Shown here in pieces: positions 1 through 64,000 of a DNA stretch of 64,000 nucleotides. Position numbers and translations under genes: made by a program. The number at the start of each line of letters is the position of its first letter. The first letter of the stretch is position 1. The DNA is from Oscillospiraceae bacterium (GTDB lineage: Bacteria > Bacillota > Clostridia > Oscillospirales > Acutalibacteraceae), in NCBI GenBank assembly GCA_910574995.1, contig CAJTCS010000004.1, positions 124,001 through 188,000 of the forward strand, given 5' to 3'. Below the pieces are notes generated by a model. That model did no database searches and was not told where the DNA came from. It saw only the letters and a program-made list of their open reading frames with translations.

Positions 1-1
1 G

Positions 2-679
2 GTGGTGCACTCTCGCGTAGACCCGGCGCAGACCTGGCAGGGGCAGATCGAGACCATTGAACGGGAGCCCACCCAGGACCAGAACAACGGCATGATGTAT
101 TATGGCGTGGATTCCGGGGAGCAAAGCTCGAAATACACCTTTTACGTGCTGTTAAGCGGCTTAGACGGCCTCATCCTGGGCCAGCATGTATATATCGAGC
201 CGGACGGCGGGGACAGCCAGCAGAAGGCTGGCCTGTGGTTGCCGGCGCCCTATGTGACGCATAACGAGGGCGGCAGTTTCGTGTGGGCCCAGGATGCGGA
301 AGAACGGCTGGAGCTGCGGGAGGTACAGCTGGGTGAATACGACTCGGACAATGACACGTACCAGATTGTAGAGGGGCTTACGCCCTCGGACTATATCGCC
401 TATCCCAGCGACAGCCTGGTAGAGGGCGGCCCCACCACGCTGGATGCTTCCCAGCAGTTTACAGAGGGCCCAGGGGACATGGACGGCGGCCTGGACGGCG
501 GGGCTGACATCGGCCTGGCGCCTTCTGACGATACTTTGCTGCCAGAGGCCGGCGAAGAAGATAGCCTGCCCAGCGGCGTGGAAGACGCCCTGCTGCCGGA
601 AAGCGGTGCGGACAGCGGGCTGGACGACGGCATGGATATCCCCGAAGCGGCCAAGGATTTCATGGTTGACACGTTTTAA
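2..679 (+). CDS. Membrane-fusion (HlyD/MacA-type) adaptor protein, C-terminal part
   Basis: The open frame runs in from the left edge, so only the C-terminal 225 residues are visible. They resemble the matching part of the complete adaptor at 1673-3613: a beta-barrel stretch (YTFYVLLSG...), a GLxxGQxV-like turn and a segment ending SDYIAYPSDSL that corresponds to EDFIAFPYGPD in the second adaptor. The tail (about residues 155-225) is low-complexity and rich in Asp, Gly and Glu. It was probably the adaptor of a preceding ABC exporter of the same kind, giving tandem paralogous systems. The family links an ABC permease to its export path outside the membrane. The substrate cannot be told. The true start lies outside the window. 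Confidence 0.7.
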   Translation: MVHSRVDPAQTWQGQIETIEREPTQDQNNGMMYYGVDSGEQSSKYTFYVLLSGLDGLILGQHVYIEPDGGDSQQKAGLWLPAPYVTHNEGGSFVWAQDAEERLELREVQLGEYDSDNDTYQIVEGLTPSDYIAYPSDSLVEGGPTTLDASQQFTEGPGDMDGGLDGGADIGLAPSDDTLLPEAGEEDSLPSGVEDALLPESGADSGLDDGMDIPEAAKDFMVDTF

Positions 680-684
680 GGGGG

Positions 685-710
685 GCCCGCCCTTCCCCGA
701 AAGGGCGGGC
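685..710 (+). terminator. GC-rich hairpin after the partial adaptor
   Basis: Perfect 10-bp inverted repeat GCCCGCCCTT/AAGGGCGGGC with a 6-nt loop, starting 5 nt after the stop codon and followed by a short T-rich stretch (ATTTTCT). It probably ends or attenuates transcription before the ATPase gene. The weak T-tract leaves some doubt. Confidence 0.65.
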
Positions 711-760
711 AGATTTTCTGGGCAGAGCCGGTGGCCCATACAGAAAGGAAAAACAGGCCT

Positions 761-1642
761 ATGATGCTGGAACTGCGGGACATCTGCAAAACATATATAC
801 AGGGGCGCATGGAGGTGCCCGTGCTGCGGGGTATCTCCCTTTCCGTGGAGGAGGGGGAGTACCTGGCCATTATGGGCCCGTCGGGCTCTGGCAAAACCAC
901 GCTGATGAACATCATCGGCTGCTTAGACAGCCCCACCTCTGGGGAATACCTGTTGGAAGGGGAAAACATAGCCGGGTTGGCGGACGGGAAGATGTCCGAC
1001 GTACGGCTGCACAGCATCGGCTTTGTGTTCCAAAGCTTTTACCTGCTGTCCCGGCAGTCTGCCCTGGACAACGTGGCGCTGCCCTTGCTGTATGCCGGGG
1101 TGCGCCGCCGGGAACGCCAGGACATGGCCCGCCAGGCATTGGAACGGGTGGGCCTGGGGGACCGCACAGAGTTCAAGCCCACCCAGCTTTCCGGCGGCCA
1201 ATGCCAGCGGGTAGCCATTGCCAGGGCCATTGTGAACAGCCCCAAGATTTTATTGGCCGACGAGCCCACCGGCGCGCTGGACACCCGGTCTGGCCAGCAA
1301 ATTATGGAGATCTTCCAGCGGCTGAACGACGAGGGCGTGACCATTGTAATGATTACCCACGAGCCGGAAATTGCCGCCCACGCCAAGCGCACGCTGCATA
1401 TCCGGGACGGAAGCCTGTTGGACGCAAACGGGAACCCGGTCTCCCCCCTGCCAGAAATGGAAGACCCCCCGCAGAACCCACAGGGGCCGGGCGCGCCCGC
1501 CCAAAAGGGGGGCGCTGTGGAAGCCGCCCCGCAGGCGGAAAGGCCTGGCGGCCCAGGGCAGCCTGGGGCGGCCCCCTATGAAGGCACCGTGGTGGACGAC
1601 CTGGAGCTGTTGTACTGGGAGGACGACGGGCCCGACGCGTGA
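761..1642 (+). CDS. ABC transporter ATP-binding protein, MacB/LolD class
   Basis: Nucleotide-binding subunit of an exporter that works with the adaptor and permease directly downstream. Visible motifs: Walker A GPSGSGKTT (residues 39-47), signature LSGGQCQRVAIARAI, Walker B ILLADEPTGALD and the H-loop MITHEPE. The LADEPTGALD form is typical of MacB/LolD-type ATPases. A Pro/Gly/Ala-rich, poorly conserved tail of about 60 residues follows the ATPase domain. Start chosen at ATG 761 because AGAAAGGAA lies 11-18 nt upstream; a GTG at 731 in the same frame has no such site. It is separated by 30 nt from the adaptor and is clearly in its operon. Confidence 0.9.
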   Translation: MMLELRDICKTYIQGRMEVPVLRGISLSVEEGEYLAIMGPSGSGKTTLMNIIGCLDSPTSGEYLLEGENIAGLADGKMSDVRLHSIGFVFQSFYLLSRQSALDNVALPLLYAGVRRRERQDMARQALERVGLGDRTEFKPTQLSGGQCQRVAIARAIVNSPKILLADEPTGALDTRSGQQIMEIFQRLNDEGVTIVMITHEPEIAAHAKRTLHIRDGSLLDANGNPVSPLPEMEDPPQNPQGPGAPAQKGGAVEAAPQAERPGGPGQPGAAPYEGTVVDDLELLYWEDDGPDA

Positions 1643-1672
1643 CCCGCTTTGGAAAGGAAGGTGGCTGCCAGG

Positions 1673-3613
1673 ATGGGCAAAAAGAAACTGAAAAAACGGG
1701 CCGTCCTCTTGCTGGCTGTAGCCGTGGCGCTGGCTGGGGCCGGATGGGGCGGGTGGTCCTATATACAATACCGCAACGACCAGAAAACCGTGGAGGTCAT
1801 GCCGGTAAGCTATCTGTCTACCGGCTATTGGGGGGACGAGAGCTCTTCTATGGGCACAGTGCTGAGCGACTATGTACAAGAGCTGTACCCCGAGGCTGAC
1901 AAGATTATTACGCAGATTTTCGTTACGGAAGGGCAGGAGGTGAAGATCGGCGACCCCCTGCTGCAATATGACAAGACCAAACTGGAACTGGACGTAGAGT
2001 CGAAAGAATTGGCGGTGAAACAGGCCGACCTGCGGATAGACGAGGCCCAGAAGCAGCTGAAAAAGCTGCAGAATACGAAACCTGCCTCTACCCCCAAGCC
2101 TGGCAGCAACGGCGGGGGCTCTACGGTGATCATACCGCCAACGCCCAGGCCCACGCCGACCCCTACGCCTACGCCGACGCCAACCCCCGTGCCCACCATC
2201 CCCCCGGCGGACGTGACGGTGTACGACCATTTGGACCTGAGCGCCCGGCCCTATAAGGGGGAGGGTACGACGGAAGACCCCTATGTGTTCCTGTGCACAG
2301 ACGGCTGTACCATGTCCCGGCGGTTTTTAGGCTGGCTGCTGGATGTGGAGCTGAGCCTGGATGAGGACGACCCGGAATACTGGGAAGAGGCGCCGGAGGT
2401 GGATTTGGCTACCCCCTTCGCGGCTGTATTCGAGGTGCGGGAGGACAACTCCAATTATGGGGAGGTTGTCTCCACTTTCCTGCTGGACGGCACCCAATGG
2501 AAGGGGTCTATCAGTACCCAAGGGCCCGTGCGCGTCGACTCTTTTTTAGACTCCTTGGCGCCAGAGCTTTTTGCAACGCCTACCCCCTCCCCTACCCCCA
2601 ACGCCAACAACTATGACGACATGGGGTATACCTCTGCCGAACTGACAGAGCTGATTGCCAAAAAGAAGGAAGAGATCCGCGACCTGCAGTTCAACCTGAA
2701 GCAAGCCAAGCTGAACCTGGAGATCGCCCAGCACGCATTGGAGAACTCTACCGTAACCAGCAACCTGGACGGCCGGGTGCGGTCTCTGCTGGAGCTGGAC
2801 GCCGCCGTGGCGGAAAGCAAGCCTTTCCTGGTGGTATCCGGCGCGGAAAAATACTACATTTCCGGGGTGCTAAGCGAAGGGCTGCTGGGCAGCGTGAACG
2901 TGGGCGATACCATTACGGCTATGTCTTGGATGACAGGCGCAAGCTATCAGGCGGAAATTGTATCTATTTCCGCCTACCCCCTGGACTCTTCGGGCAACTA
3001 CTATTACGGCGGGGGCAACCCGAACAGTTCTACCTACGAATTTACAGCTATTATCCAGGGGGACGACAGCACCCTGCAAAACGGCATGAACGTAGATATC
3101 ACCATGAGCGTACAGAACCTGGGGGATAGCCAGGCCCTATACCTGGAAAAGCCCTACCTGCGGGAGGACGACGGGGGATTCTATGTGATGAAGGCCGGCA
3201 CAGACAACCGGCTTTCCAAACAGTATGTGCAGATAGGCAAGGCCATTTACGGCGGCGGGTACCTGGAGATCCAATCTGGGCTGACAGCCGAGGACTTTAT
3301 CGCGTTCCCCTATGGCCCTGACACCAAGGAGGGCGTGCGGGCCCTGCTACAGGACAGCGAGGATCCCCCCTATCCGGAGGATGCGGACGGGACGTCTTCC
3401 TCCGCCGGCGGGCCGGGGGACAGCAGCAGCCTGCCCGCCTCTTTGGCAGAGGGCGCGGCCCTAGGCAAGGGCCTTGCGGGAAGCGCCGCGGGAACAGGCA
3501 TGGGGACAGGGGACGCGGCCCTGGACCTGCCCCAAGGGGCGGTTATTACCGGCCGGGACGAGAACGGCACGTATTTTGAGACAGAGAACGGAGGAGGGAT
3601 CATCCTTGATTGA
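1673..3613 (+). CDS. HlyD/MacA-type adaptor with a domain inserted in its hairpin
   Basis: Adaptor of the exporter, anchored by one N-terminal membrane segment (about residues 9-27, after a KKKLKKR positive patch). A first coiled-coil helix (about 105-143) leads into a Pro-Thr repeat linker (about 155-178). An inserted globular domain of about 120 residues follows, then a second PTPSPTPN linker (about 302-312) and the returning helix (about 318-360, ELTELIAKKKEEIRDLQ). The beta-barrel and membrane-proximal domains complete it, with a Gly/Ser/Ala-rich tail. Ordinary MacA-like adaptors lack the inserted domain. Start is ATG 1673, with AGGAAGG 11 nt upstream; a TTG at 1649 is in frame but has no site. 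The 3' end overlaps the permease start by 8 bp. Confidence 0.85.
   Translation: MGKKKLKKRAVLLLAVAVALAGAGWGGWSYIQYRNDQKTVEVMPVSYLSTGYWGDESSSMGTVLSDYVQELYPEADKIITQIFVTEGQEVKIGDPLLQYDKTKLELDVESKELAVKQADLRIDEAQKQLKKLQNTKPASTPKPGSNGGGSTVIIPPTPRPTPTPTPTPTPTPVPTIPPADVTVYDHLDLSARPYKGEGTTEDPYVFLCTDGCTMSRRFLGWLLDVELSLDEDDPEYWEEAPEVDLATPFAAVFEVREDNSNYGEVVSTFLLDGTQWKGSISTQGPVRVDSFLDSLAPELFATPTPSPTPNANNYDDMGYTSAELTELIAKKKEEIRDLQFNLKQAKLNLEIAQHALENSTVTSNLDGRVRSLLELDAAVAESKPFLVVSGAEKYYISGVLSEGLLGSVNVGDTITAMSWMTGASYQAEIVSISAYPLDSSGNYYYGGGNPNSSTYEFTAIIQGDDSTLQNGMNVDITMSVQNLGDSQALYLEKPYLREDDGGFYVMKAGTDNRLSKQYVQIGKAIYGGGYLEIQSGLTAEDFIAFPYGPDTKEGVRALLQDSEDPPYPEDADGTSSSAGGPGDSSSLPASLAEGAALGKGLAGSAAGTGMGTGDAALDLPQGAVITGRDENGTYFETENGGGIILD
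2135..2205 (+). repeat. Pro-Thr coding microsatellite
   Basis: Degenerate tandem CCxACx hexamers encoding PTPRPTPTPTPTPTPTPVPT, the linker before the inserted domain of the adaptor. Repeat number could vary by slippage, changing linker length in frame. Confidence 0.75.
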
Positions 3614-4865
3614 GAATATCCGCCTGTCCTTCCAGGGTATCTGGTCCCATAAGATGCGTTCTTTCCTGACCATGCTGGGCATCATCATAGGCATCGCGGC
3701 CATCATCTCCATCGTGTCCACCATCAAGGGCACCAACGAGCAGATCAAACAGAACCTTATCGGCTCTGGCAACAACATGACCCGTATCCAGCTGTACCGC
3801 AAGGACTATGACTATGCCTACAACATCGAGACAGAGGGGATGCCCCAGGGTATCCCCCAGGTAAGCGACGAGGTGTTCAATTCGGTGCTGGATTTGCCGG
3901 ATGTGATGTCCGCCGCCGTGTACAACCGCCGCACCAGCTATAACAGCACCTTCTATTACGGCAACACCGAGCTTTCCGGCTGCGAGGTTTTTGGCATTGA
4001 CAACGCCTATTTTTCCACCTGCGGCTATTCCGTAAAGCGGGGCCGTTCCTTTGTGCCCAAGGACTTTACGGGTTTCCGCCATGTGGCGGTGCTGGACAGC
4101 AACACAGCCCAGCTGTTCTTCCAGGGGGAAGACCCCATTGGGAAAACCATCGAGTTCAAGTCCATTGCCCTGGTGGTGGTGGGGGTGGTAGAGCTGGACT
4201 CCAAGTTCGAGCCAGTCATCAACACCATAGAGGACTACTATACCTACAACAGCTCCCAGTCTGCCGGGGCCGTGTTTGTGCCTGACAGCATCTGGCCCTC
4301 CCTGTTCGCCTATGACGAGCCCCAGGAGATCGCGGTGCAGGTGTCCCACACCGAAGCCATGTCCACCGTGGGCGAGGCTGTGGCGGAATTGCTGAACACC
4401 CAAGGCTCTAACGAGAACATCCTCTACAAGGCGGAGGACACCCTGAAGAAAGCCAAGGAGCTGCAGGATCTGAACAACGCTACCAACCAACAGCTGATCT
4501 GGATCGCCAGCATCTCCCTGCTGGTGGGAGGCATTGGCGTGATGAACATCATGCTGGTATCGGTAACAGAGCGCACCCGGGAGATCGGCCTGAAAAAGGC
4601 TATTGGGGCCAAAAAAGGCCGCATTTTATGGCAATTCCTGACAGAAGCCGCCGTGCTGACCGGCCTGGGCGGGCTGCTGGGTGTAGGGGCCGGTATCGGT
4701 ATGGCCCAGCTTATCTCCAACCTGACCGAAGCCCCGGTGTCCATCAGCGTGCCTTTCATGCTGCTGGCGGTGATTTTCTCGATGGCTATCGGCATCCTGT
4801 TCGGGCTGCTGCCCTCTGTAAAGGCTGCCAACCTGAACCCCATCGACGCCCTGCGCCACGAGTAA
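3606..4865 (+). CDS. ABC transporter permease, MacB/FtsX-like
   Basis: Membrane subunit of the export complex. One N-terminal membrane helix (about residues 15-38) is followed by a large extracytoplasmic MacB_PCD domain of about 240 residues. Three C-terminal helices come next (SISLLVGGIGVMNIMLVSV; LTGLGGLLGVGAGIGMA; LLAVIFSMAIGILFGLLP), with the FtsX-family loop TERTREIGLKKAIGAKKG between them and the family ending PIDALRHE. The start is taken as TTG 3606, which has GGAGGG 8 nt upstream and overlaps the adaptor stop; this begins the protein at the expected IENIRLSF. The longer frame from 3474 encodes unrelated residues upstream. The substrate may be a peptide or antimicrobial, but nothing in the sequence proves it. 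Confidence 0.88.
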   Translation: MIENIRLSFQGIWSHKMRSFLTMLGIIIGIAAIISIVSTIKGTNEQIKQNLIGSGNNMTRIQLYRKDYDYAYNIETEGMPQGIPQVSDEVFNSVLDLPDVMSAAVYNRRTSYNSTFYYGNTELSGCEVFGIDNAYFSTCGYSVKRGRSFVPKDFTGFRHVAVLDSNTAQLFFQGEDPIGKTIEFKSIALVVVGVVELDSKFEPVINTIEDYYTYNSSQSAGAVFVPDSIWPSLFAYDEPQEIAVQVSHTEAMSTVGEAVAELLNTQGSNENILYKAEDTLKKAKELQDLNNATNQQLIWIASISLLVGGIGVMNIMLVSVTERTREIGLKKAIGAKKGRILWQFLTEAAVLTGLGGLLGVGAGIGMAQLISNLTEAPVSISVPFMLLAVIFSMAIGILFGLLPSVKAANLNPIDALRHE

Positions 4866-4883
4866 GCCCCAGGCGGCCGCGCA

Positions 4884-4920
4884 CCTGCCCCCCGGCTTTC
4901 GATTACCGGGGGCGGGCAGG
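4884..4920 (+). terminator. Hairpin after the MacB-type operon
   Basis: CCTGCCCCCCGG pairs with CCGGGGGCGGGCAGG with a 3-nt bulge and a 10-nt loop, 19 nt after the permease stop. There is no T-tract, so a terminator role is only plausible. Confidence 0.4.
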
Positions 4921-4961
4921 CCGGCAGCCTATCCACGCGCCCCGGTGAAAGGATATACGGA

Positions 4962-5333
4962 ATGAAAAAAGTGTATAAGCACTTGCTGTTCGCTTCGGCC
5001 GCGCTGGTTTGCGTCCATCTGCCCCTGCTGGCCATGTATGTGGTAAAGGCTGGGCCGGCTGCCTACATCCTGTTTTATTACCCGCCCGTTACCTTGATCC
5101 CCTTTACCGCTTTGGTTTTGGGTATCTGTGCCGGCGCCCACCTCAAACGGTACTGGTATGTGCCCCTATTGGCGCCCATGTCTTACTGGTTGAGCTTCTA
5201 CGGGGCCTTCCAGCCTTATCGGTGGATGGGGGCCTACCTGCTGCTGGGGGCGGCCGGGATGCTTGCCTGCCACTTTGCCCGCTTGCTCTTGCGGCGGAGA
5301 AGGGAGGGTCTTACCCATGAAAACGATATATAA
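4962..5333 (+). CDS. Small integral membrane protein, paralogue 1
   Basis: 123 residues with about four hydrophobic segments (near 8-28, 34-56, 67-85 and 89-110) and a basic C-terminal end (RLLLRRRREG). I do not recognise a named family. It is clearly related to the next gene: both begin MK-x-x-YKHL and share an aromatic motif (KRYWYVPLL here, RRFWYVPVL there), so the pair arose by duplication. The start has GAAAGGA 11-17 nt upstream. The 3' end overlaps the next gene by 17 bp, so the two are probably made together and may form a heteromeric membrane unit. Confidence 0.7.
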   Translation: MKKVYKHLLFASAALVCVHLPLLAMYVVKAGPAAYILFYYPPVTLIPFTALVLGICAGAHLKRYWYVPLLAPMSYWLSFYGAFQPYRWMGAYLLLGAAGMLACHFARLLLRRRREGLTHENDI

Positions 5334-5694
5334 GCATTTGGGCGTTGCTTTGGCCTGCACGGCTTTTTTCCTTATACCGCCTTTTTGGGCCGTGCGTTTT
5401 GTAGAGGGACACGCAGGTATTGGGGTGATGCTTCTGCTGTTTTTGGTGATTGACCCGCTATATGCCTTGGGCATGGGCATCCTGGCCGGGTTGCGGGTCC
5501 GCCGGTTCTGGTATGTGCCGGTTTTGAACGCTTTCCTGTTCTGGGCCGGGGCGTGCTTGAGCCTGGAAGAGATGAACCCGGATTTCCTGGTTTACACCCT
5601 GGCATACCTACTGATTGGCGGGGTGGCCGCGGCTGCCGCACGGGGCATTGCATGGGCCGCGCAAAAGCATAAAGAAAAAAAAGCCGCGCCGTAA
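5317..5694 (+). CDS. Small integral membrane protein, paralogue 2
   Basis: 125 residues, four predicted membrane segments and a Lys-rich cytoplasmic tail (AQKHKEKKAAP). Start is ATG 5317 with GGGAGGG 8 nt upstream; the longer frame from 5263 would lie inside the preceding gene. It shares the YKHL start and the FWYVPVLNA motif with the neighbouring paralogue. Function unknown; the gene order after a MacB-type exporter suggests an accessory or immunity-like membrane role, but that is inference only. Confidence 0.7.
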   Translation: MKTIYKHLGVALACTAFFLIPPFWAVRFVEGHAGIGVMLLLFLVIDPLYALGMGILAGLRVRRFWYVPVLNAFLFWAGACLSLEEMNPDFLVYTLAYLLIGGVAAAAARGIAWAAQKHKEKKAAP

Positions 5695-5709
5695 CGGGCC
5701 GGCTTTTTT
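5677..5709. terminator. Rho-independent terminator
   Basis: AAAAAAGCCG pairs with CGGCTTTTTT around a short GC-rich loop, overlapping the stop codon of the second membrane gene. The A- and T-tracts on both sides would let it work in both directions. Confidence 0.8.
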
Positions 5710-5751
5710 AGTACAAGAAACGAAAACTCTCCAAAAAAAGCCCGCAAGATG

Positions 5752-5802
5752 TTGCAAAACTGGCAGGAATGGTGTATAATAGTTGCAAATATAACTATTA
5801 TA
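5752..5802 (+). promoter_or_regulatory. Sigma-A promoter with overlapping operator-like inverted repeat
   Basis: -35 TTGCAA (5752-5757) and a perfect -10 TATAAT (5775-5780) are separated by 17 bp. A perfect 10-bp inverted repeat TATAATAGTT/AACTATTATA (5775-5784 and 5793-5802, 8-nt loop) begins exactly at the -10 box and ends just before the AGGAGG ribosome site (5804-5809). A repressor bound there would block RNA polymerase; a hairpin in the RNA leader is the other possibility. Confidence 0.8.
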
Positions 5803-5818
5803 CAGGAGGTTGCTTCCC

Positions 5819-7054
5819 ATGAAAGAATTGAGGATCGGGATCATCGGCACCGGGATGATCTCACACCGGCATATGACCATCTGGTCAAACGTCCCCGACG
5901 CCAAGGTAGTGGCTGGGTGCGATATCGACGAGAAAAAGGTGAACGCCTGGGGCGAGCAGTACGGCATCCCCCAAGAGGACCTGTATGTAGACTTCCGGGA
6001 AATGCTGAAGCGGGACGACCTGGACGCCATTGACGTATGCGTACATAACAACCTGCACACACCTGTCTCGGTAGCCGTGATGAAGGCGGGCTTCCCCTGC
6101 TATTGCGAAAAGCCCATGGCCGCCAGCTATGCCGACGCCAAGATCATCTATGACGCGGCCAAGGCCACCGGCCAGAAGCTGGCCGTGCAAATCAGCTCCC
6201 TGTTCAACCTGCAGACCCGCTATGCCAAAAAGCTAATTGAAGAGGGCAAGCTGGGCAAGCTGTACCACGCCCGCAGCGTGGGCCACCGCCGCGAGGGCCG
6301 TCCCGGCTTCGACATGCCCATGTTCTCCCGTGATTTTATCAAGGGCGACATTGGCGTACAGGGCCCCCTGTGCGACCTGGGCATCTACCACTTGGCCCAG
6401 ATGCTGTACATCATGGGCATGCCCGAGCTGGACACCATATACGGCCTGTCCTCCGCCGACTATTACCAAGACCCCCGCCTGCTGCCCGACGGCCTGACCT
6501 ACGACGTGGAAGACCTGAGCGTGGGCATCGCCAAGTTCAAGAACGGCGTGTCTTTGGACATCTACGAAGACTGGGCCATGCATATGGACCAGGTGGGCAC
6601 CAGCTTTGTGGCGGGCTCTATGGGCGGCATCAAGCTGATCGACGTGGATACCTCTGGCGGCGAGCTGGCCGTGCCCAAGGGCGGGCGTATCATGGGCGGC
6701 GGCCGTGCCCAGCAGCCCACGCTGGAATTCTTCGGGTATGAAGATGGCATGAAGACCTCTAAGGTCATCAATTGCCAAGAAAACGGCCGCAAGGAAGCCC
6801 AGGTGGAGCCCCGCATGGCCCTGTATAACGACAACCAAGTGCATTGGACAGCCTATCTCCGGGGGGATCTGGACGACAGCACCCGCATCGACACCCCCTA
6901 TATCGCCATGGAGACGGCCCTGTTGTCCGACGCCATCTTTGTCTCCCAACAGCTGAACCGCAGCGTGACTGCCGACGAAGTGCGGGAGATGTCCAAGTCG
7001 ATTGCCCTGCACAAGCAGGAAACCCCCTGGGGCGTAATCGAATACGATTTCTAA
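5819..7054 (+). CDS. Gfo/Idh/MocA-family NAD(P)-dependent oxidoreductase
   Basis: Cytoplasmic dehydrogenase of about 411 residues. The N-terminal Rossmann fold shows GIIGTGMIS (residues 7-15) and an acidic end of beta-2 (CDID). The family motif CEKPMA, with its catalytic-site Lys, comes at about residue 100. The C-terminal half is the alpha/beta substrate domain (GHRREGRPGFDMP... GDIGVQGPLCDLGIYHLAQML), in which the conserved D-x-G-x-H-x-x-Q pattern is visible. Family members oxidise sugars, inositols or sugar derivatives; the exact substrate is not readable. Start ATG 5819 has AGGAGG 9 nt upstream. It forms an operon with the 2-hydroxyacid dehydrogenase. Confidence 0.88.
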   Translation: MKELRIGIIGTGMISHRHMTIWSNVPDAKVVAGCDIDEKKVNAWGEQYGIPQEDLYVDFREMLKRDDLDAIDVCVHNNLHTPVSVAVMKAGFPCYCEKPMAASYADAKIIYDAAKATGQKLAVQISSLFNLQTRYAKKLIEEGKLGKLYHARSVGHRREGRPGFDMPMFSRDFIKGDIGVQGPLCDLGIYHLAQMLYIMGMPELDTIYGLSSADYYQDPRLLPDGLTYDVEDLSVGIAKFKNGVSLDIYEDWAMHMDQVGTSFVAGSMGGIKLIDVDTSGGELAVPKGGRIMGGGRAQQPTLEFFGYEDGMKTSKVINCQENGRKEAQVEPRMALYNDNQVHWTAYLRGDLDDSTRIDTPYIAMETALLSDAIFVSQQLNRSVTADEVREMSKSIALHKQETPWGVIEYDF

Positions 7055-7105
7055 TCCCTGTTGGCAGCCCCCACAAAAAACCAGATGTAGGAGGAAATTT
7101 TTACT

Positions 7106-8059
7106 ATGCATATCGTATTGGCCGAACCGTTGGGCATCCGGCAAGAGCTGCTGGAGCAATACGCCCAAGAGGTGGAGGCTTTGGGCCACCGGTTCACCTG
7201 GTATCCGGACAGGCCTGGCGGCGCAGGGGACCTCCTGCACCGGGTGGAAGGGGCCGACGCGGTTATTGTGGCCAATTACCCCTTCCCCGGGGAGGTGGTG
7301 CGCGGCGCGGAAAACCTGCGGTATATCGACGTGGCTTTCACCGGGGTGGACCACGTGGATATCGGCGCCTGCAAGGAACGGGGGATTTCCGTTTCCAATG
7401 CTTCCGGCTATTCAGACGTAGCTGTGGCCGAGCTGGCCTTTGGGCTGATGCTGGGCCTATCCCGCAGGCTGCTGCCCTGTGACGGCGCCACCCGCAGCCA
7501 AGGGACCAAGGACGGCCTAGTTGGCACTGAGCTTTTCCAGAAGGTCTTGGGCGTGGTGGGCGCTGGGAAGATCGGCACGGCGGTGGTGCGCATTGCCCTG
7601 GCCTTTGGCATGCGGGTGCTGGTGTACAACCGCAGCGTAAAGCCCCAGCTGGAGGCCATGGGGGCCACTTTCGTCACGCTGGAGGAACTGATGGCCCAAA
7701 GCGACATCGTCACTCTGCACATCCCCAACACGCCCCAGACCCAAGGGCTTATCAGCCGGGAGATGCTGGCCCTGATGAAACCCACGGCCATGCTTATCAA
7801 TACAGCCCGGGGGCCCATTGTGGATAACGGGGCCCTGGCAGAGGCCCTTTGCCAGGGGCGCATTGCGGCGGCGGGGATAGATGTATTTGAAATGGAGCCC
7901 CCTATCCCGGCGGACCACCCGCTGGTGGGCGCGCCCCATACCCTGCTGACCCCCCATGTGGCTTTCGCCACGGAAGAAGCCCTGGAGCGCCGGGCAGCCA
8001 TCGTATTTGACAACCTGAAAGCCTGGCTGTCTGGGACGGTCCAGAATCAGGTGTGCTGA
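7106..8059 (+). CDS. D-isomer-specific 2-hydroxyacid dehydrogenase
   Basis: 317 residues, the usual length for this NAD-dependent family (phosphoglycerate dehydrogenase/hydroxypyruvate reductase type). Visible: dinucleotide motif GVVGAGKIG, the substrate/NAD motif NTARGPIVDNGAL holding the catalytic Arg, the Glu in GIDVFEMEPP and the catalytic His in LLTPHVAF. AGGAGG lies 11 nt before ATG 7106. Its position 51 bp after the Gfo/Idh/MocA gene suggests one pathway that handles a sugar-acid or keto-acid intermediate; which one is unknown. Confidence 0.88.
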   Translation: MHIVLAEPLGIRQELLEQYAQEVEALGHRFTWYPDRPGGAGDLLHRVEGADAVIVANYPFPGEVVRGAENLRYIDVAFTGVDHVDIGACKERGISVSNASGYSDVAVAELAFGLMLGLSRRLLPCDGATRSQGTKDGLVGTELFQKVLGVVGAGKIGTAVVRIALAFGMRVLVYNRSVKPQLEAMGATFVTLEELMAQSDIVTLHIPNTPQTQGLISREMLALMKPTAMLINTARGPIVDNGALAEALCQGRIAAAGIDVFEMEPPIPADHPLVGAPHTLLTPHVAFATEEALERRAAIVFDNLKAWLSGTVQNQVC

Positions 8060-8104
8060 CCCCCCCAAGAAAAGGGGACGCTTATACGTGGACCATACAA
8101 AAGG

Positions 8105-8133
8105 CAGGACGGGCGCTTTGCCCGTCCTGTTTG
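8105..8133 (+). terminator. Rho-independent terminator after the dehydrogenase operon
   Basis: Perfect 10-bp stem CAGGACGGGC/GCCCGTCCTG with a 5-nt loop and a following TTT. Confidence 0.8.
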
Positions 8134-8218
8134 CCGTATGGCGCCCCACCCAGTCCCCGTACCGCAAAAAAGGTTGAAACATGGGGGATTTTCTGATAGA
8201 ATTATATATAGTTAACGC

Positions 8219-8297
8219 GGTTCAAAAGAGGTATACTGCTTTTGAACCGGGCGGCTTTGCCGCCCAGCTTGAAAACCGGTATCTACCGGTTTTCAAG
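8219..8297. repeat. Three contiguous perfect hairpins upstream of hsdR
   Basis: Three inverted repeats lie end to end: GGTTCAAAAG/CTTTTGAACC (8219-8228/8239-8248), GGGCGGC/GCCGCCC (8249-8255/8259-8265), and a 13-bp perfect one with left arm 8268-8280 and right arm 8285-8297. They fill the 318-bp gap between the dehydrogenase operon and hsdR. They could be a structured leader, protein-binding sites or an insertion scar; no protein-coding gene is convincing here. Confidence 0.75.
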
Positions 8298-8376
8298 TGC
8301 GGTTACTATAGAACACAAAGGGCCGTATGCGTGGTTGTTGCGGGGCGCGCATTTTCCAAAAAGAACGGGGGCAAGG

Positions 8377-11300
8377 ATGGAAAGTAATTTTGGGTTTTTG
8401 CGAAAAGAGTTCCCAGTCCTTGCAAAATTGGGGGAACGGGCAGAGGCGTATCTCTACTCTGACTCCAACTCTTGCCTGATGAAGCTGGGCATGATGGGCG
8501 AGACCATTGTCAACCTGATGTTTACCTATGACCGCATCCCGCTTCCGGCGGACAACACGGCGGTAAAGCGGATTGATACGCTTTGCCGAGAGGGCCTCCT
8601 GGCACAGGATCTGGCAGATATCCTCCATGCCCTGCGGAAAGCGCGGAACAAAGCCATCCATGCAAATTATGAATCCGTGTCAGAGGGCAAGGCCCTGTTG
8701 CAAATGGCCCACAGCCTGTGCCAGTGGTTTATGCAGACCTACGGGGACTGGGGGTATCAAAGCCAGGCATTTGTGCTGCCGCCCGCATCCACGGACGCTA
8801 TGTACGACGCGGCGCCCTTTGATATGCTGCTTGGCCGTCCTTTGCCGCAGCCTATAGCTCTGCGATCCCTTCATAAGGCCCCGCATAAGGAAGCCCGGGA
8901 GGAAGAGCGCCTGGCCGAACAGGCCCAGAAAACGGCGGCCGCAGCCCAGGCAGTCCCAAAAGCGGCCCGCCGCCAACAGGCCAGCAAAGCCGCCAACCAG
9001 CGCCAAAAGCCGGAAGCCGAAACGCGCTATCTTATCGACCAGCAGCTGCGCCAGGTGGGCTGGGAGGCGGACACGGAAAGCCTGCGTTTTTCAAAAGGGG
9101 CCCGCCCTGCCAAAGGCCGCAACCTGGCCATTGCCGAGTGGCCCACCGCCTCTACGCTGGGGAATCACGGACGGGTAGATTATGCCCTGTTCGTAGGGCT
9201 GCAGATGGTGGCCGTTATCGAAGCCAAGGCAGAGCACCAGGACGTCCCCTCTGTGCTGGATTATCAAGGCAAGGACTATCCCCGCTGCATCCGTGACGAA
9301 GATACGCCCTATTTGATGGGGGCGTGGGGGCCATACAAGGTCCCCTTCACCTTTGCCACCAACGGCCGCCCTTATCTGGAGCAGTACCGGACAAAATCTG
9401 GCATATGGTTCTTAGACCTGCGCACCCCGTCCAACGCGCCCAGGCCCCTGCGGGGCTGGGCCAGCCCAGAGGGCCTTATGGAGATGCTGGCAAAGGACAT
9501 AGGGGCTGGCAACCAGGCCCTGCGTGCGACGCCCTATGACCTGCTGCGGGACCCAGACGGGCTGAACCTGCGGGAGTATCAGCTGCGGGCCATCCGGGCG
9601 GCGGAACAGGCCATCTTGGAGGGCAAGCCCACCGCGCTGCTGGCCATGGCCACCGGCACGGGGAAGACCCGGACGGTGCTGGGCCTAATCTACCGCTTTT
9701 TGGAAAGCAAACGCTTCCGGCGTATCCTGTTCCTGGTGGACCGGACGGCCCTAGGCGAACAGGCCCAGGACGTGTTCCAGGAGGTCCGGCTGGCAGAGCT
9801 GATGACCCTGGACAAGCTTTATAACGTCAAGGGCCTGGATGAAAAGGGCGTTGACAAGGAAACACGGGTGCAAGTTGCCACGGTACAGGGGATGGTAAAG
9901 CGGCTGCTGTATAATGACAGCGAAACCATGCCCGCCGTCACCGATTATGACCTGATCATTGTAGACGAGGCCCACCGGGGCTACTTATTGGACAAGGAGA
10001 TGGGCGGCGCAGAAGCCCTTTACCACGACCAACGGGACTATCAAAGCAAATACCGCCATGTCATCGAATATTTTGACGCGGTGAAGATTGCCCTGACCGC
10101 CACCCCCGCCCTGCATACCACGAAAATCTTCGGCCGGCCGGTGTTCCAATATACCTACCGGGAGGCCGTTGTTGAGGGTTACCTGGTGGACCATGACGCG
10201 CCCCATGATATACATACCAAGCTGCGGGACGAAGGCATCCATTATAAGCCCGGCGACACTGTGACGCTGTATGACCCGGTAACCCATGAGGTCACCAACA
10301 GCGAAGAGCTGGCTGACGAACTGGACTTCGGCGTCGAGGATTTCAACCGCAAGGTAGTCAATGAGAATTTCAACCGGGCTGTCCTGGGGGAGATTGCCCG
10401 GGATATCGACCCGAAAAATGTGGAAGAACAGGGCAAGACCTTGATCTATGCCGTAAGCGACGCCCACGCTGATATGATCGTGGACATCCTGAAAAACCTT
10501 TATGCCGAATGGAGTGTGGACCACGACGCCGTGATGAAGATTACTGGCAGCGTGGGCGGCGGAGACCCCACGCGGGTGCGAGAGGCCATCCGGCGTTTTA
10601 AAAACGAGCGTTTCCCCAGCGTTGCCGTGACAGTGGACTTGCTGACTACCGGCGTCGATGTGCCGGAGATTACCACACTGGTATTCCTGCGGCGGGTAAA
10701 ATCCCGTATCCTCTTCGAGCAGATGCTGGGCCGCGCCACCCGGCTTTGCCCCAAAATCCACAAGACCCATTTTGAAATCTATGACCCAGTGGGGGTATAC
10801 GATTCCCTGGAGCCGGTGAATACCATGAAGCCGGTGGCGGCAGCCCCCCATATATCCTTCCTCCAGCTGTTGGACGGGCTGGAGCAGATGACAGAGGGAA
10901 GCTATATAAAAAACCAGGTCAGCCAGATTGCTGCCAAATTGCATCGGAAAGGGCGGAACCTGAGCAGCCGGGCGCTGGCGCATTTTGCCAGCATGGCAGG
11001 CGGGCAGGGCCCGGCGCAATTCCTGGGAAGCTTGGTAAAAATGCCCCCAGAGGAAGCCCGCCAATGCTTGCTGTCCCACCGGGAGCTGTTTGCCCTGCTG
11101 GACAAGGACCAGCCCGCTTCCGGAAGGCCCGTGGTGATTTCCGACGCGGAGGACAAGCTGGTCAGCCACACCCGGGGATATGGGGCCGGCCGCCGCCCGG
11201 AGGACTATCTGGACGCTTTTTCGGGGTATGTACGCACCCACATCAATGAGATTGCCGCGCTGCACACCGTCTGCACCCGCCCCAGGGAGCTGACCCGGGA

Positions 11301-11712
11301 CAGCCTGAAAAGCCTGCGCCTGGCCTTGGACCGGGAGGGCTTCACCGTCCAGCAGCTGAACACGGCCGTTTCAGAACTGAGCAACCAGGAGATTGCCGCC
11401 GACATCGTCAGCCTGATACGCCGCTATGCCCTCGGCGCAGAACTGCTTAGCCACGAAGCCCGCATCCGCCAGGCCGTGGACAAGCTGAAAAGGGCCCGCG
11501 CTTTCACCAGGCAAGAGCTAAGCTGGCTTTCCCGCATGGAAAAGTACCTGTTGATGGAATCCGTCCTACCGGTGTCGGTATTCGACGAGGACAGCCGCTT
11601 TAAAAGCGCCGGCGGGTTTGCAAGGATCAACAAGGTTTTCCAAAACCAGCTGGAGGCTGTCGTGTCCGAGCTGAACGACTATCTGTATGATGACGGAGGG
11701 AAGGGCGCATGA
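8377..11712 (+). CDS. hsdR: Type I restriction enzyme, R subunit (HsdR)
   Basis: Motor and nuclease subunit of a type I restriction complex that cuts unmodified DNA after ATP-driven translocation. Order: N-terminal DUF4145-like helical domain (about 1-170), Ala/Lys-rich linker, HSDR_N nuclease core (about 210-290, VDYALF...VAVIEAKAE, PD-(D/E)xK pattern), then the SF2 helicase with Walker A ATGTGKT (about 425-431), DEAH (530-533), ALTATPA and a C-terminal EcoEI-type domain. Start is ATG 8377, preceded by GGGGCAAGG; the open frame extends to 8242 but that part runs back into the hairpins. It overlaps hsdM by 4 bp. GC-rich like the surrounding resident DNA. Confidence 0.92.
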   Translation: MESNFGFLRKEFPVLAKLGERAEAYLYSDSNSCLMKLGMMGETIVNLMFTYDRIPLPADNTAVKRIDTLCREGLLAQDLADILHALRKARNKAIHANYESVSEGKALLQMAHSLCQWFMQTYGDWGYQSQAFVLPPASTDAMYDAAPFDMLLGRPLPQPIALRSLHKAPHKEAREEERLAEQAQKTAAAAQAVPKAARRQQASKAANQRQKPEAETRYLIDQQLRQVGWEADTESLRFSKGARPAKGRNLAIAEWPTASTLGNHGRVDYALFVGLQMVAVIEAKAEHQDVPSVLDYQGKDYPRCIRDEDTPYLMGAWGPYKVPFTFATNGRPYLEQYRTKSGIWFLDLRTPSNAPRPLRGWASPEGLMEMLAKDIGAGNQALRATPYDLLRDPDGLNLREYQLRAIRAAEQAILEGKPTALLAMATGTGKTRTVLGLIYRFLESKRFRRILFLVDRTALGEQAQDVFQEVRLAELMTLDKLYNVKGLDEKGVDKETRVQVATVQGMVKRLLYNDSETMPAVTDYDLIIVDEAHRGYLLDKEMGGAEALYHDQRDYQSKYRHVIEYFDAVKIALTATPALHTTKIFGRPVFQYTYREAVVEGYLVDHDAPHDIHTKLRDEGIHYKPGDTVTLYDPVTHEVTNSEELADELDFGVEDFNRKVVNENFNRAVLGEIARDIDPKNVEEQGKTLIYAVSDAHADMIVDILKNLYAEWSVDHDAVMKITGSVGGGDPTRVREAIRRFKNERFPSVAVTVDLLTTGVDVPEITTLVFLRRVKSRILFEQMLGRATRLCPKIHKTHFEIYDPVGVYDSLEPVNTMKPVAAAPHISFLQLLDGLEQMTEGSYIKNQVSQIAAKLHRKGRNLSSRALAHFASMAGGQGPAQFLGSLVKMPPEEARQCLLSHRELFALLDKDQPASGRPVVISDAEDKLVSHTRGYGAGRRPEDYLDAFSGYVRTHINEIAALHTVCTRPRELTRDSLKSLRLALDREGFTVQQLNTAVSELSNQEIAADIVSLIRRYALGAELLSHEARIRQAVDKLKRARAFTRQELSWLSRMEKYLLMESVLPVSVFDEDSRFKSAGGFARINKVFQNQLEAVVSELNDYLYDDGGKGA

Positions 11713-13127
11713 CCAACCAGGAGATCGTATCCAAGCTGTGGAACCTGTGCAACGTGCTGCGGGACGACGGCATTACATACCACCAATACGTTACCGAGCT
11801 GACCTATATCCTGTTCCTGAAAATGGCCAAGGAGACCGGCACGGAAAGCCAGTTCCCTGAAGAGTACCGCTGGGACAGGCTGGCAGGGAAAAGCGGGCTG
11901 GAGCTGAAAGGGTTTTATAAAAAGCTGCTGGCCCACTTGGGAGAAAAAGGCACGGGCCGGGTGCGAGAAATCTACCAGGGGGCGGCCACCAATATCGAGG
12001 AGCCCAAAAACCTGGAAAAAATCATTGCCACCATTGATGGGCTGGACTGGTTCTCTGCAAAGGAAGAGGGCCTGGGCGGGTTGTACGAGGGGCTGCTGGA
12101 AAAGAACGCCAACGAGAAAAAGTCTGGCGCGGGGCAGTATTTCACGCCCCGGGTGCTTATAGACGTGATGACCCGGATGATGAAGCCCCAGCCCGGCGAA
12201 CGCTGCAACGACCCTGCCTGCGGCACCTTCGGGTTCATGATTGCCGCCTATCAATATGTAAAAGACCATACGGATGATTTTTGGAGCCTGGAGGGGGATT
12301 TGCCGGAATTTGAAAAGAAAGAGGCGTTTTCTGGCTGCGAACTGGTACACGACACCCACCGCCTGGCCTTGATGAACGCTATGCTGCACGACATGGAGGG
12401 GCCCATTTTCCTGGGGGATACCTTGTCCAATTTTGGCAAGCAGCTGTCTGGGTTCGACCTGGTGCTGACCAACCCGCCCTTTGGCACCAAAAAAGGCGGC
12501 GAGCGCGCCGCCCGGGATGATTTTACCTACTCGACCAGCAACAAGCAGCTGAATTTTTTGCAGCACATCTACCGCAGCCTGAAAGCCGATGGCAAAGCCC
12601 GGGCCGCGGTGGTGCTGCCAGACAACGTGCTTTTTTCGGACGACGACGGGGAGGAAATCCGCATAGACCTGATGGACAAATGCGACCTGCACACGGTCCT
12701 GCGTTTGCCCACGGGCATTTTCTACGCCCAGGGGGTTAAGACCAACGTCCTGTTTTTTACCCGGGGCCGCACAGACAAAGGAAATACCCGGGAGGTGTGG
12801 TTCTATGACATGCGCACCAACATGCCCGCCTTTGGCAAGACAAGCCCCCTAAAGCCCGCGCATTTCGCCGGGTTCGAGGCCGCCTTTACGGCCGGGGACC
12901 GCCGGGCTGTACAGGACGAACGGTGGAGCGTGTTCACCCGTGAGCAGATTGACAAAAAAGGCAACAGCCTGGACCTGGGGCTGATACGGGACGACTCGGT
13001 GCTGGACTACAGCGACCTGCCCGACCCGGCGGACAGCGCCGAAGAAACTGCCGCCCAGCTGGAGGAGGCGGTTGACCTACTCAACAGCGTGGCCCGGGAG
13101 CTGCGTACACGGATGGGGGCGCAGTGA
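11709..13127 (+). CDS. hsdM: Type I DNA methyltransferase, M subunit (HsdM)
   Basis: N6-adenine methyltransferase subunit, 472 residues. It has the N-terminal HsdM helical domain, the SPxF-like entry GAGQYFTP, AdoMet motif DPACGTFGFM (from residue 168) and catalytic motif NPPFG (from residue 255). With HsdS it modifies the host site; with HsdR added it restricts. ATGA overlap with hsdR and a TGATG junction with hsdS indicate coupled translation. Confidence 0.93.
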   Translation: MTNQEIVSKLWNLCNVLRDDGITYHQYVTELTYILFLKMAKETGTESQFPEEYRWDRLAGKSGLELKGFYKKLLAHLGEKGTGRVREIYQGAATNIEEPKNLEKIIATIDGLDWFSAKEEGLGGLYEGLLEKNANEKKSGAGQYFTPRVLIDVMTRMMKPQPGERCNDPACGTFGFMIAAYQYVKDHTDDFWSLEGDLPEFEKKEAFSGCELVHDTHRLALMNAMLHDMEGPIFLGDTLSNFGKQLSGFDLVLTNPPFGTKKGGERAARDDFTYSTSNKQLNFLQHIYRSLKADGKARAAVVLPDNVLFSDDDGEEIRIDLMDKCDLHTVLRLPTGIFYAQGVKTNVLFFTRGRTDKGNTREVWFYDMRTNMPAFGKTSPLKPAHFAGFEAAFTAGDRRAVQDERWSVFTREQIDKKGNSLDLGLIRDDSVLDYSDLPDPADSAEETAAQLEEAVDLLNSVARELRTRMGAQ

Positions 13128-14522
13128 TGGCAAAAAAGAAAAAGCCGGCGTTGTCGCCGGAAGAAAAGCTGCAGCAGGCCCTGGTGCCAATAGAGGGCCA
13201 GCCCTATCCTGTGCCGGGGAATTGGTGCTGGGTGAAATTATCTACACTTTGTAGCTTAATTTCAAAAGGGACTACCCCTCCCGGTGGAAAAAAAACATAT
13301 GTTAGTACGGGGGTCGACTTCTTACGTGTCGAAAACATAAATGCTGATGGCACAATTTCACACCCACATTGCACATATTACAGAAGATATGCATACTGGT
13401 TTTTTAAAACGTTCCATCCTCCAAGAACGAGACGTTTTGCTTTCGATTGCTGGCACATTAGGAAAAACAGGCATTGTCCATAAAACCGACTTACCTTTAA
13501 ATACCAACCAAGCTATTGCGTTTGTACGGCTTTTATCCCAAAATATTTCCGAAATATTCATTAAGCACGCAATAGATTGCCCGGCGCTTCAAGAATGGCT
13601 TTTAGGGCAGACCAAAGTAACGTCTATCCCTAACTTAACATTGGAAATAGTTTCTAATTGCCCGATTCCCCTCCCTCCCCTGCCCGAGCAGCGGCGCATT
13701 GTTGCCTGCATTGAAAGCCTGTTTCAAAAGCTGGAGGAAGCGCAGGAAAAGCTGCAGGCCGTGGTAGACGGCTTTGAAAGCCGCAAGGCCGCTATCCTCC
13801 ACAAGGCGTTTACCGGCGAACTGACCGCAAAGTGGAGGGAAACCCATGGCGTGGGGATGGAAAGCTGGGCATCCAATGTTCTGGGCGCATATTTAGGGCC
13901 ACAAGAAACGAAAAAGCCTACAAGCGGCTGTTTCCGATATATCGATATCGATTCTATCGATAATCAGCGTCAAGTTGTGCGGGAACCAAAAACTATTGCG
14001 GCCAAAGACGCCCCCAGCCGGGCCAGCCGCGGATTGCAGCCAAACGACGTGGTGTTTTCCATGGTCAGGCCTTATCTAAAAAATATTGCATATATCGACG
14101 AGAGCCTTGCAGATTGCATTGCATCCACGGGCTTTTATGTTTGCCGATGTAAGAGGGGATTACTTCCGGCCTATCTATATTCATTCCTGCAATGGGACGT
14201 TTCCATCAACTATTTTATGCAATATATGAAAGGGGACAACTCCCCTTCCATCCGGAAAAACGATTTGCTTGGAATGCCGGTACATATACCCGGGGTTTGT
14301 GAACAGATTCAAATTGCAGACGCTCTTGACATCCTTCTGCGCAAGGAAAGGCAAGCCAAATCCATTGCCGAGGCTGCCCTGGGCCAGGTTGGCCTGATGA
14401 AAAAGGCCATCCTGGCGCGGGCGTTCCGGGGGGAGCTTGGCACAAACGACCCGGCGGAGGAAAACGCGGCCGGGCTGTGGGGCGGTGACGTAAGAAAACA
14501 TTCTAAGCGAGGGTCGGCGTAG
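13127..14522 (+). pseudogene. hsdS: Type I specificity subunit (HsdS), frameshifted in the first recognition domain
   Basis: Two target-recognition domains with conserved spacers are readable but not in one frame. The frame from ATG 13127 gives the expected GVDFLRVENINADGTIS and then decays (CTYYRRYAYW). A second frame (recognisable from about 13,365) continues with HITEDMHTGFLKRSILQERD, a normal continuation, through PLPPLPEQRRIVACIESLF and the second recognition domain to 14522. One extra base between about 13,355 and 13,385 (for example in CCC, or the T of CATTGC) explains this. As read, the product would be a truncated half subunit; a sequencing error is the alternative. Both recognition domains are much more AT-rich than the flanking spacers, as expected from domain exchange. 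Confidence 0.8.
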
Positions 14523-14524
14523 CG

Positions 14525-14926
14525 TCAAGCTGCGCCGACTTTCGCATTATTTTTGTCTTGGGCAGTTTGGGATTGCTCCCGCGCTCCCTCAAAATCAAAC
14601 GTACCAATGAAGTTATAGACGATTTCAATTTCCCGGATTTTCACCCGCTTCTGCTGTTCGTCGGTCGTGTAGGTTTCGGACACCCTGATCTGTTCCACGA
14701 ACTCACGCAGGATGGTGGCGTCAAGCTGGGTCATGTCCGTGTACTTCTTCACCACGGAAATGAACTTCCTGACGTTGGTTTTCTTCTGCTCCTGCTGCTT
14801 CACTTCTCGTCCCAGGGTTTCCACAACGGACTTTAACTGTTCCTGCTCCTGTTCATAGTCACGGGACAGCTTGATAAACCGTTCATCGGACAGTTTGCCG
14901 GAAATATTGTCCTCAGAGAGCTTTTG
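14525..14926 (-). pseudogene. C-terminal remnant of a TndX/TnpX-type serine recombinase
   Basis: Reading leftwards from 14926 gives QKLSEDNISGKLSDERF, a coiled coil (SRDYEQEQEQLKSVVETL), then KKYTDMTQLDATILREFVE and IVYNFIGTFDFEG to a stop at 14525. These are the coiled-coil and C-terminal parts of large serine recombinases; the catalytic and zinc domains are absent. The break abuts the sequence ATTACCCTTGACAAA (minus strand), which also abuts the two recombinase breaks near 52.9 and 54.7 kb. It ends 2 bp from the hsdS stop, so the restriction operon and this remnant meet tail to tail. Confidence 0.8.
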
Positions 14927-14946
14927 TCAAGGGTAATTTTATAAAA
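14927..14946. repeat. Element-end motif (TTTGTCAAGGGTAATTTT type)
   Basis: The sequence here matches the proposed terminal inverted repeats at 31741-31758, 52888-52906 and 54671-54689. It lies exactly at the edge of the recombinase remnant, with the TIR/type III-like operon on the other side. It is read as one end of a serine-recombinase element. Confidence 0.5.
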
Positions 14947-14988
14947 TGCTGTACACCCTACAATTACGAAGGTCATACAGCATTTTAT
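14941..14988. terminator. Bidirectional terminator-like hairpin
   Basis: Perfect 13-bp inverted repeat: left arm ATAAAATGCTGTA (14941-14953), right arm TACAGCATTTTAT (14976-14988). A-rich and T-rich sides make it usable on both strands; it sits downstream of the minus-strand TIR operon. Confidence 0.6.
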
Positions 14989-15056
14989 TTGCGCCATTAA
15001 TCATACCGATAATTTTCTAAAAAAGTGCCTAATGAGTATTTTCGAGGCAGAGTCTG

Positions 15057-15833
15057 CTACTCCGACATACAATCAATTTCCTCTAGGAATTTATCCCTAA
15101 AACGCTCCCATCGGTTTTGAGAAATATCGTTTATTCCAAGGTGCCTAATAATACGGGCCTTGAGTTCGTTTAGCGCATAATTCCGATTGTCCTTATCTGC
15201 CAAACGGAATGTCATATCCCTCGGATTAACAGCACCTTCAATTTTAGAATATTGAAACCCCGGCAATAAAATGCTTTGATAGGTACTCTGTTTTACCCAT
15301 GCGGCTCCCATTTCATTTAGGCAGACCGGGCTTTTATAATAGTTCTTCGACAGCATCAGAATAACAAAAAGATTATCGTTACTCATCTCGTTGCGAATAA
15401 AGTCATATAAGTCTCCTGCACCCTGTGGAATTCCATAACCAGCAACCGAGCTGCAAAATAGCTGATCCTGCTTCACACCCATTTGCTCAAGCATGGTAAC
15501 AAATTTCTCAACAATGGGCCTGTCGTCCGTGGAATGACTGATGAAGACTTTGGGTGCCTTATATATTTCGTCGAAGTGGTCATACATATATTGGGCTACT
15601 TCCTCCATGGCCACCAGACAATGCCTAATATCAATCAAATGCTGCTTTATTAAAATCAATAATAAATCAAGTTGCGCACAATCACAGGGGAACGTAGTCC
15701 TGTAAATTGATATGATTTCTTGGCATTGTTGAACACAGACTAGGGAAACGCCTGTGTTTTGACTTTTAAGTGATGGTATAATATAATTATTGCGAAAATC
15801 AGCTAAGGTTTCTTTATTTATCAGGCAACTCAA
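15057..15833 (-). CDS. TIR-domain protein coupled to a type III-like methyltransferase
   Basis: About 259 residues: an N-terminal helical part of about 95 residues, then a TIR domain beginning KVFISHSTDD. It continues through FVTMLEQMG and NLFVILMLSKNYYKSPVCLNEMGAAW; the Glu in CLNEMG is in the place of the NAD-cleaving residue of TIR enzymes. The start is taken as TTG 15833, which follows GGGAGGTGG at a 6-nt distance and lies just past the methyltransferase stop; ATG 15860 in the same frame would overlap that gene. As last gene of the operon it may act as an NAD-depleting or signal-making effector (inference from the family). The partner that would activate it is not known. Confidence 0.8.
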   Translation of the reverse strand: MSCLINKETLADFRNNYIIPSLKSQNTGVSLVCVQQCQEIISIYRTTFPCDCAQLDLLLILIKQHLIDIRHCLVAMEEVAQYMYDHFDEIYKAPKVFISHSTDDRPIVEKFVTMLEQMGVKQDQLFCSSVAGYGIPQGAGDLYDFIRNEMSNDNLFVILMLSKNYYKSPVCLNEMGAAWVKQSTYQSILLPGFQYSKIEGAVNPRDMTFRLADKDNRNYALNELKARIIRHLGINDISQNRWERFRDKFLEEIDCMSE

Positions 15834-15834
15834 C

Positions 15835-17856
15835 TTAGTCCACCTCCCACTCCGTTTCATCCCCGCAGATATTCCGAACCTTCAGCCGTAAGGGCCGTTT
15901 GTCGCACTTGATTGTCCCATCCCAAAACTCTTTTGTTTTTGCGCCGTTGAGGATGACATACCCCAGCTTGTCGATCTTGATCTCACCATCCGAGTGCCAC
16001 TCGCCCTCGGTGGCGGTACAATCCACGCTCAGATATTCAATTAGCTCCAGCCCGTCCTCGCTGACCTCAATGGGCTTAAAGGGCTTCTTCGCAGTAGCGT
16101 TCATCCGGGCCTTTTCATTGAACTCAAAAATCTTTTGCATCACGCGGTCGCTGAGGAACTTGTCCACAAAAACAGCGTAACCGCCGTATAGATCCTCGTG
16201 GGCTTCTTCCACATGGAACTCCGCATAATCGCCAATCACAACATCGTCAAGAATTGTTTTCAAATCCCGTAGTTCAATTTCTACCGTAGTGCTGTCATCA
16301 TCCATAATAAATTTACGGATTTCCTCCTCGCTGGTGATGTCAATGTAGTAGACGATCACCTTTTTGACCGACACGTCCAAGTCTGGGATGGCCTGATGGA
16401 TGATGCGGTTCATCAGTACCACGTCCAGCAGCTTGGAGGAACTGTCCATCAGGTTGGGTACATAGACTGGCACCGTCCCCAGCTTGCTGTCGGAGATGGC
16501 CCCTTCCCAGAAAGAATCCAAGGCATCCTCGTTTTTCAAGCCGGGGATCAGAGACTTGATCTTCTCCATGGTCTGAACCGGGTTGAGGTAGAGCTGCACA
16601 CCATCCTTAATTTCCAGCACATCGAACTCCGCACCGTTAGCTTTGAGGCGGTCGCGGGTGGTCTGGATAGAGTTGAGCCCAATGTCGCAGTGGATGAAGC
16701 GGCGGCCCTGCTTATGGGCTACGGCGGCGGTGACACCGCTGCCACCAAAGAAATCAGCAACGAGCGTACCGCTATCGGAGGAAGTTTTGATAATACGGTC
16801 TAAAAGTGCTTCTGGCTTCTGAGTTGCATAATTCACCGATTCAGATGCGCGCCCCGCAACATAGGCAATATCTGTCCAATTATCGTTTATAGGGACTCCT
16901 GGAAGTTCATCCATGAATACAATTCGACACCGTTTTATTGGCTTTCCATTCTTTCCCAGCCTAATTCGGCCATGACTATTGGGAACTTCTGTCTGTGGAG
17001 CATTCCACAATTCCTCAAACTTTTCCGGTGTCGTTCTCCATCGTGCTGTAGTTCCGTGAAAGTTATATGCCATCATTTTGTTCTGAGGGTCAAGCATATT
17101 TTCAAATTTATAGTATCTTCCAGATGGTGCTTTCGTCCATTCATCAGCGATATATTCCTCGCTATATGGCGTATATTGAATGTTAAACGGGTACAAATCA
17201 GAAGCCGTATAAAAGAATATGTAGTCCTTTACTCGGCTATAGTTCTGAACACTATCATTGTGTGATGCTGTGCGTACCCATGTGATTTCATTTCGGAAGT
17301 TACCCTCACCAAAAATTTCGTCAAGTAAAATCTTCACATAATGTCCAATATGCCAATCTAAATGCACATAAATAGACGCTGTTTCACTCATCACTGATTT
17401 GATTGCCGTGAGATTTTCATACATCCAGCTAAGATACTTTTCCTTATCCCAGACATCGCCGTACATTTTTTCCTCAAATGCTTTCAGTTCGTCAATATCC
17501 AACTCCTGCTCTGCCTGGGCGATGGCCTCCGCTACCTTGGGATTGCGGCGGATGTAGACCTTTTTTGCGTAGTCCGCACCGCTGGCAAAGGGCGGGTCTA
17601 TGTAGACCAAATCGACCTGGATACCATGTTCTTTCAAGTAAGCGCAGGCGGAGACACACTCGCCACGAATAACCATATTGCCGTCGGCGTTCTCGCCGAC
17701 GGTTTCCTGTTTTTCCATTTCATAGAGAGGCATCCCGCGTTGGAGGATCATGGAGGTGTCATCCGCACCTTTGTATTTTAGAATACGGTTGAAATTGCCG
17801 AGAACGGCTTGGCCTTCGATGGGTTCGGGGATGAAGGGAACGTATTTAATCGGCAT
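15835..17856 (-). CDS. Type III-like site-specific DNA methyltransferase (Mod)
   Basis: 673-residue beta-class adenine methyltransferase. DPPFASG (from residue 87) is catalytic motif IV and [10 protein letters not shown] (around 367-376) is the AdoMet-binding motif; the order IV before I is that of type III Mod enzymes. The region between them (about 190-330) should be the recognition domain. A C-terminal region of about 250 residues beyond the core includes [22 protein letters not shown] precedes ATG 17856. It overlaps the preceding unknown gene by 11 bp and lies in one operon with the helicase-nuclease and TIR genes. Confidence 0.88.
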
Positions 17857-18673
17857 TTGTTGGTTCCTCCATTTCTGCTTGCTTTACAACAAGCACCATC
17901 CGAATTAACACACCAGTTTGATATAGCAGAAACTCAAGCATCTTTTTATCAACTTTATCGTTGTGTTTAGCAATTCGGTCGTTTATATTTTTATAAGCAT
18001 TTATCAATGGCTGAAATAGGCCGCTGATTCCGGCATCTATACCTCGTGCCCCCAGATATTTACATATTTCATTTTTATTTGTCTCTAAATTCTTATCATT
18101 ACAGAGAAATTCTTGCAAAAAACCTTCCAAGGTTTTACGGAGATTGTCTGCAACATCTCTGATAAAAATGCCATCCGAATATTGTCTTAAGGCTGTACAA
18201 TAGGTTTTGTGTGATTTTGGATAATCCTTCAGCCATTCAAGCGGTTGTGAAACAAGGGCATCATCTAATTCCGTTGCGCCTTTAGGAAATAGAAAGTATC
18301 CGTCTTTGTCATTAAGTAATTCATATTGAATATTCAAATCTTCTAGGAATTTTCCCAAAGCATTCATAAGAGTCTTCTTGTGGCTTTTTGTTGCGTCGTT
18401 TTGTGTATTAACAAATGCAACATAATGTGAAATGATTTGTGGAATTGAGAGCTTTTTTCCTGAAAACAGAAGATAAAGCCCCTGGGTTTCGGGATATGGT
18501 ATAGAATATGGGGTTCCAGTCATCAAACAGAATCTATAATAATCATCTGTCGTATAGCTTGAATTAAGAGCACCGTTTTTAATAAAAGTTGCCACATTGT
18601 TAGCCAGCATCTTGGCTTTATCACTGTCGGAAAAACCAATACCTAGTTTTTCTCTATAATCAATCCACTTCAT
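17846..18673 (-). CDS. Unrecognised protein between the helicase-nuclease and methyltransferase genes
   Basis: 275 residues, AT-rich, mostly helical by eye and without membrane segments. I recognise no family or catalytic motif. Features: [25 protein letters not shown] near residue 65-90, and a C-terminal half rich in Asn and Lys ending in [22 protein letters not shown]. Standard type III systems have no gene in this place. It starts with a 4-bp overlap with the helicase gene and ends inside the methyltransferase gene, so it is made with them and is probably a structural part or regulator of the complex. Confidence 0.7.
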
Positions 18674-21528
18674 AAGTTCTCCCTGAAAAACTCACAAATT
18701 TTCTCATGTGTTCTGATGATCCGTTCATTATCCGGCATGGTATGCTCCAAATACAGATACTCAAACCGCTCATAGCCGAACGCGGCGTTGTTCTGTCGCA
18801 GGAACTCGGATTCCACAAAGGCCCGCTTGTCCTTAAACATGGGATCATTGGCGTAGATTTTTCCCTTTGTCTCCACAATTAACGCTTTATGTATCTTTCC
18901 ATCCTTGCGCTGGATGATGAGGAAATCCGGGGTATACATCCCGATGTATGACCATCCGTGACCCGTAGCTTTGTAGCACTTGATCTTGAACTCCGTCATG
19001 GCCCGGTCGCCGTTGTAGTAGACCTCCAGGCCAAACCGCTCCACCTCCGGAAGTGGCAGCACCTCCCGCAGGAAAGTCTGCTCAAAACCACTGTCCGTGT
19101 GGTAGGGCAGGTAGTGGAAAGAGCGGTCTTTCTGAGGGTGGGAGACAATCTGTCTGCGGAGCATTTCCAAAACCTGCGTCTGGCCGGTCTGCTCCGCCAG
19201 CAGCATCATTTGCAGCGTATTCTTATCTGATTTCAGCTTTCCTCTATCATCCAGGACGATCCGCTCCACCACATCCTGGGGCGGGAAATAGTCCGCCGTA
19301 TCCTGCGCATAAACCAATGGCGAGAAGTTCGTAATATTCAGCAGTGAGGCGGCTTCCGGGATGCACTCAGAGCGGGTCTTGTAGGTACGCTTCTCACAAA
19401 AAGCCTTGCGGATATTGGCCTCCACCAGCGGACGGTCATACTTAGAACTGAAATACCGCATACCGCCGTTTTCATAGGTGATACTCTCGAAAACTGTACG
19501 CAGCGTGTCAGCGTATTCTTCAAGCTGTTCCATGGGAAGAAAACCGAAACTGCTACGGGCCAAACGATACAGCCATTGCGAGAATATGGCAGGCTCTGTT
19601 CCCCGCTCCGTGTCATCTACTTCATGGGCGATGTGTTCCAGAGAGAAATCTGTACTTTTCACAACATCTTTCGCCGCTTTGACAGCCGCATTGGCAATCC
19701 CTTTTTCCGGGGTTGCTTCTTCTATTGTGACGGTTTCAAAACTAACCTTCAGTTGATAAAAATCCACCTTGGGCAGCTTTAGATAGCCCGTCCGGTCATA
19801 GCGATTCAGCTCAGTTTTTCCCATGCCGCCTGTGGTAAACTCATCAAGCGAAATGTGGTGGCGCTGCTGGAGCTGGGCGATTAGCTTGTCTCCGTTCGCA
19901 CTGTTGAGGTAGATCAATGCCGTCTCCGGCTGCCCTCTGTCCACCTGACGCAGGCACCGGCAGGAGGTTTGCAGTACCATGTTCTTAGGACAATCACCTT
20001 CCTGGGAAAGGATGATACCTGTCAGGCTGCGGCAGTCCCAGCCCTCTTTGCCAATCTGTACTAAGAGGACAATGCGGATTTTTGAAATAGGATGATCCAG
20101 CGTATCAAACTGCATTTGGCTGTCGGCAGGCTGGGGATACTGCCTGTTTCCTTTGTGGAATTTCAAAATGCAGTCAGTGGAAAGTCCGTATTCACCGGCA
20201 ATGCGGGAAACAAGCGGATAGACCAGTTCCTCCAGTTTTTCAATCGTACCGCAGTAGATACCCAGTTTAGCAGCAGTTCCATTCTGATACATGGTATCTT
20301 TGTAGAGATTTAGAAATTCCCGCACACCATTTTCAATAATGCGCCCGCTGTCGGAAACGTCTGAAATCTTCACCACCGGACGCTTGAGAAAATTACCTAC
20401 GCCGTCCACCAAAGGGTAGTAATAGACGGTGTTGGTGATCTCGGTGGTGCCGACTGTGAGCGTATCCATAACGATAAATTTTTCCGCCTTTTCCAGGTAG
20501 GGTGTACCGGAGAAACCAATCACAGAATTGACAGTGCCACCCTCTGTCCAACGATTGACGACAGCCCGCAGCTTGATCTCATCACTGACCGCATGATGTA
20601 CTTCATCAATGAAGATAGCAAGGGCAGGCAGCTTGCCAATCAGATTGCGCAGTTCGTTGGCCTGACGGTCTTTCTCGTCGTCGCTTTCGTCGTACATACT
20701 GATTTGTCCGTTTTTCTCTTGAATGCGGTCAAGAATCACTTTTTCCGCATTCGTCACAGCTACCAGACCAAATAACTCAGAAAGAGGCTGATGGTTGGCA
20801 ATTTTCTGGACGTTGGGATTTTTGGTCTTGTTGGATTTGTTGGCAGTCTTACTCTGATCCAGCACTTCAAAAGAGAGCATACGTTTTATGTTCGAAGCTG
20901 CTGGTTCTGGAATGACCCAAGCCGGATTGAACTTTTGGATGGTTTTCAGACTTGGCACCACAGACGACTTCAAGCCGGAAGGAGCAAAAATGATAAAATT
21001 ATGGGCAAAGGCCGGATTATGCGGCTCATTCATAGCAAAGTATAAATCCAGGTAAATAAACGCCGCCATCAAGTAGGTCTTACCCGCCCCCATAGGTAGA
21101 CTGAATAGATAGTCGGTATAGGAAACGCCATAGAAAGCATCACAGAAGAACTGCTGGTAATCAATATCTTCCGGGGCTTTGCGGATTTGTTCCTCCAGCT
21201 TTTTTGAAACCTGTTCTCCCGCATCATTTTTGAGACACGCATACTCCAGCAGAGCCGCTGCCGCCGGATGCCCTTCCAGGTATGTCCGGGTTGTAGTAGA
21301 AAGCTCCACTGCCTGCAAATCTAACGTATTGAACTGCCCCTCTTGGAATAGACGAGCGAGTGGCTGACAGTTACAACTAATTTTGAGAAAAAGATACGTT
21401 TTGATGGCATCAATCTGAGCATCCCGCATCTGACCGGCGTGTTCAATATAAGCAATCAAATTTTTTACAGTACACTCAGGCGATGCCAGCCAACGATTGC
21501 GGGCATTGGTTATCATCTGGTAAAACAT
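18670..21528 (-). CDS. Type III-like restriction subunit: SF2 helicase with C-terminal PD-(D/E)xK nuclease
   Basis: About 952 residues. Walker A PMGAGKTYL (about 145-153), DEVHH (about 308-312) in place of DEAD/DEAH, GFSGTPYLEK (motif III-like), RIVLLVQIGKEGWDCRSL (motif V region) and the motif VI-like QTSCRCLRQVDRG. The C-terminus holds TPDFLIIQ...ALIVETKGK, a PD-ExK nuclease core about 85 residues from the end. ATP-driven translocation and cleavage are expected from the type III Res family. Start chosen at ATG 21528, with AAGGAG 8 nt upstream; the frame is open to a TTG at 21567. It is the first gene of the minus-strand operon. Confidence 0.88.
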   Translation of the reverse strand: MFYQMITNARNRWLASPECTVKNLIAYIEHAGQMRDAQIDAIKTYLFLKISCNCQPLARLFQEGQFNTLDLQAVELSTTTRTYLEGHPAAAALLEYACLKNDAGEQVSKKLEEQIRKAPEDIDYQQFFCDAFYGVSYTDYLFSLPMGAGKTYLMAAFIYLDLYFAMNEPHNPAFAHNFIIFAPSGLKSSVVPSLKTIQKFNPAWVIPEPAASNIKRMLSFEVLDQSKTANKSNKTKNPNVQKIANHQPLSELFGLVAVTNAEKVILDRIQEKNGQISMYDESDDEKDRQANELRNLIGKLPALAIFIDEVHHAVSDEIKLRAVVNRWTEGGTVNSVIGFSGTPYLEKAEKFIVMDTLTVGTTEITNTVYYYPLVDGVGNFLKRPVVKISDVSDSGRIIENGVREFLNLYKDTMYQNGTAAKLGIYCGTIEKLEELVYPLVSRIAGEYGLSTDCILKFHKGNRQYPQPADSQMQFDTLDHPISKIRIVLLVQIGKEGWDCRSLTGIILSQEGDCPKNMVLQTSCRCLRQVDRGQPETALIYLNSANGDKLIAQLQQRHHISLDEFTTGGMGKTELNRYDRTGYLKLPKVDFYQLKVSFETVTIEEATPEKGIANAAVKAAKDVVKSTDFSLEHIAHEVDDTERGTEPAIFSQWLYRLARSSFGFLPMEQLEEYADTLRTVFESITYENGGMRYFSSKYDRPLVEANIRKAFCEKRTYKTRSECIPEAASLLNITNFSPLVYAQDTADYFPPQDVVERIVLDDRGKLKSDKNTLQMMLLAEQTGQTQVLEMLRRQIVSHPQKDRSFHYLPYHTDSGFEQTFLREVLPLPEVERFGLEVYYNGDRAMTEFKIKCYKATGHGWSYIGMYTPDFLIIQRKDGKIHKALIVETKGKIYANDPMFKDKRAFVESEFLRQNNAAFGYERFEYLYLEHTMPDNERIIRTHEKICEFFRENL

Positions 21529-21661
21529 CAGGTATCTCCTTAAATCGGGATACTTGCCATCGGGCAAATCACCCCTGGAAATTTATGATTGTATTTTAGC
21601 ACAAGGAGACAAAATTCTCAACCGACTTTTCATCAGAGACCGCAGAAACCGCTTCCATATT

Positions 21662-22204
21662 TTAATTCCGCACATCGCTAATATGTTCGTAAGAGATACT
21701 TCTTGTAATTGGGTCGAGTATGTAAATATCTCTCCCGAGTTGTTGTGCATAGCGGACGGTCATACCCGTCCCGCTACGGAAGGAGCCATTGTAGACAGCC
21801 AACAGAATAGATGAATGATCCACCATCCAACGGTTGCGCTTCAACATACATTCACGACTGTACTTTCGACCTACATAGATTACATCGTTGGCCTGCCCCA
21901 AAATGGAACGATATTGTTCCTGCATTGGAGCAGGCCATTTGACTTCTTGATCTTCACAGGGGAGGACACAGCAGAGCCTCAGCGCAGAATTTTTCTTTCT
22001 TAGGCCAAGGACAATCTGGGCGCACCAAAGGTCTGTCCCCTGGGCCATGCCTGATAGCCAATCCGTCACACCTCTGTCTGCCAGCAATTTGATCTGCTTT
22101 GCCAGGACTTCTTTCAGCAGAACGCAGTCAGGCGTAGCTTCATTGTACTTCCACGGAAAGCTTTTTGGCCGGTGGCCGGTAAATGCACAGGTTGTCTCTG
22201 TCAT
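21662..22204 (-). CDS. SLOG-superfamily (DUF1273/YpsA-like) protein
   Basis: About 180 residues with the family start CAFTGHRPKSFPW, then WLSGMAQGTDLWCAQ (a Rossmann-like nucleotide-binding loop) and SFRSGTGMTVRYAQQLGRDIYILDP. SLOG proteins bind nucleotides or nucleotide-derived signals and often occur in defence and conjugation loci. Start is ATG 22204, with GGGAGG 10 nt upstream. It is divergent from a small XRE regulator, an arrangement repeated at 41.5-42.3 kb. Confidence 0.8.
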   Translation of the reverse strand: MTETTCAFTGHRPKSFPWKYNEATPDCVLLKEVLAKQIKLLADRGVTDWLSGMAQGTDLWCAQIVLGLRKKNSALRLCCVLPCEDQEVKWPAPMQEQYRSILGQANDVIYVGRKYSRECMLKRNRWMVDHSSILLAVYNGSFRSGTGMTVRYAQQLGRDIYILDPITRSISYEHISDVRN

Positions 22205-22331
22205 CTTAACAATCCTCCCATACAATTAGATGCTCCGCATTATACCAAAAAATCTTTCATATGTCTATTATCGCAGACTATCATTTCCGCGTTTTCTCAT
22301 ACACTATCAGTTGAGAAAGCGGGGTGAGGCG

Positions 22332-22568
22332 GTGCAATTCGACAATAGTGCGGTTGGGAGAACAATTCGCAGTCTTCGCAATAAGAAAGGTGTATCTCAG
22401 GATGTTTTAAGTGGATTTGCAGGGATTGCCCGCACACATCTGACGATGATTGAGAACGGGGATAAACAGGCCAACTTTGAAACGCTTTGGAAAATCGCCA
22501 ATGCACTTGATATGCGTCCAAGCGAACTTGTTGCCCTGATTGAAGATGAAATTGAGCGAAATGGTTAA
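22332..22568 (+). CDS. Small XRE-family (HTH) transcriptional regulator
   Basis: 78 residues, essentially one helix-turn-helix: VGRTIRSLRNKKGVSQDVL, GFAGIARTHLTMIENGDKQ, then LWKIANALDMRPSELVAL. Start is GTG 22332 with GGGGTGAGG upstream; the open frame extends back to 22230 without a ribosome site. It probably controls itself and the divergent SLOG gene. Confidence 0.85.
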   Translation: MQFDNSAVGRTIRSLRNKKGVSQDVLSGFAGIARTHLTMIENGDKQANFETLWKIANALDMRPSELVALIEDEIERNG

Positions 22569-22584
22569 TGCTGTGGAATGGGTA

Positions 22585-22629
22585 GCGGCAAGCAATGCGC
22601 CGGTATATACCCGGCGCATTGCTTGCCGC
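22585..22629. repeat. 19-bp perfect inverted repeat
   Basis: Arms 22585-22603 and 22611-22629 (core GCAATGCGCCGG/CCGGCGCATTGC) with a 7-nt TATATAC loop. It sits just after the XRE gene and before a true terminator; it may be an attachment or stability element. Confidence 0.65.
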
Positions 22630-22643
22630 CCCCAAACCCCTGT

Positions 22644-22673
22644 AAACCCGGGCGCTGGTGCGCCCGGGTTTTT
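22644..22673 (+). terminator. Rho-independent terminator
   Basis: Perfect 12-bp stem AAACCCGGGCGC/GCGCCCGGGTTT, loop TGGT, then TT. Confidence 0.85.
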
Positions 22674-22719
22674 AAGCCGCCTCCGGCGTCTGCTGTTACC
22701 CACAGAGAGAGAAAAATCA

Positions 22720-23301
22720 TCATCGCGCTTCCTGCTGGCGGTCACGATTTTTCCCTTTTTCCGTCACGTCCAAAATCCGCTCCACATTGTTTTTGGCGGT
22801 GAGCAGTTCTATCTTTTTTTCTCTGGCCTGCTTGTACTCTGGATACCGCTTTTTGTTCTCTGCCTGCAACTTGGCGTACTCCTGTTTCAGTGATTGCATG
22901 GACGGAAGCTTTTTCAAACCGAGGGAATCAAAGTACCGTTTCGCCGCTTGACAACCTTCAATCTCGCTGGTATGTTGTTCGTAAAACTTGGCCTGTTTCC
23001 TTCCTGTCAATTTCCGATATTGGACGTAAACTTCACGGGTCTTGGAGTACGTTCCAATATGCCGTTGCAGTTCGGAAATGTCCTTCATTCTTGCACTGGC
23101 GGCTTTCGTCTGGTCAGCCAAATCGTTGAATTTCTGAACCGCCGCATCACAGGCTTTTTCCAATTTCCCCAGGTCGGTCAGGCCGTTTTCCTGCAAGTAC
23201 ATGACCGTTTTTGCCATCTCTTTAAGGTTGAAAATCTTTGCCCACCGTTCAAATCCGGGAGTGTTGATTTTCTGCATTTTCGCTTGAATGTCAATCAGCA
23301 A
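22720..23301 (-). pseudogene. C-terminal remnant of a conjugative-element relaxase
   Basis: 193 residues matching the helical tail of Tn1549-like relaxases by recall: LIDIQAKMQ...GFERWAKIFNLKEMAKTVMYLQENGL, YSKTREVYVQYRKLTGRKQ, AAKRYFDSLGLKKLPS and a charged end. The N-terminal HUH nicking domain is missing, so the product cannot nick DNA. The coding frame runs slightly past 23301 into the end of the XRE gene (AAAQSKPNLLIDIQ), which marks a deletion joint. Confidence 0.75.
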
Positions 23302-23623
23302 ATTGGGCTTGGATTGTGCTGCCGCTTTTGCCTGTATCGCTCATACCGTCAAGGAGCGCGTCAAGCCGCCGCCGCTTTGTGTCCTTTGCGGCGGGCGTGT
23401 CTAACAGGAATTGGTCTACGGATATATGGTAACGCTGTATCAGCTCAAAGAATATCTGTAAACTTGGGTGCTGCCCCTTGTTCTCAATGTTCGCAAGGTA
23501 GCGCGGCGAGATAAACATTTCGTCGCTCACTTTCTTGCGGCTCTCCTTGCGCCCTGTCCGCGCCGCCTTTATCGCTGCCCCAAAAGCCTTGAAGTCGTAT
23601 TTCGGTACTGGTCTTTTTGCCAT
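23291..23623 (-). CDS. XRE-family regulator, 3' end altered at a deletion joint
   Basis: 110 residues. FKAFGAAIKAARTGRKESRKKV and FISPRYLANIENKGQHPSL form the HTH; RYHISVDQFLLD and KRRRLDALLDGMSD follow, typical of regulators in Tn916/Tn1549-like elements. The last 15 or so residues (TGKSGSTIQAQFAD) do not fit the family and overlap the relaxase remnant, so the normal C-terminus was lost. The DNA-binding part is intact. Confidence 0.8.
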   Translation of the reverse strand: MAKRPVPKYDFKAFGAAIKAARTGRKESRKKVSDEMFISPRYLANIENKGQHPSLQIFFELIQRYHISVDQFLLDTPAAKDTKRRRLDALLDGMSDTGKSGSTIQAQFAD

Positions 23624-23770
23624 AGTTATTCACCCTATTACATTTTACTGTTCCTCTTTCTTTTTGGATATGTCTACACAGTTCTATTAGTTAGCCAAAA
23701 TAAAACACCTTATATATGCACTGATATATTGTTGAGATTTAGGAGATTGATAAAATTTTTGAGTGGAGTA

Positions 23771-23799
23771 TTGACAAACGACTAGATTTGCTGTATTAT
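23771..23799 (+). promoter_or_regulatory. Promoter of the TetR gene
   Basis: -35 TTGACA (23771-23776) and -10 TATTAT (23794-23799), 17-bp spacer, 31 bp before the start codon. Confidence 0.75.
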
Positions 23800-23830
23800 A
23801 TAACGGTGTTACAAGAAAGAGGGTGAGAAA

Positions 23831-24448
23831 ATGAACGAAGCAGAACAGACAACACTACACTTAATCCTTTCAGCCGCTATGCAAGAATTTCTTGAAAAAG
23901 GCTACAAGTCTGCTTCCTTGCGGAACATTGTCAAAACGGCGGGGGTAACAACAGGCGCGTTTTATGGCTACTATGACAGCAAGGAAGATTTATTTGAAGC
24001 ACTGGTAGGCGAACATTACGATTTCCTATTGAAACTCTTTTGCAAGGCGCAGAAAGAATTTGCAGAAATCCCGCCAGAGGAACAGCCCGACAATCTTACT
24101 TCTACTTCCGGCGTGTATATGTATGAAATGCTCTTGTACGCCTATGAACACTTAAACGAATTTAAGCTCATACTTTGTTGTTCGGAGGGAACACGTTTTT
24201 CAAAACTGATAGATGAAATGGTGGAAATAGAAACAAAAGGCACACATGATTATTTAGCGGTTCTTGAACAGTTAGGTAGACCCGCGCCGCCCATTGATGA
24301 ACGGTTAGAGCATATCTTGATTACAGGAATGTTTAATACTTTTTTTGAATTGATTATACATGAAATGCCGATTGAAGAAGCAAAGCATTATCTGAAAGAA
24401 ATGAGAGCTTTTTATACTGCCGGATGGCTGAAAATTATGGGGCAATAA
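23831..24448 (+). CDS. TetR-family transcriptional regulator
   Basis: 205 residues. The N-terminal DNA-binding domain is clear: ILSAAMQEFLEKGYKSASLRNI then AGVTTGAFYGYYDSKEDLFEAL. The C-terminal ligand domain is not assignable. AGAGGGTGAG precedes ATG 23831. It heads a drug-efflux-like cassette (MATE, two ABC halves), so it most likely represses that cassette until a toxic ligand is bound. A 7-bp-arm operator-like repeat lies between it and the MATE gene. Confidence 0.88.
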   Translation: MNEAEQTTLHLILSAAMQEFLEKGYKSASLRNIVKTAGVTTGAFYGYYDSKEDLFEALVGEHYDFLLKLFCKAQKEFAEIPPEEQPDNLTSTSGVYMYEMLLYAYEHLNEFKLILCCSEGTRFSKLIDEMVEIETKGTHDYLAVLEQLGRPAPPIDERLEHILITGMFNTFFELIIHEMPIEEAKHYLKEMRAFYTAGWLKIMGQ

Positions 24449-24465
24449 AAACGAATAAATTCGTT

Positions 24466-24489
24466 AGGGCAATCTGCCCTATAATTTTT
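24466..24489 (+). terminator. Weak terminator after TetR
   Basis: AGGGCA/TGCCCT stem with a 3-nt loop, followed by ATAATTTTT. Confidence 0.5.
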
Positions 24490-24495
24490 ACACAT

Positions 24496-24515
24496 AAGTT
24501 AGCTAATACTAACTT
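24496..24515. promoter_or_regulatory. Operator-like inverted repeat before the MATE gene
   Basis: AAGTTAG-ctaata-CTAACTT, perfect 7-bp arms with a 6-bp spacer, in the 158-bp gap between the TetR and MATE genes. Size and place suit a TetR-type site. A related half-site (TTAGTTAG) occurs near 23,687 ahead of the TetR promoter. Confidence 0.55.
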
Positions 24516-24606
24516 TGCAAAGTCAACGCTAACCAAAATGAGGATATTCGAGGGCGGTCATTCTGTCCTCATATCATAAAAATTTTTTAAGTAGGAGGTA
24601 GTCATT

Positions 24607-25980
24607 ATGACACAAAAAACAGATACCCGTACAAAATTGCTGACAGTTCCACCGTTCAAACTTATGCTGTCTTTGAGCATACCAGCTATTATTGGTATGG
24701 TAGTTGTCGGGCTATACAACTTTATGGACAGGGTTTTCGTTGGACAGCTTATCAACGAGGTTGCAATGGGGGCGGTATCCGTTTCCTATCCGTTTACGCT
24801 AATAAATACTGGCGTTTCCACATTGATTGGTGTAGGTTCAGCGTCTGTTCTTTCGCGGGCAGTCGGTAAAAAAAATCAAGACATAATTGACAAAATTATG
24901 GGAAACTTGATTGCATTAAATCTGATTTTTGGCATTATCATCACTGTTCTTGGAATGATATTTACACGCCAACTTCTGACATTAAGCGGTGCAGAGGGGG
25001 AAATCCTTAATACCGCAGAACGTTACTTGCGAATTATCTTTGTAGGTTCTCTGTTCGTAAATTTTGGGCAATCCGCTAATATGATTATGCGCGGCGAGGG
25101 AATTTTGAAAAAGGCAATGCTGATTACTGGCACTGGTGCTGTCCTCAACATTATTCTTAACCCGATTATGATTACCATTATGAAAAGTCAAGGACAGGGT
25201 GTAGAAGGTGCAGCCTATGCAACAGTTATCGCCCAGATTATTACTGCCGCTATTACATTATGGTACTTTCTGAAAAAAAGTAAGATAGTTCGTATTCATA
25301 AAATCCGGGTAGAAAGCTCCCTAATTCCCGAAATTTTTGGTGTTGGCTTATCTGCTATGCTCATGCAGATTATGACATTGGTACAGCAGACAACACTTTA
25401 TAATGTCGCTGCAAAATATGGGGGAGAAACATGGCAGATAATCTTGGGGGCGGCATTGAGTATTCAGTCATTTACACTCATACCTATGTGGGGAGCCAGT
25501 CAAGGATTTCAGCCAGCGGCAGGAACGAATTTCGGTGCAAAACAATATGACAGGGTAAAACAGGTTACAAGGGCATTTTTTATTGGCGCAACAGTGATTG
25601 GACTGATTTTCTATATCCCAATTCAACTGTTTCCCGGAACAATTCTTTCATGGTTCATCAAAGATAAGGGGATTGTAAGTCAAGGCGTGACAGATTTCCG
25701 TATTTTGTTTAGTACTTATATTCTACTTGGTTTTGTGCTTATGGTTATTACCTTAATGCAGTCTTTGGGAAAAGCCTCAAAAGCAAGTATTTTAGTTTTA
25801 ATGCGACAGATTATTCTTTTTGTACCGCTTGCAATCATTCTTCCGAAAATCGGCGGGCTTGGAATAAACGGTGTTTTTCTTGCTCCGGCAGTAACGGATT
25901 TGATTGTTTTGGTTTTAGCTATTGTAATGCTTGCAGGAGAATTTCGTAATATATCCCGGTTGGCAACACAGGAAAAATGA
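24607..25980 (+). CDS. MATE-family multidrug efflux transporter
   Basis: 457 residues with about twelve membrane helices in two similar halves. The N-terminal helix has LSLSIPAIIGMVVVGLYNFMDRVFVG, typical of NorM/MATE proteins; NPIMITIMKSQGQGVEGAAYAT is the conserved end of the first half. It exports drugs or toxic compounds in exchange for Na+ or H+ (family knowledge). AGGAGG precedes ATG 24607. Low GC compared with the resident DNA supports transfer with the element. Confidence 0.88.
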   Translation: MTQKTDTRTKLLTVPPFKLMLSLSIPAIIGMVVVGLYNFMDRVFVGQLINEVAMGAVSVSYPFTLINTGVSTLIGVGSASVLSRAVGKKNQDIIDKIMGNLIALNLIFGIIITVLGMIFTRQLLTLSGAEGEILNTAERYLRIIFVGSLFVNFGQSANMIMRGEGILKKAMLITGTGAVLNIILNPIMITIMKSQGQGVEGAAYATVIAQIITAAITLWYFLKKSKIVRIHKIRVESSLIPEIFGVGLSAMLMQIMTLVQQTTLYNVAAKYGGETWQIILGAALSIQSFTLIPMWGASQGFQPAAGTNFGAKQYDRVKQVTRAFFIGATVIGLIFYIPIQLFPGTILSWFIKDKGIVSQGVTDFRILFSTYILLGFVLMVITLMQSLGKASKASILVLMRQIILFVPLAIILPKIGGLGINGVFLAPAVTDLIVLVLAIVMLAGEFRNISRLATQEK

Positions 25981-26034
25981 TTTTAATGAGTAGACAAAGA
26001 CACTTATATTTGCAAATGTAAAGGAGGTTTTTCA

Positions 26035-27810
26035 ATGAAAAAACAGTCTAATCTATCAAGGTTGATGGGTTATGCCGGAGGGCACAGAATATTAACCTAT
26101 CTTTCTTGGGTATTGTCCGTAATGAGTGCGCTGTTAGCTCTTGTGCCTTTTTGGTATATATGGCGTATCATTCACGACATACTGGAAGTTTCCCCGAATT
26201 TCTCACAGGCGGGGAATGTTACAAGCTACGGTTGGTCCGCGGTATTGTTTGCGGTTATCTCTATTGTTGTCTACATAGCCGCCTTGATGTGTTCGCATAT
26301 GAGCGCGTTCCGGGTTGCCGCAAATATCCGAAAAGAGCTTATGCGCCATATTACAGCCTTGCCGCTTGGGGTAACGGAAAAGTATGGAAGTGGAAAGCTG
26401 CGGAGAATAGTAAATAGTTCCAGTGCCGCTACGGAAACATATCTTGCACACAGGCTCCCCGACAAAGCAGGGGCGGTTGCCACCCCCATAGGGCTGCTTT
26501 TCCTGTTGCTTGCCTTTGACTGGCGGTTAGGGCTTTTAAGCCTTGTTCCCGTTGTGCTTGGTTTTCTGATTATGATGAAAATGACAGGGAAAGACATGGA
26601 GAAGCGAATGGAGCAATATCAAAACGCGCTTGCTGATATGTCAAATGAAGCTGTTGAATATGTTCGGGGCGTACCCGTAGTAAAGACTTTCGGGCAGACA
26701 ATTTTTTCTTTCAAACGCTTCAAAGACGCGATAGACAATTACGAAACATGGGTAATTGCATATACAAAGGGGCTGCGTCTGCCTATGATGTTCTATACAA
26801 CAGCAATTAACGGCGTATTCGCGTTTCTGATTGCCGGGGGTATTCTCTTTACAAGGGGCGGCGTAACAAATGAACTTCTGTTAAACCTTATCTTCTATAT
26901 TGTGATTACTCCCGTCATTGGTACGACGCTTACAAAAATTATGTTTATGAGCGAGGACGCAATGATTGTAGGCGCCGCAATCAACAGGATTGATGAAGTG
27001 CTGAACGAAAAACCATTATCTGAAAGCAGTGTGAATAATATTCCTAAAAATAATAGAATTACATTGGAACACGTTAGTTACAGCTATGACGGAGAGAAAA
27101 ACGCACTCAATGATGTATCACTTTTAATAAAGCCGGGGCAGACAGTAGCATTAGTAGGAGCGTCCGGCGGCGGTAAGACAACGCTTGCAAATATCGTCAC
27201 AAGGTTTTTTGACCCGCAAAAAGGGCGCGTACTGATAGGCAATACCGAAATACGTGACATTCCGAAAGAAACATTGATGAATAAGGTATCTTTTGTATTT
27301 CAGAACAGCCGCCTTATCAAAGCGTCCATATTAGAAAATGTGCGTATGGCAAAACCTAACACTACACGCGAAGAAATCGCCCATGCTCTGGAAGCTGCAC
27401 AGTGCTTGGATATTATTGAAAAATTACCGAATGGCATTGATACGGTTGTTGGCACAAAAGGCGTGTATCTGTCCGGCGGCGAACAGCAAAGAATAGCGAT
27501 TGCCCGCGCAATTTTGAAAAATGCGCCTATCCTAATTCTTGATGAAGCAACCGCGTTTGCCGACCCCGATAATGAGGTGCGCGTGCAACAGGCTCTATCT
27601 GCTCTTTCAAAGGGAAAGACCGTCATTATGATTGCACACAGGCTGTCGTCAATCACAGACGCGGATTGCATTTATGTACTGCAAGACGGTGAAATTGTCG
27701 AAAGCGGCACACATAGCGGACTGATAGAGCAAAATGGCATATTTACAAAAATGTGGAAGAATTATTCCGAAGCGGCAGAATGGAAGATTGCAAAGGAGGT
27801 AAACGCATGA
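26035..27810 (+). CDS. ABC exporter half-transporter 1 (membrane plus ATPase)
   Basis: 591 residues: six membrane helices (about 1-320) and an ATPase with Walker A GASGGGKTT, signature LSGGEQQRIAIARAI, Walker B ILILDEATAFAD and H-loop IAHRLSS. The D-loop reads AFADPD instead of the usual SALD. AAGGAGG precedes ATG 26035. It overlaps the second half-transporter by 4 bp, so the two probably form a heterodimer of the multidrug/siderophore-like exporter type. Confidence 0.9.
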   Translation: MKKQSNLSRLMGYAGGHRILTYLSWVLSVMSALLALVPFWYIWRIIHDILEVSPNFSQAGNVTSYGWSAVLFAVISIVVYIAALMCSHMSAFRVAANIRKELMRHITALPLGVTEKYGSGKLRRIVNSSSAATETYLAHRLPDKAGAVATPIGLLFLLLAFDWRLGLLSLVPVVLGFLIMMKMTGKDMEKRMEQYQNALADMSNEAVEYVRGVPVVKTFGQTIFSFKRFKDAIDNYETWVIAYTKGLRLPMMFYTTAINGVFAFLIAGGILFTRGGVTNELLLNLIFYIVITPVIGTTLTKIMFMSEDAMIVGAAINRIDEVLNEKPLSESSVNNIPKNNRITLEHVSYSYDGEKNALNDVSLLIKPGQTVALVGASGGGKTTLANIVTRFFDPQKGRVLIGNTEIRDIPKETLMNKVSFVFQNSRLIKASILENVRMAKPNTTREEIAHALEAAQCLDIIEKLPNGIDTVVGTKGVYLSGGEQQRIAIARAILKNAPILILDEATAFADPDNEVRVQQALSALSKGKTVIMIAHRLSSITDADCIYVLQDGEIVESGTHSGLIEQNGIFTKMWKNYSEAAEWKIAKEVNA

Positions 27811-29537
27811 TTAAGACATTGCAAAGACGTTTTGCATTATCAAGACAGGGGGCTGTCGATTTGATGAAGGGCTGTATTGCTTGTGTCGCACAGGATATAT
27901 CCTTTATGCTTCCCGTCGGACTGCTCTATTACTTTGTCATTGATACCATGAACGGGGGCATAAATGGAAGCCGCGTTGCGTTCTACGCGGTTGGTGCTCT
28001 GGTTTGCTTATGCTTTATTTTTATTGTGACATGGTTTCAGTATAACGCCACTTACTTAGCGACTTATGTGGAAAGCGGTGTAAGGCGTATATCCTTAGCA
28101 GAACAGCTCCGTAAAATCCCATTGTCCTTTTTTGGCAAGAAAGACCTTGCTGATTTGACAAATTCGATTATGGGCGATTGTGCTACTCTTGAACAGGCAT
28201 TTTCCCATTATGTACCCGCACTGGCAGGCTCCCTTATTTCCACAACATTGATTGCAGTTTGCCTTTTTGCCTACGACTGGCGAATGGCTCTTGCGGCGGT
28301 TTGGGTTTTGCCGATTGCATTTGCAATCACATTCTTTTCAGCCCGCATACAGGAATACTTCAACCGTAAATCTGTAGCGGCGAATGTCGCGCTTGAAGGC
28401 GGCGTACAGGAGTGTATCGAAAGTTTACAGGACTTAAAGGCGAACAATGCGGAAGAAAACTATTTAAGAGGGCTTGACAAAAAAATTGACTATGTGGAAA
28501 AGCGGCACATTATAACAGAACTTGGGACAGCACTTTTTGTTGTTTCTTCAACGTTGATATTAAAGTTTGGGATTGCTACGGTTGCGCTTGTAGGTTCTGC
28601 GCTGCTTATTCGTGGGGAAATTGATATTCCGCTGTTCTTTATGTTTTTGCTTGTGGCTTCAAGGCTATATGCCCCGCTTGAGGGTGCATTGCAAAATCTT
28701 GCTGCGGTAATCTCCACCAAAACGAACATAAACCGCATGAATGAAATTCTTGACCAGCCTATTCAGACAGGAACAGACAGAGTAACAAATAAAGGTTACG
28801 ATATTGTGTTCGACCATGTGGGATTTGCTTATAATAGCGGGGAAACCGTATTGAAAGACGTGTCCTTTACGGCAAAACAGGGAGAAGTTACCGCCTTAGT
28901 CGGACCGTCCGGCGACGGTAAAACTACGGTATCACGTCTTGCCGCGCGGTTCTGGGATATAAGCAAGGGGAAAATCACTGTCGGCGGTATGGATATATCG
29001 AAAATAGAGCCGGAAACCTTGCTGTCGCTGTACTCTATCGTATTTCAAGATGTGACGCTGTTTAACAACACAATTATGGAGAATATCAGAATAGGCAGAA
29101 AGGACGCGACCGACGAAGAAGTGATTGCAGCGGCAAGACTGGCAAATTGTGAAGAATTTGCGACAAAGCTCCCGGACGGGTATCACAGTATGATTGGTGA
29201 AAATGGCTGCGAACTGTCCGGCGGGGAAAGGCAGAGAATTTCAATCGCCCGCGCTTTCCTCAAAAATTCCCCTATCATCTTACTTGATGAAGCAACGGCA
29301 AGCCTTGATGTGGAAAACGAAACATTGATACAGGCTGCTTTATCAAGGCTGATAAAGGATAAGACCGTACTTGTTATCGCCCACCGTATGCGTACCGTAA
29401 GCGGCGCGGATAAAGTGGTTGTGCTTTCAGACGGTTCTGTTGCGGAACAGGGAACGCCGGAAAAACTGATGAACACCGGCAGGATTTACCCGCATATGGT
29501 AAAACTGCAAATGATTAGCAGGGATTGGGGCATTTAG
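27807..29537 (+). CDS. ABC exporter half-transporter 2 (membrane plus ATPase)
   Basis: 576 residues from ATG 27807 (AAAGGAGG upstream, ATGA overlap with the first half). Six membrane helices, then Walker A GPSGDGKTT, signature LSGGERQRISIARAF, Walker B IILLDEATASLD and H-loop IAHRMRT. Both halves keep their catalytic Glu, so both ATP sites may be active. Confidence 0.9.
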   Translation: MIKTLQRRFALSRQGAVDLMKGCIACVAQDISFMLPVGLLYYFVIDTMNGGINGSRVAFYAVGALVCLCFIFIVTWFQYNATYLATYVESGVRRISLAEQLRKIPLSFFGKKDLADLTNSIMGDCATLEQAFSHYVPALAGSLISTTLIAVCLFAYDWRMALAAVWVLPIAFAITFFSARIQEYFNRKSVAANVALEGGVQECIESLQDLKANNAEENYLRGLDKKIDYVEKRHIITELGTALFVVSSTLILKFGIATVALVGSALLIRGEIDIPLFFMFLLVASRLYAPLEGALQNLAAVISTKTNINRMNEILDQPIQTGTDRVTNKGYDIVFDHVGFAYNSGETVLKDVSFTAKQGEVTALVGPSGDGKTTVSRLAARFWDISKGKITVGGMDISKIEPETLLSLYSIVFQDVTLFNNTIMENIRIGRKDATDEEVIAAARLANCEEFATKLPDGYHSMIGENGCELSGGERQRISIARAFLKNSPIILLDEATASLDVENETLIQAALSRLIKDKTVLVIAHRMRTVSGADKVVVLSDGSVAEQGTPEKLMNTGRIYPHMVKLQMISRDWGI

Positions 29538-29538
29538 T

Positions 29539-29724
29539 ATGAATACGGAATGGATAATATGCCCCATATGCCAAAGCAAAACAAGGTTAAAAATGCGGAG
29601 TGATACCGAACTGAAAAACTTTCCCCTATATTGCCCGAAATGCAAGCACGAAACCATTATTAACGTACAACAAATGAATATATCAGTTATCAAAGAGCCA
29701 GACTCACAGACGCAGAGCCGATAA
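29539..29724 (+). CDS. Cys-rich KTR-type small protein
   Basis: 61 residues with two CxxC knuckles (CPICQSKTRLKMR and CPKCKHE), so a zinc ribbon. The KTR motif marks the Cys-rich KTR family, frequent beside efflux cassettes in Firmicute conjugative elements. It starts 1 bp after the ABC stop and ends the cassette. Function unknown. Confidence 0.8.
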   Translation: MNTEWIICPICQSKTRLKMRSDTELKNFPLYCPKCKHETIINVQQMNISVIKEPDSQTQSR

Positions 29725-29762
29725 CACGCAGATTAAAAATGCGGTTATCGGTTCTTTCTTTT
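29715..29762 (+). terminator. Terminator of the efflux cassette
   Basis: GAGCCGATAAC pairs with GTTATCGGTTC (one wobble), 18-nt loop, then TTTCTTTTT. It overlaps the KTR stop codon. Confidence 0.8.
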
Positions 29763-29848
29763 TGAAAACGATTTATTGCAATACGGTTGTTGATTAGTTG
29801 CAGCATATAAAATCGTTGCTTGTGTGCAATCGTGCGCTCAATAGATGG

Positions 29849-29892
29849 CGGCGGTTTTGAAGAAATGAAATCAAAGCCGCCGTTTCTTTTTG
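29849..29892 (+). terminator. Second terminator-like hairpin
   Basis: CGGCGGTTTTGA/TCAAAGCCGCCG with one wobble, 10-nt loop and TTTCTTTTT. The DNA between the two terminators (29765-29845) shows nothing else. Confidence 0.7.
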
Positions 29893-29953
29893 GTTTCTAA
29901 TGAAATGACGCGGTATCACTGTTTAAAGCGGCGGCTAAAAGGAGGTAGCCGCC

Positions 29954-30064
29954 ATGAAGCGCATACCCTATCGACAAAATCCGACGGTCATTGACATATC
30001 AAAAAAAAACCGACCACCGCCGGAAATCTCTCTGCTCTTGAATACGAACTGTCTAATCATCTAA
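29954..30064 (+). CDS. Short conjugative-element peptide, probably frameshifted
   Basis: ATG 29954 has GGAGGT 8 nt upstream and opens MKRIPYRQNPTVIDISKKNR, ending after 36 codons. A run of nine A (30001-30009) lies inside. In another frame the sequence after PPPE continues as LSALEYELSNHLNTTHNTNAP, so the original gene may have been longer and shifted. Function unknown. Confidence 0.35.
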   Translation: MKRIPYRQNPTVIDISKKNRPPPEISLLLNTNCLII

Positions 30065-30081
30065 ATACTACTCACAATACC

Positions 30082-30116
30082 AATGCGCCTGTCCGGGCTT
30101 TTCGGACAGGCGCATT
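30082..30116. repeat. 14-bp perfect hairpin
   Basis: AATGCGCCTGTCCG/CGGACAGGCGCATT with a 7-nt loop, about 100 bp before the sigma-factor gene. It may act as an attenuator or terminator; the downstream T-run is short. Confidence 0.6.
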
Positions 30117-30217
30117 TTGCTGCTCAAAAAATCTTCGGCGTTTTTGAAAACCGCCGTATTGCCCCGCGAAAAGGGGGAAGCACCACCAACTTTCCAACGA
30201 GAAAGGAGGTGAACACC

Positions 30218-30658
30218 ATGACACCTAATCGCAGGGAATTTGAAAAGCAATGTGCGTTTCAAAAGTTCTGTAAATCAGTACTGCACAATGAAGCGTGCAA
30301 CGCCCATGAGGAAATTCGTCGGCGCAGAGTTCGGGAGGTTACTTTTTCCAACCTTGCCTTGCATGAGGAACGGCAGCTTTATACCGTCGATAAGTATTTT
30401 CAAGACGAAGAAGCAGAGCCGTCTTATCAAATGGCAGGAAAAGAAATAACCCCTAAACTGCTGCTTGAAGCTATCCGGGCTTTACCCGAAGAACGGCGCA
30501 AAATTGTACTGCTGTATTACTTTGAGGGATTGACTGATATAGAAATCGGAAAGCAGCTCAATATCTCAAGAAGTACGATACAGTACAGGCGGACAAGCTC
30601 TTTTGAGAAATTAAGAAAATATCTGGAGGAAAATGCTGATGAATGGGACGAATGGTAA
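30218..30658 (+). CDS. Sigma-70-like factor of a conjugative element
   Basis: 146 residues. The C-terminal part is a sigma region 4: LLEAIRALPEERRKIVLLYYFEGLTDIEIGKQLNISRSTIQYR. The N-terminal part is short and unlike a normal region 2, as in the Tn916 regulatory proteins. Start is ATG 30218 with a perfect AAAGGAGGTG; the open frame runs back to 30083 through the hairpin. It overlaps the next gene by 20 bp. Confidence 0.82.
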   Translation: MTPNRREFEKQCAFQKFCKSVLHNEACNAHEEIRRRRVREVTFSNLALHEERQLYTVDKYFQDEEAEPSYQMAGKEITPKLLLEAIRALPEERRKIVLLYYFEGLTDIEIGKQLNISRSTIQYRRTSSFEKLRKYLEENADEWDEW

Positions 30659-30899
30659 CGAACCTGGCTACCCGGAAAATGCCCTTGTTCCCTATCCTGT
30701 CATTGTGGCAGCGACAAAGGGCGACCCGGACGCTATGAAGATTGTCTTGCAGCATTTCAGCGGCTACATAGCCCGCCTCTCCATGCGGAAGCTGTACGAC
30801 GAGCGCGGGAACGTCTATTTCGGCGTAGACCACGACATTCGGGAACGGCTGCAAGCAAAACTGATGATGGCTGTCCTCACCTTTAAGGCAGAGGAATAA
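30639..30899 (+). CDS. Helix-turn-helix domain protein of a conjugative element
   Basis: About 86 residues with the pattern of small HTH partners found behind element sigma factors: ENALVPYPVIVAATKGDPDAMKIVLQHF, then YIARLSMRKLYDERG. GGAGG lies 10 nt before ATG 30639 (ATG 30633 is too close). It probably acts with the sigma factor in control of excision or transfer. Confidence 0.75.
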   Translation: MNGTNGNEPGYPENALVPYPVIVAATKGDPDAMKIVLQHFSGYIARLSMRKLYDERGNVYFGVDHDIRERLQAKLMMAVLTFKAEE

Positions 30900-31061
30900 T
30901 CGCAGCGGCGGCGGGACGCTTTCTTTCTCCCCCTTTTCCGTTCCGCTGCTGACGCGGCAGCAAAGCCATTCTGAACCTTGACAAAGAAAGCGGCGCAAGA
31001 TAACGGCGGCGCAGCATAGGGCAAATCGGATACGTTCCTTTTGCGCCGAGCCATACGGTGG

Positions 31062-31300
31062 GTGCGCCATGACGCTATCCGGGTGAGGTTATCCCCGCCC
31101 GGACAGCCGAGCGACCAACACCGCGCCGGAAAGCAAGTGTAGCGGCTTGCGGGCGACGACACGCAGAATATACAATGATACTTCCTTACAGCCACAGTCC
31201 GAGCGTTAAGAGCGTCGCAGGCAATGGGTAGGGCTGCATGAGAACCATGCCGGGGTGAAATTCCCATGAGGTTATGCTAATAACCGTCCGATTAAAGCCT
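31062..31300 (+). ncRNA. Probable 5' remnant of a group II intron (domain I)
   Basis: The stretch begins GTGCGCC, the usual group II 5' end, then a GC hairpin (CCGGG...CCCGG), GAGCGACCAACACCGCGCC closing with the 5' GTGCGC, and GGGTAGGGCTGCATGAGAACC. This succession resembles clostridial group II introns by recall. No intron-encoded reverse transcriptase or domain V is present, so it would be a truncated, inactive copy. It explains most of the gene-free 30,900-31,375 interval. The rest shows nothing clear. Confidence 0.4.
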
Positions 31301-31375
31301 TTGTTTTATTGAATAGTGGACTTGCTGCTATTCATAGACTGTATTATATGTTTGCGAAAGAAAGGGGGATTTTCT

Positions 31376-31543
31376 TTGACGCAAAACCAAACGCCCGTTA
31401 CCACAACGGAGCATAAAATCGGAAAAGTTACTTACCTTGTATGTTCGTCCGCAAGTGAACGTGCGACGGACACACTGGATAAAAAGATAAAAAAGCTCAT
31501 TCGCAAAGACATGGAGCTGAACCCCACAAACGCCCGGAAATAG
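31376..31543 (+). CDS. TnpW-family element protein
   Basis: 55 residues starting at TTG 31376 (AAAGGGGG upstream): HKIGKVTYLVCSSASERATD, then TLDKKIKKLIRKDMELN. Same family as the protein at 34956. TnpW-type genes sit directly before the element's serine recombinase, as here before the broken recombinase at 31644. Function unknown. Confidence 0.7.
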   Translation: MTQNQTPVTTTEHKIGKVTYLVCSSASERATDTLDKKIKKLIRKDMELNPTNARK

Positions 31544-31598
31544 GGCGTTTCTTCACATTTTATACATGACACAGGCAGCGGTATGTGGTATAATATAG

Positions 31599-31826
<228 letters not shown>

Positions 31827-31896
31827 TGAGAACGCCAAAAGCAAGCGTTTTCCGCAACTGCAATTCACATTTTGTGACAAATGAAAGGAAATGATT

Positions 31897-32247
31897 ATGG
31901 AACTGACTTTTACGAAAGTAGGAGACTATTACATCCCGGACCTTGCCCTTGACGATGACACCGAGTACGAAATAGGCATATATGGCCGGATGCGAGAGAA
32001 GTTCCTAAAAGAGCATCACCCTGGCGTTTACAATCGGATGCTTCTCTATGGGGAATTGTGGAAACACCTCGCTGAAATTGACACCGCTTGCCATGAGCGC
32101 ATGGATTTCTTAATTCCAGCCATGGCGAAGCAGGAGGGCGTGACCGAAGCCCTGAAAGCGTCCAGTCAGATGGAATGGGTGGGGCGTATGAATAATATCC
32201 GCAACCGAGCGGAGGAAATCATACTCCACGAACTGGTCTACGCATGA
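31897..32247 (+). CDS. TnpV-family element protein
   Basis: 116 residues with the family start MELTFTKVGDYYIPDL and the end QMEWVGRMNNIRNRAEEI. TnpV genes are a hallmark of Tn4451-like elements; the molecular role is unknown. ATG 31897 has AAAGGAA 6 nt upstream (ATG 31891 is in frame but too close). First gene of the element. Confidence 0.8.
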   Translation: MELTFTKVGDYYIPDLALDDDTEYEIGIYGRMREKFLKEHHPGVYNRMLLYGELWKHLAEIDTACHERMDFLIPAMAKQEGVTEALKASSQMEWVGRMNNIRNRAEEIILHELVYA

Positions 32248-32257
32248 AAATTATAAT

Positions 32258-32299
32258 GGGAGTGGCTGTGCTCATGGAGCATAGCCGCTCCCGTTTTTT
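32258..32299. terminator. Terminator between convergent genes
   Basis: 16-bp stem (32258-32273/32277-32292, two wobbles), then GTTTTTTT. It ends TnpV transcription; the minus-strand UPF0158 gene stops at its edge. Confidence 0.85.
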
Positions 32300-32727
32300 T
32301 ATTCTGTTTCTATGTACTCAATTTCCTCGTCCCGGCACCAGCGAATGGCGATCTCCCGATACGCCGCCGCATGATAATCATACCACTGCTGTTCAATATG
32401 ATGGTAATAAATTCCGTTCTTGAAGCGGCGGAACGCGCCTTTTCCTCGAATCGCGTGAGCCAGCTCCTGATGGGCCGCACCGGGCGGCAGCGATTCAATA
32501 AAGCCCTCCATAATGCTATATTCGTGAATATCGTATTTCGTAGGGAATCGCAGGAACCGGCCCCTCGGTGAGTTTTCAATCAATTCTTCCAGTGCCTCAT
32601 CACATTCCCCTGTAATCATCTCGTCCTGCAAATAAACCGTTTCGCCGGTCTGTGTGTCATAGAAATAAGTAAACGCATCATCGGCGGTTTCGATTGCCTC
32701 AATTACCTGCTCCAGTTTAATTTTCAT
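32299..32727 (-). CDS. UPF0158-family protein
   Basis: 142 residues: KLEQVIEAIETADDAFTYFYD at the start and a helical, acidic remainder ending IRWCRDEEIEYIETE, as in UPF0158 proteins. No catalytic motif is evident. Start is ATG 32727 with GGAGC upstream; it overlaps the sigma-factor gene by 11 bp, so the two are co-translated. Confidence 0.7.
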   Translation of the reverse strand: MKIKLEQVIEAIETADDAFTYFYDTQTGETVYLQDEMITGECDEALEELIENSPRGRFLRFPTKYDIHEYSIMEGFIESLPPGAAHQELAHAIRGKGAFRRFKNGIYYHHIEQQWYDYHAAAYREIAIRWCRDEEIEYIETE

Positions 32728-33784
32728 TGTGGCTGCTCCAATCATCAATTATCATCCGTTCGAGCGGCAATTTGTCGCTCGAACAAGGCTGTTCAGGCCC
32801 TATGAATGTCAGTATAAGTTTCTCTGGCATTTTTGTTATAGGAAGCTTTTGAAGATACTCAAACGCCCGCACAGCAAACCTATGACTGACCATCGTATCC
32901 CACTCGGCCAGCAGAATGATCTCCGCTGTGCCGTCTTTGAAATCATAGTAAAGTGCGCCCCAAGCGCCGCCGCAGTCTGCAAGATATTTGTAGACTGCGA
33001 CGGTTATTTTTCTGCCACGCTTCCGCTGGGACTTTAAGCGTAGTTCCACCGCATGAAGTTCGTCTGCCGCAACCAGTTTTCTTGTCAGATTGTCCTCTGC
33101 TTTGGCATAGGCCCGCTCCGGTATTTCAAAAAGAAGTTCCTGTCGCAACAATTTCAACGCAGAACGCTCTACGCTTTTTGCACGGCTTTCTGTCAAATGG
33201 AAATACTGCGCCGTTTCGGTGAGCGGGTGGTCTTTGCCGTCCGCAAACCCAAAGCGGTACTGAACATAAACATTTTCCCGATCCGGCAGCGCATCCATCG
33301 CCTCGTGAAGTTCAGCCGCCGTCTCCTGTTCAATATAAATCTGCTCTGGCAATTTGGCGCAGGGAGAAGAAATCAGAGTTTCAACGGTATCATCCTCTGT
33401 ATCATCTAAATCCTCGTCCAGATATATGATTTTCCAGGCGTTTGCCTTATCGTGCCGCAACTGCCACACCGTGTCCCGGCTATACTGGCGGATTAGGTCA
33501 CTCATGGAGCGTTTGACAGCGGGAGCGGCATAAGTCAGAAATTGGACTTCTTCAAACTGCCTATATCCATCGATTGCCCTCCACAACCCAATAGAACCGG
33601 CCTGCACAAGATCGTCAAAGCCCACACCGCAGGCGGATAGATGCTCCTGGCGTACCGGGTTCCCTACAATTTGATTTGCGACTTTCCGAACAAACGGGAG
33701 ATTGGCCTCAATAAGTAAGGACACAGCCTGTTTGTCTTCGGCCTGTGCCAATTTGCAAAGCTGTTCATTCGTCAGGTCTTTCAT
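32717..33784 (-). CDS. Sigma-70-family factor with a C-terminal extension
   Basis: 355 residues. Region 2 is visible (IEANLPFVRKVANQIV, FDDLVQAGSIGLWRAIDGY) and a region 4-like part (ALPDRENVYVQYRFGFADG... LTESRAKSVERSALKLL). About 120 further residues have no known domain. Middle gene of a minus-strand operon XRE-sigma-UPF0158, overlapping the XRE gene by 20 bp. It probably controls element genes. Confidence 0.8.
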   Translation of the reverse strand: MKDLTNEQLCKLAQAEDKQAVSLLIEANLPFVRKVANQIVGNPVRQEHLSACGVGFDDLVQAGSIGLWRAIDGYRQFEEVQFLTYAAPAVKRSMSDLIRQYSRDTVWQLRHDKANAWKIIYLDEDLDDTEDDTVETLISSPCAKLPEQIYIEQETAAELHEAMDALPDRENVYVQYRFGFADGKDHPLTETAQYFHLTESRAKSVERSALKLLRQELLFEIPERAYAKAEDNLTRKLVAADELHAVELRLKSQRKRGRKITVAVYKYLADCGGAWGALYYDFKDGTAEIILLAEWDTMVSHRFAVRAFEYLQKLPITKMPEKLILTFIGPEQPCSSDKLPLERMIIDDWSSHNEN

Positions 33785-34622
33785 TTGTCAGGCCCTGCTT
33801 CTGCGCAATATCCATGAAATCTCTGATAAAGTTTTTGATAAGTTCGGAAAACTGCCCACCCATTTCTGGTGTTGCACCTGGGAGCGTAGAGTAGGCCCCA
33901 GCAAGCTGTTCCAGCGAGATAGATTGCAACGCTGGAACAGCGTTTTCACCTTTGACCATGCTTTGCATCATAGATTGAGTGACCTGCTTTGTAGCCAGTT
34001 CAGTTGTTGGTGTCTGTGTCTGGATACCGGCCTTGATGTCCCGGAGCATTGTCATTAAAGAGGACTGGATTACCTCAACATCCCTTTCGTGGGGAGCAAC
34101 TTTCATCATGCCGAGAATCTGTGCAGCGGCCTCTGTCCCCTCCTGCGGGTTTGCCAAATGGCTGGTATCCAATGTGCCGATCATCTGCTGCATAGTGTCC
34201 CACATGGCGTTCAGCCCCGCAGGCCCTTCGGCATTGCTGTCCTTAAAATACCGGGAGATCATGCGCGTGATCTCCGGGAATTGGGGACTCTCCAAAATGC
34301 GGTTGACCACATCGGTATCCACTTCTCTGGTATACAGCGCCATTGCCGCCTTATAGGACAGACCCAGCTCTCCTATATCATAGTTGCGCCGCTCCGGGAA
34401 ATCTGTCTGACCAAGAATGAAGTCGGTGGACACGCCCAGGAAATCCGCAATTTTGATGATGTACTCGTCCCCGATTTTATCTGTTTTCTCACTCAGGAAC
34501 CGGCTAAGGGTGCTTTCTGCCATACCAATTTCCGCAGAAAGTTCAGCTTGGGTAATCTTCCGCTCCTTAATAAGCTCCTGTATCCTCTGCCGGACGGTTC
34601 CCGGTAAATATACCTGCTCCAT
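33765..34622 (-). CDS. XRE-family regulator with a long C-terminal domain
   Basis: 285 residues: HTH in the first 75 (RIQELIKERKITQAELSAEIG, STLSRFLSEKTDK, ADFLGVSTDFILGQTDFPE) and an unassigned helical C-terminal part with many Met and Gln. Start is ATG 34622, preceded by GGGGGAGGG at 8 nt. First gene of its operon, transcribed away from the recombinase genes. Confidence 0.82.
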   Translation of the reverse strand: MEQVYLPGTVRQRIQELIKERKITQAELSAEIGMAESTLSRFLSEKTDKIGDEYIIKIADFLGVSTDFILGQTDFPERRNYDIGELGLSYKAAMALYTREVDTDVVNRILESPQFPEITRMISRYFKDSNAEGPAGLNAMWDTMQQMIGTLDTSHLANPQEGTEAAAQILGMMKVAPHERDVEVIQSSLMTMLRDIKAGIQTQTPTTELATKQVTQSMMQSMVKGENAVPALQSISLEQLAGAYSTLPGATPEMGGQFSELIKNFIRDFMDIAQKQGLTNERPDE

Positions 34623-34822
34623 TTCGACGCCCTCCCCCATGATACCTGATTATACTACATTCCACACCAAAATTTAAGTCGAATTTTGTATCTTGCATTT
34701 TTGCAATTTTCACCACTGAAACGGCCTCAACTTGCAATAACGCCATATTTTTTCGACCGGCACCATTTTCTCCGTATATTGGTATCAGAGGGTAAAACCT
34801 CCGAATCCATACAGAAAGGAGC

Positions 34823-34897
34823 ATGGGACGTTATAGCGAATATCTGCGGAAGCGCCGCCCCAAGTTGTCAGGGCGGCGTTTTTGCGTCTGCAACTGA
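34823..34897 (+). CDS. Short leader-like ORF before TnpW
   Basis: ATG 34823 opens MGRYSEYLRKRRPKLSGRRF and stops after 24 codons. The AAAGGAG is only 1 nt away, which is unusually close. A terminator hairpin lies inside it, so it could be a leader peptide controlling read-through into the TnpW-recombinase operon; it may also be chance. The rest of 34,640-34,820 holds only a TTGCAtttttGCAA-like repeat near 34,694. Confidence 0.3.
   Translation: MGRYSEYLRKRRPKLSGRRFCVCN
34853..34883 (+). terminator. Terminator/attenuator before the TnpW-recombinase operon
   Basis: CGCCGCCC/GGGCGGCG stem with a 10-nt loop and TTTTT, about 70 bp before the TnpW start. It would hold back recombinase expression. 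Confidence 0.7.
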
Positions 34898-34955
34898 ATA
34901 GGGACAACGGACTACCGGCGGGAAATCCCCCTACAAACAAGGAAAGAGAGGTACA

Positions 34956-35162
34956 ATGACGAAAAATACCAGCGCTACCATGACCCGGCGAATCGGAAGC
35001 ACAGTTTTCAAAGTGAATATTTTTACAAAAGAGGACGGCAGCGAAACCATGGAGGACAAAATTTTACGGCTGATCCGGCGTGAAGGGTTGGCATCACCGG
35101 CAGATTGTGGTATGATAGACGTGCCACAAATGAACCGTCAGTCTGAAAGGAGCGCATCATGA
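34956..35162 (+). CDS. TnpW-family element protein
   Basis: 68 residues: MTRRIGSTVFKVNIFTKEDG, then TMEDKILRLIRREGL and DVPQMNRQSERSAS. AGAGAGGT precedes the start. It overlaps the recombinase by 4 bp (ATGA), the fixed order for this family. Confidence 0.75.
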   Translation: MTKNTSATMTRRIGSTVFKVNIFTKEDGSETMEDKILRLIRREGLASPADCGMIDVPQMNRQSERSAS

Positions 35163-37042
35163 GCGCCAGACAGACGGAGACGAAAATCACAGCGTTATAT
35201 GAACGCCTCAGCCGTGACGATGAATCTTTAGGGGACAGCAATTCGATCATCAATCAAAAACGATACCTGGAGGGCTATGCCGCTGACCGTAGTTACGGTA
35301 ATATCGTCCATTACACGGATGACGGATGGTCCGGCGGCAATTTTGACCGTCCCGCATGGAAACGGTTGATTACCGACATTGAGGCCGGGAAGGTAGAACA
35401 TCTTCTGGTCAAGGACCTCAGCCGGGTGGGGAGAGATTATCTCCAGACGGGCTTTTACACAGAGGTCGTTTTCAAACGCTATGGTATCCACTTTGTTGCT
35501 ATCGGGAACAGCATTGACAGCAACGATCCCAGCTCTGGGGAGTTTGCCCCTTTTGTCAATATCATGTCCGAGTGGTATTTGCGGGACCTGAGCCGGAAGC
35601 AGCGCACCGCCATCAGGGCCAAAGGGGAATCCGGCAAGCCGACTACCAATCAGGCTATTTACGGCTACAAGAAAGACCCCAACGACAAATACCACTGGCT
35701 CATTGACGAGGAAGCGGCGGCAGTTGTGCGGCGCATCTATCAGTTGGCCGTTGAGGGACACGGCCTGAGCGATATTGCCAACATTTTGTACCGGGATAAG
35801 GTAGAGTCCCCTGCGGCATATCTGGCAAGGCAGGGGCGCGGCCCTTGGAAAAGCAAAGAAAGTATTGACCGTCCCTATGCTTGGAGCGACTTCATTGTGG
35901 GACGGATACTGTCTAAACCTGAGTACATGGGCCATACGGTCAACTTTCGTTCCCACAAAGAATCCTATAAGGATAAGCAGCCGATTTTTCATGCCCCAGA
36001 GGACTGGCTGATTTTTGAGAATACCCATGAGGCTATCGTGGACAAGAGCACCTGGGAACTTGTTCAGAAATTGCGGGGAACTCCGCGCCGGATCGACACC
36101 CTTGGCGAAGCCAATCCCCTGACCGGGCTGGTATTCTGTGCGGACTGCGGGGCAAAGATGTACAACCAGCGGACACAGGGCAACGATACAAAGCCGTATC
36201 CATCCGACGCCTATGAGTGCTCCTCATATAAACTCGCAGGGCAAAGAAGGACGGCTGTTTGTAGCAATCACCACATCTCAACAAAAGCTCTGCGGGCATT
36301 GATTTTGGAAACCATCAAGATCACCAGCACCTACGCTATCTCCAATGAGGCTGAGTTCGTTCAAAAGGTCCGGGCAGCGTCCGAGATTCAGCAGGCACAG
36401 GCGGCGAAGGATTTGAAGCGTAAGCTGAACAAGGACAAGCGGCGCTTTGACGAGCTGGACACCATCATCAAAAAGCTGTATGAATCCTATGCGGTGGGCC
36501 GCATTGGCGAGGAACGCTTTGACACCCTTCTCGCCGGATACGAAGAAGAGCAGGCAGCGCTCCGGCAGTCCATCGCGGAAGGTGAATCCGCATTAGGCAG
36601 CTTTGAGCAGGACACCGCCAATGTAGAACATTTTCTCAATCTTGCGAGGAAGTACACAAACTTCTCAGAGCTGACTACGCCGATGATTAACGAGTTTGTT
36701 GAGAAGATTGTTGTTCATGCTCCGGACAAGTCTACGGGTGACCGGATGCAGGAGGTGGACATCTATCTGAAATTCATCGGTAAATTTGATGCCCCCATGC
36801 CGGAACCTACTCCGGAGGAGATCGCGGAGCAGGAGCGATTGCAGAAGGAGCGTATCCGCAGTCGGGAGAGATACCGCCGTTTGAAGGCCGGAGAGAATCT
36901 CAGCCCTCCTTTTGAGCGGACCTGCGCGACCTGTGCCAAAACCTTCTCCGCTCTGCGGCCAAACGCGAAATACTGCTGTCCTGCTTGCAGGCAGAAGGAT
37001 TACCGCCGCATGGCGAGAGAAGCGAAGTCAAAAGTATCATGA
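35159..37042 (+). CDS. Large serine recombinase (TndX/TnpX-type) of the mobile element
   Basis: 627 residues. N-terminal resolvase domain with catalytic Ser18 (ITALYERLSRDD) and the family motif LLVKDLSRVGRDYLQTG. It is followed by the recombinase domain (YGYKKDPNDK..., VGRILSKPEYMGH), a zinc ribbon (FCADCGAKMY), a coiled coil (about 405-465) and the C-terminal EFVEKIVVHAPDK region. The very end adds a second Cys cluster (CATCAKTFS...CCPACRQKDYRR), resembling the zinc protein encoded next. It should carry out integration and excision of the 21-kb element. It is the only complete large serine recombinase in the window. Confidence 0.9.
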   Translation: MSARQTETKITALYERLSRDDESLGDSNSIINQKRYLEGYAADRSYGNIVHYTDDGWSGGNFDRPAWKRLITDIEAGKVEHLLVKDLSRVGRDYLQTGFYTEVVFKRYGIHFVAIGNSIDSNDPSSGEFAPFVNIMSEWYLRDLSRKQRTAIRAKGESGKPTTNQAIYGYKKDPNDKYHWLIDEEAAAVVRRIYQLAVEGHGLSDIANILYRDKVESPAAYLARQGRGPWKSKESIDRPYAWSDFIVGRILSKPEYMGHTVNFRSHKESYKDKQPIFHAPEDWLIFENTHEAIVDKSTWELVQKLRGTPRRIDTLGEANPLTGLVFCADCGAKMYNQRTQGNDTKPYPSDAYECSSYKLAGQRRTAVCSNHHISTKALRALILETIKITSTYAISNEAEFVQKVRAASEIQQAQAAKDLKRKLNKDKRRFDELDTIIKKLYESYAVGRIGEERFDTLLAGYEEEQAALRQSIAEGESALGSFEQDTANVEHFLNLARKYTNFSELTTPMINEFVEKIVVHAPDKSTGDRMQEVDIYLKFIGKFDAPMPEPTPEEIAEQERLQKERIRSRERYRRLKAGENLSPPFERTCATCAKTFSALRPNAKYCCPACRQKDYRRMAREAKSKVS

Positions 37043-37109
37043 ATTTGTATCGGAGCGGTCCGCAATGCTGTGGACCGCTCTTTTCCATCACGAAGGAGGT
37101 TGAAAGTCC

Positions 37110-37493
37110 ATGTGGAACTGCGATTGGGAGTACCAGCACCAGGATGTTTTGAAGAATTGCTATGAGCGCAAGATGGCTGGCAGACCCTATGGGAAAAACG
37201 ACCCCGTCCGTAAGATTATTTGCGAGGGATGCGGGTGTGTTTTCTATACGCGAATCTGGTCCAAAAAATATTGCTATTACAAGAAATGCGGCAATACCGA
37301 CTATAAAAAGCAGTTGATACAGCGGCGTTTGGCGCAGCCGCCCCGTACTCAGGTCTGCAAAGTGTGCGGGAACACATTCACGCCCAAGCGGTCAGACGCG
37401 CTCTATTGCAGCAATGCCTGCCGCCAGCGGGCGTATCGTCAGAGTGTTACGGATAAAACAAGTGGTCATGATGACCACTTGCTCGAATCGTAA
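37110..37493 (+). CDS. Double zinc-finger-like protein
   Basis: 127 residues with two similar Cys motifs: CEGCGCVFYTRIWSKKYC and CKVCGNTFTPKRSDALYC followed by NACRQRAYR. The second closely resembles the extra C-terminal finger of the recombinase just upstream. AAGGAGG precedes the start. The stop codon lies in the first palindromic unit of the putative centromere. It probably binds DNA, perhaps as a recombination accessory protein. Confidence 0.65.
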   Translation: MWNCDWEYQHQDVLKNCYERKMAGRPYGKNDPVRKIICEGCGCVFYTRIWSKKYCYYKKCGNTDYKKQLIQRRLAQPPRTQVCKVCGNTFTPKRSDALYCSNACRQRAYRQSVTDKTSGHDDHLLES

Positions 37494-37690
37494 CGGAACA
37501 CGATTTAAGGTGTTACGGTTGGACATAGTGGAAATAAATTCCCCTATGATTATTCGTAACGCAGATGCAGCCGCGTTACAGATAAATCAAGTGGTAACTT
37601 TGACCACTTGATTTATCTGTAACAAATTAACTCCGCATAGCGTTGCGGATATCTAAAATAGGAACTTTTCCCACTTTACATATCCGTAAC
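37446..37690. repeat. Four 49-bp palindromic units (putative parC centromere)
   Basis: Units at 37446-37494, 37512-37560, 37575-37623 and 37642-37690, each exactly 49 bp, each opening GTTAC (GTTGC in the last) and closing GTAAC, at a 63-67-bp pitch. Each is internally palindromic: unit 1 has CAAGTGGTCAT/ATGACCACTTG and unit 3 is a perfect 21-bp-arm palindrome. Lying just before the ParM-like and ParR-like genes, this is the natural ParR-binding centromere and promoter region. Confidence 0.75.
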
Positions 37691-37771
37691 GGAAATGGTT
37701 ACAAGAAGAAATATTTTAGGTTGGGCGGTCTGCGGACCGCCCTTTGCTGTTATACAGCAGAAAGGAATTTT

Positions 37772-38701
37772 ATGAACATTTTGAATCACAATACGCCGAT
37801 CATCATCGGCATTGACCACGGCTATGGCAACATCAAAACTGCCAGCTGCTGTTTCAAAACCGGCGTGGCCTCCTTTGACAAGGAGCCGACCTTCAAGAGC
37901 AATCTGCTGATCTATGAGGGGCGCTACTATCTGATTGGAGAGGAACACAAGGAATTCACTGCCGACAAAATGGCTGACAGTGACTACTACATTCTGACCC
38001 TCGCTGCTATCGGGCGGGAGTTGAATATCCGCAAGCAGACCTCGGCCCGTATCCATCTGGCGGCGGGCCTGCCCCTCACCTGGGTCAGTGAGCAGAAGGA
38101 CGCTTTTAAGCAGTATTTGCTGCAAAAGGACAGCGTGGACTTTCATTTCCGGGGTGCGGAGTATCATGTTGACTTTGTTGGGGCCGACATTTTCCCCCAG
38201 GGCTTTGCCGCCGCTGCTGACCATCTGCGAGACTTCCGAGGGGTGAATATGCTGGCCGACATCGGCAACGGCACGATGAACGTCATGTATATCAATGACC
38301 GCCGTCCCCAGGAGAAAAAGTGCTTCACCGAGAAATACGGAACCCATCAATGTATGCTGTCTGTCCGGGAGAATCTGCTGAAGCTCTACGGTTCTGCCGC
38401 TGACGAAACGGTGATTGACCGTGTGCTGCGATACGGGACTGCGGAGATCAGCGAGCGGTATCTAACTGCCATCCAGTCAACTGCCAGGGAGTATGTAGCC
38501 GGTATCTTCCGCCGCCTGCGCGAACATGAGTATGACCCGGAACTGATGAAGTTGTATGTGGTTGGCGGCGGTGGCTGTCTGATTAAAAATTTCGGAGAGT
38601 TTGACGCTGGCCAGGTTGTCATCAACGAGGACATCTGCGCCACCGCCAAGGGGTATGAATATCTGGCCCATCTCCGCGCCAGGAAGGGCGGCATGGTATG
38701 A
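37772..38701 (+). CDS. ParM/StbA-like actin-family segregation ATPase
   Basis: 309 residues. Actin-fold motifs: IIIGIDHGYGNIKTA (phosphate 1), NMLADIGNGTMNVMYI (phosphate 2) and LYVVGGGGCLIKNF (adenosine). Such proteins polymerise to separate plasmid or excised-element copies. Start is ATG 37772 with AAAGGA upstream; the longer frame back to 37643 lies in the centromere. ATGA overlap with the ParR-like gene. Confidence 0.85.
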   Translation: MNILNHNTPIIIGIDHGYGNIKTASCCFKTGVASFDKEPTFKSNLLIYEGRYYLIGEEHKEFTADKMADSDYYILTLAAIGRELNIRKQTSARIHLAAGLPLTWVSEQKDAFKQYLLQKDSVDFHFRGAEYHVDFVGADIFPQGFAAAADHLRDFRGVNMLADIGNGTMNVMYINDRRPQEKKCFTEKYGTHQCMLSVRENLLKLYGSAADETVIDRVLRYGTAEISERYLTAIQSTAREYVAGIFRRLREHEYDPELMKLYVVGGGGCLIKNFGEFDAGQVVINEDICATAKGYEYLAHLRARKGGMV

Positions 38702-39090
38702 GCAGGCGGATTGTCAGCACCAATATTCGCTTCAACCTGGAGAAAGAGACGGATCGGACAGCCTGGGAATATCTTCAGCATAGGGATAAGAAGCAGTACC
38801 GCTCTTACAGCAGGGCGGTGATTACCGCCGTCAACGACTACTTTGAGCGCCGGGGGCGGTTAGTCTCTGACCCGTATCTGGAAACCCGTGAGAAGGAGGA
38901 CGCTTTCCTCCTGCGGGTGCTGGAAACCATCCGGGCCGGGTGCGATCACGCCGCTCCTGTCAGTTCAGCGGCTACGCTGCTCAACCTGTTGCAGAATATC
39001 CCACCGCAACCGGCTTCTACTGAGAACGCAACCCAAGAGGACCAGCAGGAAGCGGACGATACAGCATTGGATTTCGTGGACAGTTTTTGA
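38698..39090 (+). CDS. ParR-like centromere-binding protein
   Basis: 130 residues. The N-terminal 55 fit a ribbon-helix-helix DNA-binding fold (STNIRFNLEKETDRTAWEYL, YSRAVITAVNDYF); the acidic C-terminal tail would contact ParM filaments. Identified mainly by its place after the ParM gene. Confidence 0.7.
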   Translation: MSRRIVSTNIRFNLEKETDRTAWEYLQHRDKKQYRSYSRAVITAVNDYFERRGRLVSDPYLETREKEDAFLLRVLETIRAGCDHAAPVSSAATLLNLLQNIPPQPASTENATQEDQQEADDTALDFVDSF

Positions 39091-39145
39091 TACCACAGCG
39101 GGCCATTTTGATACCATAACGAATTGAATTAACACCAAAAATATA

Positions 39146-39205
39146 AGCACCAGATACCAAATTTCTTGTATTTACACAGGGAATTTGTATCTGGTGCTGT
39201 TTTTT
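39146..39205 (+). terminator. Terminator after the par operon
   Basis: AGCACCAGATAC/GTATCTGGTGCT, a 12-bp perfect stem with long loop, then GTTTTTT. Confidence 0.8.
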
Positions 39206-39295
39206 GCCCTTTATGATACCAACTTGCAGAATTTTGGTGTCAAAATCAGGCGTTTCCAGTGCTAACAGGCCAGTTAAGGCCGGGAAGGAGTTACT

Positions 39296-39495
39296 ATGAC
39301 GGATAATGAAAAGAAACACTGATCCAGGCCCGACACCGTTTGGAAGAAGCCCAGGCCCGTGACCGTGTGAAGCAGCGCAAAGCCCGGACACGGCGGTTAA
39401 TCCAGGAGGGGGCTGTTTTGGAGAAGGCTCTGCCGCAGACGGTAAGCATGAGCTTGAACGAGTTGGAAACATATCTGCACGAACTTACAAATTGA
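39296..39495 (+). pseudogene. DUF3847-family small protein, frameshifted
   Basis: ATG 39296 (GGAAGGAG upstream) reads MTDNEK and then stops at once (KH*). One base restored after GAAAAG gives a continuous 66-residue protein: ETLIQARHRLEEAQARDRV... to LNELETYLHELTN, the DUF3847 pattern found before MobL relaxases. A one-base deletion near 39,313 is the simplest reading. Confidence 0.65.
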
Positions 39496-39554
39496 GTACG
39501 CAAAGCAGGAGCGTCCCGGTTCGCCGGGGCGCTCCGCTTTTCCCGGCCCGAAGG

Positions 39555-39712
39555 GCGCACTTACTCACCACCCGCAAGCGGGCGGTGGTACTGCCTTCGG
39601 CAGTTGTGCGCTCTCCGAGGGGGATGCGGCCCCTGCGGGGGCCTGCCGGGAATGACTGCGGTCATTCCCGGTGCGTATGGAACAGGCCGGTGCGCCGCCC
39701 TGCTCCATACGC
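39555..39712. other. oriT-like region with nested hairpins
   Basis: Just upstream of the relaxase: an outer pair GCGCAC/GTGCGC (39555-39560/39606-39611) enclosing CCACCCGC and ACTGCCttcGGCAGT hairpins, a perfect 11-bp hairpin CCGGGAATGAC/GTCATTCCCGG (39646-39671), and GCGTATGGA/TCCATACGC (39673-39681/39704-39712). Place and structure suit a transfer origin; the nick site cannot be fixed from sequence alone. It fills the gene-free 39,496-39,799. Confidence 0.6.
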
Positions 39713-39799
39713 CAGCGAAAACCTGCCACTGGCAGCTTTTCGCTGTTTGCGGGGGACGAAAGACGAGGGGACAGAGACGAAAGACGGAGGTAATAGAAA

Positions 39800-41491
39800 C
39801 TGGCAATTTATCATTTGAAGGCAAAAGTTATCAGTCGGGGAACAGGTCGGTCCGCCGTTGCGGCAGCGGCTTATATGAGCTGTTCCCGGATATATAATGA
39901 TTATGACGGCGTTCAACATGACTACACCCGGAAACAGGGGCTTGTCTGGCAGCAGGTCTTTCTGCCGGATATGGCACCAGCAGAGTGGTCAGATCGGGAA
40001 GTCCTCTGGAATGCCGTGGAGGAAGTGGAGAAAACGAAGGACAGCCGTCTCGCCCGCGAGTTCGTGGTGGCGCTCCCTGTCGAACTGAACCAAGACGAGT
40101 GGATTGCACTGCTGACTGATTTCATCCAAGCCAATTTTGTGGCAGAGGGGATGTGCGCCGATGTCTGTATCCATGATACGGACGGTCACAATCCTCACGC
40201 CCATATCATGCTAACCATTCGACCGCTGACGAAGGACGGCAAATGGCAGCATAAGACGGAGAAAGAGTATCTTTGTGTTAGGGGGAGTAAAGAACAGGGC
40301 TTTACTGCGGCGGAGTTCAAGTCGGCACAGTCCGAGGGATGGGAGAAGCAGTATCAATACAAAGTTGGCAAAAAGAAAGTTTATATGACGCCCTCAGCGG
40401 CTGAAGCGCAAGGGTTAGAGCGTGTATCCAAGTATCCGAAAAGCACCAAATACGGACGACAAAACCCCATTACTGCACGTTGGAATAGCGAAGATCAGCT
40501 TGTCCTCTGGCGGGCAGTATGGGCTGATGCGGTGAACCGGTGTCTGGAACGTTCCGGGCATGATGAGCGCGTCGATCACCGAAGTCACGCCGAGCGCGGT
40601 CTGGATGAGCAACCCACTATTCATGAGGGAGTTGCCGCCCGTGCGATGGAGAAGAAGGGTATTATTTCTGATCGCTGTGAACTGAACCGGCAGATTAAGG
40701 CGGACAATGTTCTGCTGCGGGAGCTAAAATCGCTGGTCAAGAAATTAATGGACGCAGTGAGGAATACCGTTCCGGCAATAGCAGAGGCAATGGAAACCGT
40801 TCGGCAAAAGATGATTGTTTTTCGGTATCAACTATTGCATATTGGAGTTGGAAAAAGGCAAATTACCGATACGCTCCATGCTGTTCAGCCAGACATCAAG
40901 CGGTATGAGGATGTTGTTAAGCAACTCAAGGCCAAGATTAAAGAGCGCCGGGTTTTGCTGGACGAAAAGAAAAATACCCCGGCAATTCAGGTGTTCCGGC
41001 ATCGGGAATTGGCACAGAAAATTGCCACGTTGACCGAAGATATTGAGGAATTGAAAAGCGAAAAGGCCCTGCTGCTCAATCAGCTTAACTGTACGGACGA
41101 TCATGGTATGGGCGAGATTAAACAGCACGTTGCATCTATGGAATCTTCGCTCGAAACGCTGAACCGGAAGGAGAAAAAATATACCGCTGAACTGGATGCC
41201 GCACTGGCGCAGTACGCCGAGCTGCAACAACAGGCGGCGGATATGGATGCCATAGAACTGGATACCACCTGTCACGCTATTCGCTCTGATAAGGAGTGGG
41301 AAACAGTCCAGCGGCTGCAAGCCGCCTATGGCAAGAAGGTTGATTCCGGGATGCTGGCGCAGAGTCGAATGGATGTTGGCGAAATGTTAGGCGAGATAGT
41401 GGAGCCGATATCTATCCGTCAGAAACTGCAACAGTTACAGAGGCAGCAGAATAGGCAAAGTCATGAAAAAGAACGCGACCAGGAGCGGTGA
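39800..41491 (+). CDS. MobA/MobL-family relaxase
   Basis: 563 residues. The family opening AIYHLKAKVISRGTGRSAVAAAAYMSC is present but begins with CTG at 39800, 9 nt after GGAGG (39786-39790); the next usable start (TTG 39815) would remove part of the first strand. The HUH motif is HNPHAHIMLT; the N-terminal Tyr in AAAAYMS is the likely nucleophile. The C-terminal half is a long coiled coil (about 290-560). It nicks oriT and leads the strand to a conjugation channel supplied by another element. Confidence 0.85.
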   Translation: MAIYHLKAKVISRGTGRSAVAAAAYMSCSRIYNDYDGVQHDYTRKQGLVWQQVFLPDMAPAEWSDREVLWNAVEEVEKTKDSRLAREFVVALPVELNQDEWIALLTDFIQANFVAEGMCADVCIHDTDGHNPHAHIMLTIRPLTKDGKWQHKTEKEYLCVRGSKEQGFTAAEFKSAQSEGWEKQYQYKVGKKKVYMTPSAAEAQGLERVSKYPKSTKYGRQNPITARWNSEDQLVLWRAVWADAVNRCLERSGHDERVDHRSHAERGLDEQPTIHEGVAARAMEKKGIISDRCELNRQIKADNVLLRELKSLVKKLMDAVRNTVPAIAEAMETVRQKMIVFRYQLLHIGVGKRQITDTLHAVQPDIKRYEDVVKQLKAKIKERRVLLDEKKNTPAIQVFRHRELAQKIATLTEDIEELKSEKALLLNQLNCTDDHGMGEIKQHVASMESSLETLNRKEKKYTAELDAALAQYAELQQQAADMDAIELDTTCHAIRSDKEWETVQRLQAAYGKKVDSGMLAQSRMDVGEMLGEIVEPISIRQKLQQLQRQQNRQSHEKERDQER

Positions 41492-41509
41492 TGCTTCTGG
41501 CCGCTATTA

Positions 41510-41752
41510 TCAACAAATTTCTTGCTCAAGTGCGTCAAATTCTGGTGTGGAGAAAAACTCGCCCAATGTTATCTCAAAGCCATCGCAGAGCTTTTTAATA
41601 GTTACTGTGCCGGGATTTTGGCTTTCGCCGTTAAGAATACTTTTGATAGTCGCTTGTGGAACGGCGGAAATATTGCTCAATCCGTTTGGTGTAATTCCTC
41701 GTTCTCTGCATAACTGCATAATTCGGGCCGCAATTGCTTCACGAGTATTCAT
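41510..41752 (-). CDS. Small XRE-family repressor
   Basis: 80 residues: IAARIMQLCRERGITPNGLS, SAVPQATIKSILNGESQNP, then IKKLCDGFEITLGEFFSTPEF. A single HTH of phage-repressor type. Divergent from the SLOG gene; three copies of a 14-bp palindrome lie between them and are its likely binding sites. It stops 18 bp from the relaxase stop. Confidence 0.85.
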   Translation of the reverse strand: MNTREAIAARIMQLCRERGITPNGLSNISAVPQATIKSILNGESQNPGTVTIKKLCDGFEITLGEFFSTPEFDALEQEIC

Positions 41753-41767
41753 ATTGCGCCCCCTTCA

Positions 41768-41860
41768 AGTGATTTATCACTATGATAAATTATTTGGAGT
41801 TTGCTTGTTAGTGATACTTCACTACCTTCGGAATTTGTGGTAATATAGTGATATATCACT
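41768..41860. promoter_or_regulatory. Three 14-bp operators between the XRE and SLOG genes
   Basis: AGTGATTTATCACT (41768-41781), AGTGATACTTCACT (41810-41823) and AGTGATATATCACT (41847-41860). The last lies in a perfect 26-bp palindrome (41841-41866) and ends 7 bp before the SLOG ribosome site. Spacing of 42 and 37 bp puts the sites near the same helix face. Typical divergent autoregulation. Confidence 0.75.
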
Positions 41861-41879
41861 ATATTAAGGAGCGATGGAC

Positions 41880-42332
41880 ATGAGTACCTGCTTTTTCATC
41901 GGGCACCGCGAGGCCCCAGATAGTCTCCTATCTCAATTATCTGCTGAAATTGAGCGGCACATTACAGAATATGGTGTAACGGAGTTCGTCGTAGGCAGAT
42001 ATGGCCGCTTTGATGCGCTGGCGGCAAAATGTATCAAAGCAGCAAAGAAGCGCCACCCAGAGGTGACACTTACATTGCTGCTCCCTTATCATCCGTATGA
42101 CCGTCCTACCCCAACACCACCCGGTTTCGACGGTACATTTTACCCACCAGGAATGGAAACAGTTCCGAAACGTGCCGCCATTATCCGCGCCAACCGCTAT
42201 ATGGCGGAGCACAGCGATTATCTGATTGCTTATGTGTGGCATTCAGTCAGTAATGCAAGAGATTTACTAGAATATGCGCGTAAGTTGGAGAAAAAGGAGC
42301 AAATTAAAATCACACTTTTTGACAAACTTTGA
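41880..42332 (+). CDS. SLOG-superfamily (DUF1273-like) protein
   Basis: 150 residues: MSTCFFIGHREAPDS, a VGRYGRFDALAAK loop, TLTLLLPYHPYDRP and HSDYLIAYVWHSVSNARDLLEYA. This is the YpsA/SLOG nucleotide-binding pattern. ATG 41880 has AAGGAG 8 nt upstream (ATG 41874 is too close). With its repressor it forms a module parallel to that at 21.7-22.6 kb; both stand next to a defence operon. Confidence 0.75.
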   Translation: MSTCFFIGHREAPDSLLSQLSAEIERHITEYGVTEFVVGRYGRFDALAAKCIKAAKKRHPEVTLTLLLPYHPYDRPTPTPPGFDGTFYPPGMETVPKRAAIIRANRYMAEHSDYLIAYVWHSVSNARDLLEYARKLEKKEQIKITLFDKL

Positions 42333-42340
42333 CTTTGACG

Positions 42341-42369
42341 TTGCAAAGTTAGGAAAAACGTTGTATACT
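42341..42369 (+). promoter_or_regulatory. Promoter of the DUF1998-helicase operon
   Basis: -35 TTGCAA (42341-42346), -10 TATACT (42364-42369), 17-bp spacer. A TTGACG just upstream is spaced too far. Confidence 0.6.
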
Positions 42370-42647
42370 ATTCTTAATTGAACATAGCTAATGTGTTTGC
42401 AAATTAGTTAAAAACTGCATACTAAAGCAAGTCGCCTTATAGTATGGCTGATAATTATATGTTGTTGAGAAGTGCGGATTATACGACTGCACCGGTTGGC
42501 GTAACCGTCGGAACGAGTTATAGGTCCATTAAGTACTGTCTAAAGAATACAGGCCCTTCTTCATTTGAAGGATAGACAGTCAAAAGATAACAGCAGGTCG
42601 ATGATAAGTAACGGCCTATTTGCTAACTTGAGAAGGAGGCGGGAAGT
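42370..42647 (+). other. Long leader region before the helicase operon
   Basis: About 270 nt with no credible gene. It holds a CGGTTggcgTAACCG hairpin (42493-42507) and a larger stem ACTGTCTA/TAGACAGT (42535-42542/42573-42580) enclosing CCTTCttcattTGAAGG. No T-run follows, so it is not a plain terminator. It could be a regulatory or functional RNA. Confidence 0.45.
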
Positions 42648-44075
42648 GTGCTTCAGGCTTTTGACACACTGCTTCAGAGAACAGTAGAAGCTGAATTAGC
42701 CGCAAAAAACAGAATAGATGAGCCTTTCCGATATGAATGTTTATGCTGTGGCGAAGAAGTGTATGTTGCAGCAGCGAAAAGCACAAAAAAAGCAGCCCAC
42801 TTCCGCCACCGCCGGGGAAACAGCGACAGAGAATGTGAGTTGTATTTGGGACGAATGGGAATTGATGGTGCCCAAATTGCGGCAAAAAAGAGAGCGCATA
42901 TTAGAACCGAAGTATACTATGACATCAAACAGAAAATGTTTTATGTTGGGATACTATTTCAGGAAGAAAAATTGAAAGAATTTGAAGGTAAGTCTTGCGT
43001 TCTGGAATTTTTCTCCGCATGCAATTCGGTGCCATATGAAAGTATCGCAATAAATCAACAGAATTTTGCTCCAGATAGTATGGTTCTGTTTCCGTTGAAG
43101 CTTACAACCAACGATTGCTATATTAATATTTCTGGCATGAATTATCGTATTCGCCATGAGATCCTGTATAGTAACGATTTTCCGACATTTTTTAAAATTT
43201 CACCAAACGAGGATACGAACGGAAAATCCAAGCGTATTGTGGGCGGAAAAATCTATACAGCTACTCCCTACTATATCATTGCAAGGGATCGGAACGCAAT
43301 TCAGAAAATAGCCAAGCATAGAGAACATGTTTCGGTTAACCAGATTGATGAAATTGATGCGTTTGGAAGCACTGTTTACGGTACAAATCTTCAGATTTTA
43401 TCTGCCAATGCTGAATTGGTTGATTTGTTTTCTTACTTTAACTTTGATTTAGAAACTGCTCAAAGTGTGTTGCAATTATGGCCCCCGATGTATTCTGTAG
43501 AAGGAGTTCTTTGTACAGATGGCAAAAAAGCGTACCTCAGATCCACATTTGAGCTAGTGCCGCATAGCAATATTTCCTGTGAAACGGATGCTCTCAGAAA
43601 GTTTGATAGTCTATTCGAGGTAGATTTATCGTATCCAGTTCAGATTTGCTTTAATAACGTAGATATTCAATTTGAGCAACAGCAATATAGTTCTTTGCGG
43701 ATGGATCAGCCTTGCGAACAAATCACAGTGCCAACGGTAAATGTTACAGAGTGTAGTAGTTTTTATCTGATTGATGCTGATGGATATAGGGAACTTCCTG
43801 TTGGGATTCATTTTATAACTGAGTCCAGTAAGATTGTGCAGTATCGGAGCAACTATCCGGTGGCTGTATTTAAGCGTCCAAAACCCATTCCTCCCAGCAG
43901 GGTAGAACTTCTTCGAGATGTGTTATCTTATTATAAGGTAACGCTTCCGTTTGATGAGCAACTTATAATTGGGTGTAATCTCAGTGCAGTTGCTCAGTCT
44001 TACATAGAAGAATGTCGGATTACGAATATAATCAATAAAAAGGCTTTGGACTTCATAAAGGCAGGTAAAGTATGA
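42648..44075 (+). CDS. CoiA-like zinc-finger protein, first gene of the helicase operon
   Basis: 475 residues from GTG 42648 (GAAGGAGGCGGG upstream). Near the N-terminus Cys31, Cys33, Cys34, His51, His54 and Cys63 (YECLCCGEEV...AAHFRHRRGNSDREC) look like the zinc knuckle of CoiA-type proteins, which is linked there to a nuclease domain. The remaining 400 residues are beta-rich and unrecognised; I see no clear nuclease triad. It overlaps the next gene by 4 bp. It may recognise nucleic acid for the helicase complex (inference). Confidence 0.6.
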   Translation: MLQAFDTLLQRTVEAELAAKNRIDEPFRYECLCCGEEVYVAAAKSTKKAAHFRHRRGNSDRECELYLGRMGIDGAQIAAKKRAHIRTEVYYDIKQKMFYVGILFQEEKLKEFEGKSCVLEFFSACNSVPYESIAINQQNFAPDSMVLFPLKLTTNDCYINISGMNYRIRHEILYSNDFPTFFKISPNEDTNGKSKRIVGGKIYTATPYYIIARDRNAIQKIAKHREHVSVNQIDEIDAFGSTVYGTNLQILSANAELVDLFSYFNFDLETAQSVLQLWPPMYSVEGVLCTDGKKAYLRSTFELVPHSNISCETDALRKFDSLFEVDLSYPVQICFNNVDIQFEQQQYSSLRMDQPCEQITVPTVNVTECSSFYLIDADGYRELPVGIHFITESSKIVQYRSNYPVAVFKRPKPIPPSRVELLRDVLSYYKVTLPFDEQLIIGCNLSAVAQSYIEECRITNIINKKALDFIKAGKV

Positions 44076-45748
44076 ATTATTTTCAGTTGTTAACTAAAGA
44101 AGATATTCAAACTGTTTGCCGGAGTTTTCCTCACAAAGAAATGATTCAGGGCTTCAAAAAGAATCCAAAAGCTTTTAATGAAATGGCTAAAGGATACCGT
44201 CCACAATCGATTTCAGAGGATAGGGGGCGTAAATTATTATTAGAAAATAGTCATACAAAACTTGTCACAAATATGATTGAAGAGTTCCTAAAGCGGTGGA
44301 GTTCAGAAATTAGTCAACGCATTGAAGAGTACACTAATGCAGGCAATTCAGAAATCGAATCCCATTTGAAGGCTTTTCAAGATACAATATTTCCTGATGG
44401 AATAGAGCTGTATTTTCGGCTGATAGAGAAACCCATTAGTGCAGAATATGCTTCCCTGCTTACTTCGGCTGTTTCTGTTTTAGCGTCGGAGAGGAAAAAA
44501 ATGAGCAACATTGTATCAGCTCCGCAAGTTAAAGTGGGAGATTTGGAGCAAGAACGAAAAGATCATAAAATTGAAATTAGAGCAAAAGACTCAGAGATCA
44601 AGAAAAGGGACAAGGCGATAGAAGGCTTAAATACAGAGATTGCCAATTTATCTACAATGCTTGAGACCTTGCAAGGGGATTTAAGTCGCAAAATTGAACG
44701 AATACAAGAACTTGAAGAGTCGCAGAATGCTCAGAAAAAAGAGTTGGAAGATGCTATTTCCACAGCACATACATTTGAGGTCACAGTAAATAGGCAAAAA
44801 GCTGAATTGCAAGAGGCACTGAGCGCTGTTGATGCAGGCAAGAAACGAGAAGCCGATCAACAAGTGGCAATCGATTCGCTGCAAGAAAAATTGTCTAATA
44901 TTGAAAATGCACTGGCAGAGATGAGGGAAAAACCATATCAAGAAAGCGATCAACTTCTTTATCCAACTGATATAGACGAGTTTTCTGAATACCTCGGATA
45001 CAATCTTAAAAGCATTGGCGTCAACGGTAGTACTGATGAATATAACCTATTGACAGAATATCTGTGCGATATTTTGTTCCAGAATAAACCTATTATGTGC
45101 AACCGTGTTTCTGGGATGGCATTGGCTCGTTGTGTATCAAATGCTCTTTGCGGGACAAAATCCATTAAGATTCTTCCTTATTCGTCGGAAATCACCAGCA
45201 AGGACATTTTGTACTATTTAAACTCAGAAGAGAGAATCTTAGTTTTGGATGGTTTTCTGGGCAATTTTAACGAAATGGAATTGATTCCCATAGCCACAGG
45301 GATAAGAGGAAAAATCATCTTTATGACGCTGGAGTATGAACGTACAATTGCATATCTTCCAAAGGAGGTCCTCTTATATTTTAATTATTTAAACGTCAGT
45401 AGGATTAAGGATTTCTTCTCGGAGAAGCCAATAGATGAAGACGCTACCGAAATTATGGAACAATGGATTCCGAAAGAAAGCAAGGCTGCGAACCGAAATG
45501 TTGAGAGACTTTGCACTGAAATTATGAAGCAACTAGGCTTTGGCAATGATATTTCGCTGCATATTGCCCAGAGAATGGTTTCGGAGGAAAAATTGGCTCA
45601 ATATCTTGCATTTTCAATTCTCCCCTATAGTTGTGAAGCACTCGATTACAGACCATATGAAACATCGGAAAGGTTGCAAAAATACGCTGGAGAACAAGGA
45701 AAATGTAGATACAAGTCACTGCTATTAGGATGGTTTGGAAATGAATAA
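44072..45748 (+). CDS. Coiled-coil protein with a degenerate AAA-like C-terminal domain
   Basis: 558 residues. N-terminal helical domain (1-150), long coiled coil (about 155-290, KDSEIKKRDKAIEGLNTEIANL...), then a domain that follows an AAA plan. PIMCNRVSGMALARCVSNAL (about 340-359) stands where a P-loop would be but lacks GKT/S, ERILVLDGFLG (about 387-397) resembles Walker B, and GKIIFMTLEYERTIAYLP resembles sensor 1. It may be a non-hydrolysing structural AAA protein. No named family recognised. Confidence 0.55.
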   Translation: MNYFQLLTKEDIQTVCRSFPHKEMIQGFKKNPKAFNEMAKGYRPQSISEDRGRKLLLENSHTKLVTNMIEEFLKRWSSEISQRIEEYTNAGNSEIESHLKAFQDTIFPDGIELYFRLIEKPISAEYASLLTSAVSVLASERKKMSNIVSAPQVKVGDLEQERKDHKIEIRAKDSEIKKRDKAIEGLNTEIANLSTMLETLQGDLSRKIERIQELEESQNAQKKELEDAISTAHTFEVTVNRQKAELQEALSAVDAGKKREADQQVAIDSLQEKLSNIENALAEMREKPYQESDQLLYPTDIDEFSEYLGYNLKSIGVNGSTDEYNLLTEYLCDILFQNKPIMCNRVSGMALARCVSNALCGTKSIKILPYSSEITSKDILYYLNSEERILVLDGFLGNFNEMELIPIATGIRGKIIFMTLEYERTIAYLPKEVLLYFNYLNVSRIKDFFSEKPIDEDATEIMEQWIPKESKAANRNVERLCTEIMKQLGFGNDISLHIAQRMVSEEKLAQYLAFSILPYSCEALDYRPYETSERLQKYAGEQGKCRYKSLLLGWFGNE

Positions 45749-46748
45749 ACTGCTAAATATAATAGCGAACGATCTATCTATAGTCCAATATTTTAGAGAA
45801 TCAGACAATGATTTTACATATCGGGTTTGTTACTCGGCCTTGGCCTTATGGATGTTAAAATTGACCTCAAGTCGTGAGAATGGTGTAGTAGGAATAAGCA
45901 AACAAACTCAGTCTTTAAAAATTGAAGAATTGTTGTTGCAATATCAAGAATATTTCAAGCTAAATCCATCCTTCTTTGCTCATGACAAAAATAAAGAGCA
46001 CATGTTGTCGCGCCATATTCGAAGAGTTTATGAAGAAACTGGATATTTGTTTTCAGATGAGAATAACCATAGCGTTGCGGCGAATTATGGAAGAACTATC
46101 TGTGCCACTGATGGAAATCTCTTTTTCGGTAATCCTGAATCTGGTTATTGGATGAATGGATTGGGAATTTATTGCCCTACCGCTGTGAACGATGTGGATT
46201 TATTTGAGGCTATGCTTAGAGATACGTTGACGATTGACGAATATATAACCGTAAAATATAATCCATTAGATTTTGAGGAACGAGACCTCGATGTTCATGA
46301 GTTAAATTTTTTTGATTCGACACGGCCTAAACCTCCTTCAAGTTCATGGCATACAGAGCAAATAACCGATAAGTCGATTGCACGCAACAACAACTGGGTT
46401 ATGTATAGGACGCTGATTGACGAGACGCATCAAATTCTATTCAAAGAAGAGCCCCCAGATTCTGATAAAGGGCGTTTAACTAGTTTTGAGATACGGAGGT
46501 TATATTGTGCGTTAAAGGCTAAATATGGTGCGCCCATTATTGCATGGTTTAATAGGCTAGATGATCTCTATTCGCAGATTCGCATTTCGGCGCAGTTACC
46601 AAATCGTGAATACTATTTTATGCTGTTATTTGCATGGCCAGAACAAAACGCTTTCAATAGGACTAAGTTTATCTGCAAAAACAATATCTTGCCAACCGTA
46701 GCGAGAATGCTATGTAATATCGGTATTGAGATTAGGGGGTACGAGTAA
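45741..46748 (+). CDS. Unrecognised protein in the helicase operon
   Basis: 335 residues from ATG 45741, overlapping the preceding gene by 8 bp; its stop shares one base with the helicase ATG. No membrane segments or known motif. Visible: [40 protein letters not shown] and a C-terminal [20 protein letters not shown]. Tight coupling says it is a core part of the system; the function is unknown. Confidence 0.6.
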
Positions 46749-49700
46749 TGTCGGATGCTAAGGGTGTACAAGAATATTATGCGGCAATTCGTAATCGCTT
46801 GTCTAACTATATTAAATCTGATTATCTTGCTAACAGCGAGACTCTGCTTCTTTACGCAGACGACTTGCTTGGAGAAATAGTTGATACAAACGCAAAAATT
46901 GCGCAAGAACCTTATATTGAAACAGCTGCTTCTTATGAAAAAATTACAGATGGGATAAAGAACCTTGCGCACCTTGATGCAGGAGTAAAAAGCACTCTAC
47001 TCAAACTTGTAAAAGCTAAGTTAGGTATCTTTTCAACGCCGTTCAAGCATCAAGTAGATTCTTTAGAAAACTTTGCACAGGGAAAAGATTTATTTGTATC
47101 GACCGGTACGGGCTCAGGTAAAACAGAATGTTTTCTTTGGCCTATCATTGCAAAATGTATTGATGAAGCTCGGAATCGTCCCGCATTTTTCAAGAAAAAT
47201 GCGGTCAGGACTCTCATTATTTATCCAATGAATGCTTTGGTTTCTGATCAACTGGCCAGATTTCGCAATATCATGGGCCGAGAGGAATTTTTGAAAATAT
47301 TCACCCAGGATACTTATGCTACACGAATCCCTCATTTTGGAATGTACACCGGGCGCACATCATATGCTGGCCTACCCAAACCTAGTAAGAACAAAGAACT
47401 TGCAGAGGCTTATAGGAGACGTTACTTGGTGGATGAGAGCGCCCCGGAAGAAAAAAAGATTCAGCAGAAGAAGAGGATCGAAGGTTTCAAGAGAATCAAT
47501 AAATATCCTGCGCGCTATGGCGAAAACGGGATGGAAATATTCATTGATCACTTGGAACAGAATATTCATATGCCATCTCCGTATGACGCTGAACTGATTA
47601 CAAGATTTGAGCTGCGAGAATGTCCACCAGATATTCTTGTGACCAATTACTCCATGCTTGAATATATGCTGATGCGAAAATTGGAATCTAAGATCTGGGA
47701 TAGCACCAAGGAGTGGTTACAAGAGTCGGAAGACAATAGGCTTCTAATTGTTCTTGATGAAGCACATATGTATCGTGGTTCTGCTGGCGGTGAAATAGCT
47801 CTTTTGCTTGACCGCTTATTTGATCGTCTTGAAATAACTGCTGATGATACTCAGTTTATTTTAACTACGGCAAGTATGCCAGATGATAAAAAGGCACGCA
47901 ATGACTTCTATGAGGGGCTTACAGGAAAGAATGCACAAAAGTGCAAATTCCTAACTGGCACCAGAGAAAAACTGCCTGAATATGAACTTGTTCCAACTAA
48001 TGCTGATCAACTGGAACATATTGGAACAACGCAAGTATATGGAAGAGAAGCCATTCAAAGAATAAAAGACTTTGCATCTGCAATTTTCAATGAGCAACTC
48101 CCGGATTCTATTGATTTAAGCGAGGCTAAAACATGGCTCTATGATAATCTCCCTCGCTATCAAGGCTTTATTGATTTATATCGAGTCTGTCGAGAGGGTG
48201 CAGAATCGTATAGCAAAATTAAGTTTCACGTGTTTGGAAGCGATAATGCAGATAATGCATTGGATTCGTTGCTAGTCATTGTTTCTATGGCTGAAAAGGA
48301 CGGCAATTTACTGTTTCCTATCCGCCTGCATATGTTTGTAAGAGGATTGCAGGGTATTTATGCTTGCTCAAATCCTCATTGTCCTCATGCAAAATATTCG
48401 GAAAAAGAAAAATTACCTCTTGGCAAGATCATTTCTACGCCAAAAGATCAATGTAACTGTGGTGGTAAGATTTATGAACTAGTTAATCATACAAAGTGCG
48501 GTGCTCTGTATTTCAAAGTCTATGTGAAGCAAACCGCAGGGCAGGCGTTTTGGTATGTATTCCCGCGCAAGGGTATTAGTGGGAGCGGTGATGATCTCAA
48601 AGAAATGTTGCTTTACATCGTGCCGGAAGAATACATTCTTGAAAAAGGCGACAAAATGGGGGCATTAGATCCGTTTACCGGGAAACTCTTCACAACACCG
48701 AAGGATAGTTCAACTCTGCTCAAAGTGCTATACACTGAAAAAACTACAAAGAAGGGAACATCTTTTGTCTTCGGGAAATGCCCGAAATGCCGCAAAGTTA
48801 TGCCGATAAAAAAGCCAACTGATTTTGCCACAAAAGGGAATATTCCATTTTATAATCTAACAAAAGCACAATTCGAGCTGCAACCGGCAAAATCGGACTT
48901 TGTGAATCAAGGGAAAAAAGTTCTGCTATTCTCTGATTCGCGGCAGAACGCCGCAAAACTGGCCCTGGACTTGTCTGACTCATCAGATGCTGACACTTTT
49001 CGGCAGGCAGTTATATTGGCGGGCATAAGACTAGGCAAATTTGGACTGTCTATGAGAGAGTTATATCCCGCTTTCCTAGAGGTGTGTATCAATCAGAAGT
49101 TATCATTCTTTGCAGGAAAAAGCAAGCGGAAATTTGACACCGACAAAGACACCTTTGCGAGAAAAAACAGGCATGGGAGAAAGGTTGACTACACGAAATT
49201 AGCCACAGATTACTTCTCTTCCCCACCAGAAGATTATGGAAAACATCTACTTAAATTTTTTACTGAAAGCCCTCGATCTTTCAAAGATATTGGGCTTGGT
49301 TTTTTAGCGCCCATGAAAAATTCTATAGATAGCGTACTTTATGAGTTGGAGGATGATGATATAGCAGTTAATGAAGATTTGCTATATCAGATTCTGGTCT
49401 TGCTTTTCTGGGATGTCATGGACACCAATGCCGCATTAGATAGCCACATTTCAGATGATATTAGACGATCCCTCCCAGGAAGGAGCAAAAATGACAGGGA
49501 TAGGTTTGGAGTCGGTGCTGATTTCTATCAAGAACTGGATCATGATTTGATTCGTGAAGCGCAAGTAATATTGTCTCTCAATGAAACCGAAATGAACAAA
49601 TTGCTGGAATCTGTAAAAACAGAATTCTTTGAGGCATCCAGTGAGGGAAAATACTACATCAAGCTGTCATCGGTTCAGATTTGCATTGCTGACAAAAATT

Positions 49701-51928
49701 TCATTTGGTATCGCTGTGGACGTTGTGGAAAGATATCCCCATTTAAATTGGGCAGCCTTTGCGGTGTGTGCTTCAAGGCTAAAAATGTTCATGCTATCAA
49801 TTATGAAGAGTTATCGAGATTCGATTTTTGGCGTACCCCCATCTTAAATACGGTAGGTATTAAAGACAATATCCATAAAATAAATACTGAGGAGCATACG
49901 GCACAGCTGTCTCATAAAGATGCCCAAGGGGATATCATCAGCCGAACCGAAGACTATGAGATAAGGTTCCAGGATATTGATGCTGGCGAGCACGGTGAAA
50001 ATGCAATTGATGTGTTAAGCTGCACAACAACTATGGAAGTCGGGATTGATATTGGCTCCCTTACTGCTGTTGGGCTTAGAAATATTCCACCTATGCGAGA
50101 AAACTACCAACAGCGCGCAGGGCGTGCTGGGCGAAAAAATGCAGGAATCTCAACTATTGTCACATACGCATTCGGTGGTGTACATGATAGCTATTATTTT
50201 AAGAATCCACATGAGATGATCTCAGGCGAACCTCGTCGTCCTTGGATCGATAGGGACAATCCTAAAATTGAGCAACGCCATTTGAACATGAAAGCACTAA
50301 ACGCTTTTATGTTCAGCGATCTAATGAGTGGCTATGACAGCATAACAGAGATTGGAATTGTAGATTTCTGTGAAAGCTACGGTGTCGCGTTCCTTGAATG
50401 TTTAGATTGTTTAAGTTTGCCAACTGAACAGACCAGAGAAATGTTCCTAAAAATAAAGGACAAGGTGCTCGATGAGAAGAAACGCAAGGAATACATACAT
50501 GACGACAAACAGACCTCAGCCTTTGATGTGTTCTATTCAGAAGGCTTTATCCCATCGTACTCGTTCCCCAAAAATGTTATTAGATTTTTCGTGGAAGAGG
50601 AATCTCCGTATGGGAAAAAGTATCCCCGTGTGGTGAAATACGCTCCCGAACGAGACATTGCCGTTGCCATCAGCGAGTACGCCCCAGGGCGCTTTGTAAC
50701 AATTGATAAGAAAATCTACAAGAGTGGCGGCATTTATGCAAATCCGAAGCCTCACGGATACAATACAAACCAAGCTGAGTTTTACTTTAGCAATGGCGAC
50801 TATTTCAGTGAAATTTTGGTTTGTAGTGAGTGTAATTGGTTTGGACACAAAGAGGAAGGGGTTGATACTTGCCCATATTGCCATGCTCCAGTTGAAACGA
50901 AGAAAATGCTTAGACCTTGGGGATTTGCTCCTGAGCGTGGTGATGATGTAAAGTTTGAAGACGAGGATGAAGATAAAACATACGCTGAAGCTCCATATTA
51001 TTCCCATGTTCCGGAAGATTCACAGATGATTCCCTATAAAGGGCAAATTCGTTTTGCCAACTTGGAAAATCGACAAGTTCTAACTATTAATATGGGAAAA
51101 TCAAAACATGGCTTCAATATTTGCCGCTGTTGTGGTGGTGCAGAAGTAGCTGGTTCTAAAAATACAGGCAAACCTAAGATAACACAACCATTCCATAATA
51201 ATGCACCAATATGTCGGCATGGTGTGGTGGAATCGGAAGTCTATCTGGGGTATGAGTTTTTGACTGATATGTTCATGCTTGATATCAGGTATGATACTAC
51301 AAAGCTGGTAAGCAATAAATCTACACAGGAGAAAATACTTCTCAGAATCGCAGCTACAACCTTGCAAGAGGCAATTAAGAAAGCTGTATCGTTGGAACTA
51401 GATATTGATTATAACGAGATCAACGGTGGTTGGATGTCCAGAATTGATGATGAGAACATGCTCCACCTGGAACTGTTCTTTTACGATAACCTTACAAGTG
51501 GAGCAGGTTATTCATCATTGATAGGGGGTGTTTTGGAAAAAGTCTTACAACGCACAAGGAATATTCTATCCACTTGCAACTGCTCTCGTACATGTAAAAA
51601 TTGTTTGGATAATTTCTATAACCAGCGAAATCACGAATTATTTGATCGGCATCTTGGATTACAGCTTTTAGATTACGCTGAAACCGGAATTCTTCCAGAG
51701 GACTATGAACGTTCAGAGCAACTGGGCTATTTAATTCCTTTAAAACACTTGATAATCGAGGAAACAGGTGTTTCCGAGGAGCAGATAGCAATGGACTTTG
51801 AGGTTCTCCCGGCTTTGTATAAGAAACCTAGAAATACTGAGAAAAAGATGTATCTGAATCCATACGATTTGATTGACTGGCTACCGAATACATTTGTGGA
51901 TTATATAGCTTTATCGAAAAGAAGGTGA
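46748..51928 (+). CDS. Giant SF2 helicase with DUF1998-type C-terminus (DruE/DrmA-like)
   Basis: 1726 residues. Walker [10 protein letters not shown] (118-126), DEAH (337-340), motif III-like [35 protein letters not shown] (motif V) and QRAGRAGR (1122-1129). Several zinc clusters are spread along it: CSNPHCPH...CNCGG, CPKCRK, CGRCGK...CGVC, CSECNW...CPYC and CRCCGG. The C-terminal [17 protein letters not shown] (from 1610) is the signature of DUF1998 helicases, found in Druantia DruE, DISARM DrmA and MrfA. Length and lone-helicase layout favour DruE. It is the motor of the system. AT-rich, clearly acquired. Confidence 0.82.
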
Positions 51929-51935
51929 TTAACTA

Positions 51936-52778
51936 ATGGGTGTGACTCGTTCGCCACTTCGATATCCGGGAGGGAAATCCAAAATTTATAATAATATCCG
52001 GAATCTCATAGTAACGAATGAGTATACTGGCAGAACATATGTAGAGCCCTTTGCCGGGGGATTCGGTGTTGGTATCGCACTCTTGGAAGACAATATAATC
52101 GAACAGGCAATAATGAATGATTTAGACATTCATCTCTATCATTTTTGGGATGCTGTATTACATCAAACAGAGGCTTTAATCAATCTTGTTCGTGAAACAC
52201 CCATTACCCTTGACGAGCGTATGAGGCAGAAGCAAATTTATTCAAATGAGGAATCTCCTCCTCTATTAGATGGGTTCTCTACACTCTTTTTAAATCGAGT
52301 AAATTATTCTGGGGTTCTATTTGCAGGGCCGCTTGGAGGAAGAAACCAGAACAGCGCATATCCACTAGGATGCCGATTCAATAAAAACAATATTATCGAA
52401 AGAATACAAACTGTTGCACGCTTTAGAGATCAAATTTTCCTCCATCACCGGGATGCCTGCGAATTGATAATAGAATTGCTTGCAGAAGAGAACAATGATT
52501 TATTCTTCAACATTGACCCTCCATATGTAATCAAAGGGAAATCATTGTATAGTGAATACTATACTGAGGAGGACCATCGAAATCTTGGAGATATTATTCA
52601 TGAGCATCTACAAAACGTTCCTTGGATTATGACATATGACAGTTGTGATTTAATAAGGGAGATATACCAAGACAACTTAATTTTAGAATATGGGATGTTT
52701 CATAGTGCGCATAACCGCGCGCAGGGACGTGAACTTGTTATTACAAACCTTCCTGAAGATCAATTTACTTGGGGATAA
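51936..52778 (+). CDS. D12-class (Dam-like) DNA adenine methyltransferase
   Basis: 280 residues: LRYPGGKSK near the start (AdoMet motif X), VEPFAGGFGVG (motif I), FLNRVNYSGV (target-base region) and NIDPPYVIKG (catalytic DPPY). AGAAGGTG precedes the start, 7 bp after the helicase stop, so it is the last gene of that operon. It probably marks host DNA as self for the helicase system, as methylases do in DISARM and Druantia II (where DruM is a cytosine enzyme). Confidence 0.85.
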   Translation: MGVTRSPLRYPGGKSKIYNNIRNLIVTNEYTGRTYVEPFAGGFGVGIALLEDNIIEQAIMNDLDIHLYHFWDAVLHQTEALINLVRETPITLDERMRQKQIYSNEESPPLLDGFSTLFLNRVNYSGVLFAGPLGGRNQNSAYPLGCRFNKNNIIERIQTVARFRDQIFLHHRDACELIIELLAEENNDLFFNIDPPYVIKGKSLYSEYYTEEDHRNLGDIIHEHLQNVPWIMTYDSCDLIREIYQDNLILEYGMFHSAHNRAQGRELVITNLPEDQFTWG

Positions 52779-52887
52779 GCATACTCATAACGATAACCGA
52801 GTATCAATTCATTTCCTCTATGTCCAGAAGAACTTCTTGCGTCTTAAATAAAGTCCCGTTTCACTTTGTTTTGCGGTGCGAGATGGT

Positions 52888-52913
52888 GAATTTACCCTTG
52901 ACAAATTGCTTCT
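52888..52913. repeat. Right element-end repeat
   Basis: GAATTTACCCTTGACAAAT then TGCTTCT, directly before the codon CAA (52914) at which recombinase homology resumes. Almost identical in inverted orientation at 54663-54689 and similar at 14927-14946. Confidence 0.6.
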
Positions 52914-54506
52914 CAAAAGCTGATTTTACAGAAATATGCTGACGAACACCACTTTTTCAACACGCGCTTTTTCGTAGACGACGGATTTTCCGGCGTGAGC
53001 TTTGAGCGTGAGGGGCTTCAAGCCATGCTGCATGAGGTTGAAGCCGGGAACGTGGCGACCGTCATAACAAAAGACCTCTCCCGTCTGGGACGTAATTATC
53101 TGAAAACCGGCGAACTGATAGAGATTGTTTTCCCCGAATACGAAGTGCGCTACATTGCCATTAACGACGGCGTAGACACAGCGAGGGAAGATAACGAGTT
53201 TACCCCTCTGCGGAACTGGTTCAACGAGTTTTACGCCCGCGACACCTCAAAGAAAATCCGGGCTGTCAAACAGGCAAAGGCGCAGAAAGGCGAGCGCGTC
53301 AACGGCGAAGCTCCTTACGGCTACCTTATCGACCCGGATAACCGCAATCATCTGATACCCGACCCGGAAACGGCACACGTCGTAAAACAGATTTTTGCAA
53401 TGTATGTACGGGGCGACCGTATGTGTGAAATCCAGAACTGGCTACGGGACAACGAAATACTGACGACCGTCGGGGAACTGCGCTACCGCAGAACAGGAAG
53501 CAACCGCCACCCCCGCCCACAGCTCAACGCATGGTACAACTGGCCGGATAAGACGCTGTACGACATTCTGACAAGGAAAGAGTATTTAGGGCATACCATA
53601 ACCGGGAAAACCTACAAGGTATCTTATAAGTCGAAAAAGACGAAAAAGAACCCGGAGGAAAAAAGGTATTTCTTCCCCAACACGCACGAGCCTTTGATTG
53701 ATGAAGAAACCTTTGAACTTGCACAGAAGCGGATTGCCACCCGGCACCGCCCGACAAAGGTTGATGAAATTGACCTGTTTTCCGGGCTTCTCTTTTGCGC
53801 TGACTGCGGCTACAAAATGTATGCGGTACGCGGAGCCGGGACGCTTGAACGGAAACACGCCTACACTTGCGGCAACTACCGCAACCGGGCAAGAAATGAT
53901 ATGCTCTGCACTACGCATTATATCCGCAAAAGCGTACTGAAAGAACTTGTCCTTGCAGACTTGCAGCGCGTAACATCTTATGTGAAAGAGCATGAACAGG
54001 AGTTTATCGAAACAGCCAACGAGTGCAGCGCAAAGGCAGTACAAAAGACGCTGACACAGCAGCGGAAAGAGCTTGACAAGGCGCAGAACCGTATGAACGA
54101 GCTGAACATCTTATTCCGCAAGCTCTACGAGGACAACGCTTTAGGGAAACTTTCAGATGAACAATTTGCTTTTCTGACTTCCGGCTATGATGAAGAAAAA
54201 AAGACGCTGACCCGGAGGATTGCGGAGCTGTCACAGGAAATCGACAACGCCACCGAGCGCAGCGCGGACGTGAAAAGGTTTGTCGCACTGGTACGCAAGT
54301 ACACCGCCATTACCGAACTGACCTACGAAAACGTCCATGAATTTATTGACCGTATTCTTATTCACGAACTGGATAAGGAAACGAACACCCGCAAAATCGA
54401 AATCTTTTATAGCTTTGTCGGCAGAGTTGATACAGGCGACAAGCCTACCGAAAGTATCTCCTATTTCAGACAGATAGGAGCCGACGTAAAGAGTTATGCT
54501 ATCTAA
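52902..54506 (+). pseudogene. Serine recombinase lacking its N-terminal catalytic segment
   Basis: Reading resumes in frame at CAA 52914 (QKLILQKYADEHHFF) and runs to a stop at 54506: resolvase remainder with VITKDLSRLGRNYLKTG, recombinase domain, zinc ribbon (FCADCGYKMY), coiled coil and IEIFYSFVGRVD. About 30 residues including the catalytic Ser are missing; they match the fragment at 31644-31733. The internal ATG-like start at 52995 would give an inactive protein. Excision of the 21-kb element would restore the gene. Confidence 0.8.
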
Positions 54507-54519
54507 CATACATCAAAAA

Positions 54520-54566
54520 GAGGTAAGATAACACCCTCTGCAAAAAAGGTATCGTTATCTTACCTC
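54520..54566. terminator. 13-bp perfect hairpin after the broken recombinase
   Basis: GAGGTAAGATAAC (54520-54532) and GTTATCTTACCTC (54554-54566), 21-nt loop. No T-run. It lies between two recombinase fragments and may be a terminator or an old end. Confidence 0.55.
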
Positions 54567-54569
54567 AAC

Positions 54570-54662
54570 AAAATTTGTCCCCGAATAACCGTCGTCCTCG
54601 TCGTAGTGCCGAATGGCGGTATAGCCATGGTCGCGGCAATACTTCTCCAAAATCTTCTTTTG
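54570..54662 (-). pseudogene. 31-codon internal fragment of another serine recombinase
   Basis: On the minus strand from 54662: QKKILEKYCRDHGYTAIRHY followed by DEDDGYSGTNF, the resolvase segment after the NQK motif. It starts at exactly the same codon as the 52914 fragment and ends at the hairpin. Too short to be a functional gene. Confidence 0.7.
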
Positions 54663-54689
54663 AGAGCCGATTTGTCAAGGATAAATTCG
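54663..54689. repeat. Element-end repeat beside the Thoeris-like pair
   Basis: On the minus strand GAATTTATCCTTGACAAAT then CGGCTCT, directly before the recombinase CAA codon. It differs from 52888-52913 at only a few positions, in opposite orientation. Confidence 0.6.
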
Positions 54690-54837
54690 CCAGAAAACAT
54701 GACCTTCTGTCCCGAGCAGTTTACTTGCCACAAGAACATGGTTACATGTCCTAAAAAAGATGTAAATACTTGCAATATGAACGAAATTGGAATATACTAA
54801 TAACAGATAGATTGTATGTGGAATGTACACTGAAAAA

Positions 54838-54847
54838 GGGGGGGGGG
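54838..54847. repeat. Homopolymer run of ten G
   Basis: Lies in the gene-free stretch upstream of the TIR gene, 131 bp before its start. Such runs slip easily during replication and could tune promoter spacing; no promoter with boxes on both sides of it could be identified. The rest of 54,690-54,978 shows no gene. Confidence 0.6.
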
Positions 54848-54978
54848 CGTGCGTAATGTCACTTGGAAAATGAATATTACCATCTTCTCGTGGTGGCGGA
54901 ACAATAGCGTTAAGCCATTAGCAATAAATGTCTTGACTATGGTCGCCCCCACCAAAAATGCAAAAGGAGATAAAAAAC

Positions 54979-55584
54979 ATGAAAAAATGGGTTTATATTA
55001 GCGCAGACTACGATGAGAATAGTGGTGATCAGGATGTTATCAAGCAACTCAAAAAATGGTCTGATGACGACCGTTTCAAGGTCACTTTCACCGATACTGC
55101 ACAGGTCGCTTCTGGAAGCGTGTCCAAAGATTCTGACTGCCGTGCCTGCGACTTGAAGGAGGAGTTCAACAAGCAGATCAACGCATCGTCTTCCGTCATC
55201 ATCATTATTGGGGATAGAACACGGTTCCGCACTGCTGGCGACATCTGCCCACGGACAACCAATGGTCAGTCAACTAGCGAGTGTACACCATATAAAGGAT
55301 ACACACGCAAGTTATGTAAAATATCTGTGCGCCCATCCTCGGATGGTGATGACATAAGTAAAGTTAACACTTACTCCTATATTCGGCATGAATTTGAACA
55401 GGCAAAGAAGCGTGGGAAAAATATTGTCGTTATTTATAACTCCTTGAACAATATGTCTTCGTGGCTCCCCTCCTATATGAATGATTACAAAGATGTTGCC
55501 CATCCATTCTGGAAAAAGAATGATAAGGGCGAGAAAGTAGGGGACTATGAATTTATCAAGAAAGCGTTAGGGTTCGATGATTAA
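54979..55584 (+). CDS. ThsB-like TIR protein (Thoeris)
   Basis: 201 residues. The TIR fold is visible: KKWVYISADYDEN (strand A), FKVTFTDTAQ, SSSVIIIIGDRTRF (strand D) and YIRHEFEQAKKRGKNIVVIYNSL, where the Glu in HEFEQA is in the expected catalytic place. In Thoeris, ThsB senses phage and makes an NAD-derived signal. Start is ATG 54979 (AAGGAG 11 nt upstream). It overlaps the membrane-macro gene by 8 bp. Confidence 0.75.
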   Translation: MKKWVYISADYDENSGDQDVIKQLKKWSDDDRFKVTFTDTAQVASGSVSKDSDCRACDLKEEFNKQINASSSVIIIIGDRTRFRTAGDICPRTTNGQSTSECTPYKGYTRKLCKISVRPSSDGDDISKVNTYSYIRHEFEQAKKRGKNIVVIYNSLNNMSSWLPSYMNDYKDVAHPFWKKNDKGEKVGDYEFIKKALGFDD

Positions 55585-56389
55585 ATTTCTAAGAAAATGT
55601 TTCTTTTGGGCATTGGATGTAGCCGCTATAGTTTTTACTATCGTTCCGGAGTCTGTTTTCGGCGAATACAAGTTGATTGAGAAATGTTCTGACAATAAAA
55701 ACATCATTGTAAACCGCATCTTACTTATTGGGGTAATTTTTGTAGCGGTTATTATCTTATATACAATAGCCAGATTTTTGCGGTGCCGAAAAACTATCAA
55801 AAACGGCAATTATAGCATTTGCATTGAGTACGGAGATTTATTCAAGAAAAAGGGAAAGAAAGTAATTGCCTTCGATGAATGCTTTACAACAGAGATAGGT
55901 GAAACAGCTCCGTGCATAAAATCGAATTCTGTGTGCGGGCAATTTCTCCAAAAGTATTCTGCGGACGATGTTCAACAAAAGATTGAAAATGCACACTTAC
56001 GACAGGCTGCGGGACGATCGCATTTTCAAAATAAGATTAGTTATGAAATCGGCCAGATAGTTCCATACAATGAGGAGTTTTTACTTACGCCATTTGCAAA
56101 GCTAGATGAATCTGGTTTGGGCTATATGCCAACCAAAGAAGACTACCTAAATTTCCTTGCATTATTATGGAAGGAAATTGATGAAAACTACGGGACATCA
56201 AATGTATATGTAACAATTTTCGGTTCGGGACGTACCCGTATGTTTGATGGACTATTAACACTACAGGATTTGCTTGACATGATGATTTGCTCATATAGAC
56301 TTAGTGATCATAAAATAAAATCACCTTATAGGCTCTGCATCGTGTGCAGAAGAAAAGACGGTGTCTCATTAAATAAGATATCAACATAA
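55577..56389 (+). CDS. ThsA-like effector with two membrane helices and a macro-type domain
   Basis: 270 residues. Two membrane segments (about 8-28 and 46-67) and a soluble domain (about 90-265) that includes AFDECFTTEIG, LRQAAGRSHFQNKIS, YEIGQIVPYNEEFLLTPFAKLDE and YVTIFGSGRTRMF. This fits the macro domain of type II Thoeris effectors, where a TIR-made ADP-ribose derivative triggers membrane damage. Coupled to the TIR gene. The alternative is an unrelated membrane sensor, but the pairing argues for Thoeris. Confidence 0.72.
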   Translation: MIKFLRKCFFWALDVAAIVFTIVPESVFGEYKLIEKCSDNKNIIVNRILLIGVIFVAVIILYTIARFLRCRKTIKNGNYSICIEYGDLFKKKGKKVIAFDECFTTEIGETAPCIKSNSVCGQFLQKYSADDVQQKIENAHLRQAAGRSHFQNKISYEIGQIVPYNEEFLLTPFAKLDESGLGYMPTKEDYLNFLALLWKEIDENYGTSNVYVTIFGSGRTRMFDGLLTLQDLLDMMICSYRLSDHKIKSPYRLCIVCRRKDGVSLNKIST

Positions 56390-56443
56390 CCATGACAGAA
56401 CGTAATTTGAGCGTAAGGACAGATTAATACGCCTGACCAATAT

Positions 56444-56480
56444 AGGACGACCAACTTTTCTGTTGGTTGTCCTTGGTTTT
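56444..56480 (+). terminator. Terminator after the Thoeris-like pair
   Basis: AGGACGACCAAC/GTTGGTTGTCCT with one wobble, 6-nt loop, followed by TGGTTTTG. The DNA from here to 56,654 shows no further feature. Confidence 0.75.
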
Positions 56481-56654
56481 GTTTGTCAATAAGTTGTAAA
56501 GGGGCAACAACTCATCCAACCGAACAATAATACATGCTGAAGGTAAACAGGCAACGAGGTTTAGTGATAAACACTTTGTTGGCTTGAATTTCCTACAATT
56601 TGGCGTTATTGATTGAATCCACCATCGATGGCTATAGTTTCAAGACAGGTCTGT

Positions 56655-56744
56655 TCCGATAATATCCCTTATGAGAAAGTGGGGGATGCCGTCACGCCAC
56701 TAGAGGTTCCGTTCGAAATTCCGGAGAGCTGGGAATGGGTGAGG
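56655..56744 (+). repeat. Inversion repeat 1, silent copy (90 bp)
   Basis: Identical over 90 bp, inverted, to 60278-60367. Encodes the end of the N-terminal spacer (PFEIPESWEWVR) just before recognition domain 1. Confidence 0.9.
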
Positions 56745-57293
56745 ATTCGCTCATTAGGTGAGATTATTCGAGGTAGCGGAATCAAACGGACAGAAACAAC
56801 ACCAACTGGAATGCCTTGCGTCCGATATGGAGAACTGTATACAACATACCAGACTTCATTTACAGAAACAGTTTCCTTTATTCCTGAGAGTCTTTATGAT
56901 ACTTGTAAGCGTTTTTCATATGGGGATATTCTAATGACGCTCACAGGAGAAAATAAACCGGATATTGCAAAAGCGGTAGCATATATGGGCAACAAGCCTG
57001 TTGCTGCTGGCGGAGATTTGGCCTTTTGGACACGACATGGTATGAATCCGCTGTTTCTCTCATATCTTATGACCTCGCCCCATGTCATCAATCGTAAAGT
57101 TGCACTTGCGACTGGCGATATAATTGTGCATATCTCAGGAGACAAATTGGGAAGTATTTTGATTCCCATTCCGCCATTGAAGGAACAGGATCGAATAGTT
57201 GAACAGATACTTAAGACTGAGACAGCAATTAAAGAATACTCTGTTAGAGAGGCTGAATTGCAATCCTTGAAGGAAGCCTTTCCCGACTTCCTC

Positions 57294-57483
57294 AAGAAGT
57301 CCATCCTCCAACAAGCTGTCCAGGGTAAACTGGTTCCCCAAGACCCGGAAGACGAACCGGCGGAGGTCCTGCTGGAGCGCATCTGGGGGGAGAAGCAGCG
57401 GCTTGTCCGGGAGGGCAAAATTAAGAAGGACAAGCACGAGTCCATCATTTTCAGACGGGATAATTCCCATTATGAGTTGGTGG
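57294..57483 (+). repeat. Inversion repeat 2, silent copy (190 bp)
   Basis: Identical over 190 bp by eye, inverted, to 59524-59713; weaker identity continues to about 57,540. Encodes the central spacer between the two recognition domains. Confidence 0.88.
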
Positions 57484-58065
57484 GTGGCGTGGAGCGGTGC
57501 ATTGACGAGGAATTGCCCTTTGAGATTCCGGAAAGTTGGGAGTACATAAGACTTAATGATATTGGCGAGTACCGAAAGGGTCCATTTGGCAGTAGTTTGA
57601 CCAAAAATATGTTTGTGCCAAAAGGAGCAAATACAGTTAAGGTATATGAGCAGAAAAATGCGATACAAAAGGACTATGCGCTTGGAACATATTACATTAG
57701 ACAAGATTATTATGAAGCAAAAATGAAAGGGTTCACTGTATGCCCAGGAGACATTATTGTAAGTTGTGCCGGAACTATAGGCGAAACTTATGTTATGCCG
57801 AAAAACATTGAACTTGGAATAATTAATCAAGCCCTCATGCGGATGCGCATTTTTGCGCCCATAAATATTGAGTATTTTTTGCTATACTTTGATTATGTCA
57901 TTAAACAACAGGCTCGTAAGAACAGCAAAGGGTCTGCGATAAAAAACATACCACCATTTGAAGTATTTAAGCAAATTTTACTTCCACTGCCACCCATAAG
58001 CGAGCAAAAACGTATAGTCGCAAGAGTTCATGAACTATTCTCAATCTGCAATCAGCTATAAAACC

Positions 58066-58095
58066 GGGGCATACGCCGGACATGGCATATGCCCC
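58066..58095. terminator. Hairpin between the convergent silent cassette and recombinase
   Basis: GGGGCATACGCC/GGCATATGCCCC with one mismatch and a 6-nt loop, just past both stop codons. No T-run. Confidence 0.5.
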
Positions 58096-58101
58096 CGAAC
58101 T

Positions 58102-58911
58102 TTACCAATCAACAACGGTGTCCACAATCTCCCGCTGCTCTGTGGCGGTTTTGCGGAGGTAGATGCGGGTCGTTTCAATGCTCTCATGTCCCATTAAGTC
58201 GGCAAGAAAAGCAATGTCGTTGCACTTTTCCAAGAAGTTCTTTGCGAACCGATGCCGGAACGAGTGCGGATAAACAACGGCACTATCAATGCCATAGCGT
58301 TCTGCCAGCTTTTTCAGCTGGCCGGAGATGCCCCGCGTTGTGATTCGCTCGCCGAAGCGGTTCAAAAAAATGAAGCCGCTTTCCTTCTGCCTGTCGTTGA
58401 GCCAGGAAAGGGCCTCACCTCGCAATGACTTGGAGATGTAAATTCGCCGCAGCTTGCCGCCCTTGGAATAGAGGTCAAGATGACCCAGCCGGACATGTTC
58501 CGCTTTGATCTGGATCAATTCGCTGACCCTCGCGCCGGTGGCCGCAAGGAAGCGGATCACAAAATACCAGAACAGCTCATCATCCCGCTTCAGACAGAAT
58601 TTGAAGTATTCGTAATCGGCTTCGCTGATGACGTTTTCCAGAAACGATTTCTGCTGCACCCGGACAAAGGGTTGCTTCCACTTTTCCTTGCCGATGCTCT
58701 CCAGATAGCAGTTGATGGCCCGGAGGCGCAGGTTCACCGTCTGCGGCTTGTAGCTGTCGATCAGCCACGCTTTGTAGGCTCGAAGGTTCTTTTGTGTAAC
58801 GGAACTGTACTGGACATCAAATTGCCTGGCAGCGAAAAGATAGGCTGAGATGGTGTTTTCCGAGAGGTTGGAACCTCTCAAGTGTCTTTCAAAGTTTTCG
58901 TAGTCAATCAT
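58102..58911 (-). CDS. Tyrosine recombinase (hsdS invertase)
   Basis: 269 residues. N-terminal SAM-like domain and a catalytic domain with the full set: Arg in AATGARVSELIQI, Lys in SKGGKLRRIYIS, HSFRHRFAKN (His and Arg), LMGHESIETT (His) and nucleophile Tyr in TTRIYLRKT. It sits between the two hsdS copies and directly after the active one, as in PsrA/XerC-like invertases of phase-variable type I systems. Start is ATG 58911. The ribosome site lies in the loop of a strong hairpin. Confidence 0.88.
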   Translation of the reverse strand: MIDYENFERHLRGSNLSENTISAYLFAARQFDVQYSSVTQKNLRAYKAWLIDSYKPQTVNLRLRAINCYLESIGKEKWKQPFVRVQQKSFLENVISEADYEYFKFCLKRDDELFWYFVIRFLAATGARVSELIQIKAEHVRLGHLDLYSKGGKLRRIYISKSLRGEALSWLNDRQKESGFIFLNRFGERITTRGISGQLKKLAERYGIDSAVVYPHSFRHRFAKNFLEKCNDIAFLADLMGHESIETTRIYLRKTATEQREIVDTVVDW

Positions 58912-58937
58912 GGTGAAAGACCTCCTTTCACCATGAT
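58907..58937 (-). promoter_or_regulatory. Hairpin sequestering the invertase ribosome site and start codon
   Basis: Perfect 13-bp arms ATCATGGTGAAAG (58907-58919) and CTTTCACCATGAT (58925-58937) with a 5-nt loop. In the minus-strand mRNA the AAAGGAGGT ribosome site spans one arm and the loop, and the ATG (58911-58909) is paired in the other arm. Invertase translation should be low unless the hairpin is opened, for example by ribosomes finishing hsdS 31 nt upstream. Confidence 0.7.
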
Positions 58938-58942
58938 TATAC

Positions 58943-60550
58943 TTATATTGACTGGATTAGCAGTAGGAGTTCTTTGATTTTTGCAACGATGCGGTACTGT
59001 TCATTCAAAGGGGGAATAGGCGTCCAGTATGCCTTAATTGTTGCCGTTGCCAATTCTTTCTGCTTAGTAGTTCCGTCAGCCTGTTCTTCAATCATGTTTT
59101 GAACGGTTGGGTTGGAAAAATAGAAATACAAATACTCTGGCAGAACAAACTGTTTGAACGGGCGAATTACAGTGACATGGCTATCTGCAACAGCCAAGCC
59201 ATAAGGATTGGCTGTTGCCTTATAAATTGCCATCCGCCCTAAAGTCCCAAGACCAGTAGAGTTCCACATCAAATCGTTTTCTTGCAGTATGCGATCGGGG
59301 CCGTAGGATGCCAACGAATCAGGGTCAATAAATTGTGCTTTCTCAATGGAAAAACCGCTCCATTGGTTGCATTTTTGAGCTATGACAGGATATTTTTTTA
59401 TTGTTGAATATTTTGGCGACTTTCCCCGTTGAATATATTCACACACATCCATCAACCGTGTCCAGTACCAACTCTCCGGAATCTCAAACGGCAATTCCTC
59501 ATCAATACACCGCTCCACGCCGTCCACCAACTCATAATGGGAATTATCCCGTCTGAAAATGATGGACTCGTGCTTGTCCTTCTTAATTTTGCCCTCCCGG
59601 ACAAGCCGCTGCTTCTCCCCCCAGATGCGCTCCAGCAGGACCTCCGCCGGTTCGTCTTCCGGGTCTTGGGGAACCAGTTTACCCTGGACAGCTTGTTGGA
59701 GGATGGACTTCTTAAGGCGATCTGGAAAGACTTCTTGCACAGCAGCAGACTCTCCATGTACTTCGCCGTAGCTCTGCACCACGGGAAGCACCTCGGATAA
59801 TTTTGCTAAAATTCGGCGTTGTTCTTCCAATGGAGGAATAGGAGTTAGGTATGCCTTAATTGTTACTGTTGCCAATTCTTTTTGCTTAGTTGTTCCATCC
59901 GCTTGATCTTCAATTACACTCTGAACCGTTGGGTTGGCAAAATAAAAGTACAAGTATTCTGGAAGGACAAATTCCTTGAACGGACGAATTATAGTAACAT
60001 GACTATCTGCAACAGCCAATCCGTATGGATTAGCTTCGGTCTCATAAATTGCCATCCGTCCCAAAGTTCCAAGGCCAGTGGAGTTCCACATCAAATCATT
60101 GTCTTGCAGTATGCGCTCAAGGCCATAGGATGCCAATGAATCAGGTTCAATAAATTGTGCTTTCTCAATGGAAAAGCCAGTCCATTGATTACATTTTTGA
60201 GCAATTACAGGATACTTTTTTATTGGTGAGTATTTGGGAGACTTACCGCGCTGGATGTACTCGCAAACATCAATAAGCCTCACCCATTCCCAGCTCTCCG
60301 GAATTTCGAACGGAACCTCTAGTGGCGTGACGGCATCCCCCACTTTCTCATAAGGGATATTATCGGATCCCCGGAAGATGATGGAAGGATTCTTTTCCCG
60401 CTTGATTTTCTTCTCCCGAATCAGCCGCTCCTTCTCGGCGCGGATGCGTTCCAGCAGTACGCTGGCAGGCTCATCGTTTGGGTCCTGGGGAACCAGCTTG
60501 CCCTGCACAGCCATTTGCAGAATAGAATTTTTCAATTGCTGCGCGGTCAT
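58943..60550 (-). CDS. hsdS: Type I specificity subunit (HsdS), active copy with two near-identical recognition domains
   Basis: 535 residues. Start MTAQQLKNSILQMAVQGKLV, recognition domain 1 (about 90-250), PIPPLEEQRRILAKL, central spacer SILQQAVQGKLVPQDPEDEP, recognition domain 2 (about 365-520) and PIPPLNEQYRIVAKI. Both recognition domains carry CEYIQRGKSPKYS-IKKYPV and LMWNSTGLGTLGRMAIY; I count about 22 differences in 160 residues. The subunit should therefore read the same half-site twice. It overlaps the nuclease gene by 4 bp. The order is hsdR-hsdM-nuclease-hsdS-invertase. Confidence 0.9.
   Translation of the reverse strand: MTAQQLKNSILQMAVQGKLVPQDPNDEPASVLLERIRAEKERLIREKKIKREKNPSIIFRGSDNIPYEKVGDAVTPLEVPFEIPESWEWVRLIDVCEYIQRGKSPKYSPIKKYPVIAQKCNQWTGFSIEKAQFIEPDSLASYGLERILQDNDLMWNSTGLGTLGRMAIYETEANPYGLAVADSHVTIIRPFKEFVLPEYLYFYFANPTVQSVIEDQADGTTKQKELATVTIKAYLTPIPPLEEQRRILAKLSEVLPVVQSYGEVHGESAAVQEVFPDRLKKSILQQAVQGKLVPQDPEDEPAEVLLERIWGEKQRLVREGKIKKDKHESIIFRRDNSHYELVDGVERCIDEELPFEIPESWYWTRLMDVCEYIQRGKSPKYSTIKKYPVIAQKCNQWSGFSIEKAQFIDPDSLASYGPDRILQENDLMWNSTGLGTLGRMAIYKATANPYGLAVADSHVTVIRPFKQFVLPEYLYFYFSNPTVQNMIEEQADGTTKQKELATATIKAYWTPIPPLNEQYRIVAKIKELLLLIQSI
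59524..59713 (-). repeat. Inversion repeat 2, active copy (190 bp)
   Basis: Partner of 57294-57483, in the central spacer of the active hsdS. Recombination here exchanges only recognition domain 2. Confidence 0.88.
60278..60367 (-). repeat. Inversion repeat 1, active copy (90 bp)
   Basis: Partner of 56655-56744, in the N-terminal spacer of the active hsdS. Recombination here exchanges both recognition domains. Confidence 0.9.
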
Positions 60551-61563
60551 AGTATGTCCTCCCGTTCCTCGTACTTACGGCGCTCGTTTTCAATATATCG
60601 TTCCAATTCCTCCGCCGTTGGGAGCGTCAACTGATACTTGGAGGCAAAAAGCTGTTTCCCATCGTTCAAAACAGAATATTTTGCAATCGCCTCATTTTTC
60701 TCGGAACACAGAATGATACCGATTGTGGGATTATCATCCTCACCCTTTTGCAGTTCGTCAAAAATGCGGATATAGCTGTCCATCTGCCCAATATCCTGAT
60801 GGGTCAGCTTACCCGTTTTCAGATCGATCAGCACGAAGCATTTCAGGATATAATTGTAAAAGACCAAGTCGATATAAAAATGCTCCCCGTCCAGATCAAT
60901 GTGCTTTTGTCTAGCAACGAATGAAAAGCCGCGGCCAAGTTCAAGCAGAAAGTTCTGAAGTTCTCCAATCAGTGCGCTTTCTAAATCTTTTTCATAGAAA
61001 TCCGCATTTTGCTTCATGCCCAAAAACTCAAGGACATATGGGTCGTGGATCACATCTTCCGGCTTTTTGGCGGGTTCCAATGAGTGGATTTCTCTGCCCA
61101 CCGCTTCCTTATCCTGTGACGAGAGAAGCCGCTCGTAGAAAAAGCTGTCGATCTGCCGCTCCAGCTGACGGGTACTCCAGTTTGCTTTTTCACATTCTTC
61201 CAGATAAAAATTACGTGCTTTCTCATTTTCAACACGCATCAGCATACGGTAATGCGTCCAGCTTAAATTGCTACGCAGCGCGTAGCAATTCGGAAACGTC
61301 AAATAGAACTGGCGCATATTCCGCAGATTCGAGGCCGTAAAGCCTTTGCCGAAATCATGGGTCAATTGCTTTGAAAGTTCCTGCAACAGCTGCCTGCCAT
61401 ATTCCGCACGTTCCGATTTTCCCTGTTGCTCAACGATGCTTTTTCCGATGCTCCAGTAAGCCTGTACCATTGCGGAATTGGCCGCAGAATACGCCTGATT
61501 TCGGGCGGTTTCCAGTATCGACCTTATTTGCTCATAAAACCGGGTATCCATCAATTCATTCAT
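60547..61563 (-). CDS. YhcG-family PDDEXK nuclease-domain protein (DUF1016)
   Basis: 338 residues. N-terminal DUF1016 helical domain (AYWSIGKSIVEQQGKSERAEYG, GKGFTASNLRNMRQFYLTFP, LSWTHYRMLMRV) and C-terminal nuclease-like domain (DLDGEHFYIDLVFYNYILKC, FVLIDLKTGKL). The YIDLVFY...LIDLKTGK pattern supplies a D...D-x-K core. Such genes are often found inside type I loci; the role there is not settled. It overlaps both hsdM and hsdS by 4 bp. Confidence 0.85.
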   Translation of the reverse strand: MNELMDTRFYEQIRSILETARNQAYSAANSAMVQAYWSIGKSIVEQQGKSERAEYGRQLLQELSKQLTHDFGKGFTASNLRNMRQFYLTFPNCYALRSNLSWTHYRMLMRVENEKARNFYLEECEKANWSTRQLERQIDSFFYERLLSSQDKEAVGREIHSLEPAKKPEDVIHDPYVLEFLGMKQNADFYEKDLESALIGELQNFLLELGRGFSFVARQKHIDLDGEHFYIDLVFYNYILKCFVLIDLKTGKLTHQDIGQMDSYIRIFDELQKGEDDNPTIGIILCSEKNEAIAKYSVLNDGKQLFASKYQLTLPTAEELERYIENERRKYEEREDIL

Positions 61564-63089
61564 CCGTCATCCTCCGTCAAATCGATTCCAAGTATCCCTG
61601 TGATCTGAGCAAGAATCCGGTCAATGTCCGCATTCAGGCTGGCCCGCTTTTCTTGATACTGTTGAATCAGTTCCTTTGGCGGAAGGATTTCTTCCTCTTC
61701 ATGAGGATAACCGCAGAGATCGATGTTATAATTCCTCGCTTGCAGTTCGTCCGCCGTGTATTTTTTTGCCTTATCAAAACCGTCAACGGTAATCTCTTCG
61801 CGATGGCTCCACCAATCCACCGCTGGGGCAAAGTGTTCCAGTTTCATGGGCTTGGTCTTGGAGAAGTTCTTGTATCCTTCCGGCATATCCAGCCGGTAGA
61901 ACCATGTTTCTTTGGTAGAGCCTGTGCGGTCAAAAAACAGAATGTTGGTCGTGATGGATGTATAGGGGGAAAACACGCTATGCGGCATACGAATCACTGT
62001 ATGGAGATTGAATTCTGACAGCAGTTTTTTCTTGATCGCCACTTTCGCATTATCTGTTCCAAACAGAAAGCCATCCGGCAGGATCACCGCCGCCCGGCCG
62101 TTTTTCTTCAGCCTGTACATGATAACTAACATAAAGAGGTCGGCAGTCTCGCTGCTGGCAAGGTCAGCCGGGAAGTGATTTTTCACATCCGCTTTCTCGT
62201 TCCCACCGTAAGGAGGATTCATCAGTACCACATCAAACTGGTCGGATTCCACATAGTCCAGGATGTTCCGCAAAAGGGAGTTCCCATGATACACCTGCGG
62301 CACATCCAAGTCATGAAGCAACATATTCGTGATGCAGAGGATGTAGGGGAACTGCTTTTTCTCGATCCCGTAAACTGAATTGCTGTAGGCGGTTCGGTCA
62401 TCCGTTGTCCTGACCTGCGTTTCCAACTCCTTGAGCCAGCTAGTAAGGAACCCGCCGGTACCGCAGGCAAAATCAGCCATCTGTTCCCCGATTTTCGGCT
62501 GAATAATCCGAGCCATAAAATCAGTGACGGCACGAGGAGTATAGTATTCTCCGGCGGAGCCGGCGCTTTGCAGCTCCCTCAAAATAGATTCATAGATTTC
62601 ACCAAAGGCGTGAATTTCATCGTAATCGCCGAGATCTAAATCATCAATCACATTGATGCACTGGCGGAGGAGAACGCCGTCCTTCATATAGTTATTGGCA
62701 TCGGCAAAGGCGGTTTGAACGATAGCTTTTTTGATTGGAGTGTCAGCGGTCACGCGAACGCCCTCAATCTTGACTGTACCATCCTCACCCTTGATATCTG
62801 TTCCTTTCAGAACCGGAAAGAGGGTATTGTTGACAAAGTTCAGCAGAGTATCTCCCGTCATGACCGAACCGGACTTATCATCGTGAGCCCAATTAGACCA
62901 GCAACAGGGCGCAGGGATAATAGAGCGATAATCACTATCGTCCATTTCCCAGTCCTGTTCCTTGGCGTTATATACCTTCAAAAACAGCATCCACGCAATC
63001 TGCTCAATACGCTGGGCATCGCCGTTAATGCCAGCATCGTTCCGCATAATATCTCGTAGCCGTTTTACAAATCCTGATAAATTTCCCAT
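61560..63089 (-). CDS. hsdM: Type I DNA methyltransferase, M subunit (HsdM)
   Basis: 509 residues from ATG 63089. N-terminal HsdM domain (RIEQIAWMLFLKVYNAKEQD), GSAGEYYTPRAVTDFM, AdoMet motif DFACGTGGF (from 206) and NPPYGG (from 291). Distinct from the first HsdM (NPPY rather than NPPF, different N-terminus), so the two systems are unrelated lineages. Separated by 5 bp from hsdR. Confidence 0.92.
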   Translation of the reverse strand: MGNLSGFVKRLRDIMRNDAGINGDAQRIEQIAWMLFLKVYNAKEQDWEMDDSDYRSIIPAPCCWSNWAHDDKSGSVMTGDTLLNFVNNTLFPVLKGTDIKGEDGTVKIEGVRVTADTPIKKAIVQTAFADANNYMKDGVLLRQCINVIDDLDLGDYDEIHAFGEIYESILRELQSAGSAGEYYTPRAVTDFMARIIQPKIGEQMADFACGTGGFLTSWLKELETQVRTTDDRTAYSNSVYGIEKKQFPYILCITNMLLHDLDVPQVYHGNSLLRNILDYVESDQFDVVLMNPPYGGNEKADVKNHFPADLASSETADLFMLVIMYRLKKNGRAAVILPDGFLFGTDNAKVAIKKKLLSEFNLHTVIRMPHSVFSPYTSITTNILFFDRTGSTKETWFYRLDMPEGYKNFSKTKPMKLEHFAPAVDWWSHREEITVDGFDKAKKYTADELQARNYNIDLCGYPHEEEEILPPKELIQQYQEKRASLNADIDRILAQITGILGIDLTEDDG

Positions 63090-63094
63090 GTTTA

Positions 63095-64000
63095 TCAACC
63101 CGCCCTATAGAGTTCTTCTTCCAGTTCCTTTACTGCCCGGAGGTACCCCGCCTTGCCACCAAAGTAGGAGGCAATCTTAGACGGCTTCCCAAATTTTTTG
63201 AAGGGGGCAATTTGAAGAATTTCCGTCTTTTCAATTTCATAAATGCCAGTGTTCATATATTTCTCCAGCAAGGCTTCCAGCACCTCTCTTGCCGCCCCGC
63301 TATATTTGCTCAGAAAATCACGTTTCTTTACATTATTGGCCCGCTCCCAGCGGGTCAATGGCTTTTTGTCAAAGGCAACGTGACAAATAAAGTCAAAATC
63401 ATCCACGTCGCTCATAGCTTGCTCTGCTTTCATCTGTTCCAAATCGATTCCCTGTCTATGCAGCAATTCGCGAATCGCGGTCTTCTTTTCCTCGGCGGTC
63501 CAGCGCAAAACGAAATTATCAAGAGAAGCGTATTGCCCCAAAATATTTGATTTTGTGTAGTCCACAATGCTTTCCTGCCGCAGAAGTTTCCCATCAACAT
63601 CATATACAGAAACGATTTTCCCAAGAATCTGTACTCGGCATCCGCTCTCGTCAACAATGCACTTCCCAACGGCGGGCGGAGGTGGATCCGCCGGCGGAGC
63701 ATCGCCCGTACCCTTTGACCCTGTGGGATGCTCCGGATCATATCCATCATCAATCTCAATCGGTCCATCCCAGTCTGGATCGGCAAACAGACGGGTCACA
63801 TTGCGGAAATCCATAACAGTGAAATGTGTTTTTCCATCTCTCTCGCGCAGACGGGTGCCGCGGCCAATAATCTGCTTGAACTCGGTCATGGAACCAATCA
63901 TCTCGTCCAGAACGATCAGTTTTGTCATCTTACAGTCGGCCCCGGTTGATAAAAGCTTGGAGGTTGTGGCGATTACCGGGTAGGGGGCGGAAACAGAAAT
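63095..64000 (-). CDS. hsdR: Type I restriction enzyme, R subunit (HsdR), C-terminal part
   Basis: The frame continues out of the window. Visible are helicase motif V (TTSKLLSTGADCKMTK), motif VI (FKQIIGRGTRLRERDGK), a Pro-rich stretch (DAPPADPPPPAVGK) and the C-terminal EcoEI-type helical domain (RELLHRQGIDLEQMKAEQ, LSKYSGAAREVLEALLEKY). The nuclease and Walker A parts are outside. First gene of the invertible type I operon in transcription order. Confidence 0.9.
   Translation of the reverse strand: MSVSAPYPVIATTSKLLSTGADCKMTKLIVLDEMIGSMTEFKQIIGRGTRLRERDGKTHFTVMDFRNVTRLFADPDWDGPIEIDDGYDPEHPTGSKGTGDAPPADPPPPAVGKCIVDESGCRVQILGKIVSVYDVDGKLLRQESIVDYTKSNILGQYASLDNFVLRWTAEEKKTAIRELLHRQGIDLEQMKAEQAMSDVDDFDFICHVAFDKKPLTRWERANNVKKRDFLSKYSGAAREVLEALLEKYMNTGIYEIEKTEILQIAPFKKFGKPSKIASYFGGKAGYLRAVKELEEELYRAG

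Follow-up and report, generated by a model that had tools for sequence, protein, structure and literature searches.

A 64,000-nucleotide stretch of an Oscillospiraceae contig (CAJTCS010000004.1, positions 124,001 to 188,000; here, the window) contains five tightly packed genes ending with a large helicase gene and a DNA adenine methylase gene, which raises the question of whether they represent an undescribed defense system and what the methylase does among them. All five open reading frames (ORFs) were recovered on the forward strand (Table 1), with overlaps of 4, 14, and 1 bp between successive ORFs 1 to 4 and a 7-bp gap ahead of the methylase gene. The GC content is 0.37 to 0.43 over 42 to 53 kb, in agreement with their earlier description as AT rich, and 0.47 to 0.56 over 35 to 42 kb. 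A search for RNA elements near the operon gave a single match, which scored well under the gathering threshold.

Table 1. Features of the operon and of the element that carries it (window coordinates).
Feature	Position	Strand	Remarks
ORF1, druB-like	42648..44075	+	475 aa, GTG start
ORF2, divergent druC-like	44072..45748	+	558 aa
ORF3, druD-like	45735..46748	+	337 aa, start TTG or, two codons downstream, ATG
ORF4, druE type I	46748..51928	+	1726 aa, DEAH/YprA-family helicase
ORF5, D12-class N6-adenine DNA methyltransferase, alpha lineage	51936..52778	+	280 aa
Mobilizable element, ~21.2 kb	31734..52912	.	Edges good to a few bases; sits in serine-recombinase gene
Split serine-recombinase gene, left fragment	31644..31733	+	Alignment to uninterrupted L169 copy
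Large serine recombinase, probable integrase	35159..37042	+	Pfam Resolvase, Recombinase, Zn_ribbon_recom, DUF4368
ParM/actin-like protein of element	37643..38701	+	Pfam ALP_N, MreB-like_C
MobA/MobL relaxase of element	39815..41491	+	Pfam MobA_MobL, 308 bits
Split serine-recombinase gene, right fragment	52913..54506	+	L169 homology starts at 52913

ORF4 matches the PADLOC profile DruE1 (PDLC00013) with 1,876 bits over nearly the whole model (positions 2 to 1770 of 1776), the next best model being DruE2 at 628 bits, and thus belongs to the type I DruE class. Its Pfam domains are DEAD, Helicase_C, and MZB (MrfA zinc binding), and the MZB/DUF1998 Cys signature lies at the C terminus, as the sequence-only reading of a DEAH helicase had it. 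The same reading saw no recognizable partners; however, ORF1 and ORF3, like ORF4, match PADLOC profiles almost end to end, DruB1 (PDLC00003; E = 1e-99, model positions 1 to 476 of 477) and DruD1 (PDLC00008; E = 3.7e-107, positions 1 to 333 of 338), respectively. The window clade was also compared by hhalign with Escherichia coli-type DruB, DruC, and DruD, with no sequences shared between sides; this gave 96.8% for DruB (E = 2e-10, 71 N-terminal columns) and 86.8% for DruD (82 columns), and four mismatched controls gave less than 1%. ORF2 is a divergent DruC: its HMMER match to the PADLOC model covers the coiled coil only, the profile-profile comparison gave 96.5% (E = 9e-10, 348 columns, partly coiled coil), a larger query set gave 96.1% over 125 N-terminal columns, and the gene occupies the operon position of druC. 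Such matches of the small proteins to DruB, DruC, and DruD had been named beforehand as the outcome that would speak against novelty. The operon is not an undescribed system, because DruB, DruD, and DruE match named profiles; it is almost certainly a Druantia type I core (DruB, DruC, DruD, and DruE) without DruA, that is, a type I-like variant.

The Cys/His knuckle noted earlier is present at the N terminus of ORF1 (DUF7830, 25.1 bits, just below the cutoff of 27.5; CoiA_N, a weak 13 bits with a cutoff of 26.3), and the protein beyond it has no Pfam match. Among 29 aligned DruB proteins, residues C31, C34, H54, and C63 are invariant, and 22 match DUF7830 and 9 match CoiA_N (E ≤ 0.01). A CoiA-type nuclease is not proposed for DruB because the alignments show no conserved acidic or Lys residue. 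ORF2 comprises a helical head, a coiled coil of about 130 residues, and a C-terminal AAA+-like domain, the last two as already read from the sequence, and the domain has no Walker A motif. The Walker A pattern is absent from DruC in 16 of the 17 loci described below, with a single chance-like match in L051, and an active ATPase was rejected on this basis; a Foldseek search alone gave no PDB match for DruC at E ≤ 0.001 (best, 3.9e-3). ORF3, initially called an unknown protein and now recognized as DruD-like, yields a confident AF2 model (pLDDT, 91.6) that finds no PDB match at E ≤ 0.001, so no function is guessed for DruD; a missed fold is possible.

Relative to the E. coli druABCDE reference (L115, NZ_CP022393.1), the window shares homologs of DruB, DruC, DruD, and DruE in the same order and a DruE of the DruE1 class but differs in the lack of DruA, a strongly divergent DruC, and a D12 adenine methylase after druE. 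The DruM protein of Druantia type II is a cytosine methylase. Type II, too, has a DNA methylase alongside its DruE helicase, whereas the window methylase is an adenine-type D12 enzyme and its DruE is of type I (1,876 versus 628 bits). The sections of PMC8565338 used here give type II as DruE, DruF, DruM, and DruG and type IV of PADLOC as DruE, DruF, and DruL. DruM, DruF, and DruG had no match (E ≤ 0.1) in the five proteins, the DruE list comprising the best 25 of 36 families and those of the other four proteins being complete. Type IV shares the DruE helicase, but the window protein scores 581 bits for DruE4 versus 1,876 for DruE1, and neither DruF nor DruL is among the matches listed. DruH, of type III, had no match in the five proteins and ten neighbors (for one neighbor, among the best 25 of 108). 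The B-component model of PD-Lambda-5, a system taken here from part of PMC9519451, is the best match of the window methylase, but no PD-Lambda-5_A is among the matches listed for 15 proteins, and the window methylase is tied to druBCDE. DISARM and ARMADA (the latter as given in part of PMC12458937) likewise pair a YprA-family helicase with a DNA methylase; unlike in these systems, no second helicase or PglX-type methylase is found among the five proteins, the window helicase scores 1,876 bits as DruE versus 46 bits (5e-13) as DrmA, and DrmB and DrmC are not among the matches listed for the five proteins and ten neighbors.

Relatives were collected by a DruE search with a six-sequence alignment, which gave 16 viral loci and the best 80 of 567 genome loci; more distant DruE types are under-sampled as a result, and because loci were drawn by likeness to the window's DruE, the sample does not represent general prevalence. 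Most loci are metagenome-assembled contigs. The DruE tree contains 98 rows from 107 DruE-bearing loci, leaving out L008, L023, and L028 to L034 (partial or scoring below 480). A two-sequence DruE pattern had no match in viral contigs, nor did a DruD-only search for close relatives in genome contigs and plasmids.

DruA was sought as PF14236, the family formerly named DUF4338. None was found in the window's whole genome or in the genomes of 22 DruA-less relatives, the search detecting it in 4 of 4 controls, and a purpose-built HMM (two seeds, three rounds) found no divergent DruA. The earlier remark that DruA is missing therefore holds, and for the same reason the operon is filed as a DruA-less variant and not as a full type I member. 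A canonical type I system, with druA recently lost or located elsewhere in the genome, would account for DruB, DruC, DruD, and DruE all being type I-like but is very unlikely in view of these searches, and the absence looks old, since DruA is missing from all 73 rows of one DruE clade within the locus DNA examined, several loci (e.g., L063, L077, and L082) giving little DNA upstream of druE. A whole DruE clade without DruA (73 of the 98 sampled rows, in the DNA examined) matters for annotation rules; 65 of the 98 rows have neither DruA nor the D12 methylase within the DNA examined.

ORF5 matches Pfam MethyltransfD12 (79 bits; cutoff, 22), has PD-Lambda-5_B as its best PADLOC match (310.7 bits, 2e-93), and matches PDB entries 7m6b (E = 1e-14) and 2dpm, DpnM (E = 4e-5). 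Its catalytic motifs, FAGGFG and DPPY, are intact, and DPPY and FAGG(F/A)G are kept in all 17 methylases considered next. The genes for DruB, DruC, DruD, DruE, and the methylase occur in the same order and on the same strand, with gaps of −4 to +53 bp, in 17 loci including the window. The co-occurrence elsewhere that had been asked for was thus found in 16 further loci, and the methylase is, as first read, of the adenine and not the cytosine type and tied to the operon. Chance is excluded by the recurrence of five genes in identical order in the 16 other loci, which also led us to reject an assembly artifact. These 17 loci represent fewer independent cases because several are near-copies (the methylases of L039, L040, L050, and L053 are 92 to 97% identical); L013, which reaches a contig end with druB, druC, and a partial druD, was not counted. 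The proposed new Druantia-like subtype using adenine methylation is acceptable if taken to mean a type I core variant that lacks DruA and is associated with a methylase, whose methylation may play a part in defense.

A D12 methylase follows druE in 17 of the 22 rows of one DruE clade, which spans contigs labeled Bacillota and Bacteroidota, and in 0 of the 76 other tree rows (DNA examined). Four members of the 22-row clade (L041, L044, L045, and L046) keep druBCDE at full length with no methylase in the slot; the contig of a fifth, L047, is broken or chimeric. No homolog of the window methylase (P0005) was detected at E ≤ 0.001 in the genomes of L041 and L045, and those of L044 and L046 hold distant D12 proteins only (E = 1.7e-6 and 8e-4). 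DruBCDE without a methylase of the window type is evidently tolerated, as these four loci have none at the slot, and most DruA-less loci sampled have no methylase nearby. Druantia genes were found in 0 of 23 non-Druantia D12 loci within the DNA examined, and a Pfam scan found no restriction endonuclease family among the adjoining ORFs covered, although an enzyme of an unrecognized family may have escaped it.

The slot behind druE holds methylases of two lineages, alpha in 8 loci and beta in 9, which are 33 to 43% identical to each other. A single clade of all 17 methylases was rejected against outside D12 proteins with modest support (approximately unbiased [AU] test, p = 0.035; L129 was left out as an outsider, being L051's own contig, L156). 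Neither group of methylase-bearing rows is monophyletic in the DruE tree (alpha, p = 5e-5; beta, p = 1e-9). AU tests presume groups set in advance, and the alpha/beta division was drawn from a sequence motif with a first DruE tree already at hand. Separate origins of beta1 and beta2 were not supported (p = 0.28). Because the slot holds two lineages and the methylase tree conflicts with that of DruE, the methylase at this position was, on phylogenetic evidence, exchanged in place.

The operon forms the right end of a mobilizable element, as the sequence-only reading proposed, and the MobA_MobL relaxase and an empty-site junction in L169 and L171 support this placement. Window positions 30976 to 31733 and 52913 to 54532 align to adjoining DNA in L169; L171 shows the same junction, and L170, in the window's own genome, shows part of it. 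The right fragment of the split recombinase gene lacks the N-terminal part of the catalytic domain, with Pfam Resolvase starting at model position 48 of 145. The window also contains type I restriction-modification (R-M) genes at ~56.6 to 63 kb, and the HsdS-like and HsdM-like genes start ~4 and ~9 kb from the methylase. That the methylase partners these genes instead of Druantia is nonetheless hardly credible and largely refuted, because they lie outside the inserted element (edge at 52913) and 16 other loci carry the methylase together with druBCDE.

The methylase is probably coupled functionally to the operon. The sequences establish the gene identities, the lack of DruA, the colinear co-occurrence in 17 loci, the in-place exchange of methylases, and the empty insertion site. 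We take the operon for a predicted anti-phage system that uses the Druantia type I core, with a D12 methylase in place of DruA, carried by a mobilizable element, and propose, with about even confidence, that it acts by methylase marking. The methylase would place its mark on a short motif of the host DNA. DruB with its Cys/His knuckle, DruC with its coiled coil and AAA+-like domain, and DruD would make up a recognition and licensing module that frees the helicase DruE wherever incoming or replicating DNA lacks the mark, and DruE would unwind or block this unmarked DNA. Whether methylation is the self-mark read by DruBCDE is, in our judgment, evenly balanced. A preprint (PMC12458937, in part) predicts that type I DruE has an inactivated nuclease domain at its C terminus.

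Two other roles for the methylase have to be weighed with marking. It might be a useful passenger that shields the element or its host against other restriction enzymes and plays no part in what DruBCDE does, its place behind druE reflecting the end at which the operon grows. Phages and plasmids, on which many orphan D12 methylases may protect likewise, do carry D12 relatives (38 and 58 records, respectively, for P0005; 296 and 89 with a beta methylase as the query), four clade members have no methylase, and the operon lies at the extreme end of the element. We consider this unlikely, though a real contender, because the methylase occurs in one DruE clade of the sample only, always at the same place, across Bacillota and Bacteroidota contigs, and because two lineages were exchanged there, a replacement by a functional equivalent that a passenger would not require. 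Alternatively, DruBCDE may sense or be licensed by methylated or hemimethylated DNA, for example to tell old from newly replicated strands, with the methylase making a signal and not a protection. DruE would then act at replication intermediates, as has been proposed for type III DruE, which loads on 3′ single-stranded DNA (sections of PMC13192584). Intact relatives without a methylase are easier to explain if it is no antidote, but relatives without one nearby would miss their signal, and we regard this role as improbable.

A parallel case comes from a separate DruA-less subclade, where druB is immediately preceded by type II R-M genes in 10 of 18 loci. These belong to two enzyme families with GGNCC-containing sites, Eco47II-type and EcoO109I-type pairs (m5C). 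The open-access PMC literature searched gave no druBCDE with a D12 methylase or with Eco47II or EcoO109I R-M genes. The methylase slot and the R-M-linked cores together suggest discrimination of self from non-self by methylation; the four relatives with full-length druBCDE and an unoccupied slot, and the lack of a nearby methylase in most DruA-less loci sampled, speak against it. Tentatively, and with more doubt than belief, DruBCDE could be a restriction engine that brings no fixed specificity itself and is addressed by methylation, in which interchangeable modules, taken up by lineages from which DruA disappeared or was always absent, define self and DruA does so in DruA-bearing lineages; the D12 lineages downstream of druE and the Eco47II- and EcoO109I-type pairs upstream of druB, both GGNCC centered, are conceivable though doubtful candidates for such modules. 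A swappable DNA-marking enzyme hints at how these systems may tell their own DNA from virus DNA, and it bears on how type I Druantia distinguishes phage from host, the two recent mechanism papers found treating type III in the sections used here. In the sampled loci, DruBCDE cores occur naturally with DruA, with an adenine methylase of either lineage, with a GGNCC-type R-M pair, or alone, which makes the question testable by module swaps on one core.

On the + strand of the window, which covers C4:124001-188000 in a source genome of 3.45 Mb, an AT-rich stretch carries five open reading frames (ORFs) that overlap or nearly do so, just as the sequence-only reading had placed them. That reading took them for an undescribed system, a claim left unsupported by profile searches, which name the ORFs as DruB1, DruD1, DruE1 and a D12 methyltransferase. 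Its narrower proposal, a Druantia-like variant using adenine methylation and carried by a mobilisable element, is supported as far as gene content and evolution go. Such loci obtain very high scores with the DruB1 and DruD1 models (in the window; 568 bits in the genome of locus L012), so sequences related to these loci are probably in the training sets of both models.

Coordinates of features in the window and in loci fetched for comparison (L-numbers)
Feature	Location	Coordinates	Strand	Details
Flanks aligning to adjoining DNA in L169	window	30976-31733 and 52913-54532
Split serine-recombinase gene	window	31644-31733 / 52913-54506		uninterrupted copies exist
Inserted element	window	~31734-52912		21.2 kb
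ORF1, DruB	window	42648-44075	+	full-length match to PADLOC DruB1, E=1e-99
ORF2, DruC	window	44072-45748	+	DruC1 match over coiled coil only, 2.4e-4
ORF3, DruD	window	45735-46748	+	DruD1, 3.7e-107
ORF4, DruE	window	46748-51928	+	DruE1, 1876 bits over model positions 2-1770 of 1776; runner-up DruE2 with 628 bits
ORF5	window	51936-52778	+	D12 N6-adenine methyltransferase; nearest model PD-Lambda-5_B
Thoeris pair	window	54958-56389		ThsB (TIR-like, PADLOC 8.8e-88); ThsA with macro domain (1e-97)
Type I R-M genes	window	56613-63098
HsdS-like	window	56613-58061	+
Tyrosine recombinase gene	window	58102-58911	-	between the two HsdS-like genes
HsdS-like	window	58943-60550	-
HsdM-like	window	61560-63098	-
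D12 methylase and ATPase-like gene	L147	7852-10448
D12 methylase and ATPase-like gene	L146	8028-10658
HTH gene	L035	5631-5906		HTH_26 by Pfam
HTH gene	L039	5251-5526		HTH_26 by Pfam
HTH gene	L009	6829-7062		by similarity

The annotated druABCDE operon of E. coli E62 (L115) served as the type I reference. A DruE tree was built with FastTree from 98 of the 107 proteins found (nine partial or low-scoring ones were dropped) and drawn with its root at midpoint. In the DNA around each locus, DruA is present in 16/25 rows on one side of the tree and 0/73 on the other, and the window falls within the 73-row DruA-less clade. PF14236 (DruA) has no match in the window's genome, where the search's own controls were also silent. 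In a set of 26 genomes, PF14236 was found in 4/4 with DruA at the locus and elsewhere in the genome in 0/22 without it there, their completeness being mostly unstated. Profiles from methylase-bearing loci only (17 sequences each) were compared by hhalign with five or six DruA-side sequences, and DruB matched with a probability of 96.8% over 71 N-terminal columns; DruC reached 96.5% over 348 columns, part of them coiled coil, and DruD 86.8% over 82 columns. An intermediate DruC set gave a 99.6% match over 440 columns, and all four mismatched pairings scored <1%. These matches and controls indicate that DruB, DruC, DruD and DruE are all of Druantia I descent. The operon nevertheless lacks DruA, one defining feature of type I, and is for that reason not classed as a full member. 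Identity between the window and L012 is 64% for DruE, 54% for the methylase, 34% for DruC and 27% for DruB; DruB and DruC are the fast-evolving members of the core.

All ORFs of the fetched loci were searched for a D12 methylase. In 17 loci it lies 3′ of druE on the same strand, separated by -4 to +53 bp; each of these loci also has druB, druC and druD, and all 17 are confined to one 22-row DruE clade. It is absent near druE in the other 76 tree rows, for which the DNA searched extended up to ~10 kb to either side and was far shorter in some. DPPY and motif I, FAGG(F/A)G, are retained in 17/17. We regard the D12 methylase as part of the operon on this evidence. Contig labels of the DruE clade are Bacillota and Bacteroidota; the contigs are mostly metagenome-assembled, so the host named for any one of them could stem from misbinning. 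The methylase is missing from L041 of this clade, which has different DNA after druE, from L044 and L046 (Peptoniphilus), which have a 659-aa gene there (in L044 a Schlafen-type helicase by Pfam), and from L045, basal in the clade; in L047 the slot is not assessable, as the contig runs into unrelated sequence partway through druE.

Two methylase lineages, 33-43% identical to each other, occupy this slot: alpha (window, L012, L035-L038, L043 and L048) and beta (L039, L040, L042, L049-L053 and L091). In a tree with 23 outside D12 proteins, alpha forms one clade (100/100) separate from beta. A single clade for all 17 methylases was rejected (AU p=0.035), and the test of beta arising once gave p=0.28. 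In a DruE tree of 25 rows, the alpha-bearing rows do not group as a single clade (p=4.7e-5), nor do the beta-bearing ones (p=1.1e-9). Together, these tests indicate that the methylase at this slot was exchanged in place, druBCDE lineages having drawn on two pools. Neighbourhoods of ~0.4-13 kb a side around outside D12 genes (22/23 tree rows, without L132, plus L127, too short for the tree) contained Druantia genes in 0/23 cases; several neighbours look ATPase-like on inspection by eye, and one bears a ParB-like annotation. In L146, L147, L150 and L151, Druantia-related D12 methylases adjoin a 550-560 aa gene of ATPase-like appearance, with a further ~500 aa gene beside the two in L147; methylase and ATPase-like gene are possibly another methylase-based defence module.

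Eighteen tree rows form another DruA-less subclade (support 82), in which restriction-modification (R-M) genes sit immediately upstream of druB and in the same orientation. In L020, L056, L061, L065, L070 and L085 the order is an m5C methylase and then an Eco47II-family restriction enzyme; L062 shows the Eco47II-family enzyme only, at the contig start; and in L019, L059 and L064 the m5C methylase precedes an EcoO109I-family enzyme. Names rest on Pfam for L061, L059 and L064 (methylase only) and otherwise on similarity to these. Neither type occurs in the upstream DNA present in L057, L058, L067, L074 and L093; little or no DNA precedes druB in L088 and L090, and the sole m5C methylase of L099 is an unrelated one lying downstream. 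A passage of PMC10305163 gives GGNCC as the cut site of Eco47II homologues, and one of PMC7337904 gives RGGNCCY for EcoO109I; from family, we infer GGNCC-containing sites for the R-M proteins of this subclade. In the pairs compared, the two enzyme families show no significant BLASTP similarity (E=2) and the m5C methylases of the two types are 36% identical, so the two types could owe their common core site to inheritance through the methylase. Several loci have a small Cro/C1-type HTH gene upstream of druB, and the Eco47II-type m5C methylase of L061 is fused at its N-terminus to a related HTH; such a regulator appears common to Druantia and R-M operons.

Type I DruE has a C-terminal Vsr-type nuclease, predicted to be inactivated, according to a passage of PMC12458937. 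In the mechanism we propose, the D12 methylase would mark self DNA, and DruB, DruC and DruD would license DruE on DNA without the mark. The chief objection comes from methylase-free relatives that keep full-length druBCDE, among them two genomes without a homologue of the window methylase at E<=0.001. Hosts therefore cannot all depend on this methylase as an absolute antidote, unless a different methylase takes its place. Methylation modules might simply hitch-hike with DruA-less cores, but their repeated recruitment, as read from the genes, favours a functional link.

The flanks of the operon-bearing region align to adjoining DNA in another genome from the same taxonomic order (L169). The same junction is found in a second such genome (L171, 75-76% identity) and, partially, at one place elsewhere in the genome that the window comes from (L170); the homologous recombinase gene of L170 carries an interruption as well, farther along and at a different point. 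Because the flanks adjoin in these loci, the DNA between them is an inserted element. It encodes a large serine recombinase, a ParM-like protein and a MobA/MobL relaxase, and its right end is taken up by druBCDE-methylase, which stops 134 bp short of the edge. The elements are nested, this mobilisable element lying within the serine-recombinase gene of another. The Thoeris pair lies just outside the inserted element. Among the type I R-M genes, the HsdS-like pair flanking a tyrosine recombinase gene looks like an invertible specificity-gene arrangement.
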